Shown piece after piece: positions 1 through 64,000 of a stretch of DNA of 64,000 nt; the stretch's first letter is position 1, and each line of letters begins with the position of its first letter. This stretch comes from Barnesiella viscericola DSM 18177 (GTDB lineage: Bacteria > Bacteroidota > Bacteroidia > Bacteroidales > Barnesiellaceae), in NCBI RefSeq assembly GCF_000512915.1, contig NZ_CP007034.1, positions 496,001 through 560,000 of the forward strand, written 5' to 3'. The translations under genes and the position numbers were made by a program. The notes beneath the pieces are model-generated. The model was not told the origin of the DNA. It did no database searches and saw only the letters and a program-made list of their open reading frames with translations.

Positions 1-37
1 CGACACGCCCTGCGTTCAATAGGTTATTAAGGTACGT

Positions 38-1189
38 ATGAAAAAGAGTCTTATCGCTTTGGCATTCGGCACGTTGGGGCTTGGAATCGCCGAGTTTGTC
101 ATGATGGCTATCCTTCCCTACATAGCCACCGATCTGCACATCAGTATTCCCACGGCCGGGCACCTCATCTCGGCCTATGCGTTGGGCGTATGCGCGGGAG
201 CACCTCTGCTCACGCTGGCCCGCCGACGTCCGTTGAAGAATATCCTGCTCGGGTTGGCCACCCTCATGATGGCGGGCAACCTCTTTGCCTCGGTAGCTCC
301 CAACTACTGGACGATGCTTATAGCCCGCTTCATCTCGGGGCTTCCCCACGGGGCCTACTTCGGGGTCTCCTCGATTGTGGCCGAGAAACTGGCCGACAAG
401 GGCAAGGGGTCGGAAGCCGTGTCGATTATGATTGCGGGCATGACCATTGCCAACCTCTTCGGGGTACCGCTGGGCACCTCGCTGAGCACGCTGCTCTCGT
501 GGCGACTTACCTTTCTGTTGGTGGGCGTGTGGAGCCTGATTGTACTCTATTTCATCTGGAAATGGGTGCCACAGGTCGAGGGTCTGCCCGACACGGGATT
601 CAAAGGGCAGTTCCGGTTCTTGAAGACGAAAGCCCCCTGGCTTATTCTGGGAGCCACGCTGCTGGGCAACGGCGGTGTATTCTGCTGGTACAGCTACATC
701 AACCCGCTGCTCACCCAGGTATCGGGATTCTCGGCCGAGAGCATCACCCTGCTGATGGTACTGGCGGGATTCGGTATGGTGGTGGGCAACCTGCTGGGAG
801 GACGACTCTCCGACCTCTACACCCCCGGCCGGGTAGCTGCCTGCACCCAGTTCATTCTCTTCGTGGCCCTGCTTGCCATCTTCTTCGCAGCACCGACAGG
901 CTGGCTCACCGTCCTGCTCATGTGCCTCTGCACCACCGGACTTTTTGCCGTATCGAGCCCCCAGCAAATCTCCATCATTCACTTTGCCAAGGGTGGTGAG
1001 TTGCTGGGTGCCGCCTGTGTGCAGGTAGCCTTCAACCTGGGCAATGCCATCGGCGCCTTTCTGGGTGGACTGCCTATCGAGGCCGGTCTCGGCTACCAAT
1101 ATCCGGCTCTCATCGGGGCTCCGCTGGCCCTCGTAGGCTCCGTACTGCTCATGCTGTTCTACAAAAAATACGAACCGAAAAGAGTCTGA
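38..1189 (+). CDS. MFS efflux transporter, DHA1/AraJ-like
   Basis: A 383-residue hydrophobic protein with the size and spacing of a 12-helix major facilitator. The first helix follows MKKSLIALAFG, and a basic cytoplasmic loop (LARRRPLKN, about residue 60) sits where motif A of DHA1 drug/sugar efflux permeases lies. A second loop of the same kind (GGRLSDLYTPGRV, about residue 255) marks the C-terminal six-helix half. Such proteins export small molecules (sugars, drugs) by proton antiport across the inner membrane; the substrate cannot be read from sequence. It is a single gene with no partner, ahead of the ribosomal operon. The start is the only ATG close to the window edge that gives a normal first helix. 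Confidence 0.85.
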   Translation: MKKSLIALAFGTLGLGIAEFVMMAILPYIATDLHISIPTAGHLISAYALGVCAGAPLLTLARRRPLKNILLGLATLMMAGNLFASVAPNYWTMLIARFISGLPHGAYFGVSSIVAEKLADKGKGSEAVSIMIAGMTIANLFGVPLGTSLSTLLSWRLTFLLVGVWSLIVLYFIWKWVPQVEGLPDTGFKGQFRFLKTKAPWLILGATLLGNGGVFCWYSYINPLLTQVSGFSAESITLLMVLAGFGMVVGNLLGGRLSDLYTPGRVAACTQFILFVALLAIFFAAPTGWLTVLLMCLCTTGLFAVSSPQQISIIHFAKGGELLGAACVQVAFNLGNAIGAFLGGLPIEAGLGYQYPALIGAPLALVGSVLLMLFYKKYEPKRV

Positions 1190-1245
1190 CAGCGACAAAT
1201 ATCAGACGGCAACGGCAAAAATTTGCAGAAAAAGAGCCTCAAAAG

Positions 1246-1277
1246 GTTGTATAATTGCCAGATAATCTCTACCTTTG
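1246..1277 (+). promoter_or_regulatory. Bacteroidetes-type promoter of rpsF operon
   Basis: TTGT at 1247-1250 and TACCTTTG at 1270-1277 are separated by 19 nt, matching the Bacteroidetes sigma-ABfr pattern (TTTG, about 19-21 nt, TAnnTTTG). Transcription would start near 1282, leaving a leader of roughly 40 nt before rpsF. Confidence 0.75.
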
Positions 1278-1324
1278 CCCCGCAAATAAAAAACTATTAA
1301 CCAAATACGTTAAACTAAACGAGT

Positions 1325-1684
1325 ATGAACCATTACGAAACCGTTTTCATTTTAACTCCCGTTTTGTCTGATGTACAGATGAAGGAAGCGGTAGACAAAT
1401 TCAAAACGATTCTCACCGAGCAAGGTGCCGTAATCGTGAATGAAGAGAACTGGGGATTGCGCAAGCTCGCCTATCCTATCCAAAAGAAAACCACCGGTTT
1501 TTACAACCTGCTGGAATTTGACGCCGACCCTTCTGTCATCGCCAAATTGGAAGTTCAATTCCGTCGTGACGAACGTGTAATCCGTTTCCTCACGTTCAGA
1601 ATGGACAAATTTGCCGCCGAATACGCTGCAAAGAGAAGAAGTGTTAAATCGTCTAACAAAGTAGAAGAAGTAAAGGAGAACTAA
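1325..1684 (+). CDS. rpsF: 30S ribosomal protein S6
   Basis: A 119-residue protein starting [14 protein letters not shown], the classic S6 N-terminus, with the conserved central LRKLAYPI segment and a charged, lysine-rich C-terminal tail. S6 binds the central domain of 16S rRNA together with S18 in the small-subunit platform. It is the first gene of the conserved rpsF-rpsR-rplI operon, three bases ahead of rpsR. The length is normal for Bacteroidetes S6. Confidence 0.98.
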
Positions 1685-1687
1685 AAA

Positions 1688-1957
1688 ATGGCACAAGCAC
1701 AATCCGAAATCAGATATTTGACTCCCCCGTCGGTAGACATCAAAAAGAAAAAATATTGCCGTTTCAAGAAAAACGGTATCAAGTATATCGACTATAAAGA
1801 TCCTGAATTCCTGAAAAAATTCTTGAACGAACAAGGCAAAATCCTGCCCCGTCGTATCACAGGAACTTCGTTGAAATTTCAACGTCGTATTGCACAAGCT
1901 GTGAAAAGAGCCCGTCACCTGGCGCTGCTCCCTTATGTAACTGATATGATGAAATAA
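1688..1957 (+). CDS. rpsR: 30S ribosomal protein S18
   Basis: An 89-residue basic protein. The C-terminal half carries the S18 signature: [19 protein letters not shown] followed by [14 protein letters not shown]18 forms a heterodimer with S6 on the 30S platform, which fits its position directly behind rpsF. The following rplI starts 22 nt downstream, with a purine-rich AAGGAGG just before its ATG. Confidence 0.98.
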
Positions 1958-1979
1958 TTAAACGAAGGAGGAATTTAGC

Positions 1980-2423
1980 ATGCAAGTAATATTGAAAGAA
2001 GACGTCACCAATCTCGGTTACAAAGACGATATCGTGACTGTAAAAAGCGGATACGGCCGCAACTACCTCATTCCGCAAGGCAAAGCCGTTATTGCTTCGC
2101 CCATGGCTCTGAAAATGCGTGAAGAGGATCTGAAACAACGTGCTCACAAACTCGAGAAAATCAAAGCCGACGCTTTGGCTCTGGCTGCTTCGCTCGAAGG
2201 TGTATCACTCACCATCGGTGCAAAAACCAGCTCGACAGGTACCATCTTCGGTTCGGTTAACAATATCCAAATCGCCGAAGCTCTCGAAAAACTGGGTCAC
2301 ACCGTAGATCGCAAACAGATCATCATCAAAGACCCCGTGAAAGAAGTGGGTCACTACAAGGCTACGATTAAACTTCACAAAGAGGTTAGCGTAGAGATTC
2401 CCTTTGAAGTGGTTGCCGAATAA
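1980..2423 (+). CDS. rplI: 50S ribosomal protein L9
   Basis: A 147-residue protein with the L9 N-terminal signature: [19 protein letters not shown], then a [13 protein letters not shown] segment (about residues 24-36). A long helical connector and a C-terminal domain follow. L9 binds 23S rRNA at the base of the L1 stalk. It closes the ribosomal operon and is followed by a clear intrinsic terminator. AAGGAGG at 1965-1971 is an unusually strong ribosome binding site for this phylum and decides the start. Confidence 0.98.
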
Positions 2424-2441
2424 TCAACTCAATCTTTATAG

Positions 2442-2475
2442 AAAAAGCGTTCGACCCAGGTCGAGCGCTTTTTTT
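2442..2475 (+). terminator. Intrinsic terminator of the ribosomal operon
   Basis: AAAGCGTTCGACC pairs with GGTCGAGCGCTTT (one T-G wobble, tight loop) and runs into a T-tract at 2469-2475. It lies 20 nt after the rplI stop. Confidence 0.9.
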
Positions 2476-2535
2476 GTGTCTATATAAAAACTTTTTCCTC
2501 TCCCCCTTTTCCGGGAACAGGAAATGTGAAGCAAA

Positions 2536-3705
2536 CTACTTCAAGGAATCGGCCTTAACCGCGACGCGGCTTACCGTATCGCGACGCACGCGATAAGGCA
2601 ACAGTTCCTGCAACTTGCCACCCAGTTGTTCAATAGTCAAGTTACGGGAATTTATCGTTCCGTCGGGATTGATTACCACAAAGGCCGGGACCGAGGCCAA
2701 CGCATAGCACGACTCTACCTCGTCGGGGTCGGCTGCCATACATTGATGAGCCGGCAACCTTAGACGTTGTAAGGTCTCACGCCACAACTCGGCATCGTTG
2801 TCGAGCGAAACCGACAGGAAAGTGGCTCCCCGATAGCCAAACTCGCGATACAGTTGCCCCAACCGAACCATGGCTCGACACGAGGGATCGCTGCCCGCTT
2901 GCCAAAAACCGATGACGACATAACGGGCATAGCCCACATACCCCGACAGCGAGGTGTTCCGCCCCCACATATCGACCAGCGCCACATCGGCATAGGGGTT
3001 GCCCGGCTCTATCTTATCGGCATTGCGCAGGCGTTGAGCAATATCGGTGAGTATGGGTGCATTCTTGTCTCTCCCCCTGAACTCCGACAGTATCTTATCC
3101 AGCTCGGCTTCACTGAACCGGCTCTGCATCGATTCGAGCAACCAAAGCGAAGCCGGCGAATTGCGGTTCTTGCGGATAAACCGATAGGCCAGGTCTACCT
3201 CCTCATTGTCGAGCCGGCAATCCTGTCCATACATCTTCTGTTCGAGAGCGGCGGTCATTCGTCCCTTGTCAGCCAGATCGAGGTACCGGTCATGCAAGAC
3301 ACTCCGCAGCGAATCCAACCGGTGCGACCGGGCTTTATAGGTCTCAAAATCCACGTTCTGCCGAGTTCCCGTCACAGTCGAGAGTACGGTATCCATCTTG
3401 GCCTCTATGGTACCGTTTTCCAATACGAACAGGACAGGGACAGCCAGCGAATCGAGCGAACGGTTGAAGCGCAGGTAGGCCATAATCGGCACCTCCTGTT
3501 CGCCCCGGAACGAGAAGAGCCCTCCGTCGACAATGGCACTGTCGAGATTGACCAACTCGTCGCCATTACTGTGCGACAGATAGACAATATTGCCGTCGGC
3601 ATCGGCATTACTCACATGGCCGTTAATCACATACGAGGTTTCGACACCGCCCCCACAACCTGCACACAGCAACAAAGGCAGCATCAGATAGTAGACTCTG
3701 TTCAT
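2536..3705 (-). CDS. Thioredoxin-fold lipoprotein with DUF4369-like N-terminus
   Basis: A 389-residue protein starting MNRVYYLMLPLLLCAGCGGG, a signal peptide ending in the lipobox LCAGC, so it is a predicted envelope lipoprotein. A beta-rich N-terminal region (VINGHVSNADADGNIVYL) resembles the DUF4369 domain that precedes TlpA-like thioredoxin domains in Bacteroidetes. The C-terminal third looks like an AhpC/TlpA fold, with NPDGTI in the expected place. The usual CxxC is not evident: at its place the sequence reads AGSDPSCRAM with a single Cys, so disulfide reductase activity is doubtful. A longer reading frame exists upstream, but this ATG is preferred because the signal peptide begins here and TATCTTTG (3733-3726) fits a promoter just upstream. 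Confidence 0.75.
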   Translation of the reverse strand: MNRVYYLMLPLLLCAGCGGGVETSYVINGHVSNADADGNIVYLSHSNGDELVNLDSAIVDGGLFSFRGEQEVPIMAYLRFNRSLDSLAVPVLFVLENGTIEAKMDTVLSTVTGTRQNVDFETYKARSHRLDSLRSVLHDRYLDLADKGRMTAALEQKMYGQDCRLDNEEVDLAYRFIRKNRNSPASLWLLESMQSRFSEAELDKILSEFRGRDKNAPILTDIAQRLRNADKIEPGNPYADVALVDMWGRNTSLSGYVGYARYVVIGFWQAGSDPSCRAMVRLGQLYREFGYRGATFLSVSLDNDAELWRETLQRLRLPAHQCMAADPDEVESCYALASVPAFVVINPDGTINSRNLTIEQLGGKLQELLPYRVRRDTVSRVAVKADSLK

Positions 3706-3725
3706 ACGTTTCTGTTTCTCACGAA

Positions 3726-3733
3726 CAAAGATA
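3726..3733 (-). promoter_or_regulatory. -7 element TATCTTTG of the lipoprotein gene
   Basis: On the reverse strand TATCTTTG matches TAnnTTTG and lies about 20 nt before the chosen ATG at 3705. No convincing -33 box is seen. Confidence 0.5.
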
Positions 3734-3866
3734 CGGAAGATTTTTGTACCTTCCCCTTTCACGTCCCCGATAATCGATATTTCCAGTCCAAAACCACACA
3801 TAGAGGACTCTGTACAGCCTGATTCGACCCGGCCACACTCTTCCAGTTCTGTCCCTGTGCCGACCT

Positions 3867-4103
3867 CTATTCGTCCTGATCGTCGAGACTATCCCACACC
3901 GAATCCTGTTGCTCGATATACTCTTCGTAGTAATAGGCAAAACCTTTCCGACTCGAAACGCCCATCGTATCGCACCACTCTTGATAATCGGCTTCCAGTT
4001 GCGGATCATCATCCATCATCGACCGAAATACCTCCTCCGACAAGTCCAATGTGCGATACTGCTTAATAACATCATCAATTATGATTGTAACATCATTATT
4101 CAT
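3867..4103 (-). CDS. Small acidic hypothetical protein
   Basis: A 78-residue, strongly acidic protein beginning MNNDVTIIIDDVIKQYRTLDLSEEVF, with many Asp/Glu and aromatic residues, no signal peptide and no Cys motif. It starts at a good ATG and shares the orientation of the lipoprotein gene downstream. I do not recognise the family. Size and composition suggest a small cytosolic, perhaps helical, protein. The low-complexity acidic end (SLDDQDE) gives no functional clue. Confidence 0.55.
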   Translation of the reverse strand: MNNDVTIIIDDVIKQYRTLDLSEEVFRSMMDDDPQLEADYQEWCDTMGVSSRKGFAYYYEEYIEQQDSVWDSLDDQDE

Positions 4104-4349
4104 GGCATTCTATTTAGCAATCAAAACACATTATTATATATTTGGTTCAAATATAATGATTCTTTTATAAAAAAGCATTACAGAAAAACAAAAAAGCCAA
4201 TACACCTCCACCCCGAAATTCACGCTTTGCATTCACGTCATCAACGGGACAGACCCTCCCCCGATATACCCCAGCCTTCACATAAAACGCCACACGGCGA
4301 AAATTCCACCTGCACAGAGATCGTCCATCGCTTTTTTAGCAAGATTTAT

Positions 4350-4357
4350 TATCTTTG
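4350..4357 (+). promoter_or_regulatory. -7 element TATCTTTG ahead of the DUF2148-like gene
   Basis: TATCTTTG lies 26 nt before the ATG at 4383 and fits the Bacteroidetes -7 consensus. It supports that start over the longer upstream frame. The -33 box is unclear. Confidence 0.55.
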
Positions 4358-4382
4358 CCTTACCGAAAAAACGACATGCAAA

Positions 4383-4922
4383 ATGATTTATAACGAACGA
4401 AACACTCGTAAAGAGGCTGTGTGCGAAGCGGCCAAACAGATTATGATGGCGGCCCGCACCGCCCCCAAAGGCAAAGGGGTGGACATTATCGAGATTGCTA
4501 CCGTGACCGGCGACGACCTGCTGGCTCTGGCCGACCAGATGCGGCTCACCAGCGAAAAGCGCGGCATGAAGTTTTTCCTGCGCGATGCCGGCAACATCGA
4601 ACAGTCCGACGCAGTAATCCTCTTCGGTACCCGCCGACAGGTTCAAGGTCTCAACTGCGGCTATTGCGGCTACCCCACCTGTGCCGAGAATCCCCAGGAG
4701 AATCCCTGCGCCATCAACTCGATCGACGTAGGTATCGCCATCGGTTCGGCCTGTTCCAAAGCGGCCGACATGCGCATCGACACACGGGTGATGTTCTCGG
4801 CCGGGGCTGCTGCCGAAGAGATGGAGCTGCTGCCCGACTGCAAGCAAGTCATCGCCCTGGCTCTGAGCGTGTCGTCCAAGAGCCCCTATTTCGACCGCAA
4901 ACCGCAAACCCCGAAGCCATGA
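4383..4922 (+). CDS. Cys-rich DUF2148-type ferredoxin-like protein
   Basis: A 179-residue soluble protein. The middle holds a dense cysteine cluster, GLNCGYCGYPTCAENP then NPCAIN (about residues 90-110), the pattern of DUF2148 / ferredoxin-like proteins thought to hold an iron-sulfur centre. A further Cys lies in GSACSKAADM. The biochemical role is unknown. Its stop overlaps the next start (ATGA at 4919-4922), so it is translationally coupled to agmatine deiminase. Expression with polyamine genes is therefore likely, though a shared function is inference. The longer frame that begins upstream at 3909 is rejected because it crosses the promoter and lacks conserved sequence. Confidence 0.8.
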   Translation: MIYNERNTRKEAVCEAAKQIMMAARTAPKGKGVDIIEIATVTGDDLLALADQMRLTSEKRGMKFFLRDAGNIEQSDAVILFGTRRQVQGLNCGYCGYPTCAENPQENPCAINSIDVGIAIGSACSKAADMRIDTRVMFSAGAAAEEMELLPDCKQVIALALSVSSKSPYFDRKPQTPKP

Positions 4923-5950
4923 CCCCTGCGATACTCTTCCCGGCCGAATGGTATCCCCAATCGGGCATTCAGCTTACCTGGCCCCACGAGGAGACCGATT
5001 GGGCCTACATGCTCGACGAGGTGACTGCCTGCTATATCGAACTGGCCCGTGAGATTGCCCGGCGCGAACGGCTGCTCATCGTCACCCCTCACCCCAAGCA
5101 AGTGAAACAGCTGTTGCAAGGGGTGGTCGACCTTGAAGCGGTGACTTTTGCCCAATGCCCTACCAACGACACCTGGGCACGCGACCATGGCGGCATCACC
5201 CTCTTCTGCGACGGAACACCCGCCATCTACGACTTCAAATTCAACGGGTGGGGACTCAAATTTGCCGCCAACTACGACAACCTCATCACCTCGACACTCT
5301 GCCGACAGGGACGGTTCAACGCCCGGTATGAGAACCGGCTCAACTTCGTGGTCGAGGGAGGTGCTCTCGAAAGCGACGGAGCCGGAACCCTGCTCACCAC
5401 CAGCGAATGCCTGCTCTCGCCCAACCGCAACGGCGAGTGGTCACAGGCCCGCATCGAAGAGTACCTGAAAGAGACCTTCGGTCTGCAACGCGTCCTGTGG
5501 CTCGACCACGGCTATCTGGCCGGCGACGATACCGACAGCCACATCGACACGCTGGCCCGATTTGCCCCCGGCAACACCATCGTGTATGTGCAATGCACCG
5601 ACCCGACCGACGAGCACTACGAGGCTCTGCGCCGCATGGAGGAGCAGTTGCGCACCTTCACCACCCTCGAAGGTACACCCTACCGGCTGCTACCCCTACC
5701 CATGGCCAATGCCGTCTACGACGAGAACGGAGAGCGACTGCCGGCCACTTACGCCAATTTCCTGATTATGAACGATGCCGTGCTATACCCCACCTACCGC
5801 CAGCCTGCCAACGACCAGGCGGCCGCCCAAGTACTGCAACAGGCCTTCCCCGACCGGGAAATCGTGGGAATAGATTGCTCGCCACTCATTCGTCAGCACG
5901 GTTCGCTGCACTGCGTGACCATGCAATACCCCAAAGATGTTTTACGATAA
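4919..5950 (+). CDS. aguA: Agmatine deiminase
   Basis: A 343-residue member of the peptidyl-arginine/agmatine deiminase family, converting agmatine to N-carbamoylputrescine and ammonia in putrescine synthesis. Visible landmarks are the N-terminal FPAEWYPQSGIQLTWPHEETDW, the substrate/catalytic WARDHGGI segment (about residue 83), DSHIDTLARF (about 200) holding the catalytic His, and the C-terminal nucleophile in GSLHCVTMQYP (Cys about 332). The length is standard. The start overlaps the preceding stop by four bases. The next gene in the pathway follows directly, so the two enzymes form a functional pair. Confidence 0.95.
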   Translation: MTPAILFPAEWYPQSGIQLTWPHEETDWAYMLDEVTACYIELAREIARRERLLIVTPHPKQVKQLLQGVVDLEAVTFAQCPTNDTWARDHGGITLFCDGTPAIYDFKFNGWGLKFAANYDNLITSTLCRQGRFNARYENRLNFVVEGGALESDGAGTLLTTSECLLSPNRNGEWSQARIEEYLKETFGLQRVLWLDHGYLAGDDTDSHIDTLARFAPGNTIVYVQCTDPTDEHYEALRRMEEQLRTFTTLEGTPYRLLPLPMANAVYDENGERLPATYANFLIMNDAVLYPTYRQPANDQAAAQVLQQAFPDREIVGIDCSPLIRQHGSLHCVTMQYPKDVLR

Positions 5951-5966
5951 AACGAGAATAACCGTC

Positions 5967-6857
5967 ATGAGCGAAAAAAGAATCAAAGTCGGACTTGTCC
6001 AACAACACAATAGCGGCGACATCACCGACAACATGAACCGTCTGAAACAGCGCATCGAACAATGTGCCGCCCAAGGGGCCCAGCTTGTCGTGCTGCAAGA
6101 GCTGCACAACAGCCTCTACTTCTGCCAAACCGAGTCGACCGACTGCTTCGACCTGGCCGAACCCATTCCGGGTCCCTCGACCGATTTCTACGGACGACTG
6201 GCAGCCGACCTGCACATCGTGCTGGTCACCTCGCTCTTCGAGCGCAGGGCTCCCGGTCTCTATCACAACACGGCCGTCGTGTTCGACACCGACGGCTCCA
6301 TGGCCGGGAAATACCGCAAGATGCACATACCCGACGACCCCGCCTATTACGAGAAATTCTACTTTACCCCCGGCGACCTGGGATTCACGCCCGTCAAAAC
6401 CTCGATAGGTACTCTGGGCATACTGGTATGCTGGGACCAGTGGTACCCCGAGGCTGCCCGCCTCATGGCGCTGCAAGGGGCTGACCTGCTCATCTACCCC
6501 ACCGCCATCGGTTGGGAGAGTTCCGACACACCCGAGGAGCAGAAGCGCCAGCAGGAGGCCTGGATTATCTCACAACGCGGACATGCCGTGGCCAACGGCC
6601 TGCCGGTGATTGCCGTCAACCGGGTGGGGCACGAGCCCGACCCCTCGCAACAGACCCGCGGCATTCAGTTCTGGGGACACAGTTTCGTGTGCGGCCCTCA
6701 GGGCGAAATGCTCGCCGCCGCCCCCAGCGACAGCGAGTGGTGCCAGGTGGTCGACATCGACCTGGCCCGCAGCGAGAATGTGCGACGCTGGTGGCCTTTC
6801 CTGCGCGACCGCCGTATCGACGCCTACGACAACATTTTACGCCGGTTTGTCGACTGA
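5967..6857 (+). CDS. aguB: N-carbamoylputrescine amidase
   Basis: A 296-residue carbon-nitrogen hydrolase (nitrilase superfamily). The catalytic triad is visible as Glu45 (LQELHNSLYF), Lys118 (YRKMHIPDD) and Cys155 (LVCWDQWYPEAARL), all in the form typical of N-carbamoylputrescine amidases. The enzyme hydrolyses the agmatine deiminase product to putrescine, CO2 and ammonia. A start at 5937 is possible but overlaps the previous gene and adds ten residues outside the family; MSEKRIKVGLVQQ at 5967 gives the normal N-terminus. The C-terminal NILRRF is also typical. Confidence 0.95.
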   Translation: MSEKRIKVGLVQQHNSGDITDNMNRLKQRIEQCAAQGAQLVVLQELHNSLYFCQTESTDCFDLAEPIPGPSTDFYGRLAADLHIVLVTSLFERRAPGLYHNTAVVFDTDGSMAGKYRKMHIPDDPAYYEKFYFTPGDLGFTPVKTSIGTLGILVCWDQWYPEAARLMALQGADLLIYPTAIGWESSDTPEEQKRQQEAWIISQRGHAVANGLPVIAVNRVGHEPDPSQQTRGIQFWGHSFVCGPQGEMLAAAPSDSEWCQVVDIDLARSENVRRWWPFLRDRRIDAYDNILRRFVD

Positions 6858-6861
6858 CCGG

Positions 6862-6895
6862 ACGGGGTGTCGGATTGTTCCCGGCACCCCGTTTC
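6862..6895 (+). terminator. Possible terminator after the polyamine genes
   Basis: CGGGGTGTCGG (6863-6873) pairs with CCGGCACCCCG (6881-6891) with one T-G wobble, 5 nt after the aguB stop. The T-tract is short (TTTC), so termination strength is uncertain. Confidence 0.55.
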
Positions 6896-7010
6896 GATAC
6901 CGCCGCGACGGCCCGTTGATTTTTCTTAGAGGCTCTTCGTTATTATTTGATAAAAAAAGAAGATAAATACCCGCAAAACAGCTATTTTTGTAAATCATTA
7001 TCGTCGATAT

Positions 7011-7484
7011 ATGGATATGAAATCAAATAGCCCCGACAAACAACTGAACCTGGACAAGCGTTACATACGCATGGCGCAAATCTGGGCCGAAAACTCTTAC
7101 TGCCAGCGGCGTAAGGTAGGAGCCTTGATTGTCAAGGATAAAATGATAATCTCCGACGGCTACAACGGTACACCGGCCGGATTTGAAAACTGCTGCGAGG
7201 ACGAGACGGGTCACACCTTCCCCTTCGTGTTGCACGCCGAGGCCAACGCCATCACCAAGGTGGCCCGCAGCAACAACAGCAGCGACGGAGCTACCCTGTA
7301 TGTAACCTCATCGCCCTGCATCGAGTGTGCCAAACTGATAATCCAGTCGGGTATCAAACGGGTAGTTTTCTCGGAATATTACCGACTGCAAGACGGCATC
7401 GACCTCTTGCGACGGGCCGGTATCACCGTCGATTTCATCGACCCGCAAGCCGATGACGAAACACCGCAAACCTCGGGACAATAA
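7011..7484 (+). CDS. dCMP deaminase / ComEB-type deaminase
   Basis: A 157-residue zinc-dependent cytidine/deoxycytidylate deaminase. The metal site is HAEANAI (His75, catalytic Glu77) with PCIEC (Cys103, Cys106). The N-terminal DKRYIRMAQIWAENSYCQRRKVGALIVK segment is the standard start of dCMP deaminases. The enzyme converts dCMP to dUMP to feed thymidylate synthesis. The ATG at 7011 or the one at 7017 could be used. It is a single gene ahead of the S41 protease. Confidence 0.92.
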   Translation: MDMKSNSPDKQLNLDKRYIRMAQIWAENSYCQRRKVGALIVKDKMIISDGYNGTPAGFENCCEDETGHTFPFVLHAEANAITKVARSNNSSDGATLYVTSSPCIECAKLIIQSGIKRVVFSEYYRLQDGIDLLRRAGITVDFIDPQADDETPQTSGQ

Positions 7485-7655
7485 AACGAAGTATCATCTT
7501 CATTGGGTCACTGTAAAAAACCGGAAAATCGAAAAGAACGATACCGAGCAGCCTTGCCAAGTGGAGAGACGACAACCCTCCATTGACCCAAGCCTGCTCC
7601 CTATCGCAGAAATCCAAAATACAAGAACGCGTTTAATTATTTATCCGCACCGATT

Positions 7656-9302
7656 ATGAACAACAAACAAGCTCGTTTCGTCTGGGTCCCCCTGCTCGTA
7701 GCCGTCGCTGTCGTGGGAGGCATTTTGATCGGACGATTCTTCTCTTCTGAAATTCCCTTCGGCAACAGCGCGCGATACGACAAAATCGAGAGCCTGCTGC
7801 AATGTATCGAGCAACAGTATGTCGACACCGTAAACCGGGCCGACCTGATTGAGAATGTCATGCCCAAGATTTTGGGCGAACTCGACCCCCACTCGGCCTA
7901 TATCCCGGCCAAAGACCTGGAAAGCGTCAATGAGGAGTTGGAGGGCTCGTTCAGCGGAATAGGGATTCAGTTCAATATCCTCAACGACACCATCAACGTG
8001 GTGAGCGTGATACCCGGAGGCCCCTCCGAAAAGGTGGGTATCCTGGCCGGCGACCGCATTGTGGCCGTCGACGACTCGGCCTATGTGGGCAAAGAGATTA
8101 CCAACGAAGGGGTGATGAAGCACCTGAAAGGGCCCAAGGGATCGACCGTCAAGCTCGAAATTCTGCGCAAGACCTCCAAGAAACCCCTCACCTACGAGGT
8201 GACACGGGGCGATATTCCGGTCAACAGTGTCGACGCCGCCTTCATGCTCGACGACCGTTCGGGCTACATCAAGGTGAGCAAATTCGGGCGCACCACCTAC
8301 GACGAATTTATCAATGCCCTCTCCAAACTGAACAACGAAGGGGCCCAGAACTTTATCATCGACCTGCGTGGCAACAGTGGCGGATTGATGGATACCCCCA
8401 TCAACATGGCCAACGAATTGCTCCCGGCCAACCGACTCATCGTTTATGCCGAGGGCAAAGCCTTCGAACGTGAAGATGCCATATCGAACGGTACCGGCAC
8501 CTTCCAGGAAGCACCGCTTATTGTTCTCACCGACGAGTGGTCGGCCTCGTCGAGCGAAATTTTTGCCGGGGCCATACAAGACAACGACCGGGGCCTCATC
8601 GTGGGTCGCCGCACCTTTGGCAAAGGGTTGGTACAACAGCAGATTCCGTTCCGCGACGGCTCGGCCATACGGCTCACGGTAGCCCGCTACTACACCCCCT
8701 CGGGCCGCTGCATACAGAAAGAGTATCAACTGGGTAAGGCCGACGATTACAGCATGGACATCGTCAACCGATACATACACGGCGAGTTCTTCAACGTCGA
8801 CAGTATCAAGCAAAACAAAGACTTGGTATTCCACACCGTCAACGGTCGTGAGGTATATGGCGGCGGCGGTATCATGCCCGACGTCTTCGTGCCCCGCGAT
8901 ACGACGGGAGTTACCTCCTACTTCAACAACGTAGCCAACGAAGGGCTGCTCTACCAGTACTCCTTCGACTACACCGACAAGAACCGGGAGCGCCTCGCCA
9001 AAGCCAAGACCGTGGAAGAGCTGCTGCCCATGCTCGACGCCAACACGCTGCTGAACAGCTTCGTGCAATATGCCGCTCAAAAGGGTATCCGTCCTCGGCC
9101 CGTCTACATCAACATCTCGCGCAAACTCATCGTCAACACCTTGCAAGCCTACATAGCCCGCAACATGTTGGGCGAAGAGGCCTTCTACAAATTGCTGTTG
9201 CGCGATGACGAAACACTGCGCAAGGCTCAGGAAATCCTGAACGATGGCAACCAATATCAAGAGCTGCTGAGCAGCCCGACCGAGCCCCAAGAAAAACAAT
9301 AA
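7656..9302 (+). CDS. S41-family C-terminal processing protease
   Basis: A 548-residue envelope protease. One N-terminal membrane segment (about residues 8-27) is followed by a PDZ domain (GSFSGIGIQF to GDRIVAVDD, about 95-145). The tail-specific protease catalytic core has the serine in DEWSASSSEIFAGA (about residue 298) and the lysine in RRTFGKGLVQ (about 323). These enzymes degrade or trim periplasmic proteins from their C-termini. The region after residue 380 is typical of Bacteroidetes Ctp proteins. It starts an overlapping run with the cyclo-ligase, hemerythrin-like and LuxR genes. Confidence 0.93.
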   Translation: MNNKQARFVWVPLLVAVAVVGGILIGRFFSSEIPFGNSARYDKIESLLQCIEQQYVDTVNRADLIENVMPKILGELDPHSAYIPAKDLESVNEELEGSFSGIGIQFNILNDTINVVSVIPGGPSEKVGILAGDRIVAVDDSAYVGKEITNEGVMKHLKGPKGSTVKLEILRKTSKKPLTYEVTRGDIPVNSVDAAFMLDDRSGYIKVSKFGRTTYDEFINALSKLNNEGAQNFIIDLRGNSGGLMDTPINMANELLPANRLIVYAEGKAFEREDAISNGTGTFQEAPLIVLTDEWSASSSEIFAGAIQDNDRGLIVGRRTFGKGLVQQQIPFRDGSAIRLTVARYYTPSGRCIQKEYQLGKADDYSMDIVNRYIHGEFFNVDSIKQNKDLVFHTVNGREVYGGGGIMPDVFVPRDTTGVTSYFNNVANEGLLYQYSFDYTDKNRERLAKAKTVEELLPMLDANTLLNSFVQYAAQKGIRPRPVYINISRKLIVNTLQAYIARNMLGEEAFYKLLLRDDETLRKAQEILNDGNQYQELLSSPTEPQEKQ

Positions 9303-9308
9303 CCGGCC

Positions 9309-9872
9309 ATGCTCGACAAGCGGCAAATCAGGCAAGAGATCAAGCACCGGAAGCAGGGCATCACACCCGACGAGCGGGAACGGCTCTCCCGGCAGATTTG
9401 CCGGGCCATCGAGTCGCTGCCCGGCTTTGAACGTGTGGTTCATCTGATGCTCTATCACGCCTTGCCCGACGAAGTCGACACCCGCCCCCTCCTCTCGAAA
9501 TGGGCCCGGGACAAACAGCTCTATCTGCCGATTGTCGACGGCGATGACCTCATTGTCGCCCCCTATGCCGAAGGGGCCATGAAACAAGGGGCCTTCCACA
9601 TTTGGGAACCGACCGGGACAACCGCCATCGACCCGGCCCGACTCGAATGGATTGTGGTACCCGGGGTAGCCTTTGACCGGCAGATGAACCGGCTGGGACG
9701 GGGCAAAGGTTTTTATGACCGATTGTTGCAACAGACGCCGGCCCGCAAGATAGGCATCTGCTACGGGCTGCAACTGGTCGACGAGATTCCGACCGAGCCC
9801 CACGACATGAAAATGGACCTGATTGTAACCGAAAACGACATTATCTATAAAAACGACGAGATATGGCACTAA
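9309..9872 (+). CDS. 5-formyltetrahydrofolate cyclo-ligase
   Basis: A 187-residue enzyme of the 5-FCL/MTHFS family, which uses ATP to turn 5-formyl-THF into 5,10-methenyl-THF. The hallmark GRGKGFYDRLL (about 129-139) and the preceding VPGVAFDRQMNRLG are intact. The N-terminal KRQIRQEIKHRKQGI is the usual basic start. It begins 6 nt after the protease gene and overlaps the next gene by 10 nt, so it is translationally coupled. Confidence 0.93.
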   Translation: MLDKRQIRQEIKHRKQGITPDERERLSRQICRAIESLPGFERVVHLMLYHALPDEVDTRPLLSKWARDKQLYLPIVDGDDLIVAPYAEGAMKQGAFHIWEPTGTTAIDPARLEWIVVPGVAFDRQMNRLGRGKGFYDRLLQQTPARKIGICYGLQLVDEIPTEPHDMKMDLIVTENDIIYKNDEIWH

Positions 9873-10567
9873 TCAACGCCGAGAGCAAACTTTGCGACGT
9901 AATCCTGAACGAGCCTTCGCTGATACCGGTCATCAACCGGTTTGGTATCATTTTGGGCGTGGGCGACAAGAACATTCGCACCGTATGCGAGGAGAAAAAT
10001 CTCGACTGCGAATTTTTCGTAACGATTCTCAACACCTTCATCAACGAAGACTATTTCCCCGAGAACCGGCTCAAATCGTTCTGTGCCACCCAGATTGTCG
10101 ACTACCTTACCCAGACCAACACCTATTACCAGCAGTTCCAGATACCCAACATCGAGCGGCATTTCAACTCGCTCATCAACCAGAGCGACAGCGACAACAA
10201 CAACCTCGAACTGATGAAACAGTTCTTTGAAGAGTTGAAGAAGGAGTTGCTGACCCGCATCGAAAAGGACCGCACCCTGTGGTTCCCGGCCATCAGAGCG
10301 GCCGCCGAAGTGCTGCACGGCGAATCCTACGGCGACCATATCCGCTACGACCACGACGAAGCCGATTCGCTCGAAGAGAAGCTCGACGACCTGAAAAGTC
10401 TCTTTGTCATTCACCTGCGTGGCGAATACGATCTTAACCTGTGTCACGGTGTCATCTTCGCCCTGTACAGTCTCGAAAAGGACATCAAGCAACACAACCG
10501 AATTCGCAACCGCATCTTGCGCCCCATCGCCGACGCCATGTTGAAAGCCTGCCGGGACAAAGCATAA
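9863..10567 (+). CDS. Hemerythrin-like protein (RIC/YtfE-like)
   Basis: A 234-residue protein. The first about 60 residues (LCDVILNEPSLIPVINRFGIILGVGDKNI) resemble the ScdA_N/DUF1858 domain. The rest is helical, ending in SLEKDIKQHNRIRNRILRP, which matches the metal-binding C-terminal helix of RIC (repair of iron centres) proteins. Candidate diiron ligands include His in NIERHFN and QHNRI plus Glu residues. RIC proteins protect or repair iron-sulfur centres under nitrosative or oxidative stress. Here the two-domain order is kept but the sequence is diverged. The following LuxR gene begins 9 nt downstream, so the two probably act together. Confidence 0.65.
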   Translation: MALINAESKLCDVILNEPSLIPVINRFGIILGVGDKNIRTVCEEKNLDCEFFVTILNTFINEDYFPENRLKSFCATQIVDYLTQTNTYYQQFQIPNIERHFNSLINQSDSDNNNLELMKQFFEELKKELLTRIEKDRTLWFPAIRAAAEVLHGESYGDHIRYDHDEADSLEEKLDDLKSLFVIHLRGEYDLNLCHGVIFALYSLEKDIKQHNRIRNRILRPIADAMLKACRDKA

Positions 10568-10576
10568 ATCTACACC

Positions 10577-11131
10577 ATGCGCATCGCTGTCATTACACCC
10601 CACACGTTGATGAACCTCGGATTGAAGCATCTGTTTCAAAGATACTTCGACGTCACTCCTGCGCTCTACAACCGGGCCGACGGCTTCTTCAACGACACCC
10701 CCGAACAGTTCGATGCCTATATTCTGCAACCCGACCTGCTGGTAGCATACAGCGATTTCTTCCTGCCCCGCAAAAGCAAAATCATGTTGCTCACCACCCA
10801 TTGCGAAACGGCTACCGAAACCTTTGCCCCTGCGCTGCCGGTCCATGAAAACGAGGAGGCCATGCTCGAACGTATCGAACGATTTATCGAACAGCTCGAC
10901 CGACAATCCGAGAATCTGAACCACGACCTCTCTCCCCGCGAGACCGAGGTGTTGAAACTGGTAGCCAAGGGGTTCATGAACAAGGAGATTGCCGACCAAC
11001 TGAATATCAGCATCAACACGGTGCTCAGCCACCGCAAGAACCTCACCGCCAAACTGGGCATCAAAACCGTGTCGGGACTCAGTTTCTATGCCATGATGAA
11101 TGGCTACATCTCAGACATCGACAACAAATAA
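10577..11131 (+). CDS. LuxR-type HTH regulator
   Basis: A 184-residue regulator. The C-terminal half is a GerE/LuxR helix-turn-helix: LSPRETEVLKLVAKGFMNKEI then LNISINTVLSHRKNLTAKLGI (about 118-165). The N-terminal about 100 residues look receiver-like in length, but I see no clear phosphoacceptor Asp motif, so signalling by phosphorylation is not supported. It follows the hemerythrin-like gene closely, which suggests co-expression and perhaps redox sensing. Confidence 0.75.
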   Translation: MRIAVITPHTLMNLGLKHLFQRYFDVTPALYNRADGFFNDTPEQFDAYILQPDLLVAYSDFFLPRKSKIMLLTTHCETATETFAPALPVHENEEAMLERIERFIEQLDRQSENLNHDLSPRETEVLKLVAKGFMNKEIADQLNISINTVLSHRKNLTAKLGIKTVSGLSFYAMMNGYISDIDNK

Positions 11132-11163
11132 TCCAATGGCCTTATACGCATAAAGCACTTTCA

Positions 11164-11184
11164 TTTTATCGAAAAACGATAAAA
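11164..11184. terminator. Weak bidirectional hairpin
   Basis: TTTTATCG and CGATAAAA form an 8-bp stem with a 5-nt A loop, 33 nt after the LuxR-type gene. The AT-rich stem and missing clean T-tract make it a weak candidate. Confidence 0.35.
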
Positions 11185-11253
11185 ATATACTGTTTTTCTT
11201 GTTTGTCTAAAAAATAATTCCTTTCTTTGTCTTATCAATACAACATAGTCCAC

Positions 11254-11883
11254 ATGTTTTACGACAAACAAACTCAACGGAAGATACGGTTACTCACCCT
11301 GTTAATTGCACTGCTCATACTCATTCCCATCGTGCTCGATTTCTACAAGGGGTTCATGCTCGGATTCAACTCCTCGTTCATCGGGTTGGAAAACGGATTG
11401 GAAGAATCATCGCTGCAAATATGCACAATCAAATCCCAATCGATGCAACTAATTGAATATGGCACCATACCAGGGCTTATGCTGTCGGCCGACGGAATCC
11501 TCTACATACCCGATGCCATGATACCGTTGGGACTGAAAATTAGTGCCGTATTCTTTGCGCTGCTCTCGCTGGCCGCACTCATCGCCATGGTAGTCATGCT
11601 GGTTAAACTTATCCGCTCGGTTGCTGCCGACGGGCTCATGAACCGCAAAAACATCAAACGGTTGCGCCTGCTCTCCTACTTCATGATTGTCTTCTATCTT
11701 ATCAGCTATATCGATATGTTAATATCGACCAGCTATTATCGTTCCCATCTCGACCTGGGCAACAATACCCTCTGCTATCCCGAGTTGAGCGCATCGGTCA
11801 CTATCGCATTCATACTGCTACTCTTGACCGAAATATTGAAGATTGCCTACAAACAACGCGAAGAGTTGGACCTCACCATATAA
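11254..11883 (+). CDS. DUF2975-like membrane protein
   Basis: A 209-residue protein with four hydrophobic segments: LLTLLIALLILIPIV near the start, ISAVFFALLSLAALIAMVV, YFMIVFYLISYI, and a C-terminal VTIAFILLLLTEILKIAYKQREELD. The layout and the C-terminal amphipathic tail match DUF2975 proteins, which usually sit beside a small XRE regulator, as here. Function is unknown; a role in sensing or repressing via the partner is a family-level guess. The ATG at 11254 is preferred over an upstream TTG because it begins just before the first helix. Confidence 0.7.
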   Translation: MFYDKQTQRKIRLLTLLIALLILIPIVLDFYKGFMLGFNSSFIGLENGLEESSLQICTIKSQSMQLIEYGTIPGLMLSADGILYIPDAMIPLGLKISAVFFALLSLAALIAMVVMLVKLIRSVAADGLMNRKNIKRLRLLSYFMIVFYLISYIDMLISTSYYRSHLDLGNNTLCYPELSASVTIAFILLLLTEILKIAYKQREELDLTI

Positions 11884-11893
11884 ATCATTGCCT

Positions 11894-12115
11894 ATGCCGA
11901 TTATTGTCAACCTTGATGTCATGATGGCGAAACGGAAAATTTCGCTCAACGAGCTTTCGGGCAAAATCGATATTACCCCCGCCAACCTCTCTATCTTAAA
12001 GACAGGAAAGGCCAAGGCCGTGCGCTTCTCGACTCTCGAAGCCATCTGCCGGGAACTGAACTGCCAACCCGGTGATATACTCGAATATCAGGACGACGAA
12101 GAAACAACAAAATAA
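11894..12115 (+). CDS. Small XRE-type HTH regulator (YozG-like)
   Basis: A 73-residue Cro/CI-type DNA-binding protein: MPIIVNLDVMMAKRKISLNEL, then GKIDITPANLSILKTGKAKAVRFSTL as the helix-turn-helix, then LNCQPGDILEY. This is the compact YozG-type regulator regularly paired with DUF2975 membrane proteins. The start at 11894 lies 10 nt after the upstream stop, so the two genes form a small operon. Confidence 0.85.
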   Translation: MPIIVNLDVMMAKRKISLNELSGKIDITPANLSILKTGKAKAVRFSTLEAICRELNCQPGDILEYQDDEETTK

Positions 12116-12147
12116 TAAACCTATATTTATCATTAAATCAAACAACA

Positions 12148-14988
12148 ATGAATTTACGAATGGTAAAATCGGGATTAGTACTTGCTTTCCTGGCCATTGC
12201 CCAATGGGTGCCGGCCCAGCAAGCTCCTCAGATGGAAGCATTGCCCATCGATCCCAACGTGCGCTACGGTGTACTTGACAACGGTCTCACCTACTATGTG
12301 CGCCACAATGAAACACCTAAGAACCGGGCCGAGTTCCACATTGCCCAAAAGGTAGGCTCGATTCTCGAGAATGAGGACCAACGCGGTTTGGCTCACTTCC
12401 TCGAACACATGGCCTTCAACGGGACCGAACATTTCCCCGGGAAGACAATGCTCAACTATCTCGAAAACAACGGTATTAAATTTGGTGTGGACCTCAACGC
12501 CTACACCGGTTTCGACGAGACGGTATACCGCATCTCCAACGTCCCCACACAGAATCAGAATCTGGTAGACTCGTGTCTGCTCGTGCTCTATGACTGGGCC
12601 TGTGCCATCTCGCTCAACGACAAGGATATTGACGAAGAGCGTGGTGTAATCCACGAAGAGTGGCGCACACGTGCCGATGCCGACTGGCGCACCTGGGAGG
12701 CCACGGTACCCGTCATGTTCGAAGGCAGCCAGTATGCCAACCGCATGCCTATCGGTACAATGGAGGTTGTCATGAACTTCCCCTACCAGGCTTTGCGCGA
12801 CTACTACCACAAATGGTATCGCCCCGACCAACAGGGCATTATCGTAATCGGAGACTTCGATGCCGACAAGATGGAGGCTCAGATCAAAGAGCTCTTCGGC
12901 AAAATCAAAATGCCCGAGAACGCCGCCGAGCGCATCTACTACAACGTGCCCGACAACAAAGAGCCTATCTTCGCCTTCCACAAGGACAAGGAGGCTGCCT
13001 ACACGCGTGTAGACATCTACATGAAACACGACCCCATGCCGCGTGAAATGAGAGGTACCATCAACGGTGCCATCACCGACTACATGAACGGCGTGGTAGG
13101 TATCATGTTCAACAACCGCATCACCGAGATTACCCAGAAACCCGATGCTCCCTTCATTGCAGGTGCCATCTTCGACGGCGACTTCTTCGTATCGAAGACC
13201 AAGAGTGCCTTCACTCTCATCGCAGTGGGTAAAGACAACGGTGCCATCGACGCCATCAAAGGCATCATGCGTGAAGCCGAGCGTATCGACCGTTACGGAT
13301 TCACCGCTTCGGAGTATGACCGGGCTCGCGCCACGATGCTCTCGAACTATGAGAACCTCTACAAAGAGCGCAACAACCGCAAGAACGTCGACTATGCCGA
13401 AGAGTATATCCGCCACTTCATCGATGGAGGCTATATCCCCGGCATTGAAATGGAGTACAACCTCATCAAACAAATGTCGCCGGCCATCACCGTAGACATG
13501 GTGAACCAATATGTAAAATCGCTCATCAGCGAAGACAACATGGTTATCTCGCTCACCGGTCCCGACAAAGAGGGCGTCACCTACCCCGACAAAGCCCAGG
13601 TGCTGGCTGCTATCAAAGAGGTAGAGGCCGAGGAGGTTGCCCCCTATGTAGACAAGGTATCGAACGAACCCCTCATCTCGAAAGAGCCCGTAGCTGGTAA
13701 AGTAACCAAGAGCACGGCCGGCAAGAAATTCGGCACGACCGAATGGACCCTCTCCAACGGAGCCAAAGTGGTGCTCAAACCCACCGACTTCAAGAGCGAC
13801 GAAATCACCATGCTGGCTGTGAGCAAGGGCGGATATTCGCTCTACAATACCAGCGACCCGACTCTGGCTCTCGACCTCAAATCGCTCAACGAAGTAGTAG
13901 AGCTGGGCGGTCTCGGTCAATTCGGCAAAACCGACCTCATGAAGGTTCTGGCCGGCAAGCAGGTATCGTCGAGCTTCTCGCTGAGCGAGGCTCAGGAGTC
14001 GGTTTTCGCTTCGTGCGCTACAAAAGACCTCGAAACGATGATGCAACTCGTCTACCTCACCTTTACCGACCTGCACCGCGACGACGAGGCTTTTGCCGCC
14101 TGGAAAGAGCAATCGAAAGCCGCTCTCGTCAACTATGCCAATACGCCGCAATACATTTTCAGCGACTCGCTGTCGGCTACACTCTACAACCACAACCCCT
14201 TGCGCCGTCAGATGAAAGCCGAGGACATCGACCAAATCAGCTACGACCGCATTCTCCAAATTGCCAAAGAGCGCACGGCTAATGCCGCCGACTATACCTT
14301 CATATTCGTCGGTAGCTTCAACACCGACTCGCTCAAACCTTATGTAGAGAAATACATCGCCTCACTCCCGGCCAACAAGAACCGTGAGAAAGTGGGTAAA
14401 CTGATCGAAACGCAAAAAGGCATCATCAACAACAACTACAACCAGCCGATGGAAACGGCCAAATCGACCGTCTATGCCATCTATTCGGGCGACCAGAAAT
14501 ACGATTTGCGCAACTACCTCATGCTCAGTATCCTTGACCAGGTGATGGACATTGTCTATACCGAGACCATTCGTGAGGAAGAGGGCGGTACCTACGGCGT
14601 AGGTACCATGGCCGATTTCTCGCCCGTCGATAACTCGTGGCTGTTCCTCTTCGGATTCGACACCAACCCGCAAGACGAGAAACGCCTTACCAAGCGTGCT
14701 CACGCCGAGTTGATGAAAGTAGTGAACGAAGGTCCTCGCGAAAAAGATTTTGCCAAAGTAAAAGAATACATGCTCAAAAAGCACGCCCAGAACCAACGTG
14801 AAAACTCCTATTGGAGAGAAATCATTCGCAGCAACGAACTGGGTTATGGCGATAACGACACCAACTACGAAGAGACGCTCAACAGCATCACCATCGACGA
14901 CATGAAAGCCTTCACCAAGAAATTGTTCGACGGAAAGAACATCATCGAGGTAACCATGACCGGTGTCGTAGAAAACGAAGCCAAGTAA
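12148..14988 (+). CDS. M16-family zinc metalloprotease (insulinase type)
   Basis: A 946-residue secreted protease. A signal peptide (LVLAFLAIAQWVPAQQ) precedes the M16 inverted zinc motif HFLEH (about 83-87), followed by the downstream acidic ligand region DEERGVIHEEWR (about 158-170). The C-terminal half is the inactive M16C-type domain, with an RxxxYxV-like ETIREEEGGTYGVG (about 807-820). The protein is the usual double-length M16 peptidase of Bacteroidetes, predicted to degrade peptides in the periplasm. It stands alone between the XRE gene and a strong terminator. Confidence 0.93.
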   Translation: MNLRMVKSGLVLAFLAIAQWVPAQQAPQMEALPIDPNVRYGVLDNGLTYYVRHNETPKNRAEFHIAQKVGSILENEDQRGLAHFLEHMAFNGTEHFPGKTMLNYLENNGIKFGVDLNAYTGFDETVYRISNVPTQNQNLVDSCLLVLYDWACAISLNDKDIDEERGVIHEEWRTRADADWRTWEATVPVMFEGSQYANRMPIGTMEVVMNFPYQALRDYYHKWYRPDQQGIIVIGDFDADKMEAQIKELFGKIKMPENAAERIYYNVPDNKEPIFAFHKDKEAAYTRVDIYMKHDPMPREMRGTINGAITDYMNGVVGIMFNNRITEITQKPDAPFIAGAIFDGDFFVSKTKSAFTLIAVGKDNGAIDAIKGIMREAERIDRYGFTASEYDRARATMLSNYENLYKERNNRKNVDYAEEYIRHFIDGGYIPGIEMEYNLIKQMSPAITVDMVNQYVKSLISEDNMVISLTGPDKEGVTYPDKAQVLAAIKEVEAEEVAPYVDKVSNEPLISKEPVAGKVTKSTAGKKFGTTEWTLSNGAKVVLKPTDFKSDEITMLAVSKGGYSLYNTSDPTLALDLKSLNEVVELGGLGQFGKTDLMKVLAGKQVSSSFSLSEAQESVFASCATKDLETMMQLVYLTFTDLHRDDEAFAAWKEQSKAALVNYANTPQYIFSDSLSATLYNHNPLRRQMKAEDIDQISYDRILQIAKERTANAADYTFIFVGSFNTDSLKPYVEKYIASLPANKNREKVGKLIETQKGIINNNYNQPMETAKSTVYAIYSGDQKYDLRNYLMLSILDQVMDIVYTETIREEEGGTYGVGTMADFSPVDNSWLFLFGFDTNPQDEKRLTKRAHAELMKVVNEGPREKDFAKVKEYMLKKHAQNQRENSYWREIIRSNELGYGDNDTNYEETLNSITIDDMKAFTKKLFDGKNIIEVTMTGVVENEAK

Positions 14989-15034
14989 AGACCTTATTAC
15001 CCGGTAAGGTTCGCCCTTGCCGACGATACCCATA

Positions 15035-15073
15035 GCGGGAGGATACCGTCGAGTATCCTCCCGCTTCTTTTTT
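15035..15073 (+). terminator. Strong intrinsic terminator after the M16 protease gene
   Basis: GCGGGAGGATAC (15035-15046) pairs perfectly with GTATCCTCCCGC (15053-15064), with a 6-nt loop, followed by TTCTTTTTT. Confidence 0.9.
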
Positions 15074-15516
15074 AAACCACCTCGTCGCGGTATCTGGATT
15101 CCGCATCAAGTGAGGAATGACGAGAGTGCACGGAATGACCGTAGCCACATAAGGCGCAAGCGAGCTGCGAGCGCGAAGCAAACACCGCCTTTATTGGGCC
15201 GGGAGGAGACCAGCCGACCGAGGAAGAAGGGCGAGGACTGTTTGAGCGCAGCGAGTTCCGCAGCCCCCGAAGGCGGTGACAGCCTCCGAGCGACGAAGCC
15301 CGATAACAGCGGCGGCACTTCTTGGTTCGTTCTTCTTGCTGTTGAGAAGAATGAACATGCCGGGTCACCCCGCGCCCTGATGCAGGGGCTTAGAAAAGTG
15401 GCTCTTGTGGGTATCTACCTTCTGCGGGTATCTCCTGGATACCGCGTCGTAGCGCGGTATGACGTGAAACACCGCATCAAGTGAGGAATGACACAGACAA
15501 CGGCATTCAACCGTAC
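15074..15516. repeat. Non-coding intergenic repeat patch
   Basis: About 440 nt without a credible gene. The 21-nt unit CCGCATCAAGTGAGGAATGAC occurs exactly twice (15101-15121 and 15472-15492), each after a GGTAT/GGAT(T/A)CC word. A related, imperfect GATACCGCGTCGTAGCGCGGTATGAC palindrome lies at about 15438-15463. This is the look of dispersed intergenic repeats whose translations read WIP..RND in many genomes. The middle is rich in GC-rich words such as GAGCGCAGCGAG. Open frames on both strands here are low-complexity and rejected as genes. Confidence 0.65.
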
Positions 15517-15556
15517 AAAAAAAGAGGTATCCCCTCATGACCGAGAGGATACCCCA
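15517..15556 (-). terminator. Terminator of the CBM9-like gene
   Basis: On the reverse strand GGTATCCTCTC pairs with GAGGGGATACC around a 6-nt loop (one T-G wobble) and is followed by a run of seven Ts. It lies 24 nt past the stop at 15580. Confidence 0.8.
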
Positions 15557-15579
15557 TATCTATTTAGAAAAACCATATT

Positions 15580-16230
15580 CTACTTGAACCGCAGTTCGCC
15601 GAAATATTCGGGACGGTGAAAATCGGGTTTCTCTACCGGTATGGGCGACCAGCTGAGGTAGTGCGGCAGCGACGAGCCGTCGGCACACTTGTAGAAATTG
15701 GCAGCCACAGCCTCGGGCAGATGCTTCCCGTCGAGCCCCACCAGGTCGAAGGGTATGGCCACTAACAACTCCCAAGGGAAAAGACCCTCCATCTCCCGGA
15801 AGGGCTTGTTGCCCACGGTCGAATAGCGTTTGATGCGGGCCATCTTCTCGGGCGAGAAATGCTCGGCATCGGAGCGGCTGGTGCGACGGGCGGCCAGAGC
15901 CGTACCTATGCAGTTGAACTCAAAGTTGTAGTAGTACTTCTCGCCGGGTATCTGTATGAAAAACTCCACACAACTGTCTTGCCACACAGGCGAGTTGTCG
16001 GTACTGTTGACAGCCAGCAGGTAATTGCCCCGCACGAAATAGTCGATGTAGAGGTATTGGTTATCCCGGGCTATCGAGAACGATACGATGGGCTTGTAGG
16101 GAAATTCGTCGGGCCAGTCTACACAATCGATAGCCTGCCGCACCCCCTGGGTCTCGAGTATCTCGGAGACCTGTGCCAGCGGTTTGTCGCCCAATCCGGC
16201 GACAAAAGGTACTTCAATAACTTTTTTCAT
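15580..16230 (-). CDS. Carbohydrate-binding family 9-like protein
   Basis: A 216-residue protein without a clear signal peptide. The beta-rich pattern, with VSFSIARDNQYLYIDYFVRG, DNSPVWQDSCVEFFIQIPGEKYY and a Trp/Pro-rich C-terminal end (YLSWSPIPVEKPDFHRPEYFGELRF), matches the CBM9-like domain proteins common in Bacteroides. CBM9 modules bind the ends of plant polysaccharides in xylanases, but free-standing versions are uncharacterised. It is followed by its own terminator and preceded by the LysE gene on the same strand, 10 nt away, so the two may be co-transcribed. Confidence 0.7.
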   Translation of the reverse strand: MKKVIEVPFVAGLGDKPLAQVSEILETQGVRQAIDCVDWPDEFPYKPIVSFSIARDNQYLYIDYFVRGNYLLAVNSTDNSPVWQDSCVEFFIQIPGEKYYYNFEFNCIGTALAARRTSRSDAEHFSPEKMARIKRYSTVGNKPFREMEGLFPWELLVAIPFDLVGLDGKHLPEAVAANFYKCADGSSLPHYLSWSPIPVEKPDFHRPEYFGELRFK

Positions 16231-16240
16231 GATGTTTATC

Positions 16241-16885
16241 TTAATGTAAAATATAATCTTTTATCCCCCACACAAATCCAAAAACAGACATGGCTATGAT
16301 AATGATACCGATAGCCCGGTTGATAAACCAGATACTGCGTACATTGAACCGCGAACGCACTTTATTGATGACATAGGTGATGAAAAACCACCAGCCCACC
16401 GCTCCGACGAGGATAGAGAGATAACCTACGACATGATGCCACAACTGCGACTCGGGCAGGAAGAAGTTGAAGCGGGCAAAAAGACCTATATACAGGAATA
16501 AAATAAGCGGATTGGAAAAGGTGAGCAGGAAGGCGGTAATGAAATCCTGCGTGTAGGAGTTGATCGAGGAGTTGGCTTTGCGGATATTCTTGGCGGGATT
16601 CTGCCGGTAGAGATAGAGGCCGAAGCCCACCAGCACAAGACTACCCAAGATTTGCAGCACGTTTTGATTCGCCTCGATAAAGTCGATGACAATCGACATA
16701 CCCAATCCCGTGAGCAGGGCATATATCAGGTCGGACAACGCGGCTCCCAGCCCCGTGACAAACCCCGACCATCGACCTTTGTTCAGCGTGCGCTGGATAC
16801 ACAATATCCCTATCGGTCCCATCGGTGCCGATACCAGTATGCCAATGGCCAATCCTCGAATAATTGTATACAGCGTTAAATCCAT
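16241..16885 (-). CDS. LysE-family amino-acid exporter
   Basis: A 214-residue membrane protein with about six hydrophobic segments. The N-terminal GILVSAPMGPIGILCIQRTLNKGRWSG contains the conserved GP-P-cluster of LysE/RhtB proteins, and ITAFLLTFSNPLILFLYIGL is the conserved fourth-helix region with NP. The family exports amino acids or related metabolites. A good promoter with both boxes lies just upstream. Confidence 0.88.
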   Translation of the reverse strand: MDLTLYTIIRGLAIGILVSAPMGPIGILCIQRTLNKGRWSGFVTGLGAALSDLIYALLTGLGMSIVIDFIEANQNVLQILGSLVLVGFGLYLYRQNPAKNIRKANSSINSYTQDFITAFLLTFSNPLILFLYIGLFARFNFFLPESQLWHHVVGYLSILVGAVGWWFFITYVINKVRSRFNVRSIWFINRAIGIIIIAMSVFGFVWGIKDYILH

Positions 16886-16934
16886 ACAGTCTAAACTATC
16901 CTATTCTTCCGGGGACAATCCGGAAACGGGAATG

Positions 16935-16966
16935 CAAATATAGTACAAGCCGCGTGTAGAAACAAA
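16935..16966 (-). promoter_or_regulatory. Promoter of the lysE-CBM9-like pair
   Basis: On the reverse strand TTTG (16966-16963), 20 nt, then TATATTTG (16942-16935): an exact fit to the Bacteroidetes consensus. The start codon at 16885 lies about 50 nt downstream. Confidence 0.8.
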
Positions 16967-17085
16967 TTTATTTTATCCCCTTACACGCCCGACCTGTCAT
17001 TGCTCCTTGGGCAAATATACAAGATAATGCGAGAAAATTACCATTTTGACCAGTCTATTTTTATACCAAAACTCAGGTTTCTTTG

Positions 17086-17093
17086 TAACTTTG
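17086..17093 (+). promoter_or_regulatory. -7 element of the 69-residue gene
   Basis: TAACTTTG matches TAnnTTTG and lies about 80 nt before the ATG at 17175. No clear -33 box is seen. Confidence 0.45.
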
Positions 17094-17174
17094 GCCTCGC
17101 CAATATCGCGTACCATTCTATAATAACACCTCGGTAGGAGATATTCCCTACCCATTAACGACAGTTTTCGAATC

Positions 17175-17384
17175 ATGGAAAACGGAAAAGCAAAAAACCG
17201 ACCTCTCGCCCGCTATATCGCCATAGGCATGCTCCTGGGCCTTTCCTTGGGGGCAGGCATGAAGAATATTCCGGCCGGGATTGGCATAGGGCTAGCTCTG
17301 GGAGCGATGTTTTACCAACTCACCCGCAACAAGGACGACAAGAGGAAGGACGACAAAAGGGAAAATAACGACTTGACTGATTAA
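17175..17384 (+). CDS. Small glycine-rich membrane protein
   Basis: A 69-residue protein with a Gly-rich hydrophobic stretch (IAIGMLLGLSLGAGMKNIPAGIGIGLALGAMFYQL) likely to form one or two membrane segments of the glycine-zipper kind, and a highly charged C-terminal tail (KDDKRKDDKRENND). Function is unknown. Its stop codon ends exactly where the left copy of the island-flanking repeat begins, so it marks the left backbone boundary. Confidence 0.65.
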   Translation: MENGKAKNRPLARYIAIGMLLGLSLGAGMKNIPAGIGIGLALGAMFYQLTRNKDDKRKDDKRENNDLTD

Positions 17385-17418
17385 AGTCATTCCCCTCTTT
17401 TTGCGAGGTTATTCCAGA
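17384..17418. repeat. Left flanking repeat (putative attL)
   Basis: AAGTCATTCCCC, 7 variable bases, then GCGAGGTTATTCCAGA. The same arrangement recurs at 60256-60290 with only two differences, both in the 7-base part. It overlaps the stop codon of the 69-residue gene. Confidence 0.6.
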
Positions 17419-17570
17419 GATTTTCCGTAAATCCGTATAAGGAATATAGATATTTGATATTAAACGAGTTAGAAGAATTACCTTGTTTTGGGTAATGATT
17501 TAACAACCGTCCCGATTGCTTTGATTTTCATCGCATTGCTTTTTAAGCAACTCTTTTTATTTACAAATCT

Positions 17571-17633
17571 ACACAAATCCAGATTTGTTTCCCAGTAATC
17601 GACTAAAGTGATATACACAATCTGGATTTGTGT
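17571..17633. repeat. 15-bp inverted repeat near the left island edge
   Basis: ACACAAATCCAGATT (17571-17585) and AATCTGGATTTGTGT (17619-17633) are perfect inverted copies separated by 33 nt. No T-tract follows. The site lies 150-250 nt inside the left edge and could be an integrase or excisionase arm site, or a terminator for the gene ending at 17674. Confidence 0.5.
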
Positions 17634-17673
17634 ATAAATCAGTATTCACAACTGCTAATTTCTAAGCGTATTT

Positions 17674-18492
17674 TTAAATTCGTCCTTCATGCAATCTTGT
17701 TTGTAAATCACTGAGAATTTTATGTAGCAGTTTAGTGATTGCAGCTCCATTACTCAATGGTGCAAATGGATTACTATTATTCAACATTGATATTAACTCA
17801 TCAGTATGTTCCTTAATATTTGATATGAATATTTGATAGGGCATCATACTCTCTTCTTCTGCCCATACCTCTTCATCTCTACCAAACAGATACTTTTGCC
17901 AAATATAATAAAGTGGATATTTGTATGTATTAAATATGGATTGCACTTGCTCTGCAATTTGAAAATCTCCATGGGCATATGCTTGCGATGTAATGGCATT
18001 TTTCGTCTGTTCAAGAGCGTGAATCAAGTGATATAATTCGTCTCTCGTAAACATACATTCATTTTTGGGGGGAAATACTTTCCTTATGTTGGTTGTACAA
18101 AGAGTATTCAAAACAAAATTGTCCATTAAACGAGAAGGCTCTACTCCATTACGTTTTACCGCTTCTATTATTTCATCGCAATCTTCTTCTCTTAATAATT
18201 TTCTAGTAGAAATTTCATCAAATGGACTATTAGACTTAATATACTCATCTATTTTTTCTTTAGCAATCACAGCACAGTTATACGCATAATCTAAATTGTC
18301 TATCTGATAGTTACATGATGCCATCGCCATTATTATTTTAATCTTTAATGGTGTAATTTCTGATTCCAATTTATTGGCTTCAATTAAAATTTGAAGTGCG
18401 CGTGCAATATTCCATACTTCTTCGCTATTACGTATAGAATCATTTTCTTGAATTAGCATGAGTGCTTGTTTAAAAAGATTTTCAGAGTTCAT
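17674..18492 (-). CDS. Hypothetical helical protein, AT-rich gene
   Basis: A 272-residue soluble, acidic protein of unknown family, predicted largely helical from its composition. The N-terminal half (ARALQILIEANKL, ASCNYQIDNLDYAYNCAVIAKEKID) has the rhythm of helical-repeat (TPR-like) sequence. The C-terminal half resembles the 153-residue protein at 18924-19385: shared landmarks are (Y/L)KYPL then IW then Y-FG then EE, later NPF, then a helical end. The gene is strikingly AT-rich compared with the backbone, which points to transfer. No catalytic motif is visible. Confidence 0.6.
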   Translation of the reverse strand: MNSENLFKQALMLIQENDSIRNSEEVWNIARALQILIEANKLESEITPLKIKIIMAMASCNYQIDNLDYAYNCAVIAKEKIDEYIKSNSPFDEISTRKLLREEDCDEIIEAVKRNGVEPSRLMDNFVLNTLCTTNIRKVFPPKNECMFTRDELYHLIHALEQTKNAITSQAYAHGDFQIAEQVQSIFNTYKYPLYYIWQKYLFGRDEEVWAEEESMMPYQIFISNIKEHTDELISMLNNSNPFAPLSNGAAITKLLHKILSDLQTRLHEGRI

Positions 18493-18518
18493 TGTTGGTG
18501 GCTAAATAAAAAATAATT

Positions 18519-18881
18519 TTAAGCAAGTTGAAAAACGCCTGTAAATTCTACAAGTCGCAGAGGATTGGGCGTTGCCAAACAAAGTATCCCAGTTTGTGGA
18601 AAGATGTTGCAAACAATAGGAGTTGACACAACACCGCTAACATAATCAATGGGGCGAAGTCTACCATACTGTACTCTATCTTCCAACAAATCATCAATAG
18701 CACAGGGAAATGAAAATTGATTATCAATGTAAGTTGGATTATTGCTCATTTCAAAAGACATTCCAAAGAATACAGAATGTTTTGCTGAAACATGTGTATT
18801 ACACTTTGTACGTTGGATACAACATCCATTTCCATAAATCTCATAATTATTTGTTGTGTCAAAATTGAAAGAATGATACAA
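18519..18881 (-). CDS. Uncertain reading frame between two paralogous genes
   Basis: An open frame of 120 codons whose only near start is TTG. It is in the same frame as the upstream 153-residue gene and stays open back to that gene's TAA at 18924, so it may be a readthrough or degenerate extension rather than a separate gene. The product would be Cys-containing (GCCIQRTKCN, FPCAIDD, ILCLATPNP), with no recognised domain. It is kept because the frame is long for such AT-rich DNA. Confidence 0.35.
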   Translation of the reverse strand: MYHSFNFDTTNNYEIYGNGCCIQRTKCNTHVSAKHSVFFGMSFEMSNNPTYIDNQFSFPCAIDDLLEDRVQYGRLRPIDYVSGVVSTPIVCNIFPQTGILCLATPNPLRLVEFTGVFQLA

Positions 18882-18923
18882 AAATAAATTCAGTAAATTA
18901 CTTATGTTGTATTTAATTTTAAA

Positions 18924-19385
18924 TTAAAGGTACAAATTACCTGAAATTAGGTTTTTAAGCAGGTGGCGATATGCAATTAACATCTTCTCTACAACTTTTT
19001 CCGAATTAGAGATAGTACCATAGAAATTAAATGGATTCTCTGCAGTAACACCTGTTATAATCTGGTTTAAGGTATCAATTGTGTCTACCTTAAAGGCTTG
19101 ATAATATAACAATGAAGTTGTCGGAATCGTGATTTCCTCCACATTACCAAATCCATAATACTCCCAAATGACCATTAGTGGATATTTTAAACTTTGATAG
19201 CCTTTGAGAATTTGCAATGCTTGTACTGAAGAAAACTTAGAAGACGCTTGTTTAAACACTTCCATTATCAAAATATCTACGGTAGCACATAATTCTCCAA
19301 ATTCTTCTTTTGAATAAGGAAAGCCGTCTAATACATGTTTATTCATAATGTTAACGTATGATCTTGCAGTCCCTATTTTGACCAT
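18924..19385 (-). CDS. Hypothetical protein related to the 17674-18492 product
   Basis: A 153-residue soluble protein. Landmarks LKYPLMVIWEYYGFG, then NPFNFYG and a helical C-terminus, align in order with the C-terminal half of the 272-residue product, so the two are probably diverged paralogs. Function is not known. It is the first gene of an AT-rich group read leftwards, away from the integrase genes. Confidence 0.55.
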   Translation of the reverse strand: MVKIGTARSYVNIMNKHVLDGFPYSKEEFGELCATVDILIMEVFKQASSKFSSVQALQILKGYQSLKYPLMVIWEYYGFGNVEEITIPTTSLLYYQAFKVDTIDTLNQIITGVTAENPFNFYGTISNSEKVVEKMLIAYRHLLKNLISGNLYL

Positions 19386-19596
19386 TTTAATTGTAAATGC
19401 AAAGCGTGGAACTGCAATATATGATATTCGGGAAGTCTAATAAAGACCAAAATGAAAAAAAGAGCTAAACATCTGCAAATATAATCATTGATTTTCTGTG
19501 CTTTATGCGGTATCAGATTCGGGAATGACTTTTTAATTTGTCTTAATCCGTTGCAAGATTCTTCGGGATATATGGGAACATTTACGGGAATTTATA

Positions 19597-19604
19597 TACC
19601 TTTG
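19597..19604 (+). promoter_or_regulatory. -7 element of the integrase genes
   Basis: TACCTTTG fits TAnnTTTG and lies 25 nt ahead of the first integrase ATG at 19630. The region 19386-19629 holds this and otherwise only the divergent leader of the AT-rich group. Confidence 0.55.
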
Positions 19605-19629
19605 CCACATAACCGAAAAAGCAACGCAG

Positions 19630-20928
19630 ATGAAAGTCACCGTCTATCTGAAAAAGTGTTCCCCCGAGGCCTCGAACATCTGTTTCAGGGTCAGGGATAG
19701 GAATGTGGACATAAAGGTCGTTTCCACACTTGAAGTGCAGGACAGGTATTGGGACACCGATACCCTCAGCTACAGGCGCACGACAGCCGTGCCCGCCGCC
19801 GAGCAGAAACGGCTGCCGGAACAGATTGCCGCCATCATCGAGCGGGCGGAGAAGACCTTTTCGGACAAGGCGGACAGCCGGTGGATGAGACAAGTCATAG
19901 AGGATGTGCTGTACCCTGTTCGCGCCTTCGAGCGTAACCACCCGAACCTGCTCGCCCGTGTCCACGAGTATCTGGAAAAGTTCGACGGGGCGGAAAGGAC
20001 CAAGGAGCACATCATACGCTTCGAGCGCAGGATGTCGCGCTACCATGACTACCGGCGGGAGATACTGGGCGAGGCTGATTTCACCCTCTTCGTGGAGACC
20101 GTCACGCTGGAGCAGATGAACGCTTTCAGAGATTATGTCGTGAACGAGTACAGGCTGCGGCAGGAGCATTCAAACTTCTATGCACCCCGCACGCTCATCA
20201 ACCACAGGCCGAGGCCGCTTTCCGGCACGACCGTCATCAACATCATGAACCTGTTCTGCACCTTCCTGCACTGGTGCAAGAAGATGAAGTATTCCGACAA
20301 CGAGGTCTATGTCCTCTACGGCTGCAAGGAGCCCACCTACGGCGACCCGTTCTTCCTCACTTCGGAAGAGAGGAACATCCTCTACGATGCGGACTTGAAC
20401 GACAACCCGAAACTGGCCGTCATACGGGACATCTTCGTGTTCCACTGCTATGTCGGCTGCCGAGTGGGTGACCTTTATAGGCTCACGAGGGCCAACATCA
20501 AGGACGGCTTCCTGGAATACATGCCGCAGAAGACGAAGAAATGCCAGGCGAAGACCGTCAGGGTGCCGCTGCATGAGAAGGCACTGAAGATACTGGAACG
20601 CTACGATGCCAATGCCGACAGGCTGTTCCCGTTCAAGCAGATACACACCTACAACCTCGGCATACGGGAGCTGCTGAAGCGTTGCGGCTTAGACAGGATG
20701 GTCACCATCCTCGACACGCACGGCTACAACACCGTGCAGAAGCCCCTGTACGAGGTGGCCACCAGCCATACGGCACGCAAGACCTTCGTGGGTAACCTAT
20801 ACCGGCAGGTGCCCGACCCAAACCTGATAGCCTCCATGTCGGGACACGTGGAGGGCAGCAGGGCGTTCAACCGCTACCGCACGATAGACGATGACATGAA
20901 GCGCAGGCTTGTGGACATGATAGATTAG
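19630..20928 (+). CDS. Tyrosine recombinase / integrase 1
   Basis: A 432-residue phage-type integrase. The N-terminal arm-binding region (MKVTVYLKKC...ICFRVRDRNVDIKVVS) and SAM-like core-binding domain precede a catalytic domain with the full tyrosine recombinase set: Arg278 (GCRVGDLYRL), His380-x-x-Arg383 (SHTARKTF), His406 (MSGHVEGSR) and nucleophile Tyr416 (NRYRTI). It should catalyse integration or excision at the flanking repeats. It is followed 20 nt later by a second integrase of the same subfamily. Confidence 0.92.
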   Translation: MKVTVYLKKCSPEASNICFRVRDRNVDIKVVSTLEVQDRYWDTDTLSYRRTTAVPAAEQKRLPEQIAAIIERAEKTFSDKADSRWMRQVIEDVLYPVRAFERNHPNLLARVHEYLEKFDGAERTKEHIIRFERRMSRYHDYRREILGEADFTLFVETVTLEQMNAFRDYVVNEYRLRQEHSNFYAPRTLINHRPRPLSGTTVINIMNLFCTFLHWCKKMKYSDNEVYVLYGCKEPTYGDPFFLTSEERNILYDADLNDNPKLAVIRDIFVFHCYVGCRVGDLYRLTRANIKDGFLEYMPQKTKKCQAKTVRVPLHEKALKILERYDANADRLFPFKQIHTYNLGIRELLKRCGLDRMVTILDTHGYNTVQKPLYEVATSHTARKTFVGNLYRQVPDPNLIASMSGHVEGSRAFNRYRTIDDDMKRRLVDMID

Positions 20929-20948
20929 ACAGAAAGGCGGACATACAT

Positions 20949-22280
20949 ATGAAAGTGACCGCATTCATCCGGAAGACCGCCGCCAAGAACAACATCACCG
21001 ACCAGGCTCGGGTCTATTTCCGTGTCCGGGACATCGGCGGCGTGGACATCAAGGCCGCGAGCGAGCTGTCCATCAACCCCAACCACTGGAGCCCGGAACG
21101 GCAGGGCTACAAGCCCCGCGTGGCCCTGGTGTCGGAGGAGAAGAAGATGGGCTTCGACAAGGACGTGCAGCAGATCACCCATCTCATCACAAAAGAGTAC
21201 CACCGGGGAGTGGACGGCAGCTGGCTCAAGGGGCTGATAGAGGAATACCACCATCCCGGCATCAACGCCAGGGGCGGCAACAAGGCCGACGAGTACCTGC
21301 TCTCGTTCCAGATACGGAAATACATCGAGGAAACACCGCTCGCGGACGAAAGCCGGAAACACCATCTCGACAATCTCAACAAGGTGCTGCGCTACGAGCG
21401 TTTCCGCCACGAAGTGCTGCACCAGAGAGGCTTCCACCTGTGCATCGACACCGTCACGGCGGACGACATCAGGGACTTCAAGTTGTGGATGCAGGAGGAA
21501 CACAAGTACGTGGACATGTACCCCGTATTCTACCGGAATGAGGTACGCCGCAACGTCGAACAGAAGCGTTCCGAGAACAGCATGTCGGGCTCCCTCTACC
21601 GCATCCGCACCGTCATCAAGTGGTGCGTCAAGCGCGGGCTGACAAGGAACAATCCCTTTGACCAGTACCAGATTGCCCGGCCGATGTACGGCGACCCGTT
21701 CTACTTGACGCTCGAGGAGCGGGACAAGGTGTACTACGCCGACCTGAGCGGCATGGGGGCAACCTATCCGGTCTACCGTGACATCTTCATGTTCCAGTGT
21801 CTGATAGGGTGCCGTGTCAGCGACCTGAACAGGCTAACCAAGGCTAACATCGTGGACGGCTTCGTGGAGTACATCCCGCAGAAGACGAAGATGGAACATG
21901 CCAACACGGTGCGCGTGCCGCTCAACCAAAAGGCACGGGAGATACTTGAACGCTACAAGGATCTGGAGAACGCCCTGCTCCCCCGGTTCTCGCACTTCGG
22001 CTACAACAAGAAGATAAAGGAGATACTCAAGTATGTGGGCATCGACCGCAAGGTCATAGTACTCGACCCCAAGACAAGGGAGGATGTGGCAAGACCCCTG
22101 TACGAGGTGGCATCTACCCATACGGCACGCAAGACCTTCATCGGCAACCTCTACAGGCAGGTCAAGGACCCGAACCTGATAGCCTCCATGTCGGGACATT
22201 CGGAGGGCAGCCGTGCCTTTGCCCGGTACCGGAAGATTGACGACGAGATGAAGAAGGAACTGGTAAACCTTCTGGACTGA
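20949..22280 (+). CDS. Tyrosine recombinase / integrase 2
   Basis: A 443-residue integrase paralogous to the one just upstream, sharing ARVYFRVRDIGGVDIKA at the start and the same catalytic block. Arg289 (GCRVSDLNRL), His391 and Arg394 (THTARKTF), His417 (MSGHSEGSR) and Tyr427 (ARYRKI) are all intact. Two active-looking tandem recombinases suggest that both are used, for example one per strand or per attachment arm. That division of labour is inference. Confidence 0.92.
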   Translation: MKVTAFIRKTAAKNNITDQARVYFRVRDIGGVDIKAASELSINPNHWSPERQGYKPRVALVSEEKKMGFDKDVQQITHLITKEYHRGVDGSWLKGLIEEYHHPGINARGGNKADEYLLSFQIRKYIEETPLADESRKHHLDNLNKVLRYERFRHEVLHQRGFHLCIDTVTADDIRDFKLWMQEEHKYVDMYPVFYRNEVRRNVEQKRSENSMSGSLYRIRTVIKWCVKRGLTRNNPFDQYQIARPMYGDPFYLTLEERDKVYYADLSGMGATYPVYRDIFMFQCLIGCRVSDLNRLTKANIVDGFVEYIPQKTKMEHANTVRVPLNQKAREILERYKDLENALLPRFSHFGYNKKIKEILKYVGIDRKVIVLDPKTREDVARPLYEVASTHTARKTFIGNLYRQVKDPNLIASMSGHSEGSRAFARYRKIDDEMKKELVNLLD

Positions 22281-22319
22281 TAATTTCCCTGTTTTTCCCC
22301 CCTCCACAGACAATGCAAT

Positions 22320-23453
22320 ATGAATATGGACGAGCAGAAACAGACATACGAACAGTTCAAGGCGGACATCCTCCAGTGGAAGGACGCACACAGGGAGGAA
22401 TACACCCGCTTCGCGAAAATGATGGCGGACGGGAACGAGGTGCAGTACCTTGCCGTATGCCGGGCCATATTCAAGCAGCTGCCCGGCATCAAAAAGGAAT
22501 GGCAGATATCATGGTGTGACGACAGCACGGACAGCTTCAGGAACATAGGTCTCCATTTCAAGGAGAACGCAGTGCCGGGGCAGATCGTGGAACTTTACAG
22601 GAAACAGAGGGAAGAGGATGCGACTTCTCCTCCGTCCTCCTTCTGGGGCAGGATGAAATACATTTTCAGACAGAGTCTGAGAAAACGCTTCGTAACCCTG
22701 TCCGCCCCTCTCGTGCTGAGCTGGCTGTACTACGGCAAAAGTTTCGAGGCGATGGTTGACATGGTCAGCAGGCAGGCGGGGCACCCCAAGGCTGGGAACG
22801 CCGAAAGGATGGGCTGCTCCATTGTCGTCAAACAGATTATTGAAGTGTCCATAAAGAACGGTTTCCGAACGCAGGAGGACTGGGACAAACATTTCGCCAT
22901 GAAAGACGCCATCGAGAAAGGCAGCATCGGCGAATGGGCTTTGCAGTCCTTAAAGGACGGGATGAGATGCAGTGATACCGAAGGCAGCCCGGCAGCAACG
23001 GAGTCCGTCAGCGGTACGGTGCCACAGGCGCAGCGGACGGCCGGAAAAAAGAAGATACAGGAGCGGCCGCTTGCAGATTATCTCAAGTGCGGAAACAAGG
23101 AGGAAGTCCTGCAATGCATCCGCCGTTTCGTTTCCATAAACACGAGCGCGGTCCATCAGGCACTGCCGTTCTATGTGCTGAAAGAACTGGGGCTGGTGGT
23201 CGGGATGCACGCCGCCAAGGAGTACAGTGTGGGGATGGCACTGCAGTTCCCCGACCTGCCATCGCTGAAAAGCGAGAGTGCCATACGGCAGGCGGTCGGC
23301 TTCCTGAAGACGGCAAAGCACGTAATCAAAGACGGCAGGGACCAGTCCGCCCCGCTCATCGAAAGCGACGAGAACCGGGAATTGTACCGGACACTGGTAC
23401 AGGAAATCAAGGAAATCACCACTGATGATGAAACGGAAACGGCAGCCGGATAA
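22320..23453 (+). CDS. Hypothetical protein of Bacteroidales integrative elements (DUF6043-like?)
   Basis: A 377-residue soluble protein found immediately downstream of the integrases. It has an N-terminal acidic helical region (MNMDEQKQTYEQFKADILQW), a hydrophobic central stretch (FVTLSAPLVLSWLYYG), and a C-terminal helical domain after a Lys-rich linker (TAGKKKIQERPLADYLKCG). I do not recognise a catalytic motif; it may belong to the DUF6043 group, but I am not certain. Its position between integrases and an excisionase-like gene suggests a recombination accessory or regulator. Confidence 0.55.
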   Translation: MNMDEQKQTYEQFKADILQWKDAHREEYTRFAKMMADGNEVQYLAVCRAIFKQLPGIKKEWQISWCDDSTDSFRNIGLHFKENAVPGQIVELYRKQREEDATSPPSSFWGRMKYIFRQSLRKRFVTLSAPLVLSWLYYGKSFEAMVDMVSRQAGHPKAGNAERMGCSIVVKQIIEVSIKNGFRTQEDWDKHFAMKDAIEKGSIGEWALQSLKDGMRCSDTEGSPAATESVSGTVPQAQRTAGKKKIQERPLADYLKCGNKEEVLQCIRRFVSINTSAVHQALPFYVLKELGLVVGMHAAKEYSVGMALQFPDLPSLKSESAIRQAVGFLKTAKHVIKDGRDQSAPLIESDENRELYRTLVQEIKEITTDDETETAAG

Positions 23454-23547
23454 GGCAAAATGAGCCGTTTTACATGGTCATGCAGACTTGAATTGTCATG
23501 ACAATTTAAGACAAATTATTATATATCAATCCGTTTCAATTCGCATA

Positions 23548-23555
23548 TACTTTTG
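23548..23555 (+). promoter_or_regulatory. -7 element of block A
   Basis: TACTTTTG matches TAnnTTTG. It abuts the hairpin at 23555-23589, so transcription would start inside the hairpin's left arm. Confidence 0.5.
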
Positions 23556-23597
23556 CACCGTCAATCCTCTTCCCGGGGATAGGCGGTGCTTCTCTTT
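23555..23597 (+). promoter_or_regulatory. Leader hairpin with T-rich tail, copy A
   Basis: GCACCG (23555-23560) pairs with CGGTGC (23584-23589), and the inner stem ATCC (23564-23567) pairs with GGAT (23577-23580). TTCTCTTT follows. In copy B the inner stem is ACCTT/AAGGT, so both arms changed while pairing was kept. It could be an attenuator or terminator for upstream transcription, or a protein-binding palindrome overlapping the promoter. Confidence 0.6.
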
Positions 23598-23668
23598 TAC
23601 AAGCCATCGGAAGCGGGGCATCAGGGAACTTTTGAAGATGGTCATCACAAAATTCAAAACTGATATTT

Positions 23669-24022
23669 ATGATTACCATAGAAAGTCTGGTTGAGCAGGG
23701 CGCGAACGTGAAACTGGAAGTCACGCCAGCCGACCTTAAGATGTTTGCCGAGGCCATCGTGCAGCGCACGATGGCGGCCCGGCAGGAAGAACTGAATGCG
23801 GAGATGCGGCGTGTGGCGGAAGAGACATGGCTCAACACAAGACAGGTGCGTGAGCTGCTGAACGTGTGCGAGGGGACGCTCAACCTGTGGGCGAAGCGCG
23901 GCTACCTCGTCCCCGTCAAGGTGGGCAACAAGAACATGTATGCCAGATCGGATGTCCGCCGTGTGCAGACGGGAGGCAAGTCCGAGAGTGTGACATCCTA
24001 TTGCAAGAAGAAAAATGGCTGA
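23669..24022 (+). CDS. Excisionase-like HTH protein, copy A
   Basis: A 117-residue DNA-binding protein. The C-terminal half is a MerR/Xis-type winged helix: NTRQVRELLNVCEGTLNLWAK followed by LVPVKVGNKNMYARSDVRRV (about 55-95). Such proteins bend att DNA for excision or regulate element genes. The N-terminal helical region (IESLVEQGANVKLEVTPADL) may dimerise. Its end overlaps the next start by 8 nt, so it is coupled to the helicase. A near-identical copy is encoded at 29839-30192. Confidence 0.8.
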   Translation: MITIESLVEQGANVKLEVTPADLKMFAEAIVQRTMAARQEELNAEMRRVAEETWLNTRQVRELLNVCEGTLNLWAKRGYLVPVKVGNKNMYARSDVRRVQTGGKSESVTSYCKKKNG

Positions 24023-25433
24023 CATGACAAACACCCGACTTGAACTGTGCAACATGATCCGCATGGAGGCGGAGCATGTCAGTGATACAGGCTTCCCTCT
24101 GGATGTCTTTCCGCAGGCCGTGCAGTCCGTCATACTCGACATGGACCGGTACGAGAACTACAAGACCGAGTTCATCGCGACGGCCATGCTGTCGGCGGTA
24201 TCGGCCGCATTGGGAGGCACCTACCGTATCCGCATCAAAGGCGAGTGGCAGAGCAACGCCGCCCTCTACATCATCCTCGTGGGCAGGCCGGGACTGGGCA
24301 AGACACCGCCGCTGGAGGCGGCATACCGCCCCATACGGAAGCACGACTATGCCCTGTTCAAGGCGTATGAGTCGGAATTGGAGGTATGGAAAGCCGCCGG
24401 GGAAAACGGGAAGAAGCCCGTGCTGCGGCGTACCGTCGTGTCCGACTTCACCCCCGAATCACTCCTGCTGACGCACAACAACAATCCCCGCAGCGTGGTC
24501 ATTCTGGTGGACGAGATAATGGGCATGTTCAACTCCGCCAACCGCTACACCAACGGGCAACTCATAGAGCAGCTGCTCACGGCATGGAGCGGCGGGGCAC
24601 TGGATGTGACAAGGGTCAGCAACACTATACCTGTGCATATTGAACAGCCGTGCATCAACATCATCGGGACCACGCAGACCAAGCGTGTGCATGAACTGCT
24701 GACGAAAGGCTTCGAGGAAAACGGCCTGCTCGACCGCATCCTGTTCGTGCTTCCCAAGTCCCGTGAAGTGCCAAAATGGACCGATTGGGATGATGGCGGG
24801 GAGGACAGGGCTTCCATGGCGGCGGCACGATGGGAACAGATACTTGGCAAGGTACTCGCCTTGGACTATGACACGGGAGAGGAAGAAAGGATGCCCCATG
24901 TGCTGTCTATGGACAGGGAGGCAAGGGAATATTTCTTCTCTTGGTGGAACAGGAAAGTGGAATGCATCAACCGGATAGAGGACGACGCCCAAGTGGAGAG
25001 TCGCGAGATGAAGCATCCGGCGCAAGTGGCACGGCTGGCCCTGCTCATGCAGGTGTTGCGGTATGCCATCGACGAGAGCCACCTGCAGTCTGTGGATACG
25101 GCATCGGTAAAAGCCGCCATCCGGCTGAACGGCTACTTCGAGGACTCGTACCGCCGCATCCGCTCATTCGTGGCGGAGGACATGTGCGAGGAACCGCCCA
25201 AGGTACTGCTGTCGCTGCTGCCGGACACGTTCGACACGAAAACGGCCATCGCTACTGGCAGGGAACAGCAGAATGTCAGCGAGCGTACGGTGATGAACTA
25301 CCTCAGGGAACTGTGCAGGAGCGGGCTGCTGCGGAAGTCCAAGGCCGGGCATTACGAGAAAATCATATATGATAAATCTGGAAAATTTAATATGACAGAC
25401 AATGAACCGTCACCCCCAGACTGCAACGGATGA
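24015..25433 (+). CDS. DUF3987-type ATPase/helicase, copy A
   Basis: A 472-residue P-loop protein. The Walker A-like VGRPGLGKTPP (about 89-99) is unusual in ending KTPP; Walker B is VVILVDEIMG (about 155-164). A winged-helix-like C-terminal part (DTFDTKTAIATGREQQNVSERTV, about 400-430) is followed by a coiled end. These features match the DUF3987 (YfjI-like) family of mobile-element replication helicase/primase-associated proteins. It sits between an excisionase-like gene and a toprim primase, so a role in element replication is likely. Confidence 0.75.
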   Translation: MADMTNTRLELCNMIRMEAEHVSDTGFPLDVFPQAVQSVILDMDRYENYKTEFIATAMLSAVSAALGGTYRIRIKGEWQSNAALYIILVGRPGLGKTPPLEAAYRPIRKHDYALFKAYESELEVWKAAGENGKKPVLRRTVVSDFTPESLLLTHNNNPRSVVILVDEIMGMFNSANRYTNGQLIEQLLTAWSGGALDVTRVSNTIPVHIEQPCINIIGTTQTKRVHELLTKGFEENGLLDRILFVLPKSREVPKWTDWDDGGEDRASMAAARWEQILGKVLALDYDTGEEERMPHVLSMDREAREYFFSWWNRKVECINRIEDDAQVESREMKHPAQVARLALLMQVLRYAIDESHLQSVDTASVKAAIRLNGYFEDSYRRIRSFVAEDMCEEPPKVLLSLLPDTFDTKTAIATGREQQNVSERTVMNYLRELCRSGLLRKSKAGHYEKIIYDKSGKFNMTDNEPSPPDCNG

Positions 25434-25440
25434 CCCCCTC

Positions 25441-25555
25441 GTTGCAGCCTGCAGTCTTTGCAGTTTTGCAGTTTCAGGGTTCTAAAAACAGGTATTTCCT
25501 GCAAGACTGCAGGAACTGCAAACTGCAAATGACGGTTTCCACTTGCAGGAATCCA
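25441..25555. repeat. TGCAG/CTGCA inverted array, copy A
   Basis: Between helicase and primase genes, TGCAG words cluster on the left (about 25443-25471) and CTGCA words on the right (about 25499-25547), giving an overall inverted arrangement. The spacing recurs in copy B at 31609-31722. Such iterated words suggest an origin-type or protein-binding region, or a large hairpin. Confidence 0.6.
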
Positions 25556-25569
25556 CAAAAGAGAGCATC

Positions 25570-26637
25570 ATGAACGGATACAGATTCCATCTTCAGAAAT
25601 ACAGGCCGGGCAGCAAGACCGTCTGTCCGGAGTGCGGCAGGAAGTCCTGCTTTACCCGTTATATCGACGAGGCGGGAGAGATTTCCTTCCCTGACAACGT
25701 GGGCATCTGCGACCATATCAACAGTTGCGGCTACCACTATACCCCGAAGGAATACTTCCGGGACAATCCGGCTGTCAAAGAAAGATTGAATGGGCAGGAA
25801 AGGTTTGGCGGCACACCGATAGCTGCAAGACCGCCAGCAAGAGCATTGCCCGAACAGAAACCACGGATTTCTTTTCTTCCCTCTGATTGGGTGGAGCAAT
25901 CCATGCGCAGGTACGACATCAACCCCTTGTACCGATACTTTCCCAAAGTGATGGGCAAGGAGAATGTGGACAAGCTATTCAGCCTATACAGGGTCGGTAC
26001 CTCAAGGAGGTGGGGCGGTGCGACCGTATTCTGGCAGATAGACCGGAACAGCAACGTGCGTGCGGGCAAGATCATGGGCTACGATGCCGTAACCGGACAC
26101 CGTATCAAGGAGCCTTTTAACCAAGTCAGCTGGGTGCATTCCGTGAGGAAGGTGCAGGATTTCAGGATGAAGCAGTGCCTGTTCGGAGAACATCTGCTGT
26201 CGGACACTTCCGCCGCCATGTCCGCCAAGCCCGTAGCCGTTGTCGAGAGCGAGAAGACGGCACTGGTCGCCGCCCTTTTCATCCCGGACTTCATCTGGCT
26301 TGCCACCGGAGGGATGCACGGGTGCTTCAACAGCGAGACCATGCAGGTATTGGGCGGCCGGGAGGTTGTCCTCTTCCCCGACCTCAAGGCGACGGAAGAA
26401 TGGAGGCGACGGCTGCCGATGCTGGAATCCTTTTGCAGGCGTGCCACATGTTCCGATATGCTGGAGAGGATTGCGACCGGTGCGCAGCGTGAAGCCGGAC
26501 TGGACATCGCAGACTTCCTCCTGATGGAGGACACGCCGCAGATGATCCTTCAACAGATGATAGAACGCAATCCCGTATTGCGGTCCCTCATCGACGCTTT
26601 CGGGCTTGAACTGATTGATGCGAAAAAAACGGAATGA
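25570..26637 (+). CDS. Toprim-type DNA primase with zinc finger (DUF6371-like), copy A
   Basis: A 355-residue protein if started at the ATG at 25570 (MNGYRFHLQKYRPGSK); an upstream non-ATG frame adds nine residues. The N-terminal zinc ribbon is CPECGRKSCF, then GICDHINSCGYHYTP (about residues 19-60), typical of bacteriophage/plasmid primases. A toprim-like region follows: VAVVESEKTALVAALF with conserved Glu (about 220-240), then VLFPDLKATEEW carrying the D-x-D-like acidic end. It would prime replication of the excised or transferred element. It pairs with the helicase gene in both copies of the block. Confidence 0.75.
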   Translation: MNGYRFHLQKYRPGSKTVCPECGRKSCFTRYIDEAGEISFPDNVGICDHINSCGYHYTPKEYFRDNPAVKERLNGQERFGGTPIAARPPARALPEQKPRISFLPSDWVEQSMRRYDINPLYRYFPKVMGKENVDKLFSLYRVGTSRRWGGATVFWQIDRNSNVRAGKIMGYDAVTGHRIKEPFNQVSWVHSVRKVQDFRMKQCLFGEHLLSDTSAAMSAKPVAVVESEKTALVAALFIPDFIWLATGGMHGCFNSETMQVLGGREVVLFPDLKATEEWRRRLPMLESFCRRATCSDMLERIATGAQREAGLDIADFLLMEDTPQMILQQMIERNPVLRSLIDAFGLELIDAKKTE

Positions 26638-26677
26638 CAGGAAGGCACCGGACAGCTTGCTGTCCCAAGGGAAAGGG

Positions 26678-26813
26678 GTTGTAAAATCCCGTAGCTTATT
26701 AGGGCATTTTCACCGCCTCCACTCCGCGTCCGGCAGTCAAAAAGCCCATAAGCCGAGGGGCTCCCCTTCGGATTTAAGTATATGCCTCCGGCAATAAAAC
26801 GGGATTTTACAAC
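26678..26813. other. Candidate oriT upstream of the relaxase gene
   Basis: GTTGTAAAATCCCGT (26678-26692) and ACGGGATTTTACAAC (26799-26813) are perfect 15-bp inverted copies, 106 nt apart. Between them is a smaller hairpin (CCGAGGGG/CCCCTTCGG, about 26753-26771). The region lies directly upstream of the MobV relaxase start, where MobV origins of transfer usually lie. No nic sequence is identified. Confidence 0.5.
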
Positions 26814-26841
26814 AGAAATGACAACCATAAAACGAACAGAT

Positions 26842-28215
26842 ATGAGCAATACACAATACGCGGTTTGCCACTTGCAGCGTGGCAGCGGTAATGACAGCGG
26901 AATGTCATGCCATATAGAAAGGAAGGATACCAAGGGAAAAATTTATGTGCCGGTCAATGCCAATGCGGACCGGACACATCTCAACCGTGAGCTGGTCAGG
27001 TTCCCCGAGGGAGTTTCCAATCGTACCGAGGCGATACAGCACCGCATCGACACGGCCGGGCTGCGCCGCAAGGTCGGTAAGAACCAGACAAAAGCCATCC
27101 GTATCATCCTGACCGGAACGCATGAGCAGATGATGAAGATTGCCAATGACGACAGACTGGACAGTTGGATCGATGCCAATCTCAAATGGCTAAAGGGGAC
27201 CTTCGGCGAAGAGAACCTTGTATCGTGCGTACTGCACATGGACGAGAAGACTCCCCACCTGCACGCCACCATCGTTCCCATTGTAACCGGTGAGCGTATC
27301 CGCAGGAAGCGGGAGGGAGAGAGGAAGTACGAGACGAAATCCGGTCCCCGTTTGTCAGCGGATGATGTGATGCGACGCACCAAGCTTCATGAATACCAGA
27401 ACAGTTACGCAGCAGCCATGAAACCGTTCGGGTTGCAGCGTGGGATTGTCGGCTCCACAGCCAAGCATCAGGCGAACTCAGAATACTACAGGCAGCAGGT
27501 AATCCAATATGAAGAGGATATAGCCAAGTTGCAGGTTGATGTGGAGAAGGCGCAGGAAGGCAGGAGCACCATCCTCGCGTGGTTCGGCAAGGGAGACCTT
27601 GCCAAGGCAAAAAAGGAACTTGCGGACAAGGACGGGCAGATTGCCGAACTTAATAGACAGATTAAGGCTCTTCAGGCAGAAAAGATCCGATTGCGGGAAC
27701 AGCATAAATCAGAAATCAGGAAACTGCGAAACGGCTATCAAGTGGAGATAGACAAAGCCATCCGCAGGGCGGAAACCGCCGAACGGCAGTCAGAAGAGAA
27801 AGATGCCGTCATAGACAGGCAACGAAAGCTGATAGACCGGCTCGACCGGATGGCAAACCCTCAGCGTTACAGCCTCTCATCCGGTGCCGAGCTTGTCCGA
27901 ATCAACGTGTCCAACTACCGAAATCCGTCGCTTCACATCTGGACACGGGTCGGAGAGGAGCTTTTTGAGGACACCAAGTTCCAGATAGACTATGATATGG
28001 CCCAAAGACATTTCAACGGCCAGATCACGGACGAGGAGTTTGTCAATGCCGTCTTCGAGCCGCAGGAACAGGTAAGCGGGAAGCAGGCCGAGCTGTTGGG
28101 AGCAGCTTTTACTCTTGCCGCTGGAGGTCCGGCAGAGGTTCATGTCGGTACTGGTTCTGGCGGCTCATCGTCTAATCTTCCATGGAGAGAACAGAAAAAA
28201 GGGAATAGAAGATAA
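26842..28215 (+). CDS. MobV-family relaxase (Pre/Mob)
   Basis: A 457-residue plasmid-mobilization relaxase. The N-terminus (MSNTQYAVCHLQRGSG, then GMSCHIER) is the usual Pre/Mob motif I. The catalytic metal motif is HMDEKTPHLHA (His132, Asp134, Glu135, His139, His141). The C-terminal half is a long coiled coil rich in Lys/Glu (AKAKKELADKDGQIAELNRQ), followed by a loose Gly/Ser tail. It nicks at oriT for conjugal mobilization by a helper element. An ATG at 26818 would add eight residues; the later start is chosen because it gives the family N-terminus. Only copy A of the repeated block has it. Confidence 0.9.
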   Translation: MSNTQYAVCHLQRGSGNDSGMSCHIERKDTKGKIYVPVNANADRTHLNRELVRFPEGVSNRTEAIQHRIDTAGLRRKVGKNQTKAIRIILTGTHEQMMKIANDDRLDSWIDANLKWLKGTFGEENLVSCVLHMDEKTPHLHATIVPIVTGERIRRKREGERKYETKSGPRLSADDVMRRTKLHEYQNSYAAAMKPFGLQRGIVGSTAKHQANSEYYRQQVIQYEEDIAKLQVDVEKAQEGRSTILAWFGKGDLAKAKKELADKDGQIAELNRQIKALQAEKIRLREQHKSEIRKLRNGYQVEIDKAIRRAETAERQSEEKDAVIDRQRKLIDRLDRMANPQRYSLSSGAELVRINVSNYRNPSLHIWTRVGEELFEDTKFQIDYDMAQRHFNGQITDEEFVNAVFEPQEQVSGKQAELLGAAFTLAAGGPAEVHVGTGSGGSSSNLPWREQKKGNRR

Positions 28216-28260
28216 AAACTAATTCAAAGTATGTTACGGAAAAACTTTAGCGTATAATTA

Positions 28261-29671
28261 GGGACTGTCGTAAAAAGAATAAAACTTTATAAAGAATTGA
28301 TTGCTAATGTAATATAAAATCCGTATCTTAGCTAAAGATAAAAAGAATACCCCCAAGCGCCCTGGAAAAGCCAAATTTGGAGGTATCGCAAAAATTAATC
28401 TGCATGGCTAAGGTACAAAATTTCTCTGGAATATCACCCGATCTTCCTTTCACGGAGTTCGATTTTTATGAATTGCATAGGCAGACATTCGCGACTAGCG
28501 AGCTGGGAAAAATCAGGAAGAGGCTGCCGCTACGTGAGATGGCAGAGAACTTTGGACTGATAAGCAAGAGCATGAGAGCGAAGAAAGGACGAAAAACATA
28601 CTTCACCCCGGAGGGCAAGGTTGCGCTGATGTTCCTGAAGATGTACACAGGTCTGAGCAGCCCGAAGTTGATGGAGCATCTTAACGGTAACGTCCACTAT
28701 CAGCTCTTCTGCGATGTGAGAATAGACCCGATGCATCCTCTGACGAACTACAAACTTCTGGACGACGTGTTTTCGGAACTGGCCCGCGGGCTGAAGATCC
28801 AACAGCAGCAGGAGATACTGGCAAGAGCCTGGAAACCGTACATGAAGGACCTGGACACGATGTATACGGATGCGACCTGTTACGAGAGCGAGATGCACTA
28901 TCCTACGGATCCGAAGCTTCTGTGGGAAGGAATAGAGAAGTCATATGAGATAATGTGCACTCTGAGTGCCAAGCTGAATGTGCACCGTCCGAGGACGAAG
29001 TACGTAGACGTAGAGAAGGCCAACCTGTCGTACAGGAAGCGGCGCAGGCATACGAAAGTCCAGACCAGGAAACTGACCAGACGCCTGCTCAACCTTTTGG
29101 GGAAGATACTGAAGGAGACCCGCACACTGGAGAGGGAGAATGCAGGTGCGGAGAAATTGCTGACAGCCAGACAGAAGAGCGATATTGAAATCATCACAAG
29201 GATGTACCGTCAGCAGAAGGCCCACTTCGAGAACAACAATCCTCGCGAGAGTGTCAAGGACAGGATAGTGAGCATCAGCAAGCCGTATGTGAGGCCGATC
29301 GTGAGAGGCAAGGAAGTGAAGAGCGTAGAGTTCGGTGCGAAGTGCAACAACATCCAGGTTGACGGACTCTCATTCATCGAGAAGCTGTCATTCAATGCCT
29401 TCAACGAGGGAACCAGGCTTACGCACTGCCTGAAGATGCACCGAAAGCTCTTCGGTGTGGACGCGAAGAAGGTCGGAGGAGATGCAGGCTATGCCGGCAG
29501 CGCCAACAGGGGGTACTGCAAGGATAGAGGAATACAGACGTCATTCGTCAAGCGTGGCCGTCCGTCCTTGGAAAAGAAAGAGAACGACATCATCCGCAAC
29601 GAGCTGGCGAGGGTGAGGGCAACGAGGATGGAAGGCTCGTTCGGAACGCAGAAGGAACACTATGGCCTGAA
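28261..29671 (+). mobile_element. Truncated insertion sequence (IS1182/IS5-superfamily-like)
   Basis: The left end is visible as GGGACTGTCGTAAAAAG at 28261. The transposase starts 143 nt in. The right end is missing: sequence homologous to copy A's leader begins at 29672, cutting the element. No matching right inverted repeat follows. Confidence 0.75.
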
Positions 29672-29747
29672 ACAATTTAAGACAAAGCATTATATATCAA
29701 TCCGTTTCAATTCCCATATACTTTTGCACCGTCAACCTTTTCCCTAA
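28404..29747 (+). pseudogene. 3'-truncated IS transposase
   Basis: The DDE-type transposase begins MAKVQNFSGISPDLPFTEF. It has an N-terminal InsH/DUF772-type region (about 30-110: RKRLPLREMAENFGL and LMFLKMYTGLSSPKLMEHL) and a catalytic part with YTDATCYESEMHYPTD, GDAGYAGSANRGYC and EGSFGTQKEHYGLK near the end. After that Lys (about residue 423) the frame runs into block-B leader DNA and stops 25 codons later, so the normal C-terminus is lost and activity is unlikely. The family is IS1182-like by length and motif order, not certain. Confidence 0.75.
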
Positions 29748-29767
29748 GGTCGGCGGTGCTTCTCTTT
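29726..29767 (+). promoter_or_regulatory. Leader hairpin with T-rich tail, copy B
   Basis: GCACCG (29726-29731) pairs with CGGTGC (29754-29759); the inner stem ACCTT (29735-29739) pairs with AAGGT (29746-29750). TTCTCTTTT follows. TACTTTTG abuts on the left as in copy A. The inner stem differs from copy A on both arms. Confidence 0.6.
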
Positions 29768-29838
29768 TATAAGCCATCGGAAGCGGGGCATCAGGGAACT
29801 TTTGAAGATGGTCATCACAAACTTCAAAACTGATATTT

Positions 29839-30192
29839 ATGATCACCATAGAAAGTCTGGTCGAACAGGGCGCGAACGTGAAACTGGAAGTCACGCCCGC
29901 CGACCTTAAGATGTTTGCCGAGTCCATCGTGCAGCGCACCATCATGGCGCAGCAGGAGGAACGGGATGCCGCCATGAAGCGTGAGGCGGAAGAGACATGG
30001 CTCAATACGAAACAGGTCCGTGAGTTGTTGAACGTGTGCGAGGGCACACTCAACCTGTGGGCAAAGCGGGGCTACCTTGTGCCTGTCAAGGTGGGCAACA
30101 AGAACATGTATGCCAGGTCGGATGTCCGGCGTGTGCAGACGGGAGGGAAATCCGAGAGTGTGACATCCTATTGCAAGAAGAGAAATGGCTGA
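29839..30192 (+). CDS. Excisionase-like HTH protein, copy B
   Basis: A 117-residue protein nearly identical to the copy A product. The winged-helix part (NTKQVRELLNVCEGTLNLWAK, then LVPVKVGNKNMYARSDVRRV) is intact. Most differences fall in the linker around residues 30-55 (for example IMAQQEERDAAMKREAEE). It overlaps the next gene by 8 nt, as in copy A. Both copies look functional, so the element may encode two interchangeable DNA-binding proteins. Confidence 0.8.
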   Translation: MITIESLVEQGANVKLEVTPADLKMFAESIVQRTIMAQQEERDAAMKREAEETWLNTKQVRELLNVCEGTLNLWAKRGYLVPVKVGNKNMYARSDVRRVQTGGKSESVTSYCKKRNG

Positions 30193-31603
30193 CATGACAC
30201 ACACCCGACTTGAACTGTGCAACATGATCCGCATGGAGGCGGAACATACCGAAGACACCGGCTTCCCTCTGGAAGTGTTCCCGCAGACGGTTCAATCCGT
30301 CATCCTTGACATGGCCCGGTACGAGAACTACAAGACAGAGTTCATCGCGACTGCCATGATTTCGGCTGTATCTGCGGCATTGGGCGGCACCTACCGTATC
30401 CGCATCAAAGGCGAATGGCAGAGCAATGCCGCCCTCTACATCATCCTCGTGGGCAGGCCGGGACTGGGCAAGACACCGCCGCTGGAGGCGGCATACCGTC
30501 CCATACGGAAGCACGACTATGCCCTGTTCAAGGCGTATGAGTCGGAGTTGGAGGCATGGAAAGCTGCCGGGGAAAACGGGAAGAAGCCCGTGCTGCGGCG
30601 TACCGTCGTGTCCGACTTCACCCCCGAATCGCTCCTGCTGACGCACAACAACAATCCCCGTAGCGTGGTCATCCTCGTGGACGAGATCATGGGGATGTTC
30701 AACTCTGCCAACCGCTATACCAACGGACAGCTCATAGAGCAGCTGCTCACGGCATGGAGCGGCGGGGCTCTGGATGTGACAAGGGTCGGCAACACTGTAC
30801 CCGTACATATAGAACAGCCATGCATCAATATCGTCGGAACCACGCAGACCAAGCGTGTACACGAACTGCTCACGAAAGGCTTCGAGGAGAACGGACTACT
30901 CGACCGTATCCTGTTCGTGCTGCCCAAATCCCGTGAAGTGTCAAAATGGACTGATTGGGATGATGGCGGGGAGGACAGGGCATCTCTGGCAGCGGCACGC
31001 TGGGAGCAGATACTTGGCAAGGTACTCGCTCTGGACTATAACACGGGAGAGGAAGAAAGGATATCCCATGTGCTGTCCATGGACAGGGAGGCAAAAGAGT
31101 ATTTCTTCTCATGGTGGAACAGGAAAGTGGAACGCATCAACCGGATAGAGGACGATGCCGAGGTGGACAGCCGTGAGATGAAGCATCCGGCGCAGGTGGC
31201 ACGGCTGGCCCTGCTCATGCAGGTGCTGCGGTATGCTTCCGGCGAGAGCCATCTGCAGTCTGTGGATATGGTATCGGTAAAAGCCGCTGTCCGGCTGAAC
31301 GGCTATTTCGAGGACTCGTACCGCCGCATCCGCTCGTTCGTGGCGGAAGACATGTGCGAGGAACCGCCCAAGGTACTGCTGTCATTGCTGCCGGACACGT
31401 TCGACACGAAGACGGCCATCGCCACAGGCAGGGAACAGCAGAATGTCAGCGAGCGCACGGTGATGAACTACCTCAAGGAGTTGTGCCGGAGCAGGCTACT
31501 GCGTAAGGCCAAGGCCGGGCATTATGAGAAAATCAGATATGATAAATCTGGTAAATCTAATGAAAACGATAATGAACCGCCAACCCGAAACTGCAACGGA
31601 TGA
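30185..31603 (+). CDS. DUF3987-type ATPase/helicase, copy B
   Basis: A 472-residue protein of the same length as copy A, with P-loop GRPGLGKTPP and Walker B VVILVDEIMG intact. Substitutions are sparse and mostly conservative (for example TEDTGFPLEVFPQTVQ against SDTGFPLDVFPQAVQ), concentrated near the N-terminus and the last 15 residues. A role in element replication is inferred from the neighbouring primase. Confidence 0.75.
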   Translation: MADMTHTRLELCNMIRMEAEHTEDTGFPLEVFPQTVQSVILDMARYENYKTEFIATAMISAVSAALGGTYRIRIKGEWQSNAALYIILVGRPGLGKTPPLEAAYRPIRKHDYALFKAYESELEAWKAAGENGKKPVLRRTVVSDFTPESLLLTHNNNPRSVVILVDEIMGMFNSANRYTNGQLIEQLLTAWSGGALDVTRVGNTVPVHIEQPCINIVGTTQTKRVHELLTKGFEENGLLDRILFVLPKSREVSKWTDWDDGGEDRASLAAARWEQILGKVLALDYNTGEEERISHVLSMDREAKEYFFSWWNRKVERINRIEDDAEVDSREMKHPAQVARLALLMQVLRYASGESHLQSVDMVSVKAAVRLNGYFEDSYRRIRSFVAEDMCEEPPKVLLSLLPDTFDTKTAIATGREQQNVSERTVMNYLKELCRSRLLRKAKAGHYEKIRYDKSGKSNENDNEPPTRNCNG

Positions 31604-31608
31604 CCCCT

Positions 31609-31722
31609 TGTTGCAGCCTGCAGTCTTTGCAGTTTTGCAGTCTCGGAGTACCGGAAAGGTAAAATTCCTGCAAGACTGCAAGAACTGCAGACTGCAAATG
31701 GCGGTTTTTATTTGCAGGAATC
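31609..31722. repeat. TGCAG/CTGCA inverted array, copy B
   Basis: Same arrangement as at 25441-25555: TGCAG words on the left, CTGCA words on the right, with a diverged centre. The words are kept while the centre changed, which argues that they matter. Confidence 0.6.
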
Positions 31723-31738
31723 CACAAAAGAGAGCATC

Positions 31739-32806
31739 ATGACCGAATACAGATTCCATCTTCAGAAATACAGGCCGGGCAGCAAGACCGCCTGTCCGGA
31801 GTGCGGCAGGAAGTCCTGCTTTACCCGTTATATTGACGAGACCGGACAGGTTTCGTTCCCTGACAATGTGGGCATCTGTGACCACATCAACAGTTGCGGC
31901 TACCACTATACTCCGAAGGAATACTTCCGGGACAATCCGACTGTCAAAGAAAAATTGAATAAGCAGGAAAGGAACGGCGGCACACCGATAGTTGCAAAAG
32001 CGTTGGCAAAGCCACAGCCCGAACAGAAGCCACAAATATCCTTTCTTCCCTCCGATTGGGTGGAGCAGTCCATGCGCAGGTACGACATCAACCCCTTGCA
32101 TCGCTATTTTATCAGAGTGATGGGCAAGAAGAATGTGGACAAGCTATTCAGCCTATACAGGGTCGGTACCTCAAGGAGGAGGGGCGGTGCGACCGTATTC
32201 TGGCAGATAGACCGGAACAGCAATGTGCGTGCGGGCAAGATCATGGGTTATGACGCTGAAACGGGACACCGGATCAAGGAACCCTTCAACCAAGTCAGCT
32301 GGGTACATTCGGTAAGGAAGCTCCCTGATTTCAGAATGAAACAGTGCTTGTTCGGCGAGCACCTGCTGTCGGACACCTCCGCCACCATGTCCACCAAGCC
32401 CGTAGCCGTTGTCGAGAGCGAGAAGACGGCACTGGTTGCCGCCCTTTTCATCCCGGACTTCATCTGGCTTGCCACCGGAGGGATGCACGGGTGCTTCAAC
32501 AGCGAGACCATGCAGGTATTGGGCGGCCGGGAGGTTGTCCTCTTCCCCGACCTTAAGGCAACGGAGGAATGGAGGCAGCGGCTGCCCATGCTGGAACCCG
32601 TATGCAGGCGTGCCACATGCTCCGACATGCTGGAGAGGATTGCGACCGGTGCGCAGCGCAGTCAGGGACTGGACATCGCCGACTTCCTGCTGATGGAGGA
32701 CACGCCGCAGATGATTCTCGCAAAGATGATAGAACGCAACCCCATGTTGCAGACCTTCATCGACACCTTCGGGCTCGAACTGGTAGATGCCGGGAGGGTG
32801 GAATGA
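31739..32806 (+). CDS. Toprim-type DNA primase with zinc finger, copy B
   Basis: A 355-residue protein starting MTEYRFHLQKYRPGSK. The zinc ribbon (CPECGRKSCF, GICDHINSCGYHYTP) and toprim region (VAVVESEKTALVAALF, VVLFPDLKATEEW) are intact. It differs from copy A mainly in the linker around residues 75-105 and at the C-terminal end (ELVDAGRVE). A non-ATG frame upstream could add nine residues. No relaxase gene follows. Confidence 0.75.
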   Translation: MTEYRFHLQKYRPGSKTACPECGRKSCFTRYIDETGQVSFPDNVGICDHINSCGYHYTPKEYFRDNPTVKEKLNKQERNGGTPIVAKALAKPQPEQKPQISFLPSDWVEQSMRRYDINPLHRYFIRVMGKKNVDKLFSLYRVGTSRRRGGATVFWQIDRNSNVRAGKIMGYDAETGHRIKEPFNQVSWVHSVRKLPDFRMKQCLFGEHLLSDTSATMSTKPVAVVESEKTALVAALFIPDFIWLATGGMHGCFNSETMQVLGGREVVLFPDLKATEEWRQRLPMLEPVCRRATCSDMLERIATGAQRSQGLDIADFLLMEDTPQMILAKMIERNPMLQTFIDTFGLELVDAGRVE

Positions 32807-33027
32807 CATATGGCAACAGATACCTTTCCGTCATTCGTTCCTGCCAGTCCGATTCATCTCCGGGCTTGCCCGTCTGCCAGTAGTAAACCCAATGGGGTAG
32901 CCTAATACCCCACTCGCCTTTTGGCGGTGGGATGCGTGCCACTTGAAACAGCAAGCTGGGCACATAACTTATCCGAGAAAAACTGAAAAGCATCCGGCAA
33001 ATATGGAATGCCACTATATACTGAACC
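32807..33027. other. Intergenic region after block B
   Basis: About 220 nt with no gene. It has two small hairpins: GGGGTA/TACCCC (32893-32910) and CGCC/GGCG (32914-32925). CAGCAAGCTGGGCACAT at about 32949 resembles words near mobilization origins, but no relaxase follows, so this may be the stump of a lost mobilization region. Confidence 0.4.
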
Positions 33028-33135
33028 GTTACTTTATCTCGTAAAAAATCAGAGATAAAGTAGTAACTCGGTATTATGTTGTATTGGCGAGTTTGTACCT
33101 TTACTCAAATATTTTATAAGATAAAGTACAAACTC
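33028..33135. promoter_or_regulatory. Clustered inverted and direct repeats, likely operators
   Basis: GTTACTTTATCTC (33028-33040) pairs with GAGATAAAGTAGTAAC (33052-33067). AGATAAAGTA recurs at 33053-33062 and 33119-33128. GAGTTTGTAC (33089-33098) is the exact inverse of GTACAAACTC (33126-33135). All lie just upstream of a near-perfect promoter for the ATPase gene, so they are probable binding sites for a regulator. Confidence 0.6.
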
Positions 33136-33146
33136 ACTCTTTGAAA

Positions 33147-33178
33147 TTTGGCAGATACATATGGATTGAGTACCTTTG
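33147..33178 (+). promoter_or_regulatory. Promoter of the AAA ATPase gene
   Basis: TTTG (33147-33150), 20 nt, TACCTTTG (33171-33178): a perfect Bacteroidetes promoter. It fixes the start at 33195 rather than the longer frame, whose extra codons would cover the promoter itself. Confidence 0.85.
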
Positions 33179-33194
33179 CGGAAACGGAAATATT

Positions 33195-34628
33195 ATGCAG
33201 GACAAACTGGTTTCACGAGACAGGGAATGTGACGAACTGCAGCGGTGTCTGGAATCAGACCGCTCCGAATTTGTCATCATCAGCGGACGGAGGCGTATCG
33301 GTAAGACATATCTCATAGACAAGTTCTTCAACTATAAATATGATTTCACCTTTGTCGGCGAGCACAACACTCCGGCTTCGGTGCAGATACAGAATTTCAT
33401 GAGGGCGATCAAGCGTCATTCGAAAAGAAGACAGCCGAAAGCCGGGACATGGTATGATGCCTTCAATGCGCTTGAAGATTATCTGGAGACATTGCCTTCA
33501 GACCGGAAAAAAGTCATATTCATTGATGAAATGCCTTGGATGGATACGCAGAGGTCGAATTTTGTCAATGCCCTGGAAACATTCTGGAACGGCTGGGGCA
33601 ACAGGCGTACAGACATCATGCTCATCGCCACAGGATCGGCGACATCATGGATGGCGGACAAGATAGAAGCCAATCAGGGAGGACTGCACGCAAGAGTGAC
33701 CTGCAACCTGCATCTTTCCCCGTTCAACCTGCATGAGACGGAAGAATATCTGAGGCAGCGCAACTGCAGATGGGACAGATACCAGATTCTGCAATGCTAT
33801 ATGATATTTGGCGGCGTTCCCTTTTACCTGAGCCTCCTGAATACCTCTGACAGTCTTGCACAGAACATTGACCGGCTCTTTTTTGCAGATGGTGCCCATC
33901 TCAAAGGGGAATTCGACGAACTGTACAATGCCCTGTTCAGCAATGCCGACACATATATATCAATAGTCAAGTTATTGTCGGAGAACAAGTCCGGACTGAC
34001 AAGGGAGGACATAGCAAAAGCCACAGGTCTGGAAGGCTCTTTCTTAAGCAAGATACTGAAGAATCTTGAACGCTGCGATTTCGTAACCCGTCTGTCACAT
34101 TTCGGGAGTAAGACCCGAGGAAGCATTTTCAGGCTTACGGACTTCTTTACATTGTTTTATTACAAGTTCATAGAATCCAACAATGCCAAGGATGAAAGGT
34201 GGTGGAGCAACAACATGGATTCCCGCAGCGTCTCTGCGTGGATGGGACTCAGTTTCGAACTTGTGTGTCTGGCACATCACCGGCAGATAAAGGCGGCACT
34301 CGGAATAGCCGGTGTCGGAACGGCCATATCCTCATGGAGAAGCAAGGCAGATTCTGACAAAAACATGCCTGGCTTCCAGATTGATATGATTATCGAGCGA
34401 GCAGACCGTATCATCCATTTGTGCGAAATGAAGTTCAGCACTGACCGTTATGCCATCACTGATAATTACGAGATGAAACTCCGTGAACGGATGGGATTGT
34501 TCCGTATGGCGACAAAGACCAGAAAGACATTGGTAATCACATTTGTCACCACATACGGAGTGGTGGACGGAAAACATAAAAGTATCGTCCACAGTGAAGT
34601 CACCATGGACGACCTTTTCAAATCATAG
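33195..34628 (+). CDS. AAA ATPase with DUF234-type C-terminus
   Basis: A 477-residue STAND/AAA-type ATPase. Walker A is SGRRRIGKTYLI (about 30-41), Walker B is KVIFIDEMPW (about 105-114), and ATGSATSWM follows as a sensor-1-like segment. A winged-helix stretch (LSENKSGLTREDIAKATGLEGSFLSKIL, about 260-290) precedes a C-terminal DUF234-like domain with a nuclease-type motif (GFQIDMIIERADRIIHLCEMKFS, about 395-417), a PD-(D/E)xK-like D...E-x-K pattern. The family is widespread in Bacteroidetes with unknown function; a DNA-associated or defence role is speculation. It is driven by its own promoter and a set of operator-like repeats. Confidence 0.8.
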   Translation: MQDKLVSRDRECDELQRCLESDRSEFVIISGRRRIGKTYLIDKFFNYKYDFTFVGEHNTPASVQIQNFMRAIKRHSKRRQPKAGTWYDAFNALEDYLETLPSDRKKVIFIDEMPWMDTQRSNFVNALETFWNGWGNRRTDIMLIATGSATSWMADKIEANQGGLHARVTCNLHLSPFNLHETEEYLRQRNCRWDRYQILQCYMIFGGVPFYLSLLNTSDSLAQNIDRLFFADGAHLKGEFDELYNALFSNADTYISIVKLLSENKSGLTREDIAKATGLEGSFLSKILKNLERCDFVTRLSHFGSKTRGSIFRLTDFFTLFYYKFIESNNAKDERWWSNNMDSRSVSAWMGLSFELVCLAHHRQIKAALGIAGVGTAISSWRSKADSDKNMPGFQIDMIIERADRIIHLCEMKFSTDRYAITDNYEMKLRERMGLFRMATKTRKTLVITFVTTYGVVDGKHKSIVHSEVTMDDLFKS

Positions 34629-34639
34629 GAATATTATTG

Positions 34640-35380
34640 TTACGGAAGTCGGCCTATCATTGTTCTGATAGCATAAACGACAGATGTGGGACGGATTCTT
34701 GCCGCAGACAGGGCAGTTGACAGGCTCGAAGCGGTCACGAACCGTTTTCCATCCTTGGAAAGCAGAAATCTACCTCTTTCAAGAATGGACTGCCAGTGTG
34801 CCTGTATGCACGACCTTCCGAGCAGAGCGTCGAAAAGCACGGCCACATGGCGGATGTTATTTACCCGAATACGGAAGCCCTCCTCGCAGGCAAAAAGAGT
34901 TTCCATATCCTCCATACGAACCGTAGGAACACAGAACAGATGGTAAGTATTGGCACAAGACACAATACCTGCCATCTGTTCCTTCGAAAAATTACACTCG
35001 AATGAAAGTGAAGCTGCGGTCGCCATTGGATCCGCATCATACGCAAATGCCGGACTATTTATTTCAGATGTGTCATACATCCTTTTCAGTTCCATGCAAT
35101 CATCCAATGAGAATGATTCGGTAGCGAACTTTTTTCGCACACAATCCTGATAATCATGCAGAATGCCTCGGACAACATGGATAATCATCTCATGGCAATT
35201 CCGGCAGACCACATTGCCGCAGTCTATATACCGGTGACTGTTGATGAAGTCGTCTACGAAGCGGCGATAAAGTTTGCCGCTGTCAACGACATCCCGGAGA
35301 TAGGTTTCTCTCGCTGAAGCGAGCAATACAAAAAGTTCATTCCTTACATCCTGTTCGGCAATGATGTGCCGATGATGCAA
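34640..35380 (-). CDS. Hypothetical Cys-rich protein
   Basis: A 246-residue soluble protein, convergent with the ATPase gene and ending 11 nt from it. It has a possible metal cluster (YIDCGNVVCRNCHEMIIH, about residues 52-70) and a further CMELKRMYDTSE region, but no domain I recognise. The C-terminal end (STALSAARIRPTSVVYAIRTM) may be helical. Shared spacing with the ATPase suggests a common module, unproven. Confidence 0.55.
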   Translation of the reverse strand: MHHRHIIAEQDVRNELFVLLASARETYLRDVVDSGKLYRRFVDDFINSHRYIDCGNVVCRNCHEMIIHVVRGILHDYQDCVRKKFATESFSLDDCMELKRMYDTSEINSPAFAYDADPMATAASLSFECNFSKEQMAGIVSCANTYHLFCVPTVRMEDMETLFACEEGFRIRVNNIRHVAVLFDALLGRSCIQAHWQSILERGRFLLSKDGKRFVTASSLSTALSAARIRPTSVVYAIRTMIGRLP

Positions 35381-35575
35381 ATCTCTTCCAAAAAGAGAGA
35401 ATACAGTTTTCTGACCTGTTCATTTTGAAATTGATTAAATGTTTATACTATTGTGATTGTTTCCTTTTCAGATTTTCTGACAATTATAATGCTGACTTCA
35501 TACAGTAAGCCAATGCCACCGCACATTCAATACAGAAGTGATGGTAACGAAGTTTGCAATTTAACACATCTTTAT

Positions 35576-37306
35576 CTACAGTTTCCACCCGGAAATACTT
35601 TCCTGTATTTCCCACAAATGCGCATAAAGTCCTTCCTTTCGGACAAGTTCGTCGTGCGTGCCTTCTTCCCGTATCCGCCCGTTGTCAAGGACGATGATTC
35701 GGTCTGCATTCTTGATTGTTTTGAGCCTGTGGGCAATGGCAATGACGGTACGTCCTTTAATCAACGAGTTGATGGCTCGTTGTACCTCCACTTCGTTTTC
35801 AGGGTCGAGCGAGGCGGTAGCTTCATCCAGCAGGATGACTTGTGCGTCTTTCAGCATGGCACGGGCAATGGATATGCGTTGTTTCTCGCCTCCGGACAAG
35901 GTGCAGCCGCCTTCGCCCACCATCGTGTCGTAGCCTTGCGGCAGGCGCATGATGAAGTCGTGGCAGCAGGCTTTCCGGGCGGCGGCGATGATTTCCTCGT
36001 CCGTCGCGTCCGCCTTGCCGAAACGGATGTTGTTGCGTATCGTGTCTTGAAACAGATAGACATCTTGGAACACCATAGAGATGTGGCTCATCAGACTTTC
36101 GGGGGCTATTTCGTCCATCGGCACGCCGCCAAAGGAGATGCGTCCCTGCTGTGGGTCGTAGAAACGGGCGCAAAGTTTCATCACCGTGCTTTTCCCGCTT
36201 CCCGAAGGACCTACAAGAGCCGTCAAGGAGTTTTTGGGGAGCGTGACGGTTATATCATGCAGCACTTCCTTGCCCTGATAGGCAAACGATACGTGCTCAA
36301 ACCGGATGTCGCCTGCTACCGGGGATTGCCGTTCTCCTTTCATTTCCGGCTCGTTCATTAAGGAAAGAATACGTCCTCCTGCAATGGAAAAGTATCGGAA
36401 CTCTGTGAAATTGGTCAGGGCAGAAGTCAATGGGTCGAACACACGGGAACCGACCACGAGAAACAGCACAAATACGAGGATGGAAAGTTCCCCTCCCAAT
36501 AGCAGATATGTTCCGCACAGCACCATCATCGTCAGCCCTGCACGTACCAACGTGATGCTCAATAGGACAAATGGCCCTAACAGGGCTTCCTGACGGATGC
36601 AGGCACGGCGAAGTTCGCCAAAGGCATTGCGCAGCCGGACAAAACGGTCGCCCAGCAGATTGTAGGCTTTCATCACCCGGATACCCTGCAAGTATTCCTC
36701 CAATCGGTTTCCTGCATTTATCTTCGCTTGGATTTGCCTGCCGCTCAGCTTCCGTTGCGCCTTTGTACTTGCCCATAGGACGAGCAAGGCAAGCGGCAAC
36801 GCGGCAAACATACTGACCGCCATTCTCCAATCTATCCATATCAATGAAGCAAAAGCCAGCACTGGCATTACCACTGCGCCCATCAATTGGGGCAGATGGT
36901 GAGAGATTCCCGTTTCTGCCATCATGAAGTCCGTAACAAGCATAGACGACAAATCACCCGGATCACGTTTCGACAAAAAGCCCAACGATAGTTTCCGCAA
37001 GTGCTCCGCCAGCGACAAACGCCCGGAAGCACTCATTTCGTATGCTCCTCTAAAATTGGCTCGGTAGGATGCCCGTTCTGCCAAAGCCATGACCAGCATA
37101 TAAACAGCCATAATGCCGAATATCCACCACAGGTGGGTCGTGTCAAGCGGCTGTCCGCTCCCGTCAAATGCACTGAAAATGATACGTATCGCTTCTATAG
37201 AAAGACAAAACGGTACTATATTCACTAAGTTGGCAAGCATGGTGTAACCCACCGGCTTGTAAAGTCTTTCCGTGTGACCTATTGTAATATTCTTTATTGC
37301 ATTCAT
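35576..37306 (-). CDS. ABC transporter, fused permease and ATPase (1)
   Basis: A 576-residue half-transporter: six membrane segments in the first about 310 residues, then an ATPase domain with Walker A GPSGSGKST (about 367), signature LSGGEKQR (about 468), Walker B VILLDEATASLDPE and the H-loop IAIAHRL. It belongs to the type-IV exporter-fold group that also includes siderophore importers such as YbtP/IrtA. With the second half-transporter (37943-39745) it probably forms a heterodimer. It is the last gene of a reverse-strand run ABC-methyltransferase-ABC-methyltransferase. Confidence 0.9.
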   Translation of the reverse strand: MNAIKNITIGHTERLYKPVGYTMLANLVNIVPFCLSIEAIRIIFSAFDGSGQPLDTTHLWWIFGIMAVYMLVMALAERASYRANFRGAYEMSASGRLSLAEHLRKLSLGFLSKRDPGDLSSMLVTDFMMAETGISHHLPQLMGAVVMPVLAFASLIWIDWRMAVSMFAALPLALLVLWASTKAQRKLSGRQIQAKINAGNRLEEYLQGIRVMKAYNLLGDRFVRLRNAFGELRRACIRQEALLGPFVLLSITLVRAGLTMMVLCGTYLLLGGELSILVFVLFLVVGSRVFDPLTSALTNFTEFRYFSIAGGRILSLMNEPEMKGERQSPVAGDIRFEHVSFAYQGKEVLHDITVTLPKNSLTALVGPSGSGKSTVMKLCARFYDPQQGRISFGGVPMDEIAPESLMSHISMVFQDVYLFQDTIRNNIRFGKADATDEEIIAAARKACCHDFIMRLPQGYDTMVGEGGCTLSGGEKQRISIARAMLKDAQVILLDEATASLDPENEVEVQRAINSLIKGRTVIAIAHRLKTIKNADRIIVLDNGRIREEGTHDELVRKEGLYAHLWEIQESISGWKL

Positions 37307-37314
37307 ATCTTATT

Positions 37315-37935
37315 TTATTTATATGCTATAATATGTATTTCTTCCTTTTTACGGATTGTTCTGATGGATGAAAATCCGACTTCATGCAACCGTTCTTCCA
37401 ATTCTGCCGGAGTATAGACAACCATACCATCTATCCGTTCCGTCCACATTTTTCCAAGTTCGGGGTCGCTCGCTTCCAGACTAATAAGGAAACAACCTCC
37501 TTCTCGGAGAACACGCGCCACTTCAGACAACGCTATGTTTACAGGCGACCAGAAATAGACCGTTTCAAAAGCCGTGATAGCATTAAAGAATCCATCCTCA
37601 TAAGGTAATGAACAAACATTCCCTTGTTGTATGAAACATCTTTTATCCAAGTCTTTTGCATTGTACTTTTGGGCGAATGAAACACTTTCTTCTGACAGGT
37701 CTATGCCGTAGATGTTTCCTTTCGGGCATAAATTCAATAGACGTTTCAAATTCGCACCGCCGCCGCAGCCTATATCAAGCACATTCCATTCCGGCTGCCA
37801 TTCCACTTGCTTCATGCCACGATTGGCTAAAGATGCATGAAAACGATTCATCCCTCGCAAAATCATCCGTCCCCAGAATCCTTGCGGACAGCTTGTGTTT
37901 TGCAAGACTTTGTTTAAGAAATTCTTTTTTCCCAT
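37315..37935 (-). CDS. Class I SAM-dependent methyltransferase
   Basis: A 206-residue enzyme with the Rossmann SAM-binding motif VLDIGCGGGANLKRL (about 51-65), acidic IYGIDLSEESV as motif II, and the Leu-rich EVARVLREGGCFLIS motif IV region. It is a UbiE/ubiquinone-type small-molecule methyltransferase by motif. It lies between the two ABC genes with 8-nt gaps, so a shared substrate with the transporters is likely. What it methylates is unknown. Confidence 0.85.
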   Translation of the reverse strand: MGKKNFLNKVLQNTSCPQGFWGRMILRGMNRFHASLANRGMKQVEWQPEWNVLDIGCGGGANLKRLLNLCPKGNIYGIDLSEESVSFAQKYNAKDLDKRCFIQQGNVCSLPYEDGFFNAITAFETVYFWSPVNIALSEVARVLREGGCFLISLEASDPELGKMWTERIDGMVVYTPAELEERLHEVGFSSIRTIRKKEEIHIIAYK

Positions 37936-37942
37936 ATGACTT

Positions 37943-39745
37943 TTAATTTTTGTTCAACGTCCAATGGTATGCGCTCGTATAGGCATCCCACATATTCTTA
38001 TATACACCCTCTGTCACGGACAGTTGTTCATGCTTTCCGCACTGCACGATACGGCCCTCTTTCATCACGACAATCTGATGCGCGGAGATGACGGACGAAA
38101 GGCGGTGGGCAATCACGATGACTGTCTTGTCCTTTATCAGTGACTGCAAAGCCATTTGCATTTTATGCTCGTTTTCAGGGTCAGCAAAGGCAGTGGCTTC
38201 GTCCAGCACCAGTATCGGAGCATTCTTCAATATGGCACGGGCCACACATATCCGTTGGGCTTCACCGCCGGACAAGAACACCCCTTTGTCGCCTATCCGT
38301 GTTTCGTAGCCTTGCGGCAGACGCTCTATGAAATCGTGGCATTGGGCGGCTTTCGCAGCGGCTATTACCTTTTCTTTCGTGGCATCTGGAGAACCTACGG
38401 CGATATTCTCATATAATGTGTCGTAAAAAAGGAAAGTGTCTTGAAACACGAATGAAACCATATCCATCAGTTTTGCGGTAGCTATCTGACGTATATCCAC
38501 ATCTCCTATACAAATTTCCCCTTGCTCCACATCCCAGAACCGGGGTATCAGGTTGGCAACCGTTGATTTGCCGCTTCCTGACGGGCCGACAAGGGCAGTT
38601 ATCTTTCCTTGTGGTGCAATGAAGCTGACATCACGCAGGGCTTCCGTCCGTGTTCCCTGTTCAGTGTTTTCGTAGGAGAAGGACACGTGGCGAAACTCAA
38701 CATCGTAAGCGGCAGGCACTTGCGGATGTTCCGGCTCCGGCACAGGCTTCTTTTCCAATATGCGGTCAATACGGTTTACCCCTTCGTTGATGTCGCGTGT
38801 GTTGCCTCCTAAAAAGGTCAGTTTGTAAACGGGTGAAGCCATGCCCGGCCCCATGATGATGAAGAACAGCCACACCACAGCCAATGAGAGCGACTGCGGA
38901 CTGGCTTGCAACAGCAGGATGCCCATCGGAAGTATAAATGTAACCATCGAATTGAGCAGGACGGTAAATGCAATCATCCCGTTCTGATAGGTGTCGCAAC
39001 ATTTCAAGGCGAATGTCTTGTATGCCTGTATCTCGGCGTTAAACTGGCGGAACGAGCGGACACTTTGCCCGAAAATCTTGACCACGGGCATTCCACGTAC
39101 ATACTGCACGGCGGATGCGCTCATCTTTTCCTGTGCATCGTAATAAATGGACATGAACTCTCTTGCCCGTTTCCCCATGAAGTTGGAGAATTGCAGGAAA
39201 AGGCTAATCACCACGACCACCAGACAGACCACTGTCAGCCATACATCCAAAGAGAAAAAGATGACCAGCATCACCGCCACCGTAGCCACTACATTGACCA
39301 AATCCGGGATGGTATGGGCGATGAAGCCTTCTATCTTTTCTATGTTCTGGTCCATCGTTTTCTTGATGGCTCCCGTGGAAGTGTTGTTCAAATATCCCAA
39401 AGGTAATTTGCCGATATGCTCGGACAGGCGGACACGCAACCCATACAGGATGCGGAAAGCAGCCACATGCGAGGACATCAGGGCGGCATATAGCAATACC
39501 AATCCGCCAACAAGCCCTCCAAACGCTATCCATCCCCAACGCATCATGCCCGCTCCGTCCGAAGCGGCAGGATTTGCGCCATGAGATAACAACTCTTTCA
39601 AGATTTCATAAACAGCCCAATAAGGCACTAACATACATACCGCACTACCGGCGGACAGCAGACCTGCCAATATAAGCAGGCCTTTCCTTTGTCCCGCTAT
39701 CTCGAACAGTCGGGACAAACCTTCTTTCTTTTTTGATTTCTCCAT
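37943..39745 (-). CDS. ABC transporter, fused permease and ATPase (2)
   Basis: A 600-residue half-transporter with N-terminal membrane domain and C-terminal ATPase: Walker A GPSGSGKST (about 388), signature LSGGEAQR (about 495), Walker B ILVLDEATAFADPE, H-loop VIAHRL. The start MEKSKKKEGLSRLF is chosen over a longer frame because that would overlap the upstream methyltransferase and adds no family sequence. It pairs with the half-transporter at 35576-37306. The ATPase part is less similar to its partner than a simple duplication would give, as in YbtPQ/IrtAB pairs. Confidence 0.9.
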   Translation of the reverse strand: MEKSKKKEGLSRLFEIAGQRKGLLILAGLLSAGSAVCMLVPYWAVYEILKELLSHGANPAASDGAGMMRWGWIAFGGLVGGLVLLYAALMSSHVAAFRILYGLRVRLSEHIGKLPLGYLNNTSTGAIKKTMDQNIEKIEGFIAHTIPDLVNVVATVAVMLVIFFSLDVWLTVVCLVVVVISLFLQFSNFMGKRAREFMSIYYDAQEKMSASAVQYVRGMPVVKIFGQSVRSFRQFNAEIQAYKTFALKCCDTYQNGMIAFTVLLNSMVTFILPMGILLLQASPQSLSLAVVWLFFIIMGPGMASPVYKLTFLGGNTRDINEGVNRIDRILEKKPVPEPEHPQVPAAYDVEFRHVSFSYENTEQGTRTEALRDVSFIAPQGKITALVGPSGSGKSTVANLIPRFWDVEQGEICIGDVDIRQIATAKLMDMVSFVFQDTFLFYDTLYENIAVGSPDATKEKVIAAAKAAQCHDFIERLPQGYETRIGDKGVFLSGGEAQRICVARAILKNAPILVLDEATAFADPENEHKMQMALQSLIKDKTVIVIAHRLSSVISAHQIVVMKEGRIVQCGKHEQLSVTEGVYKNMWDAYTSAYHWTLNKN

Positions 39746-39755
39746 TGTTGTTAAG

Positions 39756-40571
39756 TTATTTTGAAATGATTTTATACCCAAGCAACGAACTGAACTTATA
39801 GCACAGCCGCGTCATCCGCCCCAGTATATGCCCGAAGAAGAATCCCCAGCGCGGACGGAAGAACTTCATGTAGTTGGCTTGCTCGATGAGTTGTAAGGTT
39901 GGCTCCCATTGTTCCACTAAATGCCCGTCGCTCAGCCCGGAACGGATTTGAGCTTCGTGCTTGCGGAGGGAATCAGGCTTCACTCCGTGCCGGCTCATCA
40001 TCGTGCCGCACACGTCGAACCACAGTTCGCCTCCCCCGAAACGGATCGCCACGTGATGCAGGAAGGATTTTACTTGCTTCTCGTAGAAGTACATCAGTAC
40101 CCCCTCCACGATGAAGATAAATTCTGCTTCGGGGTGCTTCCGGCGCAGGTCATCCATCCAGTCGGTTTCCAGCAAGGACGCCGCGATATAGACATTGCCC
40201 GGCTGTTCGGGTATCAACTCCCGGCGCAATGCGATGACCTCCGGCAAATCAAGGTCATAAAAGACCGCTTTCCCGTCCCCGATACGCTGGAAACGGGTAT
40301 CCAGTCCACATCCCACATTGACCACGACCGGATGCGAATGTGCTTTAATAAATCGGCGCACAGCGCAGTCAAAATACCATCCACGCACCACGCATCCCAC
40401 TTCGCTCAACTTTGCCCCGTCGAACTGGGAATAATCGTATTCCAAACTGTCCGCCAGCCATTCCGCAGCCTTGTCATATAGAATGGGATTATTCCGGCGA
40501 CTTTCTTTGGCTCTCATGTATAGCGGAATAAGCAATGTCTCCGCTACAATGCTCTTAAACTCGTGTTTCAT
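39756..40571 (-). CDS. LCMT/TcmP-type SAM methyltransferase
   Basis: A 271-residue enzyme with the leucine carboxyl methyltransferase/TcmP fold: VVNVGCGLDTRFQRIGDGKA (about 85-104) is the SAM site of this subfamily, and FIFIVEGVLMYFYEKQVKSF (about 150-170) is the second conserved block. Family members O-methylate carboxylates of peptides or polyketides. It is the first gene of the ABC/methyltransferase run and follows the TetR terminator. The substrate is unknown. Confidence 0.85.
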   Translation of the reverse strand: MKHEFKSIVAETLLIPLYMRAKESRRNNPILYDKAAEWLADSLEYDYSQFDGAKLSEVGCVVRGWYFDCAVRRFIKAHSHPVVVNVGCGLDTRFQRIGDGKAVFYDLDLPEVIALRRELIPEQPGNVYIAASLLETDWMDDLRRKHPEAEFIFIVEGVLMYFYEKQVKSFLHHVAIRFGGGELWFDVCGTMMSRHGVKPDSLRKHEAQIRSGLSDGHLVEQWEPTLQLIEQANYMKFFRPRWGFFFGHILGRMTRLCYKFSSLLGYKIISK

Positions 40572-40685
40572 CTTTATTCTATTTTAATAGTGAACGTTTC
40601 GATCAAGTGAGGGCAAAGCGAGTTTACTTGCTTTGCCGAACGTGAGAAAGGTGCGCAATAGCGAACGATATTCAGATTTGTTCAT

Positions 40686-40720
40686 AAAAAAAGGAGGAAA
40701 CCTCCGTGAAGATTTCCTCC
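40686..40720 (-). terminator. Terminator after the TetR gene
   Basis: On the reverse strand GGAGGAAA pairs with TTTCCTCC around a 12-nt loop, followed by seven Ts. It separates the TetR gene from the methyltransferase gene at 40571. Confidence 0.8.
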
Positions 40721-40771
40721 CTGCCAGCCGCTCTGATGCGGCTGATTGCTTGTATGTACGTTGTCTGTCTC

Positions 40772-41383
40772 TCATATCTTGATGATTGCCCTCCAACCTT
40801 GAATCTCAAATAGAATATAATCGTGCAGGATAGCTTCCATTTCCTGTCGGGGTACGGAATGCATCAATAGCTCCTCGAACATCGTGAACATCCATACCGT
40901 ATGCAAATGAATGATAAAATCGGACACAGCCGTATTGATTTCGGGATGTTTCCGCTGCATGGACGCGAACCACGCCTTAACCAATTCCGTGGAACGGTCG
41001 GTATAATTCTCACGGAAGCGTTCCAATGAAGAACCTTGCGCACGGAACAACAGTATTTCCATTAGCGAACGGTGTTTGTCTATAAGCGAAACATATTCGT
41101 CAATGCAGGATTTCAGGTATTTTTCCGACCGCATCATCATAATATCTTCGCCCCGTATGCCATGGTGTTCTTGCAGCATGGCTTCCAAAGCGCACAAAAC
41201 AGGACGGACCACTTCATGGAATAATTCATCTTTGCTTGTGAAGTAGTTATAGATATTCCCGACACCAACCCCAGCTAACTCCGCTATTTCGCGCATTGAA
41301 GTTTTGGAATAGCCTTTCTTCTCGAATTGCTGCCTGGCAATCGTCAATATCCGACCCCTTATGTCCTCTTTCAGCACTTGCAT
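40772..41383 (-). CDS. TetR/AcrR-family repressor
   Basis: A 203-residue repressor. The N-terminal helix-turn-helix reads ILTIARQQFEKKGYSKTSMREIAELAGVGVGNIYNYFTSKDELF (split over about residues 12-55), the TetR signature. The rest is the helical ligand-binding domain. It lies between the uptake operon and the ABC/methyltransferase genes and may control either or both. A promoter with both boxes sits just upstream. Confidence 0.9.
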   Translation of the reverse strand: MQVLKEDIRGRILTIARQQFEKKGYSKTSMREIAELAGVGVGNIYNYFTSKDELFHEVVRPVLCALEAMLQEHHGIRGEDIMMMRSEKYLKSCIDEYVSLIDKHRSLMEILLFRAQGSSLERFRENYTDRSTELVKAWFASMQRKHPEINTAVSDFIIHLHTVWMFTMFEELLMHSVPRQEMEAILHDYILFEIQGWRAIIKI

Positions 41384-41416
41384 TTATAACGAACAATGTC
41401 TGTTTTTAATTTTTTG

Positions 41417-41448
41417 CAAAGGTATAAGGCTTGAAATTGTCGTGCAAT
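41417..41448 (-). promoter_or_regulatory. Promoter of the TetR gene
   Basis: On the reverse strand TTGC (41448-41445), 20 nt, TACCTTTG (41424-41417). The spacing matches the Bacteroidetes consensus, and the ATG is 33 nt further on. Confidence 0.65.
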
Positions 41449-41466
41449 ACCTATTTTTAGGGATTT

Positions 41467-42966
41467 TCAGTTATGAACCTGTTTATTTCTGTTCTTTTTC
41501 CGCAACTTCCATCCGCTCCACAGACACCACACAATGGCAATGCCGGCGATGAACACGAACACATACGTGGCGGCAATGCCGATGTAGATGCGTCCGCTGT
41601 GGACTTCCAGAGCGAAGTTCCAAAGCGACATGGGGAGCGCGGCGAGGCTTTCCGGCTGGGGAAGCGCGTTCGTCCCGTTGTAGTATTCCACGGCAAACGG
41701 CTCTTTACCCAAGTCCGCGCTGAAACCCGATATGGCTTTCTTGCCAAACGGAGGACCGGACTTATCCTCGGCCTGTTCGCCCGTGAACCAGTCGGTCGCC
41801 GTGCCTTGCGCTCTGTTCCATACAAACAGTCCGCTGAACGAGCCGCAGAGCCAATGACCTTGCACTTCGCGCTGCCATACGTTCAACCCCATCACGCTGA
41901 CGGGTGGCGTATGTGTCAGCCTTTCGGGGATGGCTTCGAACGATTTCAGGGAATAAAAGCCTTCGGAAGTGGAGAGCAACCAGTCGCCGCAGGCGGTGTC
42001 GTAGCGCACCATTCGCAGTTTGTCGTTCCACGGGTTCGGGCTGTCAAGGGTGCTTCCGGGCAGGGCCGGCGTATCGGTCAGTGCAAGAGCTATCAGTACG
42101 GGCGGACGGAGACACCAGCCTGTCACGGCAATAAGTAGGGTCAATACAAGGGTGGTGCGGCCTAACTTGTCATGCCACAGCAACGAGAGGCGCGTCCAGC
42201 GTGCCGCCTTGTCCGCACTCTTTCCTTGTTTGTGTCTGCGCCGCATGTATTTAGGCAGTAGCCAGTAGAGGATACCCGTCAGGCTGAGCAACACCAATAC
42301 CACGGCCACCGCATCCATGACGAGCTTGCCCGGCATACCGAACAGTTCGCCCGTATGCAGCACCCACACCGTGCGGAACAGGGAGACTTTGCCGTCATAG
42401 TCCGACGGGGCTTGCAACTGTATCTTACGGAATTGGGTATGGGGAGACATGGAGATATAGAGATAAGAACGGCCCAGCACCGCCAGCGTGTCGCCCTTGC
42501 AGGTCATGTCCGTCAGCATTTCATCTCCGTCCGTAGGGAGCGGTATCTGCTGCCAACCTGTGTGGATGCCGTAACGGTACAGCCCGAAAGGACTGAGCGC
42601 ATACAGGCTGCCGTCCGCCGTTTGCGCCACGGCACGTATCTGCCGATAGTCTGCTCCATCGGACAGTCCGTCGTTGAAGTCGGCGAATGCGGAAGCGGAA
42701 GTGTCCGTCCGCCAGATGCCACCCGTGCCATAGACCAGCACACGGCGCACGCTGTCCTCGTCCGTATAGGGCAATGTGCCCCGCAGCAGGCCACCGTTCC
42801 ATTTCGTGTATTCGTAACGGACAGGCAGCCACTTCCTGCTGATGTCGACATCACGCACAAGCCACCGGTGGTTCAGCACGATGCCCGACAGACAGAACAT
42901 CAGCAGAAAAAGGCTGAGCGCGATGCCCAGCCACTTATGATGTTTTTTCCATGTAATCCGTTTCAT
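41467..42966 (-). CDS. PepSY-domain inner-membrane protein
   Basis: A 499-residue membrane protein. The first membrane segment (WLGIALSLFLLMFCLSGIVLNHRW, in two parts) is the typical PepSY-associated TM start, a second cluster lies around 230-260 and 280-300 (LLSLTGILYWLLPK; LVLTLLIAVTGWCL), and the last near 470. The periplasmic parts are beta-rich (DGSLYALSPFGLYRYG). PepSY proteins of this shape serve iron or siderophore uptake loci, as reductases or transport partners, including XusC in Bacteroides. It is the last gene of a tightly overlapping operon. Confidence 0.8.
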   Translation of the reverse strand: MKRITWKKHHKWLGIALSLFLLMFCLSGIVLNHRWLVRDVDISRKWLPVRYEYTKWNGGLLRGTLPYTDEDSVRRVLVYGTGGIWRTDTSASAFADFNDGLSDGADYRQIRAVAQTADGSLYALSPFGLYRYGIHTGWQQIPLPTDGDEMLTDMTCKGDTLAVLGRSYLYISMSPHTQFRKIQLQAPSDYDGKVSLFRTVWVLHTGELFGMPGKLVMDAVAVVLVLLSLTGILYWLLPKYMRRRHKQGKSADKAARWTRLSLLWHDKLGRTTLVLTLLIAVTGWCLRPPVLIALALTDTPALPGSTLDSPNPWNDKLRMVRYDTACGDWLLSTSEGFYSLKSFEAIPERLTHTPPVSVMGLNVWQREVQGHWLCGSFSGLFVWNRAQGTATDWFTGEQAEDKSGPPFGKKAISGFSADLGKEPFAVEYYNGTNALPQPESLAALPMSLWNFALEVHSGRIYIGIAATYVFVFIAGIAIVWCLWSGWKLRKKNRNKQVHN

Positions 42967-43847
42967 GCCGTTGCCGTCTGTTTCTTGTGCAACTTATTAT
43001 ATATGAGGTAAGCGGCAGTCGCCAGTAGCGACAGTCCGATGACCGCCAGTTGGTCGGTATGTTCCGACGGTGCCGCCCACAGGCCTTCCAACACGTGGAT
43101 ACGGTCGAACACCTCCACACCTATCCAGAAGATGATGACCGTGGCATAGCCGTAGCGCAGGCTCATGCCCCATGCCGGATAGCGCAGCAGCCGGGCGAAC
43201 ATGAACAGCGAACCGATGAACCCGACCATGCCCACAAGCAGGGTCACAGGGCTGTGGTCGCCGATGAACCGTCCGTCATAGCAGAACATCAGCAGCAGGT
43301 AGCACGTCCAGAGCATCGTCACCACCTCCATGAAGACCACGATGCTGGTGTGGCGCGTCATGGGGCGGGCGGCAATCTCCTTCTTGTGCCTGCCGAAGAA
43401 CAGCCTTTGCCACCAGTTGAGGAAGTTGCAGCCGTTGCGTGTGCAGAACAGGTAGAGCATCATCGTCATCGCCCAAAAACCGAAGGTGGCGGGCAGCAGC
43501 AGGTACTCCGGGCGGCTGACAACCTCGCCCGTCACAGGGTCGAGCTGTGCCTGCGTGCCGAAGCGGTTGGCGTAGTACATGAAGAGGAAGTCCACCGCCC
43601 CCATCCAGTAGAACATACCGCCGAACAGTCCGAGCAGGGTCTGACGCGCGTCTCCCTTCACGAACACGCCGACGATGACCATCAGCAGTCCTACGGCACC
43701 CATACCCATACCGGCATAGAACTGCTCCACGCCCGAAGTGCCGTCCTTCAGCGCACGGGCAAGGATATGGGTCAGCGGCATGGCCACGAGGGTGACAGCT
43801 ATCGAGACGACCGCCTTCGCCCAGTGCAGTTGCTTCGTCCCGCTCAT
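42963..43847 (-). CDS. Multi-span membrane protein, paralog 1
   Basis: A 294-residue membrane protein with about seven or eight hydrophobic segments: VVSIAVTLVAMPLTHIL, GAVGLLMVIVGVFV, LLGLFGGMFYWMGAV, FGFWAMTMMLYLF, FMEVVTMLWTCYLLLMF, VTLLVGMVGFIGSLFMFA and ATVIIFWIGVEVF. Shared Arg/Asn/Pro motifs with its neighbour include YYANRFGTQAQLDPVTGEVVSRPEYL and NWWQRLFF. I do not recognise the family. It overlaps the PepSY gene by 4 nt and the second paralog by 4 nt, so all three are translated together. Confidence 0.75.
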   Translation of the reverse strand: MSGTKQLHWAKAVVSIAVTLVAMPLTHILARALKDGTSGVEQFYAGMGMGAVGLLMVIVGVFVKGDARQTLLGLFGGMFYWMGAVDFLFMYYANRFGTQAQLDPVTGEVVSRPEYLLLPATFGFWAMTMMLYLFCTRNGCNFLNWWQRLFFGRHKKEIAARPMTRHTSIVVFMEVVTMLWTCYLLLMFCYDGRFIGDHSPVTLLVGMVGFIGSLFMFARLLRYPAWGMSLRYGYATVIIFWIGVEVFDRIHVLEGLWAAPSEHTDQLAVIGLSLLATAAYLIYNKLHKKQTATA

Positions 43848-44761
43848 TGTGCCGAGGCTTTACGTTTCGCGCTCTTGTACCACAGGTACACCGCTAAGGC
43901 TACGAACGCCAGAAGGATGATAATCATCTCCGTCTTGTGTTCCATGGGTGCCGTCCATATCTCGCTGAACAGGTCCATGCGTCCCAATATCTCCACGGGC
44001 GTCCAGAACACGATGACCGTGGCGATGGCCATGCGGATGTTCGCGCCCCACGAGGCAATGCGCAGCTGCTTGGCGAAGATGAAGAACGACCCTATCAGGC
44101 AGCCCAGCCCCACGAGCAGGGTTACGGGATGGTGGTCGCCGAGGAACACGTCATCGTAGCAGAACATCAGCAGCAGGTACGAGCCCCACAGAATCATCAT
44201 CAGTTCCATGAAGGTCACGATGCTGGCGTGGCGTGTCATGGGGCGTGCGGCAATGTCGTTCTTCCGCCCCCGGAACAGCAGCCGCTGCCACCAGTTGATG
44301 AAGTTGCAGCCGTTCTTCGTGCTGAACAGGTACATGATCATTATCATCATCCAGAACCCGAACGAGGCGGGCATGATGAGGTATTCGGGCCGCGTCACCA
44401 CCTCGCCCGTCACGGGGTCGAGCTGCGGCTGCGTGCCGAAGCGGTTGGCGAAGTACATGAAAAGGAACTCCACCCAGCCCGTCCAGAACAGCAGGCCGCC
44501 GAACAGCCCCCAAAGGGTCTGCCGCGTGTCGCCCTTGGCAAACACGCCGATGATGACCATCGCCATGCCCACCGCGCCCATCGCAAAGGCGGAATAGTGG
44601 AGCACGGTCTCGCTCATCAGGTGTTCCATCATAATCATCAGCGCATGTCCCAAAGGCATGGTGAACAGTACCAAAAGGAAGGAGGCGGAGGCTTTCCACC
44701 AGTAAAGTTTCTTGCCCGGCGGCGTGCCCGCCGTCTTTGTCGTTTCAGTCTTTTGTTCCAT
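43844..44761 (-). CDS. Multi-span membrane protein, paralog 2
   Basis: A 305-residue membrane protein closely related to the preceding one: FANRFGTQPQLDPVTGEVVTRPEY, FGFWMMIMIMYLF, NGCNFINWWQRLLF and PMTRHASIVTFMEL have direct matches in paralog 1. The extra N-terminal basic tail (ETTKTAGTPPGKKLYWWK) precedes the first segment. It is a tandem duplication that has diverged, with conserved tryptophan and His positions (TRHxSIV). The role may be an electron- or metal-linked membrane complex, which is inference. Confidence 0.75.
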   Translation of the reverse strand: MEQKTETTKTAGTPPGKKLYWWKASASFLLVLFTMPLGHALMIMMEHLMSETVLHYSAFAMGAVGMAMVIIGVFAKGDTRQTLWGLFGGLLFWTGWVEFLFMYFANRFGTQPQLDPVTGEVVTRPEYLIMPASFGFWMMIMIMYLFSTKNGCNFINWWQRLLFRGRKNDIAARPMTRHASIVTFMELMMILWGSYLLLMFCYDDVFLGDHHPVTLLVGLGCLIGSFFIFAKQLRIASWGANIRMAIATVIVFWTPVEILGRMDLFSEIWTAPMEHKTEMIIILLAFVALAVYLWYKSAKRKASAQ

Positions 44762-45005
44762 AATGTTCCAACAGTTTTCGTTTGATATACTTTTTATAAA
44801 TCACAATCATCAGGAGTGCCGCCACCAAAAGGACGGAATGCAATGCAAGGGTGAACTCCCATGCAGGTGACTTCTCCGTGCCGCCGTACTTGCCGTACAT
44901 GACAAAGTGGGCGACGGTGACCGCCAGCACAAAAATAGTGACCAGCGTCCATTTCACCCATTTGCGGTTGCAGAATTTCCAAAAACGAAAGAGTGTCTTT
45001 TCCAT
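44745..45005 (-). CDS. Small two-span membrane protein
   Basis: An 86-residue protein from MEKTLFRFWKF (45005; an ATG at 45011 adds two residues) with two membrane segments: WTLVTIFVLAVTVAHFVMYG and LALHSVLLVAALLMIVIYKKY. Its end overlaps the next gene by 17 nt and its start lies close behind the HmuY-like gene. The position between lipoprotein and membrane paralogs suggests a subunit of the same envelope complex; no family recognised. Confidence 0.65.
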   Translation of the reverse strand: MEKTLFRFWKFCNRKWVKWTLVTIFVLAVTVAHFVMYGKYGGTEKSPAWEFTLALHSVLLVAALLMIVIYKKYIKRKLLEHYGTKD

Positions 45006-45013
45006 AAGCATGC

Positions 45014-45724
45014 CTATTTCAGTTCGTCGCAGTAATAACTGATTCTTCCTCCTTCGTCACCTATCTCCACATTGGCATCATACCAGCTGATAATCTGTAT
45101 TTTGAAGTAACGCTGTCCGTCTGCCGTACGCACTACGTATGTATGGAAAGACGGAGTATATACAGGAGGAGGTCCGGCAAACGTCATCGCCTCGGCCAGC
45201 AACGGATTGGCATTGGTCTTTGTCCTTTGCGGTCCGTTGTTCGGGTCGAACCAGGGATTAGAATCAAAATCCAGCCCGTTCTCCACCAGGTAATGGTTCC
45301 AGTCGTTCTGCGACATGGTCACACTGACCTCACCATTATCGACCACCCATTCCAAATCCGACGGTAACTGCGAAACGCTTGTCCACTTATTGTATTCGCC
45401 ATATCCCAAGTCGGCTGCACCTCCACGGCCTATACCACTGGTACCGCTGTTCGTTCTCAACACGTAGCCGCAAAAAGCCAAGTCCCAATCCGTGCGGTCG
45501 TACTGTTCGCCTTCCTTGATGTCCTTGTTCACCCCATAGGCATTGAACATTTCGCCGGTGCGCAGGTTAAAATAAATCCAGTCGTTCGTCACACCGGTGG
45601 AATAACCCGACTTGCGCGGCAGTGTCTTTCCGTTGAAAGGCTGTATGTCGTCATAGTCCACACAAGCGGTCATCGTCAGACCCCCCAACAGAAAAGCCAT
45701 TATTTTCAATTTCAAACCTTTCAT
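45014..45724 (-). CDS. HmuY-like surface lipoprotein
   Basis: A 236-residue lipoprotein. The signal peptide ends in GGLTMTACVDYD, lipobox Cys at residue 21. The mature protein has the HmuY-type start: WIYFNLRTGEMFNAYG, DWDLAFCGYVLRTNSG (about 79-94), later beta-rich sequence and a C-terminal RYFKIQIISWYDA. HmuY in Porphyromonas gingivalis takes heme and passes it to its TonB receptor. The heme-binding His pair of HmuY is not evident here, so the ligand could be another chelate. The start overlaps the receptor stop by four bases. Confidence 0.8.
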   Translation of the reverse strand: MKGLKLKIMAFLLGGLTMTACVDYDDIQPFNGKTLPRKSGYSTGVTNDWIYFNLRTGEMFNAYGVNKDIKEGEQYDRTDWDLAFCGYVLRTNSGTSGIGRGGAADLGYGEYNKWTSVSQLPSDLEWVVDNGEVSVTMSQNDWNHYLVENGLDFDSNPWFDPNNGPQRTKTNANPLLAEAMTFAGPPPVYTPSFHTYVVRTADGQRYFKIQIISWYDANVEIGDEGGRISYYCDELK

Positions 45725-48081
45725 TTCCTTTTCTTTAATGAGTTAATCACATCATCAAGCATAAATTCCATCTGTACCCATCCGCGGGTTCCGGCTGTAG
45801 CCGGAACATTGAACATCGTAATCCCGGAACCCAGTGTTTTCGGCACATAGTTGAACAGATTGTCCACACCAAGAGTCAGCTTCACCTTGTTCCAGAAAGT
45901 CTGCGATACGGAGAGGTTGCACAGTACATATTGCGGAAGGTCGCAACGGAAATAGGCATCATAGCTCTTGTTGTCCTCTTCCACGAATACGCGATCCTGC
46001 ACATCGAACTTCTTGCTTCCCATATACGATGCACTGAACACAGCATTCAGACGATAATTCTTCCGTGCATATTTATAATCCAGACTTGCAGTAGCAGCGT
46101 GTGGAGATGTGGTATTTACCTGTATGCCCTCGTTCTTGCTCACATTGACATAACTGTAAGTTCCGTTAAGGGTCATACAATCCAATACCCTCCAGCGTAA
46201 CAAAGCTTCAATACCCAACAGACGCTGCTTGCTCAGATTGGTATATTCAAAATTGTACTGCATGTCATAAATACGCCACACTCCCTCAATCTTGTCGCGG
46301 AAATAGTTGCCGTATGCCGTACCGGACACGAACAGGCGGTCGTTCGAATATTCTGCACCGAGCGAAAAGTAATTGTTCTTCTCCGGCTGCATGTTCTCAT
46401 TACCGCGAATCATGAACATTCCCAAATGGTCCCAGTTGAAGAAAAGTTCCTTGATACTGGGAGAACGGTAACCCATTGAATAGTTGGCGCGGATAGCCCA
46501 CTGCTCATTGGGTGAATATTTTGCAGCCACTTTAGGCATAGCCATGAAACCGAACGCACGCGAGAAGTTAGTGCGCAGTCCGGCAGACACCATCCATTGG
46601 GGATTAATGGTCCATTCGTCCTGCAGGAAATATTCCGTCTCTTTCAGGGCGCGGGTTTTCAGGTCATGGTTGGCATTGCCCGAAAAACGGTCGCTGGTCA
46701 ATTCGTCAGAAGTGTGTTCGATGCCGAATATCAGACTGTGGCCGTCGAAGTAGTCGCTCGTCACGGTCAGACGGGGTTGCCAGATGCTGCTCTCATAGTC
46801 CTTATTACGGGTATCGATGCGCTCATGGCGCTTGTATCGGTTATAGAAATCCCCGTGCAGGCTTCCGGTCACGCTGAACCAGTCTTTCATATGGTAAGTC
46901 ACCTTGGCCCCGGCGTTCCATTCGTTCGCCTGACTGAACGTCATGTCCTGTATCAGGTCGTACGTGTTCATGAAGAAGCCTCCTCCATATACCAAAACTG
47001 ACAAATCTTTTATCGGATCGTAATAGACTTTCTGTGACATCGTGATGTGCTCCTTGCCTTCGATACCCATTGGCGGGCGGGCTGCGGTGCTGACCACCGT
47101 GATGTCATGGGGAAGGAAAGGGTTGGCCTCCTGCGTATAGACTTTCTTGTCGTTCTCCGCCTGATACATATAGAATGCGTCGGTGGAGCTGTACCACACA
47201 TCGGTCTGCGAGGTCACTTTGCCCGTATTGAAGCCGGCTGACACCCAGCCTTGCAGGTTGGGGCGGTCGGCATTCTGCTCGAACATATACAGGAAGTCGC
47301 TGGGCTGCGGATTCTTGTAGTTGCGCTCGTTCATCTGTCCATAACGCACTCCGGCGTCTATCGACAGCGGTTTGGAGGTCTTTTTGGTTATCAGGTTGAT
47401 GACAGCTCCAGCCGCACGGCTTCCGTAGAGGGTGGAGCTTGCACCTTTCACTATCTCGATGCGGTCTATGGCATGAAGGTTGAAACGTTCATAGTCCAGG
47501 TTGCCCGCCATGTCGCCCGTCATGCGCTCGCCGTCCATGAGGAACAGCACGTGTCGGGCGTCGAGGCCCTGCATGGAGATTTCGTTGCCGAAGCCCACCT
47601 TCTGGATGTTCAGTCCCGGCGTTTCCTGTTGCAATGCCTGCTGGAGGTTGCTGTACCCGGCATCCACCAACGCCTTGCCGCCCAACACCTGCGTGGTGAC
47701 GGGCGACAGCTTGATGGGGCGTGCCGTGCGGCTGCCGGTCACCACCACCTCGTTCAGGCCCAATGCGTCTTCTTTCAAGTAAACGGTTTTGGCCGTTTCG
47801 GAGGATTCTATCCGTCCCGTATCGGGCACGAAGCTGACGTAGGTCACTTTGTAATACCACGTGTCACCGGACGTAAGTTTCAATACGGCCTTCCCATCCG
47901 TGTCGGTGATGGTGTATTGCGCGTTCTGCATAGCCTCGTTGTCAGCATAGGAAATGTTGGCGGCGATGATGGGCTGTTCCGTCCCGTTCTCCAACACCGT
48001 CAGCGTGAGCTTCCGCTGCGCCGCCACGTCCACGCACGCCAGCACCGCAAACAGCAGGATGAGTATGGTTGTTCGTTTCAT
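45721..48081 (-). CDS. TonB-dependent outer-membrane receptor (HmuR-like)
   Basis: A 786-residue receptor. It has a signal peptide (ILILLFAVLACVDVAAQ), an N-terminal carboxypeptidase-regulatory-like domain, a TonB-dependent plug (ALVDAGYSNLQQALQQETPGLNIQKVG, then ASSTLYGSRAAGAVINLITKK, about 145-230), and a beta-barrel to the C-terminal aromatic end. Heme-receptor-type landmarks are GYRSPSIKELF (FRAP-like, about 535) followed by NENMQPEKNNYFSLG (NPNL-like). It should import the HmuY-bound ligand across the outer membrane with TonB energy. It is followed by the HmuY-like gene through a 4-nt overlap. Confidence 0.92.
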   Translation of the reverse strand: MKRTTILILLFAVLACVDVAAQRKLTLTVLENGTEQPIIAANISYADNEAMQNAQYTITDTDGKAVLKLTSGDTWYYKVTYVSFVPDTGRIESSETAKTVYLKEDALGLNEVVVTGSRTARPIKLSPVTTQVLGGKALVDAGYSNLQQALQQETPGLNIQKVGFGNEISMQGLDARHVLFLMDGERMTGDMAGNLDYERFNLHAIDRIEIVKGASSTLYGSRAAGAVINLITKKTSKPLSIDAGVRYGQMNERNYKNPQPSDFLYMFEQNADRPNLQGWVSAGFNTGKVTSQTDVWYSSTDAFYMYQAENDKKVYTQEANPFLPHDITVVSTAARPPMGIEGKEHITMSQKVYYDPIKDLSVLVYGGGFFMNTYDLIQDMTFSQANEWNAGAKVTYHMKDWFSVTGSLHGDFYNRYKRHERIDTRNKDYESSIWQPRLTVTSDYFDGHSLIFGIEHTSDELTSDRFSGNANHDLKTRALKETEYFLQDEWTINPQWMVSAGLRTNFSRAFGFMAMPKVAAKYSPNEQWAIRANYSMGYRSPSIKELFFNWDHLGMFMIRGNENMQPEKNNYFSLGAEYSNDRLFVSGTAYGNYFRDKIEGVWRIYDMQYNFEYTNLSKQRLLGIEALLRWRVLDCMTLNGTYSYVNVSKNEGIQVNTTSPHAATASLDYKYARKNYRLNAVFSASYMGSKKFDVQDRVFVEEDNKSYDAYFRCDLPQYVLCNLSVSQTFWNKVKLTLGVDNLFNYVPKTLGSGITMFNVPATAGTRGWVQMEFMLDDVINSLKKRK

Positions 48082-48096
48082 CGTACTGCCCGGAGA

Positions 48097-48729
48097 TTAA
48101 TTCTTGCCCTGTTCTTTCTTGGCTTCTTCCAAGTCTTTTTCATATTGGGCAAACTCTTCCTCGAAGCGGTCAATGCGTGTGGGGTCGATGGTCTGCAAGA
48201 AGGTCTCCGTGCGCACGTTCATCATATTGTAGTCCACGATGAACTCCACTTGCTTGGTGTCCACGTTCAGGAAACCATCCACACGTGCACCGCTCCCTTC
48301 CTGGTTGTCCGCAGCGTCATCGCCGCTCGTGGTGACGTTTCCGTCCGTTCCCACGAACTTCACCCAACCGCTGCCGGGGTATTCATCCTTTTCCCAACTG
48401 TTGAGTTGCATAAACTTCGTTGCACAGCGGAAGGTGATGGCAAAGGGCATGGCGCCAACGGTGAAGTCGCTCAGGTCGAGCACCATCATACCGTCTTCTC
48501 GCCACGTAAAACTGAACTTGGTGGGGCAACCGCTTTCCAGCAGCGTCTTGTCCACGCCGCTCATTGTAGCACGGGTTGAGAGCACGATGTCTCCTACAAG
48601 GATTTCCTTTGCCTTATCAATATATTCCTGTGCAGGTGGCTCATTGGTAAGTGAATCGTCACTTTCACACGAACTTAATCCGATTACTGTTGCCATAAGA
48701 AAGCTGAATAAAAAGTATAACTTTTTCAT
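48097..48729 (-). CDS. Lipoprotein of unknown function in the uptake operon
   Basis: A 210-residue lipoprotein: signal peptide ending in IGLSSCESDD with Cys about residue 21. The mature part is beta-rich (TKFSFTWREDGMMVLDLSDF; MPFAITFRCATKF) with a charged helical tail (FEEEFAQYEKDLEEAKKEQ). It may belong to a DUF4903-type group seen beside HmuY genes, but this is not certain. It is the gene immediately before the receptor, 15 nt away, so it is probably a surface or periplasmic partner in ligand capture. Confidence 0.65.
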   Translation of the reverse strand: MKKLYFLFSFLMATVIGLSSCESDDSLTNEPPAQEYIDKAKEILVGDIVLSTRATMSGVDKTLLESGCPTKFSFTWREDGMMVLDLSDFTVGAMPFAITFRCATKFMQLNSWEKDEYPGSGWVKFVGTDGNVTTSGDDAADNQEGSGARVDGFLNVDTKQVEFIVDYNMMNVRTETFLQTIDPTRIDRFEEEFAQYEKDLEEAKKEQGKN

Positions 48730-49127
48730 TTTGCTTATATAATTTACTTGTTTTGTAACCTATAATTGTTTCCTGTTCATTACCCTTGCCTGCGTGTATT
48801 CCGCAAAGGGTATGTAAAGTCATGGTTTTTACATGATTAAAGGCAGGCTTTTTCCGATGGCAAAGTCTGTCTTTGATGTGTACCGCATGTAGGCTGGCGG
48901 TTTGGATAATTTTGTTTCCTCGCCGTCGGTTGCATACCGGGAGTGTTTTTAGCGGCATAGCAGCCTTGCCGACAAGATAATGGTTTTCTTCCCCATTGGG
49001 TGAGGTGAATATGTTGTGATAAATTTTTCTTAGTAAACACACAAAAAGAGCTAACAGAAAGCCGTTTGACGGCTTTCCCCTTACTCTTTCTGAATTTAAA
49101 TTCGTTGCTTGACAAAATAATGACGAA
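48730..49127. other. Intergenic region between the small peptide gene and the 48097 lipoprotein gene
   Basis: About 400 nt without a credible gene on either strand. It contains the hairpin at 49057-49077. The rest is AT-rich leader to the lipoprotein gene; no strong -7 box is seen (TATAGGTTAC is near but not a match). Confidence 0.55.
49057..49077 (-). terminator. Hairpin ending the LRR lipoprotein/peptide transcript
   Basis: GAAAGCCGT pairs with ACGGCTTTC with a 3-nt loop. Read leftwards it is followed within 20 nt by CTCTTTTTG, so it could end the LRR/peptide transcript, though the T-tract is not adjacent. Confidence 0.5.
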
Positions 49128-49268
49128 TTATTTTGTTCCAACAAAGTGTACGGATGCAGGGAAATCTGCACCTAAGAACTTACCGGATACCGCAAGAGTA
49201 AACTCAGCAGACTGCGCCATTCCGAAACTTGCTGCAACAAGGGTAGCTCCTAAGAAAAATTTTCGCAT
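49128..49268 (-). CDS. 46-residue secreted peptide or remnant
   Basis: Starts MRKFFLGATLVAASFGMAQS, a convincing signal peptide (basic start, hydrophobic core, AQS-A cleavage). The rest is a short beta-like mature part (AEFTLAVSGKF, then FPASVHFVGTK) ending at TAA. It begins 40 nt after the LRR lipoprotein gene on the same strand, so it is likely co-transcribed. It may be a small secreted peptide, or the stump of a larger outer-membrane protein. No family recognised. Confidence 0.5.
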   Translation of the reverse strand: MRKFFLGATLVAASFGMAQSAEFTLAVSGKFLGADFPASVHFVGTK

Positions 49269-49307
49269 CGTTTTTATAATTAAAGTTTAATAAAAAATAA
49301 TTACACT

Positions 49308-50744
49308 TTATTTTTGTTTGTTCAATAAAGTCCTCCAACGGCATCCTTTGTTTTTATCATACGATAAAGAAGAAGTATAACCTAACCTTCTGACCGTATC
49401 GTCTGGGTCAATGTCTGTATAATTTGCTTTCAGGAATGCTTGGGTTGATTCTCTATAGAAAGTGTTCTCTGAACAAGCGAAATAAGTACCGGCATATCCA
49501 TCTTCACTATAGAAAATGGTCAGTTCCGGATAAACCAGATTAAAGTCTTTATTCAAATCACCTATACTGAGTTCTGCTACCATCTTGACATTCGACATGT
49601 CAAATGTTTCCAATGCGTCCAAGCATTCAATATCAATTCTGTAGGCTTTCAATTCATTTTTTTCGGGCAATTTGATTTCTTTCAGTATAGGACATCCCAG
49701 AACCATCAGACTACTGCCATACGTACCATTGCCTTCCGTTTCTTTATCTCCTTGACCCCAAATAGTGGAATAACTCAAATCTAACTTCTGCAATGCCGGG
49801 TTATTTTGGACCCAAGCACTTCGCAAATCTGTAGCATTGGATAAGTCGATATCTTCCACTTCTATATTTTGCAGGATGACTTGGGTTATGAATTTCCCTA
49901 CTTTTATATTGGGCATAGAAGCTATACTTTCTTCTCCGGCAGAATAAAGGCTGATTTTAGCACCTTCCCAATAAGGATTCTCCACCAGAAACTGAATACC
50001 CTCAAAGTTGGTAACATTATCAGCAGGAGCAACAAGCAGTTCCTTTGTTTTCTGGTCGAGTCCCAAATGTTTGCTAAGGTCTATTTGGTCGCCGTTAAAC
50101 AGATCGGCAAAATTTGTCTGCAAATAAGTGAGCAGGTTTGCGTCGGGCACGTCGCGCAGGGTGGTATAAGTTTGCAGATTGCCGTCGACATCAGTCATCT
50201 TCATATCAATGGTGCCGGCGGTGATGGCTTCCTTGTTTTGGCGGTAGAAACGCACGAGATCTTCGATATTCTCTTTAGCGGTTTCCGGAAGGTAAAGTTT
50301 GGTAATTTCGTGCAGGTTAGTCACAGTTTCATCGCCGTTTTCTTCCACTACGACACTCACAAGATTATCATAGTCGTAGATTTCATTACCCGTCAGGTCT
50401 ATGCCGGTGATTTGTTCCGGTAATTTGGCAAAGTCGAACGCCGGGCCGTAACCATTTCCCGACAAATCCACCTCCTTCAGATTGGGCAGTATGCTCAGTT
50501 CGGCAAGCGCGTCGGTGGAGATGTTTGTTCCCGAAAGGTCGAGGGTGGTGGTATTGTTGGCCAGTTCGTCCAGTAGCAGGTTGCCGTCGGCATTGAACTG
50601 GTAGCCCTTCTGGGCAAGGATGGTTTTCAGTTCCGTGTTCTGTACGGTGGCGGTGCTGTATGAAGGCCCGTCCTCATCGTCGCTACAGGCGGTGAAGCCG
50701 AGGCACAAGGCAAGAGCGGCAACACCCATGTAAAGTTTGTTCAT
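49308..50744 (-). CDS. Leucine-rich-repeat-like surface lipoprotein
   Basis: A 478-residue lipoprotein: signal peptide ending in LCLGFTACSDDED with Cys about residue 20. The early part has LRR-like turns (TTLDLSGTNISTDAL, LKEVDLSGNGYG, QITGIDLTGNEI), later diverging into longer beta/helix alternation (EDIDLSNATDLRSAW, LQKLDLSYSTIWG). LRR lipoproteins of Bacteroidales display on the surface and bind proteins or glycans. It has its own promoter and precedes the small peptide gene. A link to heme uptake is only positional. Confidence 0.75.
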   Translation of the reverse strand: MNKLYMGVAALALCLGFTACSDDEDGPSYSTATVQNTELKTILAQKGYQFNADGNLLLDELANNTTTLDLSGTNISTDALAELSILPNLKEVDLSGNGYGPAFDFAKLPEQITGIDLTGNEIYDYDNLVSVVVEENGDETVTNLHEITKLYLPETAKENIEDLVRFYRQNKEAITAGTIDMKMTDVDGNLQTYTTLRDVPDANLLTYLQTNFADLFNGDQIDLSKHLGLDQKTKELLVAPADNVTNFEGIQFLVENPYWEGAKISLYSAGEESIASMPNIKVGKFITQVILQNIEVEDIDLSNATDLRSAWVQNNPALQKLDLSYSTIWGQGDKETEGNGTYGSSLMVLGCPILKEIKLPEKNELKAYRIDIECLDALETFDMSNVKMVAELSIGDLNKDFNLVYPELTIFYSEDGYAGTYFACSENTFYRESTQAFLKANYTDIDPDDTVRRLGYTSSLSYDKNKGCRWRTLLNKQK

Positions 50745-50784
50745 CGTTTCAATTTAATTTAAGTTACACTTATTTTTATCGGTG

Positions 50785-50816
50785 CAAAATTACAATCATG
50801 TCAGAACCCTTACAAT
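50785..50816 (-). promoter_or_regulatory. Promoter of the LRR lipoprotein gene
   Basis: On the reverse strand TTG (50815-50813), 20 nt, TAATTTTG (50792-50785). The ATG at 50744 lies about 40 nt downstream. Confidence 0.6.
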
Positions 50817-50899
50817 ACCTTAAAATTGGTATTTTTGTGTTCACTATTTGTGGGTAGGAAATCCAAATTGAAAACATAACATACTGAATTTAAAAGGAA

Positions 50900-53331
50900 T
50901 TAGAGTTGCCTGTTGAAGCGGTATTTGAATGATACGATGAAGTAACTACCTATCTGTTGCGTGTGTGTTTCCGACAGCCCGGCAGAGGAAACGCTGCGGG
51001 AGAAATTCTTCTTCTGGCTGAGGATGTCCGACCAGTAGAACGACAGCTCCGCTTTTTTCTGTTTGAGGAAACGCCACGCCAGGCGCACGTTCCACACCTC
51101 CTGGTCGTCCGCGCCTTTGCGAATATTCGTCCCGTTGCGGAAGGAATAGGCGGCATCGCTCCGCAACTGGATGCCGCCCGTCACGGCGTTGTAGGTGACT
51201 GCACGTGTTATATTGTTTATTGTATTCGACCAGTTCAAATCGCCGCTCAGACCTATTTTCGTGTCCCGCGCTTCCAGCCTTATGTTCTGGTTGAAGGAAG
51301 GCTTCAGGCCGGGATTTCCACGGGTGATGTTCAGCGGGTCGCTGTTGTCGGTCAGGGTAAGCAGGTCGCCCAACGCAGGCTGCCGGGTGTTCCCCTAATA
51401 GGTCAGTTGCACCCGCGTCTGTTTCCTGCGCCATGCCACTGTAAGATTGGGGCTGTAATTGCAGGATTGCCGGACGGTGTCTGCCTGCAGCATCCCCGTC
51501 TTCTGGTCAAGGCTTTGCCGTTCGGGGGAAACGGACACCCCGGCACGGATGTCCCACTCCTTGTCGGCATAGTTCAATGTAAGACCCATCGTATGGGAAA
51601 TGCTGCGGCTTGCGCTTCGGTTGCTCAGGCTGTCCGTATAGCCGGTTTCGTGATTGTCGGGAAGGTATCCTGCCGGGCGGTCACCGTCGTCTTCCCCAAA
51701 GAACGGGGACAGGTCATACGTGTCGCGGTTGCTGTATTGGCGGTCGGACTGGAACTTGTAGGACAACTGCATCTTCAGCCGCTTGCCCAGCGGCTGCGTG
51801 AAAGACAATCCTGCCGCAAGGCTGCGGTTGCGCATCGGGCTGTGTTGGTACTGGTTGCGGTAGAGTACGGAGTCGCCGCACATGTAGCCGTCCAACTGGT
51901 AATAGGTGGTGGATGACACGGAGAAATTGTCGTTGTCGTTCCGCCCGTCGGAGTATTGCACGGTCAGGCTGATGTGGCTCCCCTTGCCGTTCAGCTTGCG
52001 GGTGACTTCTGCCATAAGTATGTACTGGCTGTTGCGGTTTTTTGAGACGGAACTCATGCCGATGGCGTTTATCCGGATGTCCTCCGCAACGTCTTCTCCC
52101 GCACCTTCCCCGAAAGGGTCGGACACATCCAGGCCGGGGTCGGCACTGTATGTGTCCTGCCGGTTGCCGTTCTCGCCGGAACCTTTCGAGGTACTGAAAT
52201 TTCCGGTAAAACTTAAAAGCGTCTTGTCATTCACATACCATTGCGCCCCCAGCGCGGCACTTGCCATGCGGTTTTCCATGCGGTTGGTGTTGGAGGAATA
52301 GCGGTAAGTATTTCCGGTATTCAGATATTGTTCGTAATAGGATGTGCCTTCACTTCCATTTATAAAGTTGTTGTACATCACATTCCCGTTCACGGATAAG
52401 TCCGGACCGAATTTCTTTACGAAGTTCAAGGCGATATTATCCGTCCGGTTGTCTTCATAAGAGGTTGTCATATTCCGGTTGCCGGACTTGGCGATAAGTG
52501 AAAGGTTCTCGCCGCTTTTCTTAAAATAGTTGCCCGTCAGTTCCGCTTCTTTTCCTTGTTGTTACCCTTGCCTGCGGCTATGGAAGTCATCAGTGTACCG
52601 TTGAACTCCTTCTTGGTTTGCAGGTCGAGCACATAGTTTTCTTCCCCTGTTTTTATCCCCATGAATTTCTCCATTTCGCTACGCTTGTCATACACTTTTA
52701 TCCTGCTTACCAAATCGGCGGGCAGATTTTCCAAAGCCAGCGCATAGTTTCCGGCAAAGAACGCTTCCCCGTTTACATTGATTTCCGCAATGGGGAGCCC
52801 ATTATAAACCAAGGTCTTATTTTGCCTGTCATATTCCAGGCCCGGTATCTTTTTTACCAGCTCTTCCAAGTTCGATCCTTCGGGAATCCGGTAGGCATCG
52901 GCATTGATGACGGTAGTGTCTCCCACCAGTTCCACCTCCTTTATGGGAGCAGTGACCACCACTTCGACCAGTTCAATCCCGTCTGCAAGCACGATGTTTC
53001 CCAACCGGCTCTCCGCTTTCCGGGGGTCAATCCTCCGGTATTCCGGTTTCGTGCCGAGGTACGACACCTTTAATTAATAGGGCATGTCCGCACGGGCGGT
53101 AAAAGTGAAGTCGAAACGCCCCTGCGCATCGGCAGTCCTGCCTTTCACGAGGGTGGAGTCCTTTCCCTCCAGCAGTGCAAGGTTGGCGTATGGCAGCGTT
53201 TCAAGCGTGTCCTTGCCGTCCGCATAAGCGCATACAAACGTCTGCCCGCTCACCCTCACCGTCTGCTGCGCATACATGGCGACCGGGAGCAGACACACGA
53301 GAAGCCATATTCCTCTTATTTTTGCCGCCAT
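50900..53331 (-). pseudogene. Broken outer-membrane beta-barrel protein gene
   Basis: The gene reads leftwards from MAAKIRGIWLLVCLLPVAMYAQ (signal peptide) through a carboxypeptidase-regulatory-like start to a TonB-type plug (IPEGSNLEELVKKIPGLEYD) and a long beta-barrel ending FIVSFKYRFNRQL at 50900. It is interrupted three times: an in-frame TAA at 53076-53074 (PY then stop then LKVSYLG, same frame continues), a frameshift near 52548 (KEK then EAELTGNY in the next frame), and an in-frame TAG at about 51397-51395 (QLTY stop, then GNTRQP in the same frame). The family is the outer-membrane barrel group with fused regulatory domain. No intact product is possible. Confidence 0.85.
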
Positions 53332-53436
53332 GCACTACTCTTATCTGCTCTTGGATGGATAAATATAACAGTCGGCAAAAATACGGCTTCCGAGTCAGGC
53401 AGACAATACCGAATTGTTGGTATATTGAGGCGTCCT

Positions 53437-53958
53437 TCATTGAAGGGCGAGTGCGGCAATGCGTTCCGCTTCGGCATCTGCACCGGCCGCCTCCGCACCG
53501 TGTATGGCAGTACCCTCCAATACGACAGATGACGGACAGAGCCGTTTCAGGTCGTCCACGCTGCTGCCCAGCCCGCTGCCTTCGTGCGTGCAGTAAGGTA
53601 TGACGGTTTTTCCGCTGAAATCGTATGCTTCAAGGAAAGTGCATACCGGCTTGGGCATGGTGTTGCACCAGTTCGGATAGCCCAGGACCACCGTGTCATA
53701 CTGTTCCATTCCCTCCACCCCGCCTTTGAACACGGGCCGCGCATCCGTATGCCATTCTTCTTTTGCCACTTCCACCGTTCCCCGGTAGGTAGGCGGATAG
53801 CCCCCTTCTTTCTCGATGTGGAAGAGGTCGCCGCCCGTCAACGCCGCAATCTTGCGTGCCACCGTCTCTGTGTTTCCCACAGCGAGTGGGATGATCTTTC
53901 CATTTACATAAGTCTCTCCGCTTTGGGAGAAAAACGCTATCAGTATTTTCTTTTTCAT
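53437..53958 (-). CDS. Flavodoxin-type protein
   Basis: A 173-residue flavodoxin-like protein starting MKKKILIAFFSQSGETY. The FMN phosphate loop is SQSGETYVNG..NTETVARKIA (interrupted form, about 10-40), then DTVVLGYPNWCNTMPKPVCTFLE with the second binding region and IPYCTHEGSGLGSSVDDLKR as the third. It may reduce metabolites or metal complexes. The start at 53958 is preferred over a longer frame whose first 25 residues are unrelated to flavodoxins. It follows the broken barrel gene in the same direction as the uptake cluster. Confidence 0.85.
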   Translation of the reverse strand: MKKKILIAFFSQSGETYVNGKIIPLAVGNTETVARKIAALTGGDLFHIEKEGGYPPTYRGTVEVAKEEWHTDARPVFKGGVEGMEQYDTVVLGYPNWCNTMPKPVCTFLEAYDFSGKTVIPYCTHEGSGLGSSVDDLKRLCPSSVVLEGTAIHGAEAAGADAEAERIAALALQ

Positions 53959-54643
53959 ATCACAATTTATTGGAGTTGTTACTTGTATCCAGAACCTGTC
54001 TTTCCCTCCGACAAAAGTACAAATTCTATTCAAACGACGGTGATAATCTCCGGTTTATTGCTATATGCAGCACAAATAATAACTGTAATCTGGAATGAAT
54101 GTATCTGTGCATGGCAATGAACAACAGCCATCAGATTTTCTCCGTGCCTCTGGCACCAAGTAAGTTCTGCTGACAGAAAATTACAACAGTATGGGCACTC
54201 CCAACCCGTTACCATAGAGAGAGAGCCTGCAAGACTCCACTATGCTCCATTTTGTAGGCTCTCACAATGGCAACGGTCTTTGGAAAACAGATTAGCTTGG
54301 ATGCTATTTTATAAATTGGGCTTGCTTTATGGAGCTTTTTTAGCCACCTTTGGACTTCTTGGCCGGGTACGTTTTATCGTGCAAAACTACTGCGGACGGG
54401 AGAAATGTCAAGTACCGCCACGAGCTTTCGGCTGGAGGGCTTGACGGAAGCCTTCCACAAATTTTCTCGTCACTCCAAAATTGGGGTATTCCGTCCGCAC
54501 TCTCCGGCCTCATACTTGCCTTATTCTCCCTTGTGTCCGCAGTGACAATTTGCACGTAAAACGGTATTCCCGACCAAGAAGCTCAAAGGAGCTTCACAAA
54601 AGGGAAAAGTATCAGATTTATCAATTCTTAAACACAAGGAATT
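53959..54643. other. Non-coding stretch before the small conjugative-type genes
   Basis: About 680 nt without a gene I can support. It contains TACTTTTG on the reverse strand (54019-54012) as a possible flavodoxin promoter, and a hairpin GAGAGCCT/AGGCTCTC (54221-54263) with a long loop. Short open frames with Cys-rich starts occur but lack support. Confidence 0.5.
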
Positions 54644-54838
54644 ATGCGGACAAGAAGAATGACTATCGAGCAAGGTCGGAGAGTGGGCATAGACCACTTT
54701 CCCAACTTCCACAGGAGCGGAAGCGTCAGGGGCATGAAACGACTGTATTACGGCAAGGATTGCCTGTTGGTACGTTGTGGCAGCTACATCTACAATGTTT
54801 CCACAGAACCCGGAATTTACTATCAAGCAACCATCTAA
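54644..54838 (+). CDS. Small hypothetical protein of integrative elements
   Basis: A 64-residue basic protein, MRTRRMTIEQGRRVGIDHFPN at the start, with KRLYYGKDCLLVRCGSYIYNVS in the middle. It resembles small conserved genes found in Bacteroidales conjugative elements, function unknown. It opens a run of small forward genes. Confidence 0.55.
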   Translation: MRTRRMTIEQGRRVGIDHFPNFHRSGSVRGMKRLYYGKDCLLVRCGSYIYNVSTEPGIYYQATI

Positions 54839-54851
54839 AAACTTTTCAATT

Positions 54852-55019
54852 ATGTATGAGACAGATTTCCCCGAATACGGGCAGCAATGCGAACTGGTCA
54901 CGCCGTGGCGTGGCTATCATCGCAGAACTATTGTGGGCAGGACTGCAAAAGGTTTTATCGTGCAGTTCAGCAGCGGAGCGGAAATAGAAGTGTATGACGA
55001 TGAAATTGAATTTGACTGA
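54852..55019 (+). CDS. Small hypothetical protein
   Basis: A 55-residue protein from MYETDFPEYGQQCEL with a beta-like body (RRTIVGRTAKGFIVQFSSGAEIEVYDDEIEF), 13 nt after the previous gene. The ATG at 54852 is the first good start. Function not known. The compact beta pattern suggests a small SH3- or Tudor-like fold, which is speculative. Confidence 0.55.
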   Translation: MYETDFPEYGQQCELVTPWRGYHRRTIVGRTAKGFIVQFSSGAEIEVYDDEIEFD

Positions 55020-55020
55020 T

Positions 55021-55383
55021 ATGTGCAGACTGATGACACCCCGGTTGGAGGAAGCCTTGAAAGATTATCCCCTTTATTCCCAGGACGGCAAGGGAAAAGA
55101 AGCTGTTTGCCGTACAATCTTTGCTTTTGGAGCGGTACGCTGGTTCATCCTTGAAGGTGAAAAAGAGGGAAACGACGCCATTCTTTATGGTATCGTGGTA
55201 GGACTTGCGGAGGACGAATACGGCTACATATCTCTTAACGAGCTGTCGGAAGTGGAGCTTGACTTTACAGCACAAGGACTTGGCAAACTGCAAGTAAGGC
55301 AACAGGAGAATTTCACTCCTACGCCGTTAAAGAACTTGCAGGACTTCCGCCTGCAACAGTTCTTAGCCAGATTTGAACATTAA
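55021..55383 (+). CDS. DUF2958-like protein
   Basis: A 120-residue protein from MCRLMTPRLEEALKDYPLYSQ, with IVVGLAEDEYGYISLNELSEVELDF (about 58-82) in the DUF2958 pattern. These proteins accompany DNA-transfer genes on plasmids and conjugative elements, role unknown. The ATG at 55021 directly follows the previous stop; one at 55000 would overlap it. The gene is part of the same forward run. Confidence 0.65.
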   Translation: MCRLMTPRLEEALKDYPLYSQDGKGKEAVCRTIFAFGAVRWFILEGEKEGNDAILYGIVVGLAEDEYGYISLNELSEVELDFTAQGLGKLQVRQQENFTPTPLKNLQDFRLQQFLARFEH

Positions 55384-55445
55384 AACAACCCGTCAGTCGT
55401 GGTACAATCAGTCAAGTGCCACGGCTGACACAAACATCAGTAATC

Positions 55446-55814
55446 ATGCGAACGAGAAACAAGATTATAAAGGAAGTTATCCAATGCGCAGAGACAAACG
55501 GATGGCATGTGGATGCAGAGAAGCATCAGGACAAGAATATCGTCATTTTTGAGTTTTCCCAATTCACTCCTGCCGGACAGGATTTCTTCTTTTCTGCCAC
55601 GATGCAAGGACGCAGCCTTGAAAGTTTGGAAAGGGACATGGAAGAATATTACGAGGGCTTTGACGCAGACTCGGAAGCCTATTTGTGGCTGGACAGCAAC
55701 GGACACGGGAAAAATGGCGCACCGTACCATATGAAAGACGTGTTGGCAGATATGGAAGCGGCAGAGGATATGGTCGGTGAGCTACTTGAAGCGGTCAGGG
55801 GCTTAACAGGTTAA
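55446..55814 (+). CDS. Hypothetical acidic protein of integrative elements
   Basis: A 122-residue acidic protein: MRTRNKIIKEVIQCAETNGW, then FFFSATMQGRSLESLERDMEEYYEGFD, then ADMEAAEDMVGELLEAV. No catalytic motif. Similar small acidic proteins recur in Bacteroidales transfer regions. The start at 55446 is preferred over a non-ATG frame upstream. It ends the forward run. Confidence 0.6.
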   Translation: MRTRNKIIKEVIQCAETNGWHVDAEKHQDKNIVIFEFSQFTPAGQDFFFSATMQGRSLESLERDMEEYYEGFDADSEAYLWLDSNGHGKNGAPYHMKDVLADMEAAEDMVGELLEAVRGLTG

Positions 55815-55876
55815 CCACAAATATTAACATGACCTGCTATATATCCATTGATGTGGCAGGCCATGAAATTTTCATC

Positions 55877-56110
55877 CTACTTCCGTTTGCGTCCTTTTTT
55901 CGGTAGTCCGGCAGTCTTGTAGGCAATCAGGTCTTCACCACGGAACTGTATTCTCAGATTGTCCTGCATCCGGAAGAACGGCAGCGGCCTTTCCGTATGA
56001 GTAATGTAATCATAGATAGTACACCGGTGTATGCCAAGGAAACGTGCCGCCTCGCTTACCGAATACGACTGTTCCGGCTTTATCTCTGAGAATTGTTTGC
56101 ATATATCCAT
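55877..56110 (-). CDS. Excisionase-like HTH protein
   Basis: A 77-residue protein with a MerR/Xis-type HTH: SVSEAARFLGIHRCTIYDYI (about 17-36) followed by NLRIQFRGEDLIAYKTAGL. It ends in a basic KKGRKRK. It is read leftwards against the preceding run. Such proteins serve as excision or regulatory factors of mobile elements. It is distinct from the two larger HTH proteins of blocks A and B. Confidence 0.75.
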   Translation of the reverse strand: MDICKQFSEIKPEQSYSVSEAARFLGIHRCTIYDYITHTERPLPFFRMQDNLRIQFRGEDLIAYKTAGLPKKGRKRK

Positions 56111-56395
56111 ACCGACCTTGTTTTGGCCTTAAAGATACAATGACGCAAATCAAAATTAAATAGGTTAAATATGGGAATACCACGTAGTTCATTGGATTTT
56201 TAGGGAATATATGTCCGTCTGTTCGGAAGTATAATCTGCACATGAGTTGATAGCGGAACTGGAAGATTCTAAAAACAGACTAGGTATATATATTTTAGCG
56301 TTGACAAGGTTGACAAGAAAGCCAACTCACAAACCTGATTATACAACTTATCAAAAGTGATTATTATTCAATACTTTATCTTTTTCTTATAAAAA
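56111..56395. other. Short intergenic DNA before the IS982 element
   Basis: About 285 nt of AT-rich DNA with no gene or clear promoter visible. Confidence 0.5.
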
Positions 56396-57334
56396 CTAAG
56401 AATAAAATAACGTGAGTTCGATATAATTCAAAACATAGTAAGTTGCCCGTCCTTGACAAAAACACAGGTCAATGGCGGGCTTCTTTTCAAAGAAACAGTA
56501 TGCCGCTATGGCAGATAGCGAATTGGCAATGAAGTTATTGAAGGAACGGTGTCTGGAGTGTTCAATCTGTGCGATATTCTTCAACTCATCATTGACCGTT
56601 TCTATCAAAGCCCGTTTTCTCAGCAGAATCCTGTCAGCTACGCTCATCAGGGAATTCTTCATGTTGTTCTTCACTTTGGTTATCAGCTGTATGCCGTTAA
56701 GAAATAGGTTCTCGAACAAGGTTTGCCCGATATACCCCTTGTCCGCACACAGTTTGCCCTTGATGTTCTTCAGGAACTTTGTCTGTTTCAGCGGTTCACG
56801 GTCATCCACATTTCCCGGAGTAAACATGAAATTGAGAATTTCACCCTTATCGTTGATGATCAGGTGAAGCTTAAACCCGAAGAACCATCCCATGGAACAT
56901 TTTCCACGCCCGGCAAGTCCCTCAAATGTCTTATGAATCAAGATTCTTTGGTTACGACAAACACGTAAAGGAGTGGAGTCAACAAAACTGATACCGGTAC
57001 AGGTTCCCAGCAGTACTTTTTTGATGAAGATGGTCATGGGAAGTAATACTTCCTTCTCCAGTTCTACAAAACGGTTATAAGATACTTGATGCGGGAAAAG
57101 GTGTTTCAGATGTTTACAAACATATTCCTTGTAGTAATGCTTGAAGCAGCGGAAACCACCAGAGTGGAACAGGATTAGAATAACCATAATCTCAGCATCA
57201 CTCATACGGTTAGGTTTGTTACGATGCCTGGTCTTCTTCTCCTCAATCATATATTTTTTCTGTTGCAATACAAATTCCTTGCAAAAATCATCTGCCATAC
57301 AATAAATCTCCGTAACTTTAGACTCTGGAAACAT
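56396..57334 (-). CDS. IS982-family transposase
   Basis: A 312-residue DDE transposase. IS982 landmarks are ISFVDSTPLRVCRNQRI, HKTFEGLAGRGKCSMGWFFG and FKLHLIINDKGEILNF with the catalytic acids, and ALIETVNDELKN near the C-terminus. Its last codons cross the inverted repeat at 56408-56427 and the stop lies 10-12 nt beyond it in flanking DNA, so the last few residues are not IS-encoded. It appears intact, but its right end is separated by an IS4 insertion. Confidence 0.88.
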   Translation of the reverse strand: MFPESKVTEIYCMADDFCKEFVLQQKKYMIEEKKTRHRNKPNRMSDAEIMVILILFHSGGFRCFKHYYKEYVCKHLKHLFPHQVSYNRFVELEKEVLLPMTIFIKKVLLGTCTGISFVDSTPLRVCRNQRILIHKTFEGLAGRGKCSMGWFFGFKLHLIINDKGEILNFMFTPGNVDDREPLKQTKFLKNIKGKLCADKGYIGQTLFENLFLNGIQLITKVKNNMKNSLMSVADRILLRKRALIETVNDELKNIAQIEHSRHRSFNNFIANSLSAIAAYCFFEKKPAIDLCFCQGRATYYVLNYIELTLFYS

Positions 57335-57383
57335 AGTGGTAATCGTTTAAATGTTATAATTGGCACTGCTGTCCGGAGAAATT

Positions 57384-58553
57384 TTACCATAAAGTAGGTT
57401 GCTCGACAGAACCCGCCTCCGGAACACAAACGGGAGTTGTCGGCTGATTATAAATTTCACGGATATCCGCCCTCTGGAAGAGGACTTGTCCGATTGAGTT
57501 AGAGATAGAATGAAGACTTGGATCCAACCCGTATCGCTTCTTCGCAATGATGAGCAGCAGATAGTCACAAATGGCTATCCATATCTGCGTGTACACGGCG
57601 TTCTTGGAAGTGCCGTAGAAAGTCCTGATGTGAAGATGCTGCTTGATCCATTTGAAGAACAGTTCTATCAGCCAGCGTTCACGGTAGAGTTCCGCAATAG
57701 TCAGCGGATCGTCAATCGCAAAGTTGCTGGTCAGAAATCGATATACTCTTCCAGTCTCAAAGTCTTCATACACAACAAGTCTCAATGTGTCTGGATACTT
57801 TCTGGTAGAGTAATATCCAGCAAGTCTGATAGTCTCATCCGAAAGAACGCCCGAGTCTTTATTGACAGGTCTGGACTCAATAACCTCATAAGACATATTG
57901 TCCTTGGCGCGTGTAACAAAGTAGGCGCCCTTTTGCTGGAAATGCTTGTAAAGTTTCTCAAAGGCAACATATCCCCTATCCATCAGGTAGAAAGCACCTG
58001 CTTCAACAGGAATCTTGTCCATCATCCTGGCATCGTTAACCTTGCCTGGCGTGAGCATGACAAATGTGGGAATCGAGCCTCGCAGATCCATCAGTGTATG
58101 TATCTTGAACGCGCCCTTACCATGATGAAACTCGGCCCATGGACACAACTTAAGACACAGTTCAATGGTACTGCTGTCAAACGCATATATCATCTCCTCA
58201 AGACCAATTCGCAGCTTTTCATCCTTGTAAAGCATCGTGGCTTCCTTTACCAAAGTCATCGCAAAGTCTTGATATATACGCCAATCCTTCTTCTCATTGG
58301 CCTCCGCAAGCGTGGATCGAGGTATTGCCTTGATTCCGGAGCGATAGAGGTCGCCGCAGAGGTTAAGTGTAGTCTCTATATCTCTCAAACCAGCTCTGTC
58401 AGTGAACTGTGCAAAACTCATCACCATGAACTGGTCACGACAATTGAATTTGATAGCATGCCGGTCACCTTTGTAGCGGTCGACACATTTCTTGAACTCG
58501 TATTCGTTAATGAGAGACATAATCTGAGCGAAGATTGTTTTTCCTTTGTTCAT
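57384..58553 (-). CDS. IS4-family transposase
   Basis: A 389-residue DDE transposase starting MNKGKTIFAQIMSLINEYEF. It has DRYKGDRHAIKFNCRDQF at the start, MIYAFDSSTIELCL (first catalytic Asp, about 123), FYLMDRGYVAFEKLYKHF (second Asp), and YRERWLIELFFKWIKQHLHIRTFYG (the YREK-like Y-R-E motif with the catalytic Glu, about 294-318). All catalytic parts are intact, so it may be active. A related but decayed 5' piece follows upstream on the strand. Confidence 0.92.
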   Translation of the reverse strand: MNKGKTIFAQIMSLINEYEFKKCVDRYKGDRHAIKFNCRDQFMVMSFAQFTDRAGLRDIETTLNLCGDLYRSGIKAIPRSTLAEANEKKDWRIYQDFAMTLVKEATMLYKDEKLRIGLEEMIYAFDSSTIELCLKLCPWAEFHHGKGAFKIHTLMDLRGSIPTFVMLTPGKVNDARMMDKIPVEAGAFYLMDRGYVAFEKLYKHFQQKGAYFVTRAKDNMSYEVIESRPVNKDSGVLSDETIRLAGYYSTRKYPDTLRLVVYEDFETGRVYRFLTSNFAIDDPLTIAELYRERWLIELFFKWIKQHLHIRTFYGTSKNAVYTQIWIAICDYLLLIIAKKRYGLDPSLHSISNSIGQVLFQRADIREIYNQPTTPVCVPEAGSVEQPTLW

Positions 58554-58686
58554 GGCTTGCGGATAACCTCTTGATGGCTACCGCAAAGTTACTGATGTTC
58601 TAATCGAAAAATTTTCTAATGCTTATAACATTATTGATGTTTAATAATTAAACCCTTGTCGGAGAATTTTTCTCCGGACACTAGTG

Positions 58687-58877
58687 AATTCGTATGTGTT
58701 TATAAGAGACATAACCTGTGCAAATATTGTTTTTCCTTTGTTCATAGTTTGCAGAATTGGCTGTTTATACCTTCTTGCAAAACTATGATTTCTAATCGAA
58801 AAATTTTATTATCCTCGTAACCAGTTGAGTATTAATTAATAATAGCTGCTTTGGAGAATCTTCTCCGGACAGCAGTG
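58687..58877 (-). pseudogene. 5' remnant of a second IS4-type transposase gene
   Basis: On the reverse strand it reads MNKGKTIFAQVMSLI like the complete copy, then breaks off against the other IS4's end at 58686. About 15-20 codons remain, with the IS terminal repeat at 58863-58877. It cannot encode a transposase. Confidence 0.75.
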
Positions 58878-58966
58878 TATAATTGGACACTATAAATTTA
58901 ATACTTTTATCGCTATGTTTTTAATTATCAGAAAAATATATTTATCATTATATCGAACTCACGTTA

Positions 58967-59470
58967 CGTTAGTTTTACATTATTATTTGTTTTTGCTTGA
59001 CGCATCGCTTATGTATAAGACTATTCCAAATGGTAATCTGATCCTATATAAGTAGGTTTCCAAACTATTAGTGTTGAGTGTAATTTACAGAGCGGCTTGT
59101 ATCTATAGGGAACTTTATGGTCACAAATTATAGTGAATACCGATTAAACGATTTGATAATCAATTAAATGTTGATTATATTTTGGTTCAAGCGTGGAACT
59201 GTATGCCACACTTCTTAATGTACAGGCCCTAAGAAAACCTTTGGAAACAGATGTGGGAATAACAGCCCCACGCATACGCGTGGAGACCATTATGACCTCT
59301 CTTGTTTCCTTTATTTTGAAGTTTCTCAGGCTTCGTACATACAAGATTAGAGCATAACGCCTCGATATTTCAAATATGTTTTGGATAGAGTTGTTTCAAT
59401 CCAAATACAAAAGTATAAAAAATCCGCAATATATTATTCAACTATCATGGACTTTATTTTGATTTACAAC
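58967..59470. other. AT-rich DNA without a supported gene
   Basis: About 500 nt. A 66-codon reverse open frame (59144-59344) has no recognisable sequence features. No promoter or terminator stands out. Confidence 0.45.
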
Positions 59471-60080
59471 TTAATACCTCTGTTTTGCTTTTTTGTCGAT
59501 AATCCAAATACTCCCATAAACTCGTCTTTCTCGCGTCTGAACCAACTTATATGTGAAATGTCGCCTATTTTGAAACAATTTACCATCTATGTTCTCTTTA
59601 AGTGAGCAAACCTCCAACATCAGTCTTGAAGCGTTGTCTGTATTCAGAGGAATAGAGTACTCCTTTGATGGTGACATTCTTAAACATGCACAGCTTTTTG
59701 ATTTGCTCATCGCTAAAATTCAGAGTATCACGTAAAAACTTAATGGCCGGAATCAGCTTTTCCACATAAGGGAAGTAACGTTTGACAATTTTTGTAAATT
59801 CTGACAACTTGTGATGTTGTTATTAGTAAACTTACTTCATTTTCTATATCTGTCTGGTATATTGCTCTTCTTGTAATAGAGTTACAACTTCAAATTCCTG
59901 TATGCGGTTTTGTAAATCTTCATTTCTGAATTCAAGTTCTTTCAGCTTTCCATTGCCGAATAGGGAACCGACCTTTGCCATGAGTGCCACTATCACCTCG
60001 GTCTTAGCGGCTTCCAACTACTCCGTCTTGTTCGTCAAGCAGCCGTTCCGCCCATTGCTGTTCTACTTATTACTGCTGCA
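59471..60080 (-). pseudogene. Remnant of a mobilization (relaxase-type) gene
   Basis: Reading leftwards, pieces in shifted frames continue one another: a coiled-coil-type stretch (LEAAKTEVIVALMAKV, then KLKELEFRNEDLQNRI, after an in-frame TAG), then LSEFTKIVKRYFPYVEKLIP and INFSDEQ-like sequence with YSSEYRQRFKTD, then, after a frameshift, VCSLKENIDGKLFQ to the end. The order (coiled coil, FPYV block, CSLKE) fits the C-terminal half of Bacteroidales mobilization proteins as I recall them. It is 5'-truncated and frameshifted. Confidence 0.5.
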
Positions 60081-60255
60081 CATTGGTTTCAAGCTCTCCC
60101 GTATACCTCATAGGCCAATCAATATTAAATGTTGTAACATACCGCACCAAACTCATACGCCACGTTATTATTCGCCATACATGAGCATAATTGTCATAGC
60201 CAACCAACTTTCACGAGATAACGCAACAGCCCACAAATCGATTCAATCCATTTAA

Positions 60256-60290
60256 AAGTCATTCCCCACTTTTCGCGAGGTTATTCCAGA
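60256..60290. repeat. Right flanking repeat (putative attR)
   Basis: AAGTCATTCCCC, variable 7 bases, GCGAGGTTATTCCAGA: 33 of 35 bases match 17384-17418. It lies 100 nt ahead of purL. Confidence 0.6.
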
Positions 60291-60299
60291 AAGTTTATT

Positions 60300-60307
60300 T
60301 AATTTTG
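60300..60307 (+). promoter_or_regulatory. -7 element of purL
   Basis: TAATTTTG matches TAnnTTTG and lies about 83 nt before the purL ATG. It is just inside the right backbone, after the flanking repeat. No clear -33 box. Confidence 0.5.
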
Positions 60308-60389
60308 CGACGAAAACCCATAAATCGTTCCCGAGCCTTTTTTCCGATGGAATCGGGAATACAACCATGCCACTAAAAAACAAGACATA

Positions 60390-63300
60390 ATGGTCATTCT
60401 TTTCAAAACCCCCGTTCAAAACATTATCGCTGTCCAGGCCGATCATGACTTCTCGGCCGAGGAGACAAAAAAGTTATCCTGGCTTTTCGGCCAAGCCGAG
60501 CAGCTTGCTCAAAACTCGCTGCCGGGCTGGTTTGTAGGACCGCGCAAAGAGATGATTACCCCGTGGAGTACCAATGCCGTGGAAATCACGCAAAACATGG
60601 GTCTCTCGGGCATTACCCGCATCGAGGAGTTCTTCCCGGTCGAAAACGAGAAGGCCGAGTTTGACAAGATGCTGCAACGGCTCTACAACGGTATCGACGG
60701 ACAGATTTTTGAAATCGACAAGAAACCCGACCCCATCGTCTATATCGACGACATGGCTGCTTATAACGAGCAGGAGGGTCTGGCCCTGAGTCCCGACGAA
60801 ATCAATTATCTCAACGAGCTGAGCCGCAAAATAGGCCGCAAGCTCACCGACAGCGAGGTGTTCGGTTTCTCACAGGTAAACTCGGAACACTGCCGCCACA
60901 AAATCTTCAACGGCGTGTTTATCATCGACGGGGAGGAGAAGGAGAGCTCGCTCTTCAAGCTCATCAAGAAGACCTCGGAATATAATCCCAACCGGCTGGT
61001 TTCGGCCTACAAGGACAATGTGGCTTTCAACGCCGGGCCGGTAATCGAGCAGTTTGCTCCCGTCAACCCGCAACAACCCGACTTTTTTGAAATCAAGGAT
61101 ATCAAGACGGTTATCTCGCTCAAAGCCGAGACGCACAACTTCCCCACCACGGTCGAGCCCTTCAACGGTGCTGCTACCGGTACGGGTGGTGAAATTCGCG
61201 ACCGTCTGGGCGGCGGCCGCGCCAGCTTGCCTATTGCCGGTACCGCCGTCTACATGACCGCCTATCCCCGCACCGAGGAGGGCCGCGAATGGGAAGAGGC
61301 CATGCCTCCCCGCCCCTGGCTCTACCAGACGCCCGAACAGATATTGATCAAGGCCTCGAACGGTGCTTCGGACTTCGGTAACAAATTCGGACAACCCCTC
61401 ATCTGCGGTTCGCTGCTCACCTTCGAGCACGCCGAGAACGGCAAGAAATATGCCTTCGACAAGGTCATCATGCTGGCCGGTGGTGTGGGCTTCGCCAACA
61501 TGCGCGACGCCCTCAAAGGGACTCCCGTGCCCGGCGAGAAGGTGGTGGTGATGGGTGGTGACAACTACCGTATCGGTATGGGTGGCGGCGCCGTTTCGTC
61601 GGTCGAGACGGGACAATATGCCAACGCCATCGAGCTGAATGCCGTGCAACGGGCCAACCCCGAGATGCAGAAACGTGTATCGAATGTGATTCGGGCCATG
61701 TCGGAAGCCGACGAGAATCCCATCGTGTCGATTCACGACCACGGTGCCGGCGGTCACCTCAACGCCCTCTCGGAACTGGTCGAAGAGACGGGTGGTGTAA
61801 TCGACATGTCGAAACTGCCGGTGGGCGATCCCACCCTCTCGGCCAAGGAGATTGTAGGTAACGAGAGCCAGGAGCGCATGGGTATCGTCATTCACGAAGA
61901 GGATATCGACCGTATCCGCCAGATTGCTGACCGTGAGCGTGCCCCCTTCTACGTGGTGGGCGAGACGACCGGCGACCATCGGTTTGTCTTCAAACAGGCC
62001 GACGGCGTGAAGCCCATCGATCTGGCCATGGACGACATGTTTGGCAAGGCTCCCCGCACCGTCATGACCGACCACACGGTTACCGAGACCTACGAAGATA
62101 TTACCTACGACCAGGCCCAACTCGACGAATATGTGGAGCGTGTGCTCCAACTCGAAGCCGTAGCCTGCAAAGACTGGCTCACCAACAAGGTGGACCGCTC
62201 GGTAACGGGTAAGATTGCCCGCCAGCAATGCCAGGGCGAAATTCAGTTGCCGTTGAGCGACTGCGGCGTGGTGGCTCTCGACTACCGCGGCCGCGCCGGT
62301 ATTGCCACCTCGATTGGTCATGCCCCGCAAGCGGCACTGGTCGACCCGGCTGCCGGTTCGGTGCTGTCGATTGCCGAGGCACTCACCAACATCGTGTGGG
62401 CTCCACTGGCCGAGGGTCTCGACAGCGTATCGCTGAGTGCCAACTGGATGTGGCCCTGCAAAAACGAGGGCGAAGATGCCCGCCTCTACCGCGCCGTCGA
62501 GGCTTGCAGCGACTTTGCCTGCTCGCTGGGCATCAATATCCCCACGGGCAAGGACAGCCTCTCGATGACTCAGAAATATGGACAAGACAAAGTATATTCG
62601 CCGGGCACGGTCATCATCTCGGCCGGAGCCGAGGTATCGGATATCCGCAAGGTGGTTTCGCCCGTGCTTCGCACTGGGGTCGACAGCACCGTCTACTACA
62701 TCGACTTCTCGTTCGACCGGCTGAAACTGGGCGGCTCGGCATTTGCCCAATCGCTCAACAAGATAGGTAAAGAGGTGCCCACGGTACAGGACAGCGAATA
62801 TTTCGCCGCTGCCTTCAACGCCGTACAGGAGCTGGTGAAGAAAGAGTTGATTCTGTCCGGCCACGACATCTCGGCCGGCGGTATGATTACGACGCTGCTC
62901 GAAATGAATTTTGCCAACACCGAGGGCGGACTCGAAGTGTCGCTCGACGAAATACCCGAAAAGGACCTCGTGAAGATTCTGTTCAGCGAAAACCCGGGTA
63001 TCCTCATTCAAGTCGAGAAATGCGACGAGGTAGAAAAGATTTTGAAACACGCCGGTGTTGCCTTCATCAAGCTGGCCCGTTCCTGCGAAGAGCGTCACCT
63101 GCTTATCCATAAAGATGGAGCCGATTACCAGTTCTTCATCGACCACCTGCGCGACGTGTGGTTCGAGTCGTCCTACCTGCTCGACCGCAAACAGAGCGGC
63201 GAAAAGGCTGCCCGGGCCCGCTTCCTCAACTACAAGGAGCAACCCCTGCAATACAGCTTCGCCCCGTCGTTCACCGGCACGCTGGCCCAATATGGCATCT

Positions 63301-64000
63301 CGGCCGACCGCCGCACCCACAGCGGAGTAAAAGCCGCCATCATTCGCGAGAAGGGTGTGAACGGCGACCGCGAAATGGCCTACTCGCTCTACCTGGCCGG
63401 CTTCGACGTGAAGGACGTACACATGACCGACCTCATCAGCGGTCGCGAAACCCTCGACGACGTCAACATGATTGTCTACTGCGGCGGTTTTTCGAACAGC
63501 GACGTACTGGGCTCGGCCAAAGGTTGGGCCGGAGGCTTCCTCTGGAACGAAAAGGCCAAGGCCGCACTCGACCGCTTTTACAGCCGTCCCGACACGTTGA
63601 GTCTGGGTATCTGCAACGGCTGTCAGCTCATGGTCGAGCTGGGCTTGCTCACCCCCGACGATGAGAAGAAACCCAAGATGCTCCACAACGATTCGCACAA
63701 GTTCGAGTCGGAGTTTATCGGGCTCACCATACCACAGAACAATTCGGTGATGTTCGGCTCGCTCTCGGGCTCGAAACTGGGTATCTGGGTAGCCCACGGC
63801 GAAGGCAAATTTGAACTACCCTACGACAAAGGGCACTACCACATCGTAGCCCAATATACCTACGATGCCTACCCGGCCAACCCCAACGGTTCGCCCTATG
63901 CCATTGCCGGTATCGCCTCGGCCGACGGCCGTCATCTGGCCATGATGCCCCACCTCGAGCGGGCCATCTTCCCCTGGCAATGCGGCTACTATCCCGCCGA
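60390..64000 (+). CDS. purL: Phosphoribosylformylglycinamidine synthase (partial at window end)
   Basis: The large single-chain PurL of de novo purine synthesis, converting FGAR and glutamine to FGAM with ATP. About 1203 codons are in the window and the frame runs off the right edge, so about the last 30 residues are missing. Landmarks in order: N-terminal domain, FSQVNSEHCRHKIFNG (about 150-165), AETHNFPTTVEPFNGAATGTGG with the ATP/Mg site, second synthase half with NIPTGKDSLSMTQKY, then the C-terminal glutamine amidotransferase with nucleophile Cys in LGICNGCQLM and HGEGKFELP. The ATG at 60390 gives the normal MVILFKTP start. A 975-codon antisense frame inside is an artefact of its codon bias. 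Confidence 0.95.
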   Translation, partial: MVILFKTPVQNIIAVQADHDFSAEETKKLSWLFGQAEQLAQNSLPGWFVGPRKEMITPWSTNAVEITQNMGLSGITRIEEFFPVENEKAEFDKMLQRLYNGIDGQIFEIDKKPDPIVYIDDMAAYNEQEGLALSPDEINYLNELSRKIGRKLTDSEVFGFSQVNSEHCRHKIFNGVFIIDGEEKESSLFKLIKKTSEYNPNRLVSAYKDNVAFNAGPVIEQFAPVNPQQPDFFEIKDIKTVISLKAETHNFPTTVEPFNGAATGTGGEIRDRLGGGRASLPIAGTAVYMTAYPRTEEGREWEEAMPPRPWLYQTPEQILIKASNGASDFGNKFGQPLICGSLLTFEHAENGKKYAFDKVIMLAGGVGFANMRDALKGTPVPGEKVVVMGGDNYRIGMGGGAVSSVETGQYANAIELNAVQRANPEMQKRVSNVIRAMSEADENPIVSIHDHGAGGHLNALSELVEETGGVIDMSKLPVGDPTLSAKEIVGNESQERMGIVIHEEDIDRIRQIADRERAPFYVVGETTGDHRFVFKQADGVKPIDLAMDDMFGKAPRTVMTDHTVTETYEDITYDQAQLDEYVERVLQLEAVACKDWLTNKVDRSVTGKIARQQCQGEIQLPLSDCGVVALDYRGRAGIATSIGHAPQAALVDPAAGSVLSIAEALTNIVWAPLAEGLDSVSLSANWMWPCKNEGEDARLYRAVEACSDFACSLGINIPTGKDSLSMTQKYGQDKVYSPGTVIISAGAEVSDIRKVVSPVLRTGVDSTVYYIDFSFDRLKLGGSAFAQSLNKIGKEVPTVQDSEYFAAAFNAVQELVKKELILSGHDISAGGMITTLLEMNFANTEGGLEVSLDEIPEKDLVKILFSENPGILIQVEKCDEVEKILKHAGVAFIKLARSCEERHLLIHKDGADYQFFIDHLRDVWFESSYLLDRKQSGEKAARARFLNYKEQPLQYSFAPSFTGTLAQYGISADRRTHSGVKAAIIREKGVNGDREMAYSLYLAGFDVKDVHMTDLISGRETLDDVNMIVYCGGFSNSDVLGSAKGWAGGFLWNEKAKAALDRFYSRPDTLSLGICNGCQLMVELGLLTPDDEKKPKMLHNDSHKFESEFIGLTIPQNNSVMFGSLSGSKLGIWVAHGEGKFELPYDKGHYHIVAQYTYDAYPANPNGSPYAIAGIASADGRHLAMMPHLERAIFPWQCGYYPA

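What the first reader, a model, noticed from the sequence alone, without database searches (positions are those of the whole stretch)
41467..48729. Mobile uptake operon with a tandem pair of unknown multi-span membrane proteins
The receptor, HmuY-like lipoprotein, small membrane protein, two paralogous membrane proteins and PepSY protein overlap by 4-17 nt in sequence. The paralogs share NRFGTQxQLDPVTGE and NWWQRL motifs, match no family I know, and sit where classical hmu loci carry HmuS or ABC genes. This could be an undescribed inner-membrane module for heme or iron-chelate processing.
Basis: partly seen in the sequence, partly recalled or inferred. Interest (0 to 1): 0.8.

Follow-up and report, generated by a model that had tools for sequence, protein, structure and literature searches.

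The report
New membrane proteins in iron-uptake operon
A gut-type bacterium carries an apparently acquired set of genes for capturing an iron (or similar) compound, including a pair of membrane proteins from an unnamed family that often travels with a likely iron-reducing enzyme; they may supply an inner-membrane step of iron uptake that is still unidentified.

Summary
In detail: a tight operon encodes a DUF4903 lipoprotein, TonB receptor, HmuY-family lipoprotein, 2-TM protein, two paralogous 8-TM proteins (M1/M2) and a PepSY_TM protein. M1/M2 match no Pfam, NCBIfam or PDB sequence. The family is real (361 relatives in one scan). Of 76 non-redundant nearest named loci, 43 have HmuY within 3 kb (0.5 expected) and 29 have PepSY_TM within 1 kb. 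Protein distances suggest two modules: receptor with HmuY, M1 with PepSY_TM. In one genome M and PepSY_TM sit with a FecCD-type importer; in another M ends an hmu operon. M2 is a single old, diverged duplicate. 'Heme' weakens: the window HmuY is 83% identical to B. fragilis HmuY-Bf-3 (PDB 8b61), reported to bind neither heme nor protoporphyrin. M also occurs without iron-linked neighbours (25 of 76 named, 22 of 30 unnamed loci). Best reading: a portable inner-membrane cassette for reductive release and transfer of iron from an imported chelate, PepSY_TM being the reductase and M1/M2 its membrane partner.

The parts
48097..48729 (-). DUF4903 lipoprotein, probably surface-exposed (acidic residues after the lipobox Cys; inference)
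   Evidence: PF16246 E 9e-91; lipobox context
45721..48081 (-). TonB-dependent receptor, heme/siderophore type
   Evidence: PF00593, PF07715; TIGR01785/TIGR01786 about 1e-41 but below curated cut-offs
45014..45724 (-). HmuY-family lipoprotein, HmuY-Bf-3 (BfrC) type
   Evidence: PF14064 E 9e-30; 191 of 230 residues identical to PDB 8b61; 8B61 = HmuY-Bf-3, binds neither heme nor PPIX (PMC12106395, passages)
44745..45011 (-). small protein with two predicted TM segments, accessory; a counterpart seen in L020-L022
   Evidence: hydropathy; 61% homologue in L020-L022
43844..44761 (-). M1: 8-TM protein of an unnamed family
   Evidence: no family hit, no PDB sequence hit up to E 10; conserved residues; tree
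42963..43847 (-). M2: diverged paralogue of M1
   Evidence: 57% identical to M1; M2 clade 100/100; E98D in 6 of 6 and E267 lost in 6 of 6 M2 rows
41467..42966 (-). PepSY_TM protein, probable di-heme metal/chelate reductase (inferred)
   Evidence: PF03929 E 6e-22; PDB 7abw E 8e-4 (that 7abw is FoxB is recalled); invariant H10, H33, H204, H265, H456 in 24 of 24 rows
49308..50744 (-). LRR lipoprotein upstream, recurrent member of the same operon type
   Evidence: LRR matches; a homologue upstream in 28 of 30 named type A loci, not in L047 and L094
40772..41383 (-). TetR regulator downstream; possibly associated
   Evidence: PF00440; TetR and ABC genes also near M in L046, L076, L087
39756..40571 (-). 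LCM-type methyltransferase; association uncertain
   Evidence: PF04072
37943..39781 (-). ABC transporter half A; association uncertain
   Evidence: Pfam; best bacterial relatives among the 60 of 234 solved sequences shown: 6p6i chain A (YbtPQ entry, name recalled) and IrtA
37315..37935 (-). methyltransferase between the ABC halves; association uncertain
   Evidence: PF08241 E 3e-20
35576..37306 (-). ABC transporter half B; association uncertain
   Evidence: Pfam; best bacterial relatives among the 60 of 257 solved sequences shown: the two chains of 6p6i, one of them YbtQ

Best explanation
The locus is a horizontally acquired system for taking up an iron (or similar metal) chelate, built from two modules. 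Outer module: surface lipoproteins and the HmuY-Bf-3-type protein hand a chelate, probably not heme, to the TonB receptor, which brings it into the periplasm. Inner module: the FoxB-like PepSY_TM protein reduces the metal and releases it. M1, with its partner M2, is the membrane partner of this reductase. Most likely it is a permease that takes the released Fe(II) across the inner membrane through a path with conserved His/Glu/Asp; a close second is that it feeds electrons to the reductase. Shown: the genes, the family, the linkage, the co-divergence of M1 with PepSY_TM, the conserved residues. Inferred: reductase chemistry, membrane sidedness, substrate, and the exact step done by M.
For: Linkage: HmuY within 3 kb in 43 of 76 non-redundant named loci (about 0.5 expected even within 8.5 kb), PepSY_TM within 1 kb in 29 of 76. 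Module structure: over 15 dereplicated type A loci, protein-distance correlations are M1-PepSY 0.87 and HmuY-TonB 0.87, but M1-HmuY 0.69, M1-TonB 0.70, HmuY-PepSY 0.56. M1-PepSY exceeds M1-HmuY in 99% and M1-TonB in 95% of 1000 bootstraps. The inner module is portable: with HmuY type A; with type B, whose one tested HmuY (L033) is nearest 3u22 and 4gbs; with PBP-FecCD-ABC and an alpha/beta hydrolase in L029; next to TetR-ABC-ABC-MMPL in L087. M without PepSY_TM ends an hmu operon in L015. M2 goes with PepSY: 9 of 10 loci with M2 against 20 of 66 without, Fisher p 5e-4. PepSY_TM has a FoxB-like His pattern; FoxB reduces a ferrisiderophore through two His-ligated hemes, donor unknown (PMC13038864, passages). 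For the Xus system the inner-membrane carrier of the released Fe(II) is called unknown (PMC13142918, passages). M has charged residues in or near TM segments in 62 of 62 non-M2 rows (H39, E98, D203, E257; E186 in 61). Low-iron setting: M in L016 lies near hemerythrin, LuxR-type regulator, flavodoxin, TetR and MMPL genes; genes with such annotations are listed as low-iron-induced in P. gingivalis, P. intermedia or B. thetaiotaomicron (PMC10434189, passages; orthology not tested).
Against: 25 of 76 named and 22 of 30 unnamed loci show none of the iron-linked neighbours sought; in 7 of 30 M lies beside an HtpX-like gene instead. The window genome already has FeoB, so an extra Fe(II) permease is not obviously needed. 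M has no PepSY_TM within 1 kb in 47 of 76 named loci, though 14 of 76 have short flanks. PepSY_TM genes also occur away from M: the window genome has another at 1441364-1442449. All gene pairs of the type A operon co-diverge (0 of 1000 permutations as high for each of 10 pairs), so the module split is a difference of degree; before dereplication M1-HmuY and M1-TonB are 0.84 and 0.85. No structure could be computed. Sidedness is my reading of hydropathy and positive charges. The PepSY_TM protein shows no PepSY-domain (PF03413, accession recalled) match, so its substrate site may differ from FoxB's. The 80 named loci are the best of 361 by similarity to the window protein, so the linkage rate is biased towards this branch.
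Confidence: 0.45

Rival explanations
1. M1/M2 are the electron-entry part: a quinol- or cytoplasm-facing protein that passes electrons to the hemes of PepSY_TM, whose donor is unknown.
For: M1-PepSY_TM co-divergence; FoxB's donor is stated as unknown; invariant C152, W157, Q159 and R243 lie in loops that I read as cytoplasmic; in the distant locus L121 M is near COX1 and hemerythrin genes.
Against: Only one His is invariant (H39), with H211 in 59 of 62, so a bis-His heme is not well supported; M often has no PepSY_TM neighbour.
Confidence: 0.2
2. M1/M2 are a permease for the intact chelate or for its metal-free part (porphyrin-like or siderophore), taking the place of HmuSTUV.
For: The window genome has one HmuY and no CobN/HmuS match; 10 of the 13 type A genomes tested have no CobN match; M ends the hmu operon of L015.
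Against: In L015 M coexists with the other hmu genes; in L029 it coexists with a FecCD-type importer that would carry the chelate; the M family goes with different HmuY classes.
Confidence: 0.15
3. M is a general membrane stress or assembly protein, and its presence in uptake operons is incidental hitch-hiking in low-iron regulons.
For: No iron-linked neighbour in many loci; beside an HtpX-like gene in 7 unnamed loci; beside hemerythrin genes in others.
Against: Overlapping reading frames, repeated recruitment or loss (label A needs at least 7 changes on the tree, B at least 5), co-divergence with PepSY_TM.
Confidence: 0.15

Closest known systems
XusABC xenosiderophore system of B. thetaiotaomicron (BT_2063-2065)
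   Same: TonB receptor, surface lipoprotein and PepSY-type inner-membrane reductase (PMC13142918, passages)
   Different: No DUF4374 (XusB-type) match among the window proteins scanned; HmuY instead; M1/M2 added; PepSY_TM without a PepSY-domain match
hmuYRSTUV heme operon with HmuS de-chelatase (PMC12583661, passages)
   Same: HmuY family and a heme-type TonB receptor; M is the last gene of one such operon, in L015
   Different: Window genome has no CobN/HmuS match; its HmuY is of the Bf-3 class reported not to bind heme or PPIX
B. fragilis HmuY-Bf-3 (BfrC)
   Same: HmuY 83% identical over 230 residues. The Figure 1 legend of PMC12106395 lists pepSY and calycin genes among Hmu-type clusters (legend only; which cluster holds them was not visible)
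   Different: I saw no description of the membrane paralogues in the passages read
FoxB and other PepSY_TM reductases
   Same: Four predicted TM segments, conserved His near both membrane faces
   Different: No PepSY-domain match; periplasmic parts look like repeated beta blades by eye (unverified)
YbtPQ / IrtAB siderophore-importing ABC transporters (for the downstream ABC pair)
   Same: Best bacterial solved relatives of both halves among the 60 rows shown per search
   Different: Overall best hits are eukaryotic ABCB proteins; direction of transport untested

Membership tests
HmuY family | PF14064 match | tested here: met
   104 bits against cut-off 27
HmuY family | heme-iron-coordinating His or Met pair | tested here: inconclusive
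   Residues not mapped one by one; 83% identity to HmuY-Bf-3, which is reported to lack them and to bind neither heme nor PPIX
Classical hmuYRSTUV | HmuS (CobN-type) in operon or genome | tested here: not met
   0 PF02514 matches in G000; 5 of 14 control genomes and 7 of 20 handles matched
Classical hmuYRSTUV | HmuTUV in the operon | tested here: not met
   Window operon genes are other families
FoxB-like PepSY_TM reductase | PepSY_TM Pfam match | tested here: met
   PF03929 79 bits, cut-off 28.8
FoxB-like PepSY_TM reductase | conserved His on both membrane faces | tested here: met
   H10, H33, H204, H265, H456 invariant in 24 of 24 rows; sidedness inferred from hydropathy
FoxB-like PepSY_TM reductase | periplasmic PepSY domains | tested here: not met
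   No PepSY-domain (PF03413, recalled accession) row at E up to 1; HMMER filters may drop weak ones
FoxB-like PepSY_TM reductase | reductase activity with two hemes | not testable with these tools
   needs purified protein
XusABC | DUF4374 (XusB) lipoprotein | tested here: not met
   Not among families of the operon proteins scanned
Any described membrane-protein family, for M1/M2 | Pfam, NCBIfam or PDB sequence match | tested here: not met
   (68 members, no family in more than 2, best E 0.0035)
Any described membrane-protein family, for M1/M2 | shared fold | not tested
   Structure prediction queue full, then switched off
YbtPQ/IrtAB importers | closest to siderophore importers among proteins of the ABC exporter fold | tested here: inconclusive
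   Best bacterial but not best overall solved relatives

The most novel reading that the evidence does not exclude
M1/M2 founds a new inner-membrane family that is the missing partner of a class of PepSY_TM reductases in Bacteroidota: either the carrier that takes the released ferrous iron into the cell or the protein that feeds electrons to the reductase. It forms a portable reductive iron-release cassette used with several unrelated outer-membrane receptors, here for a chelate that is not heme.
Probability: 0.3. Interest if true: 0.75.

Novelty: new variant of a known kind. Interest (0 to 1): 0.5.

Why it matters
The electron donor of FoxB and the route of the Fe(II) released in the Xus system are described as unknown in passages seen here. 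A conserved, unnamed membrane family that co-diverges with one such reductase is a concrete, testable candidate for one of these steps. It would also suggest that a widespread class of HmuY operons in gut and oral Bacteroidales is not for heme, which matters for predicting iron competition in the gut.

Tried and rejected
Rejected: (1) 'M belongs to a known family': no hit in Pfam, NCBIfam or PDB (NCBIfam for the window proteins only). (2) 'M is heme-specific': the family goes with an HmuY of the Bf-3 class, with another HmuY class, and with a FecCD importer. (3) 'M is confined to uptake loci': not so. (4) 'M1 and M2 are a recent local duplication': M2 rows form one clade across Bacteroidaceae and Prevotellaceae. 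(5) 'Carried by phage or typical plasmid': no relative found in viral contigs; one of 72,556 plasmid records, a 1.77-Mb Prevotella replicon.

Led nowhere: structure prediction of M (never ran); PDB code search in papers (noise); paper search for HmuY with integrative conjugative element (none). That the membrane family is undescribed rests and on paper searches; the family has no name to search for, and papers outside the held library were not seen.

Dropped before counts: L021, L022, L035 and L023 as duplicates (76 of 80 named loci counted); L019 because its match was only partial. L129 (unnamed set) is the same protein as L027 (named set) and was counted in both. L012 and L129 in the unnamed set are near, not distant, relatives. 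281 of 361 relatives were never examined. Labels given from memory or by eye, without a family search: HtpX, HmuT, HmuV, FoxB for 7abw, YbtP for 6p6i chain A, Chlorobium-like.
Full report
OBSERVATION. The seven minus-strand genes between 41467 and 48729 are present and tightly packed. From receptor to PepSY, four of five junctions overlap, by 4 or 17 nt; HmuY and the small membrane protein are 2 nt apart; the DUF4903 gene ends 15 nt before the receptor. Pfam identifies DUF4903, TonB receptor, HmuY and PepSY_TM clearly, and nothing above its cut-offs for M1, M2 or the small protein. M1 and M2 are 57% identical.

SURROUNDINGS. Upstream are an LRR lipoprotein (49308-50744) and an outer-membrane barrel gene; downstream are TetR (40772-41383), two methyltransferases and an ABC pair. 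The genome is held as one contig of 3.08 Mb, with one HmuY, no CobN/HmuS match, FeoB and no ferrochelatase match (8 of 14 control genomes matched). None of the 8 same-genus genomes has M or HmuY, so the operon looks acquired. No control genome rang, but the same model found HmuY in 19 of 20 genomes.

THE FAMILY. One scan of named genomes found 361 relatives, of which the best 80 were kept. Whole-genome searches gave matches in 9 of 149 relatives (E up to 1e-3, one of them partial), 17 of 395 genomes of the phylum (1e-5) and 20 of 393 of the order (1e-10). These counts include the window genome and overlap in part. In an alignment of 68 members, 62 non-M2 rows share invariant H39, W93, W96, E98, E126, Y127, C152, W157, Q159, W192, Y195, Y202, D203, R243, W253, E257, R261, E267 and W269, with E186 in 61 and H211 in 59. 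Hydropathy fits eight TM segments; by my reading of positive charges most of these residues lie towards the periplasm.

LINKAGE. In 76 non-redundant named loci, HmuY lies within 3 kb on the same strand in 43, TonB within 3 kb in 44, PepSY_TM within 1 kb in 29 (27 on the same strand), and a hemerythrin-domain gene within 3 kb in 9. With 28 HmuY matches in 78.9 Mb of 20 genomes, about 0.5 of 76 would be expected within 8.5 kb. The loci are related and were selected for similarity, so the nominal probability should not be taken literally. PepSY_TM is commoner: 19 of 20 genomes, up to 8 matched pieces each; no chance rate was computed for it. 14 of the 76 have short flanks. Of 30 unnamed, mostly more distant loci, HmuY lies within 8.5 kb in 2, hemerythrin within 3 kb in 3, DUF4857 within 1 kb in 2, flavodoxin within 3 kb in 2, the HtpX-like gene in 7, and any iron-linked neighbour in 8. 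So the link is strong in one branch and weak in the family at large.

KINDS OF OPERON. Type A (as in the window; 30 of the 80 named loci): LRR, often a calycin-like gene, DUF4903, TonB, HmuY, M1, with or without M2 and PepSY_TM. Type B (16 of 80): another HmuY, which in the one tested (L033) is closest to solved 3u22 and 4gbs, named HmuY-Bv and HmuY-Bf-1 in PMC12106395; another TonB; then M. In five type A loci (L056, L057, L058, L066, L076) a hemerythrin-PAS gene (weak DUF1858 end; Pfam run on L058 only) sits just before M1; L055 and L087 have it before M at the contig start. In L015 M is the last gene after TonB, HmuY, a CobN-type HmuS, and three genes in the places of HmuT, U and V, of which U is ExbB-like. 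In L029 the order is PBP (PF01497), FecCD, ABC, M1, PepSY_TM, alpha/beta hydrolase. In L087 it is M1, PepSY_TM, TetR, ABC, ABC, MMPL. An operon with TetR, two ABC genes and MMPL is induced 40- to 223-fold in low iron in P. intermedia (PMC10434189, passages); orthology was not tested.

EVOLUTION. On a tree of 118 rows the M2 copies form one clade (11 rows, 100/100). Operon label A needs 10 changes (at least 7 forced by starred branches) and B needs 6 (at least 5), so M has been recruited or lost repeatedly. M2 differs from M1 at fixed sites: E98D in 6 of 6, E267 lost in 6 of 6, G38 replaced in 6 of 6. Nine of 10 non-redundant two-M loci also have PepSY_TM, against 20 of 66 one-M loci. Distance correlations over 15 dereplicated type A loci separate an outer module (HmuY-TonB 0.87) from an inner one (M1-PepSY 0.87), with 0.56 to 0.70 between them. 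Over 28 loci HmuY-TonB is 0.91 and M1-HmuY 0.68; M1-PepSY is 0.91 over 19; every one of 10 gene pairs exceeds all 1000 permutations, so all the genes share history. In the undereplicated 19 loci M1-HmuY and M1-TonB are higher, 0.84 and 0.85.

WHAT IT CARRIES. The window HmuY is 191 of 230 identical to PDB 8b61. PMC12106395 (passages and one section seen) names 8B61 as HmuY-Bf-3 of B. fragilis and reports that it binds neither heme nor PPIX. Of the 20 genomes carry type A; 10 of these 13 have no CobN match and 11 of 13 have only this HmuY. Two of the 13 share one operon DNA (L020, L022) and several are drafts, so absences are provisional. The ligand is therefore open, and heme is not the default. 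Against this, the receptor resembles heme receptors most, though below curated cut-offs. For P. bryantii B14 a proteome study reports HmuY up to 8-fold and a receptor 8- to 10-fold more abundant in acetate and valerate cultures (PMC7709123, passages). That this is the operon of L060 is my inference from strain name and single HmuY.

MECHANISM. The PepSY_TM protein has five invariant His in 24 of 24 aligned relatives, placed near both ends of its TM segments, and matches PDB 7abw (FoxB, recalled) weakly by sequence. FoxB reduces a ferrisiderophore through two His-ligated hemes with an unknown donor (PMC13038864, passages). In the Xus system the carrier of the released Fe(II) is said to be unknown (PMC13142918, passages). 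M1/M2 may be either missing piece. I favour the Fe(II) carrier because M has several invariant charged residues in or near its TM segments but only one invariant His, which argues against a bis-His cytochrome. FeoB in the same genome argues against need, and other PepSY_TM genes stand away from M, so the preference is modest: about 0.25 for the carrier alone within the 0.45 given to the module reading.

NOVELTY. The operon type is a variant of a known kind (TonB, surface lipoprotein, PepSY_TM reductase). The membrane family itself has no model in the libraries searched, and no description in the passages read. I rate it a new variant of a known kind, with a possible new functional class inside it.

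Noticed in passing
window 23501-32790: A stretch of at least 3.1 kb with DUF3987 and DUF6371 genes is present twice at 90% DNA identity (23501-26621, left edge set by the slice analysed, and 29672-32790), with a Mob_Pre relaxase and a transposase gene between, downstream of two integrase genes: a mobilizable element with an internal duplication.
   Followed up: partly
window 50900-52471: Outer-membrane barrel gene upstream of the operon is interrupted by an in-frame stop (codon 359 of 524); a relative in L036 has it in one frame.
   Followed up: partly
window 56396-58553: Two transposase genes on the minus strand in an AT-rich stretch (G+C 0.37-0.41).
   Followed up: no
window 41467-42966: Both periplasmic parts of the PepSY_TM protein carry repeated short motifs (GIW, GLY, YLY, GFY, GLF) that look by eye like beta-propeller blades instead of PepSY domains.
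   Followed up: no
window 43075-51195 against L020 and L024: The operon is a DNA mosaic: LRR and DUF4903 parts are 88% and 94% identical to L020 but the TonB-M part only 78%; DUF4903-HmuY is 92% identical to L024 but M only 78%.
   Followed up: partly
window 35576-41383: TetR, two methyltransferases and an ABC pair with YbtPQ/IrtA among the best bacterial solved relatives lie just downstream; TetR and ABC genes recur near M in L046, L076 and L087. Possibly the inner-membrane importer of the same chelate.
   Followed up: partly
L056, L057, L058, L066, L076, L055, L087: A hemerythrin-PAS protein gene sits directly before M1, suggesting a redox or NO/O2 sensor linked to M.
   Followed up: partly
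L012 7092-9095: A close relative of M1 (83-86%) has no HmuY or TonB hit in its stretch but a flavin reductase gene (PF01613) on the same strand 550 nt upstream.
   Followed up: no
L118-L120, L123, L126-L128: Distant M genes lie 14-156 nt from an HtpX-like gene (label by eye) in seven genomes.
   Followed up: no
L036 (B. fragilis Q1F2, G790): A PepSY_TM gene at 771422-772891 lies beside another HmuY match at 772944-773387, far from the M locus; whether M is there too was not tested.
   Followed up: no
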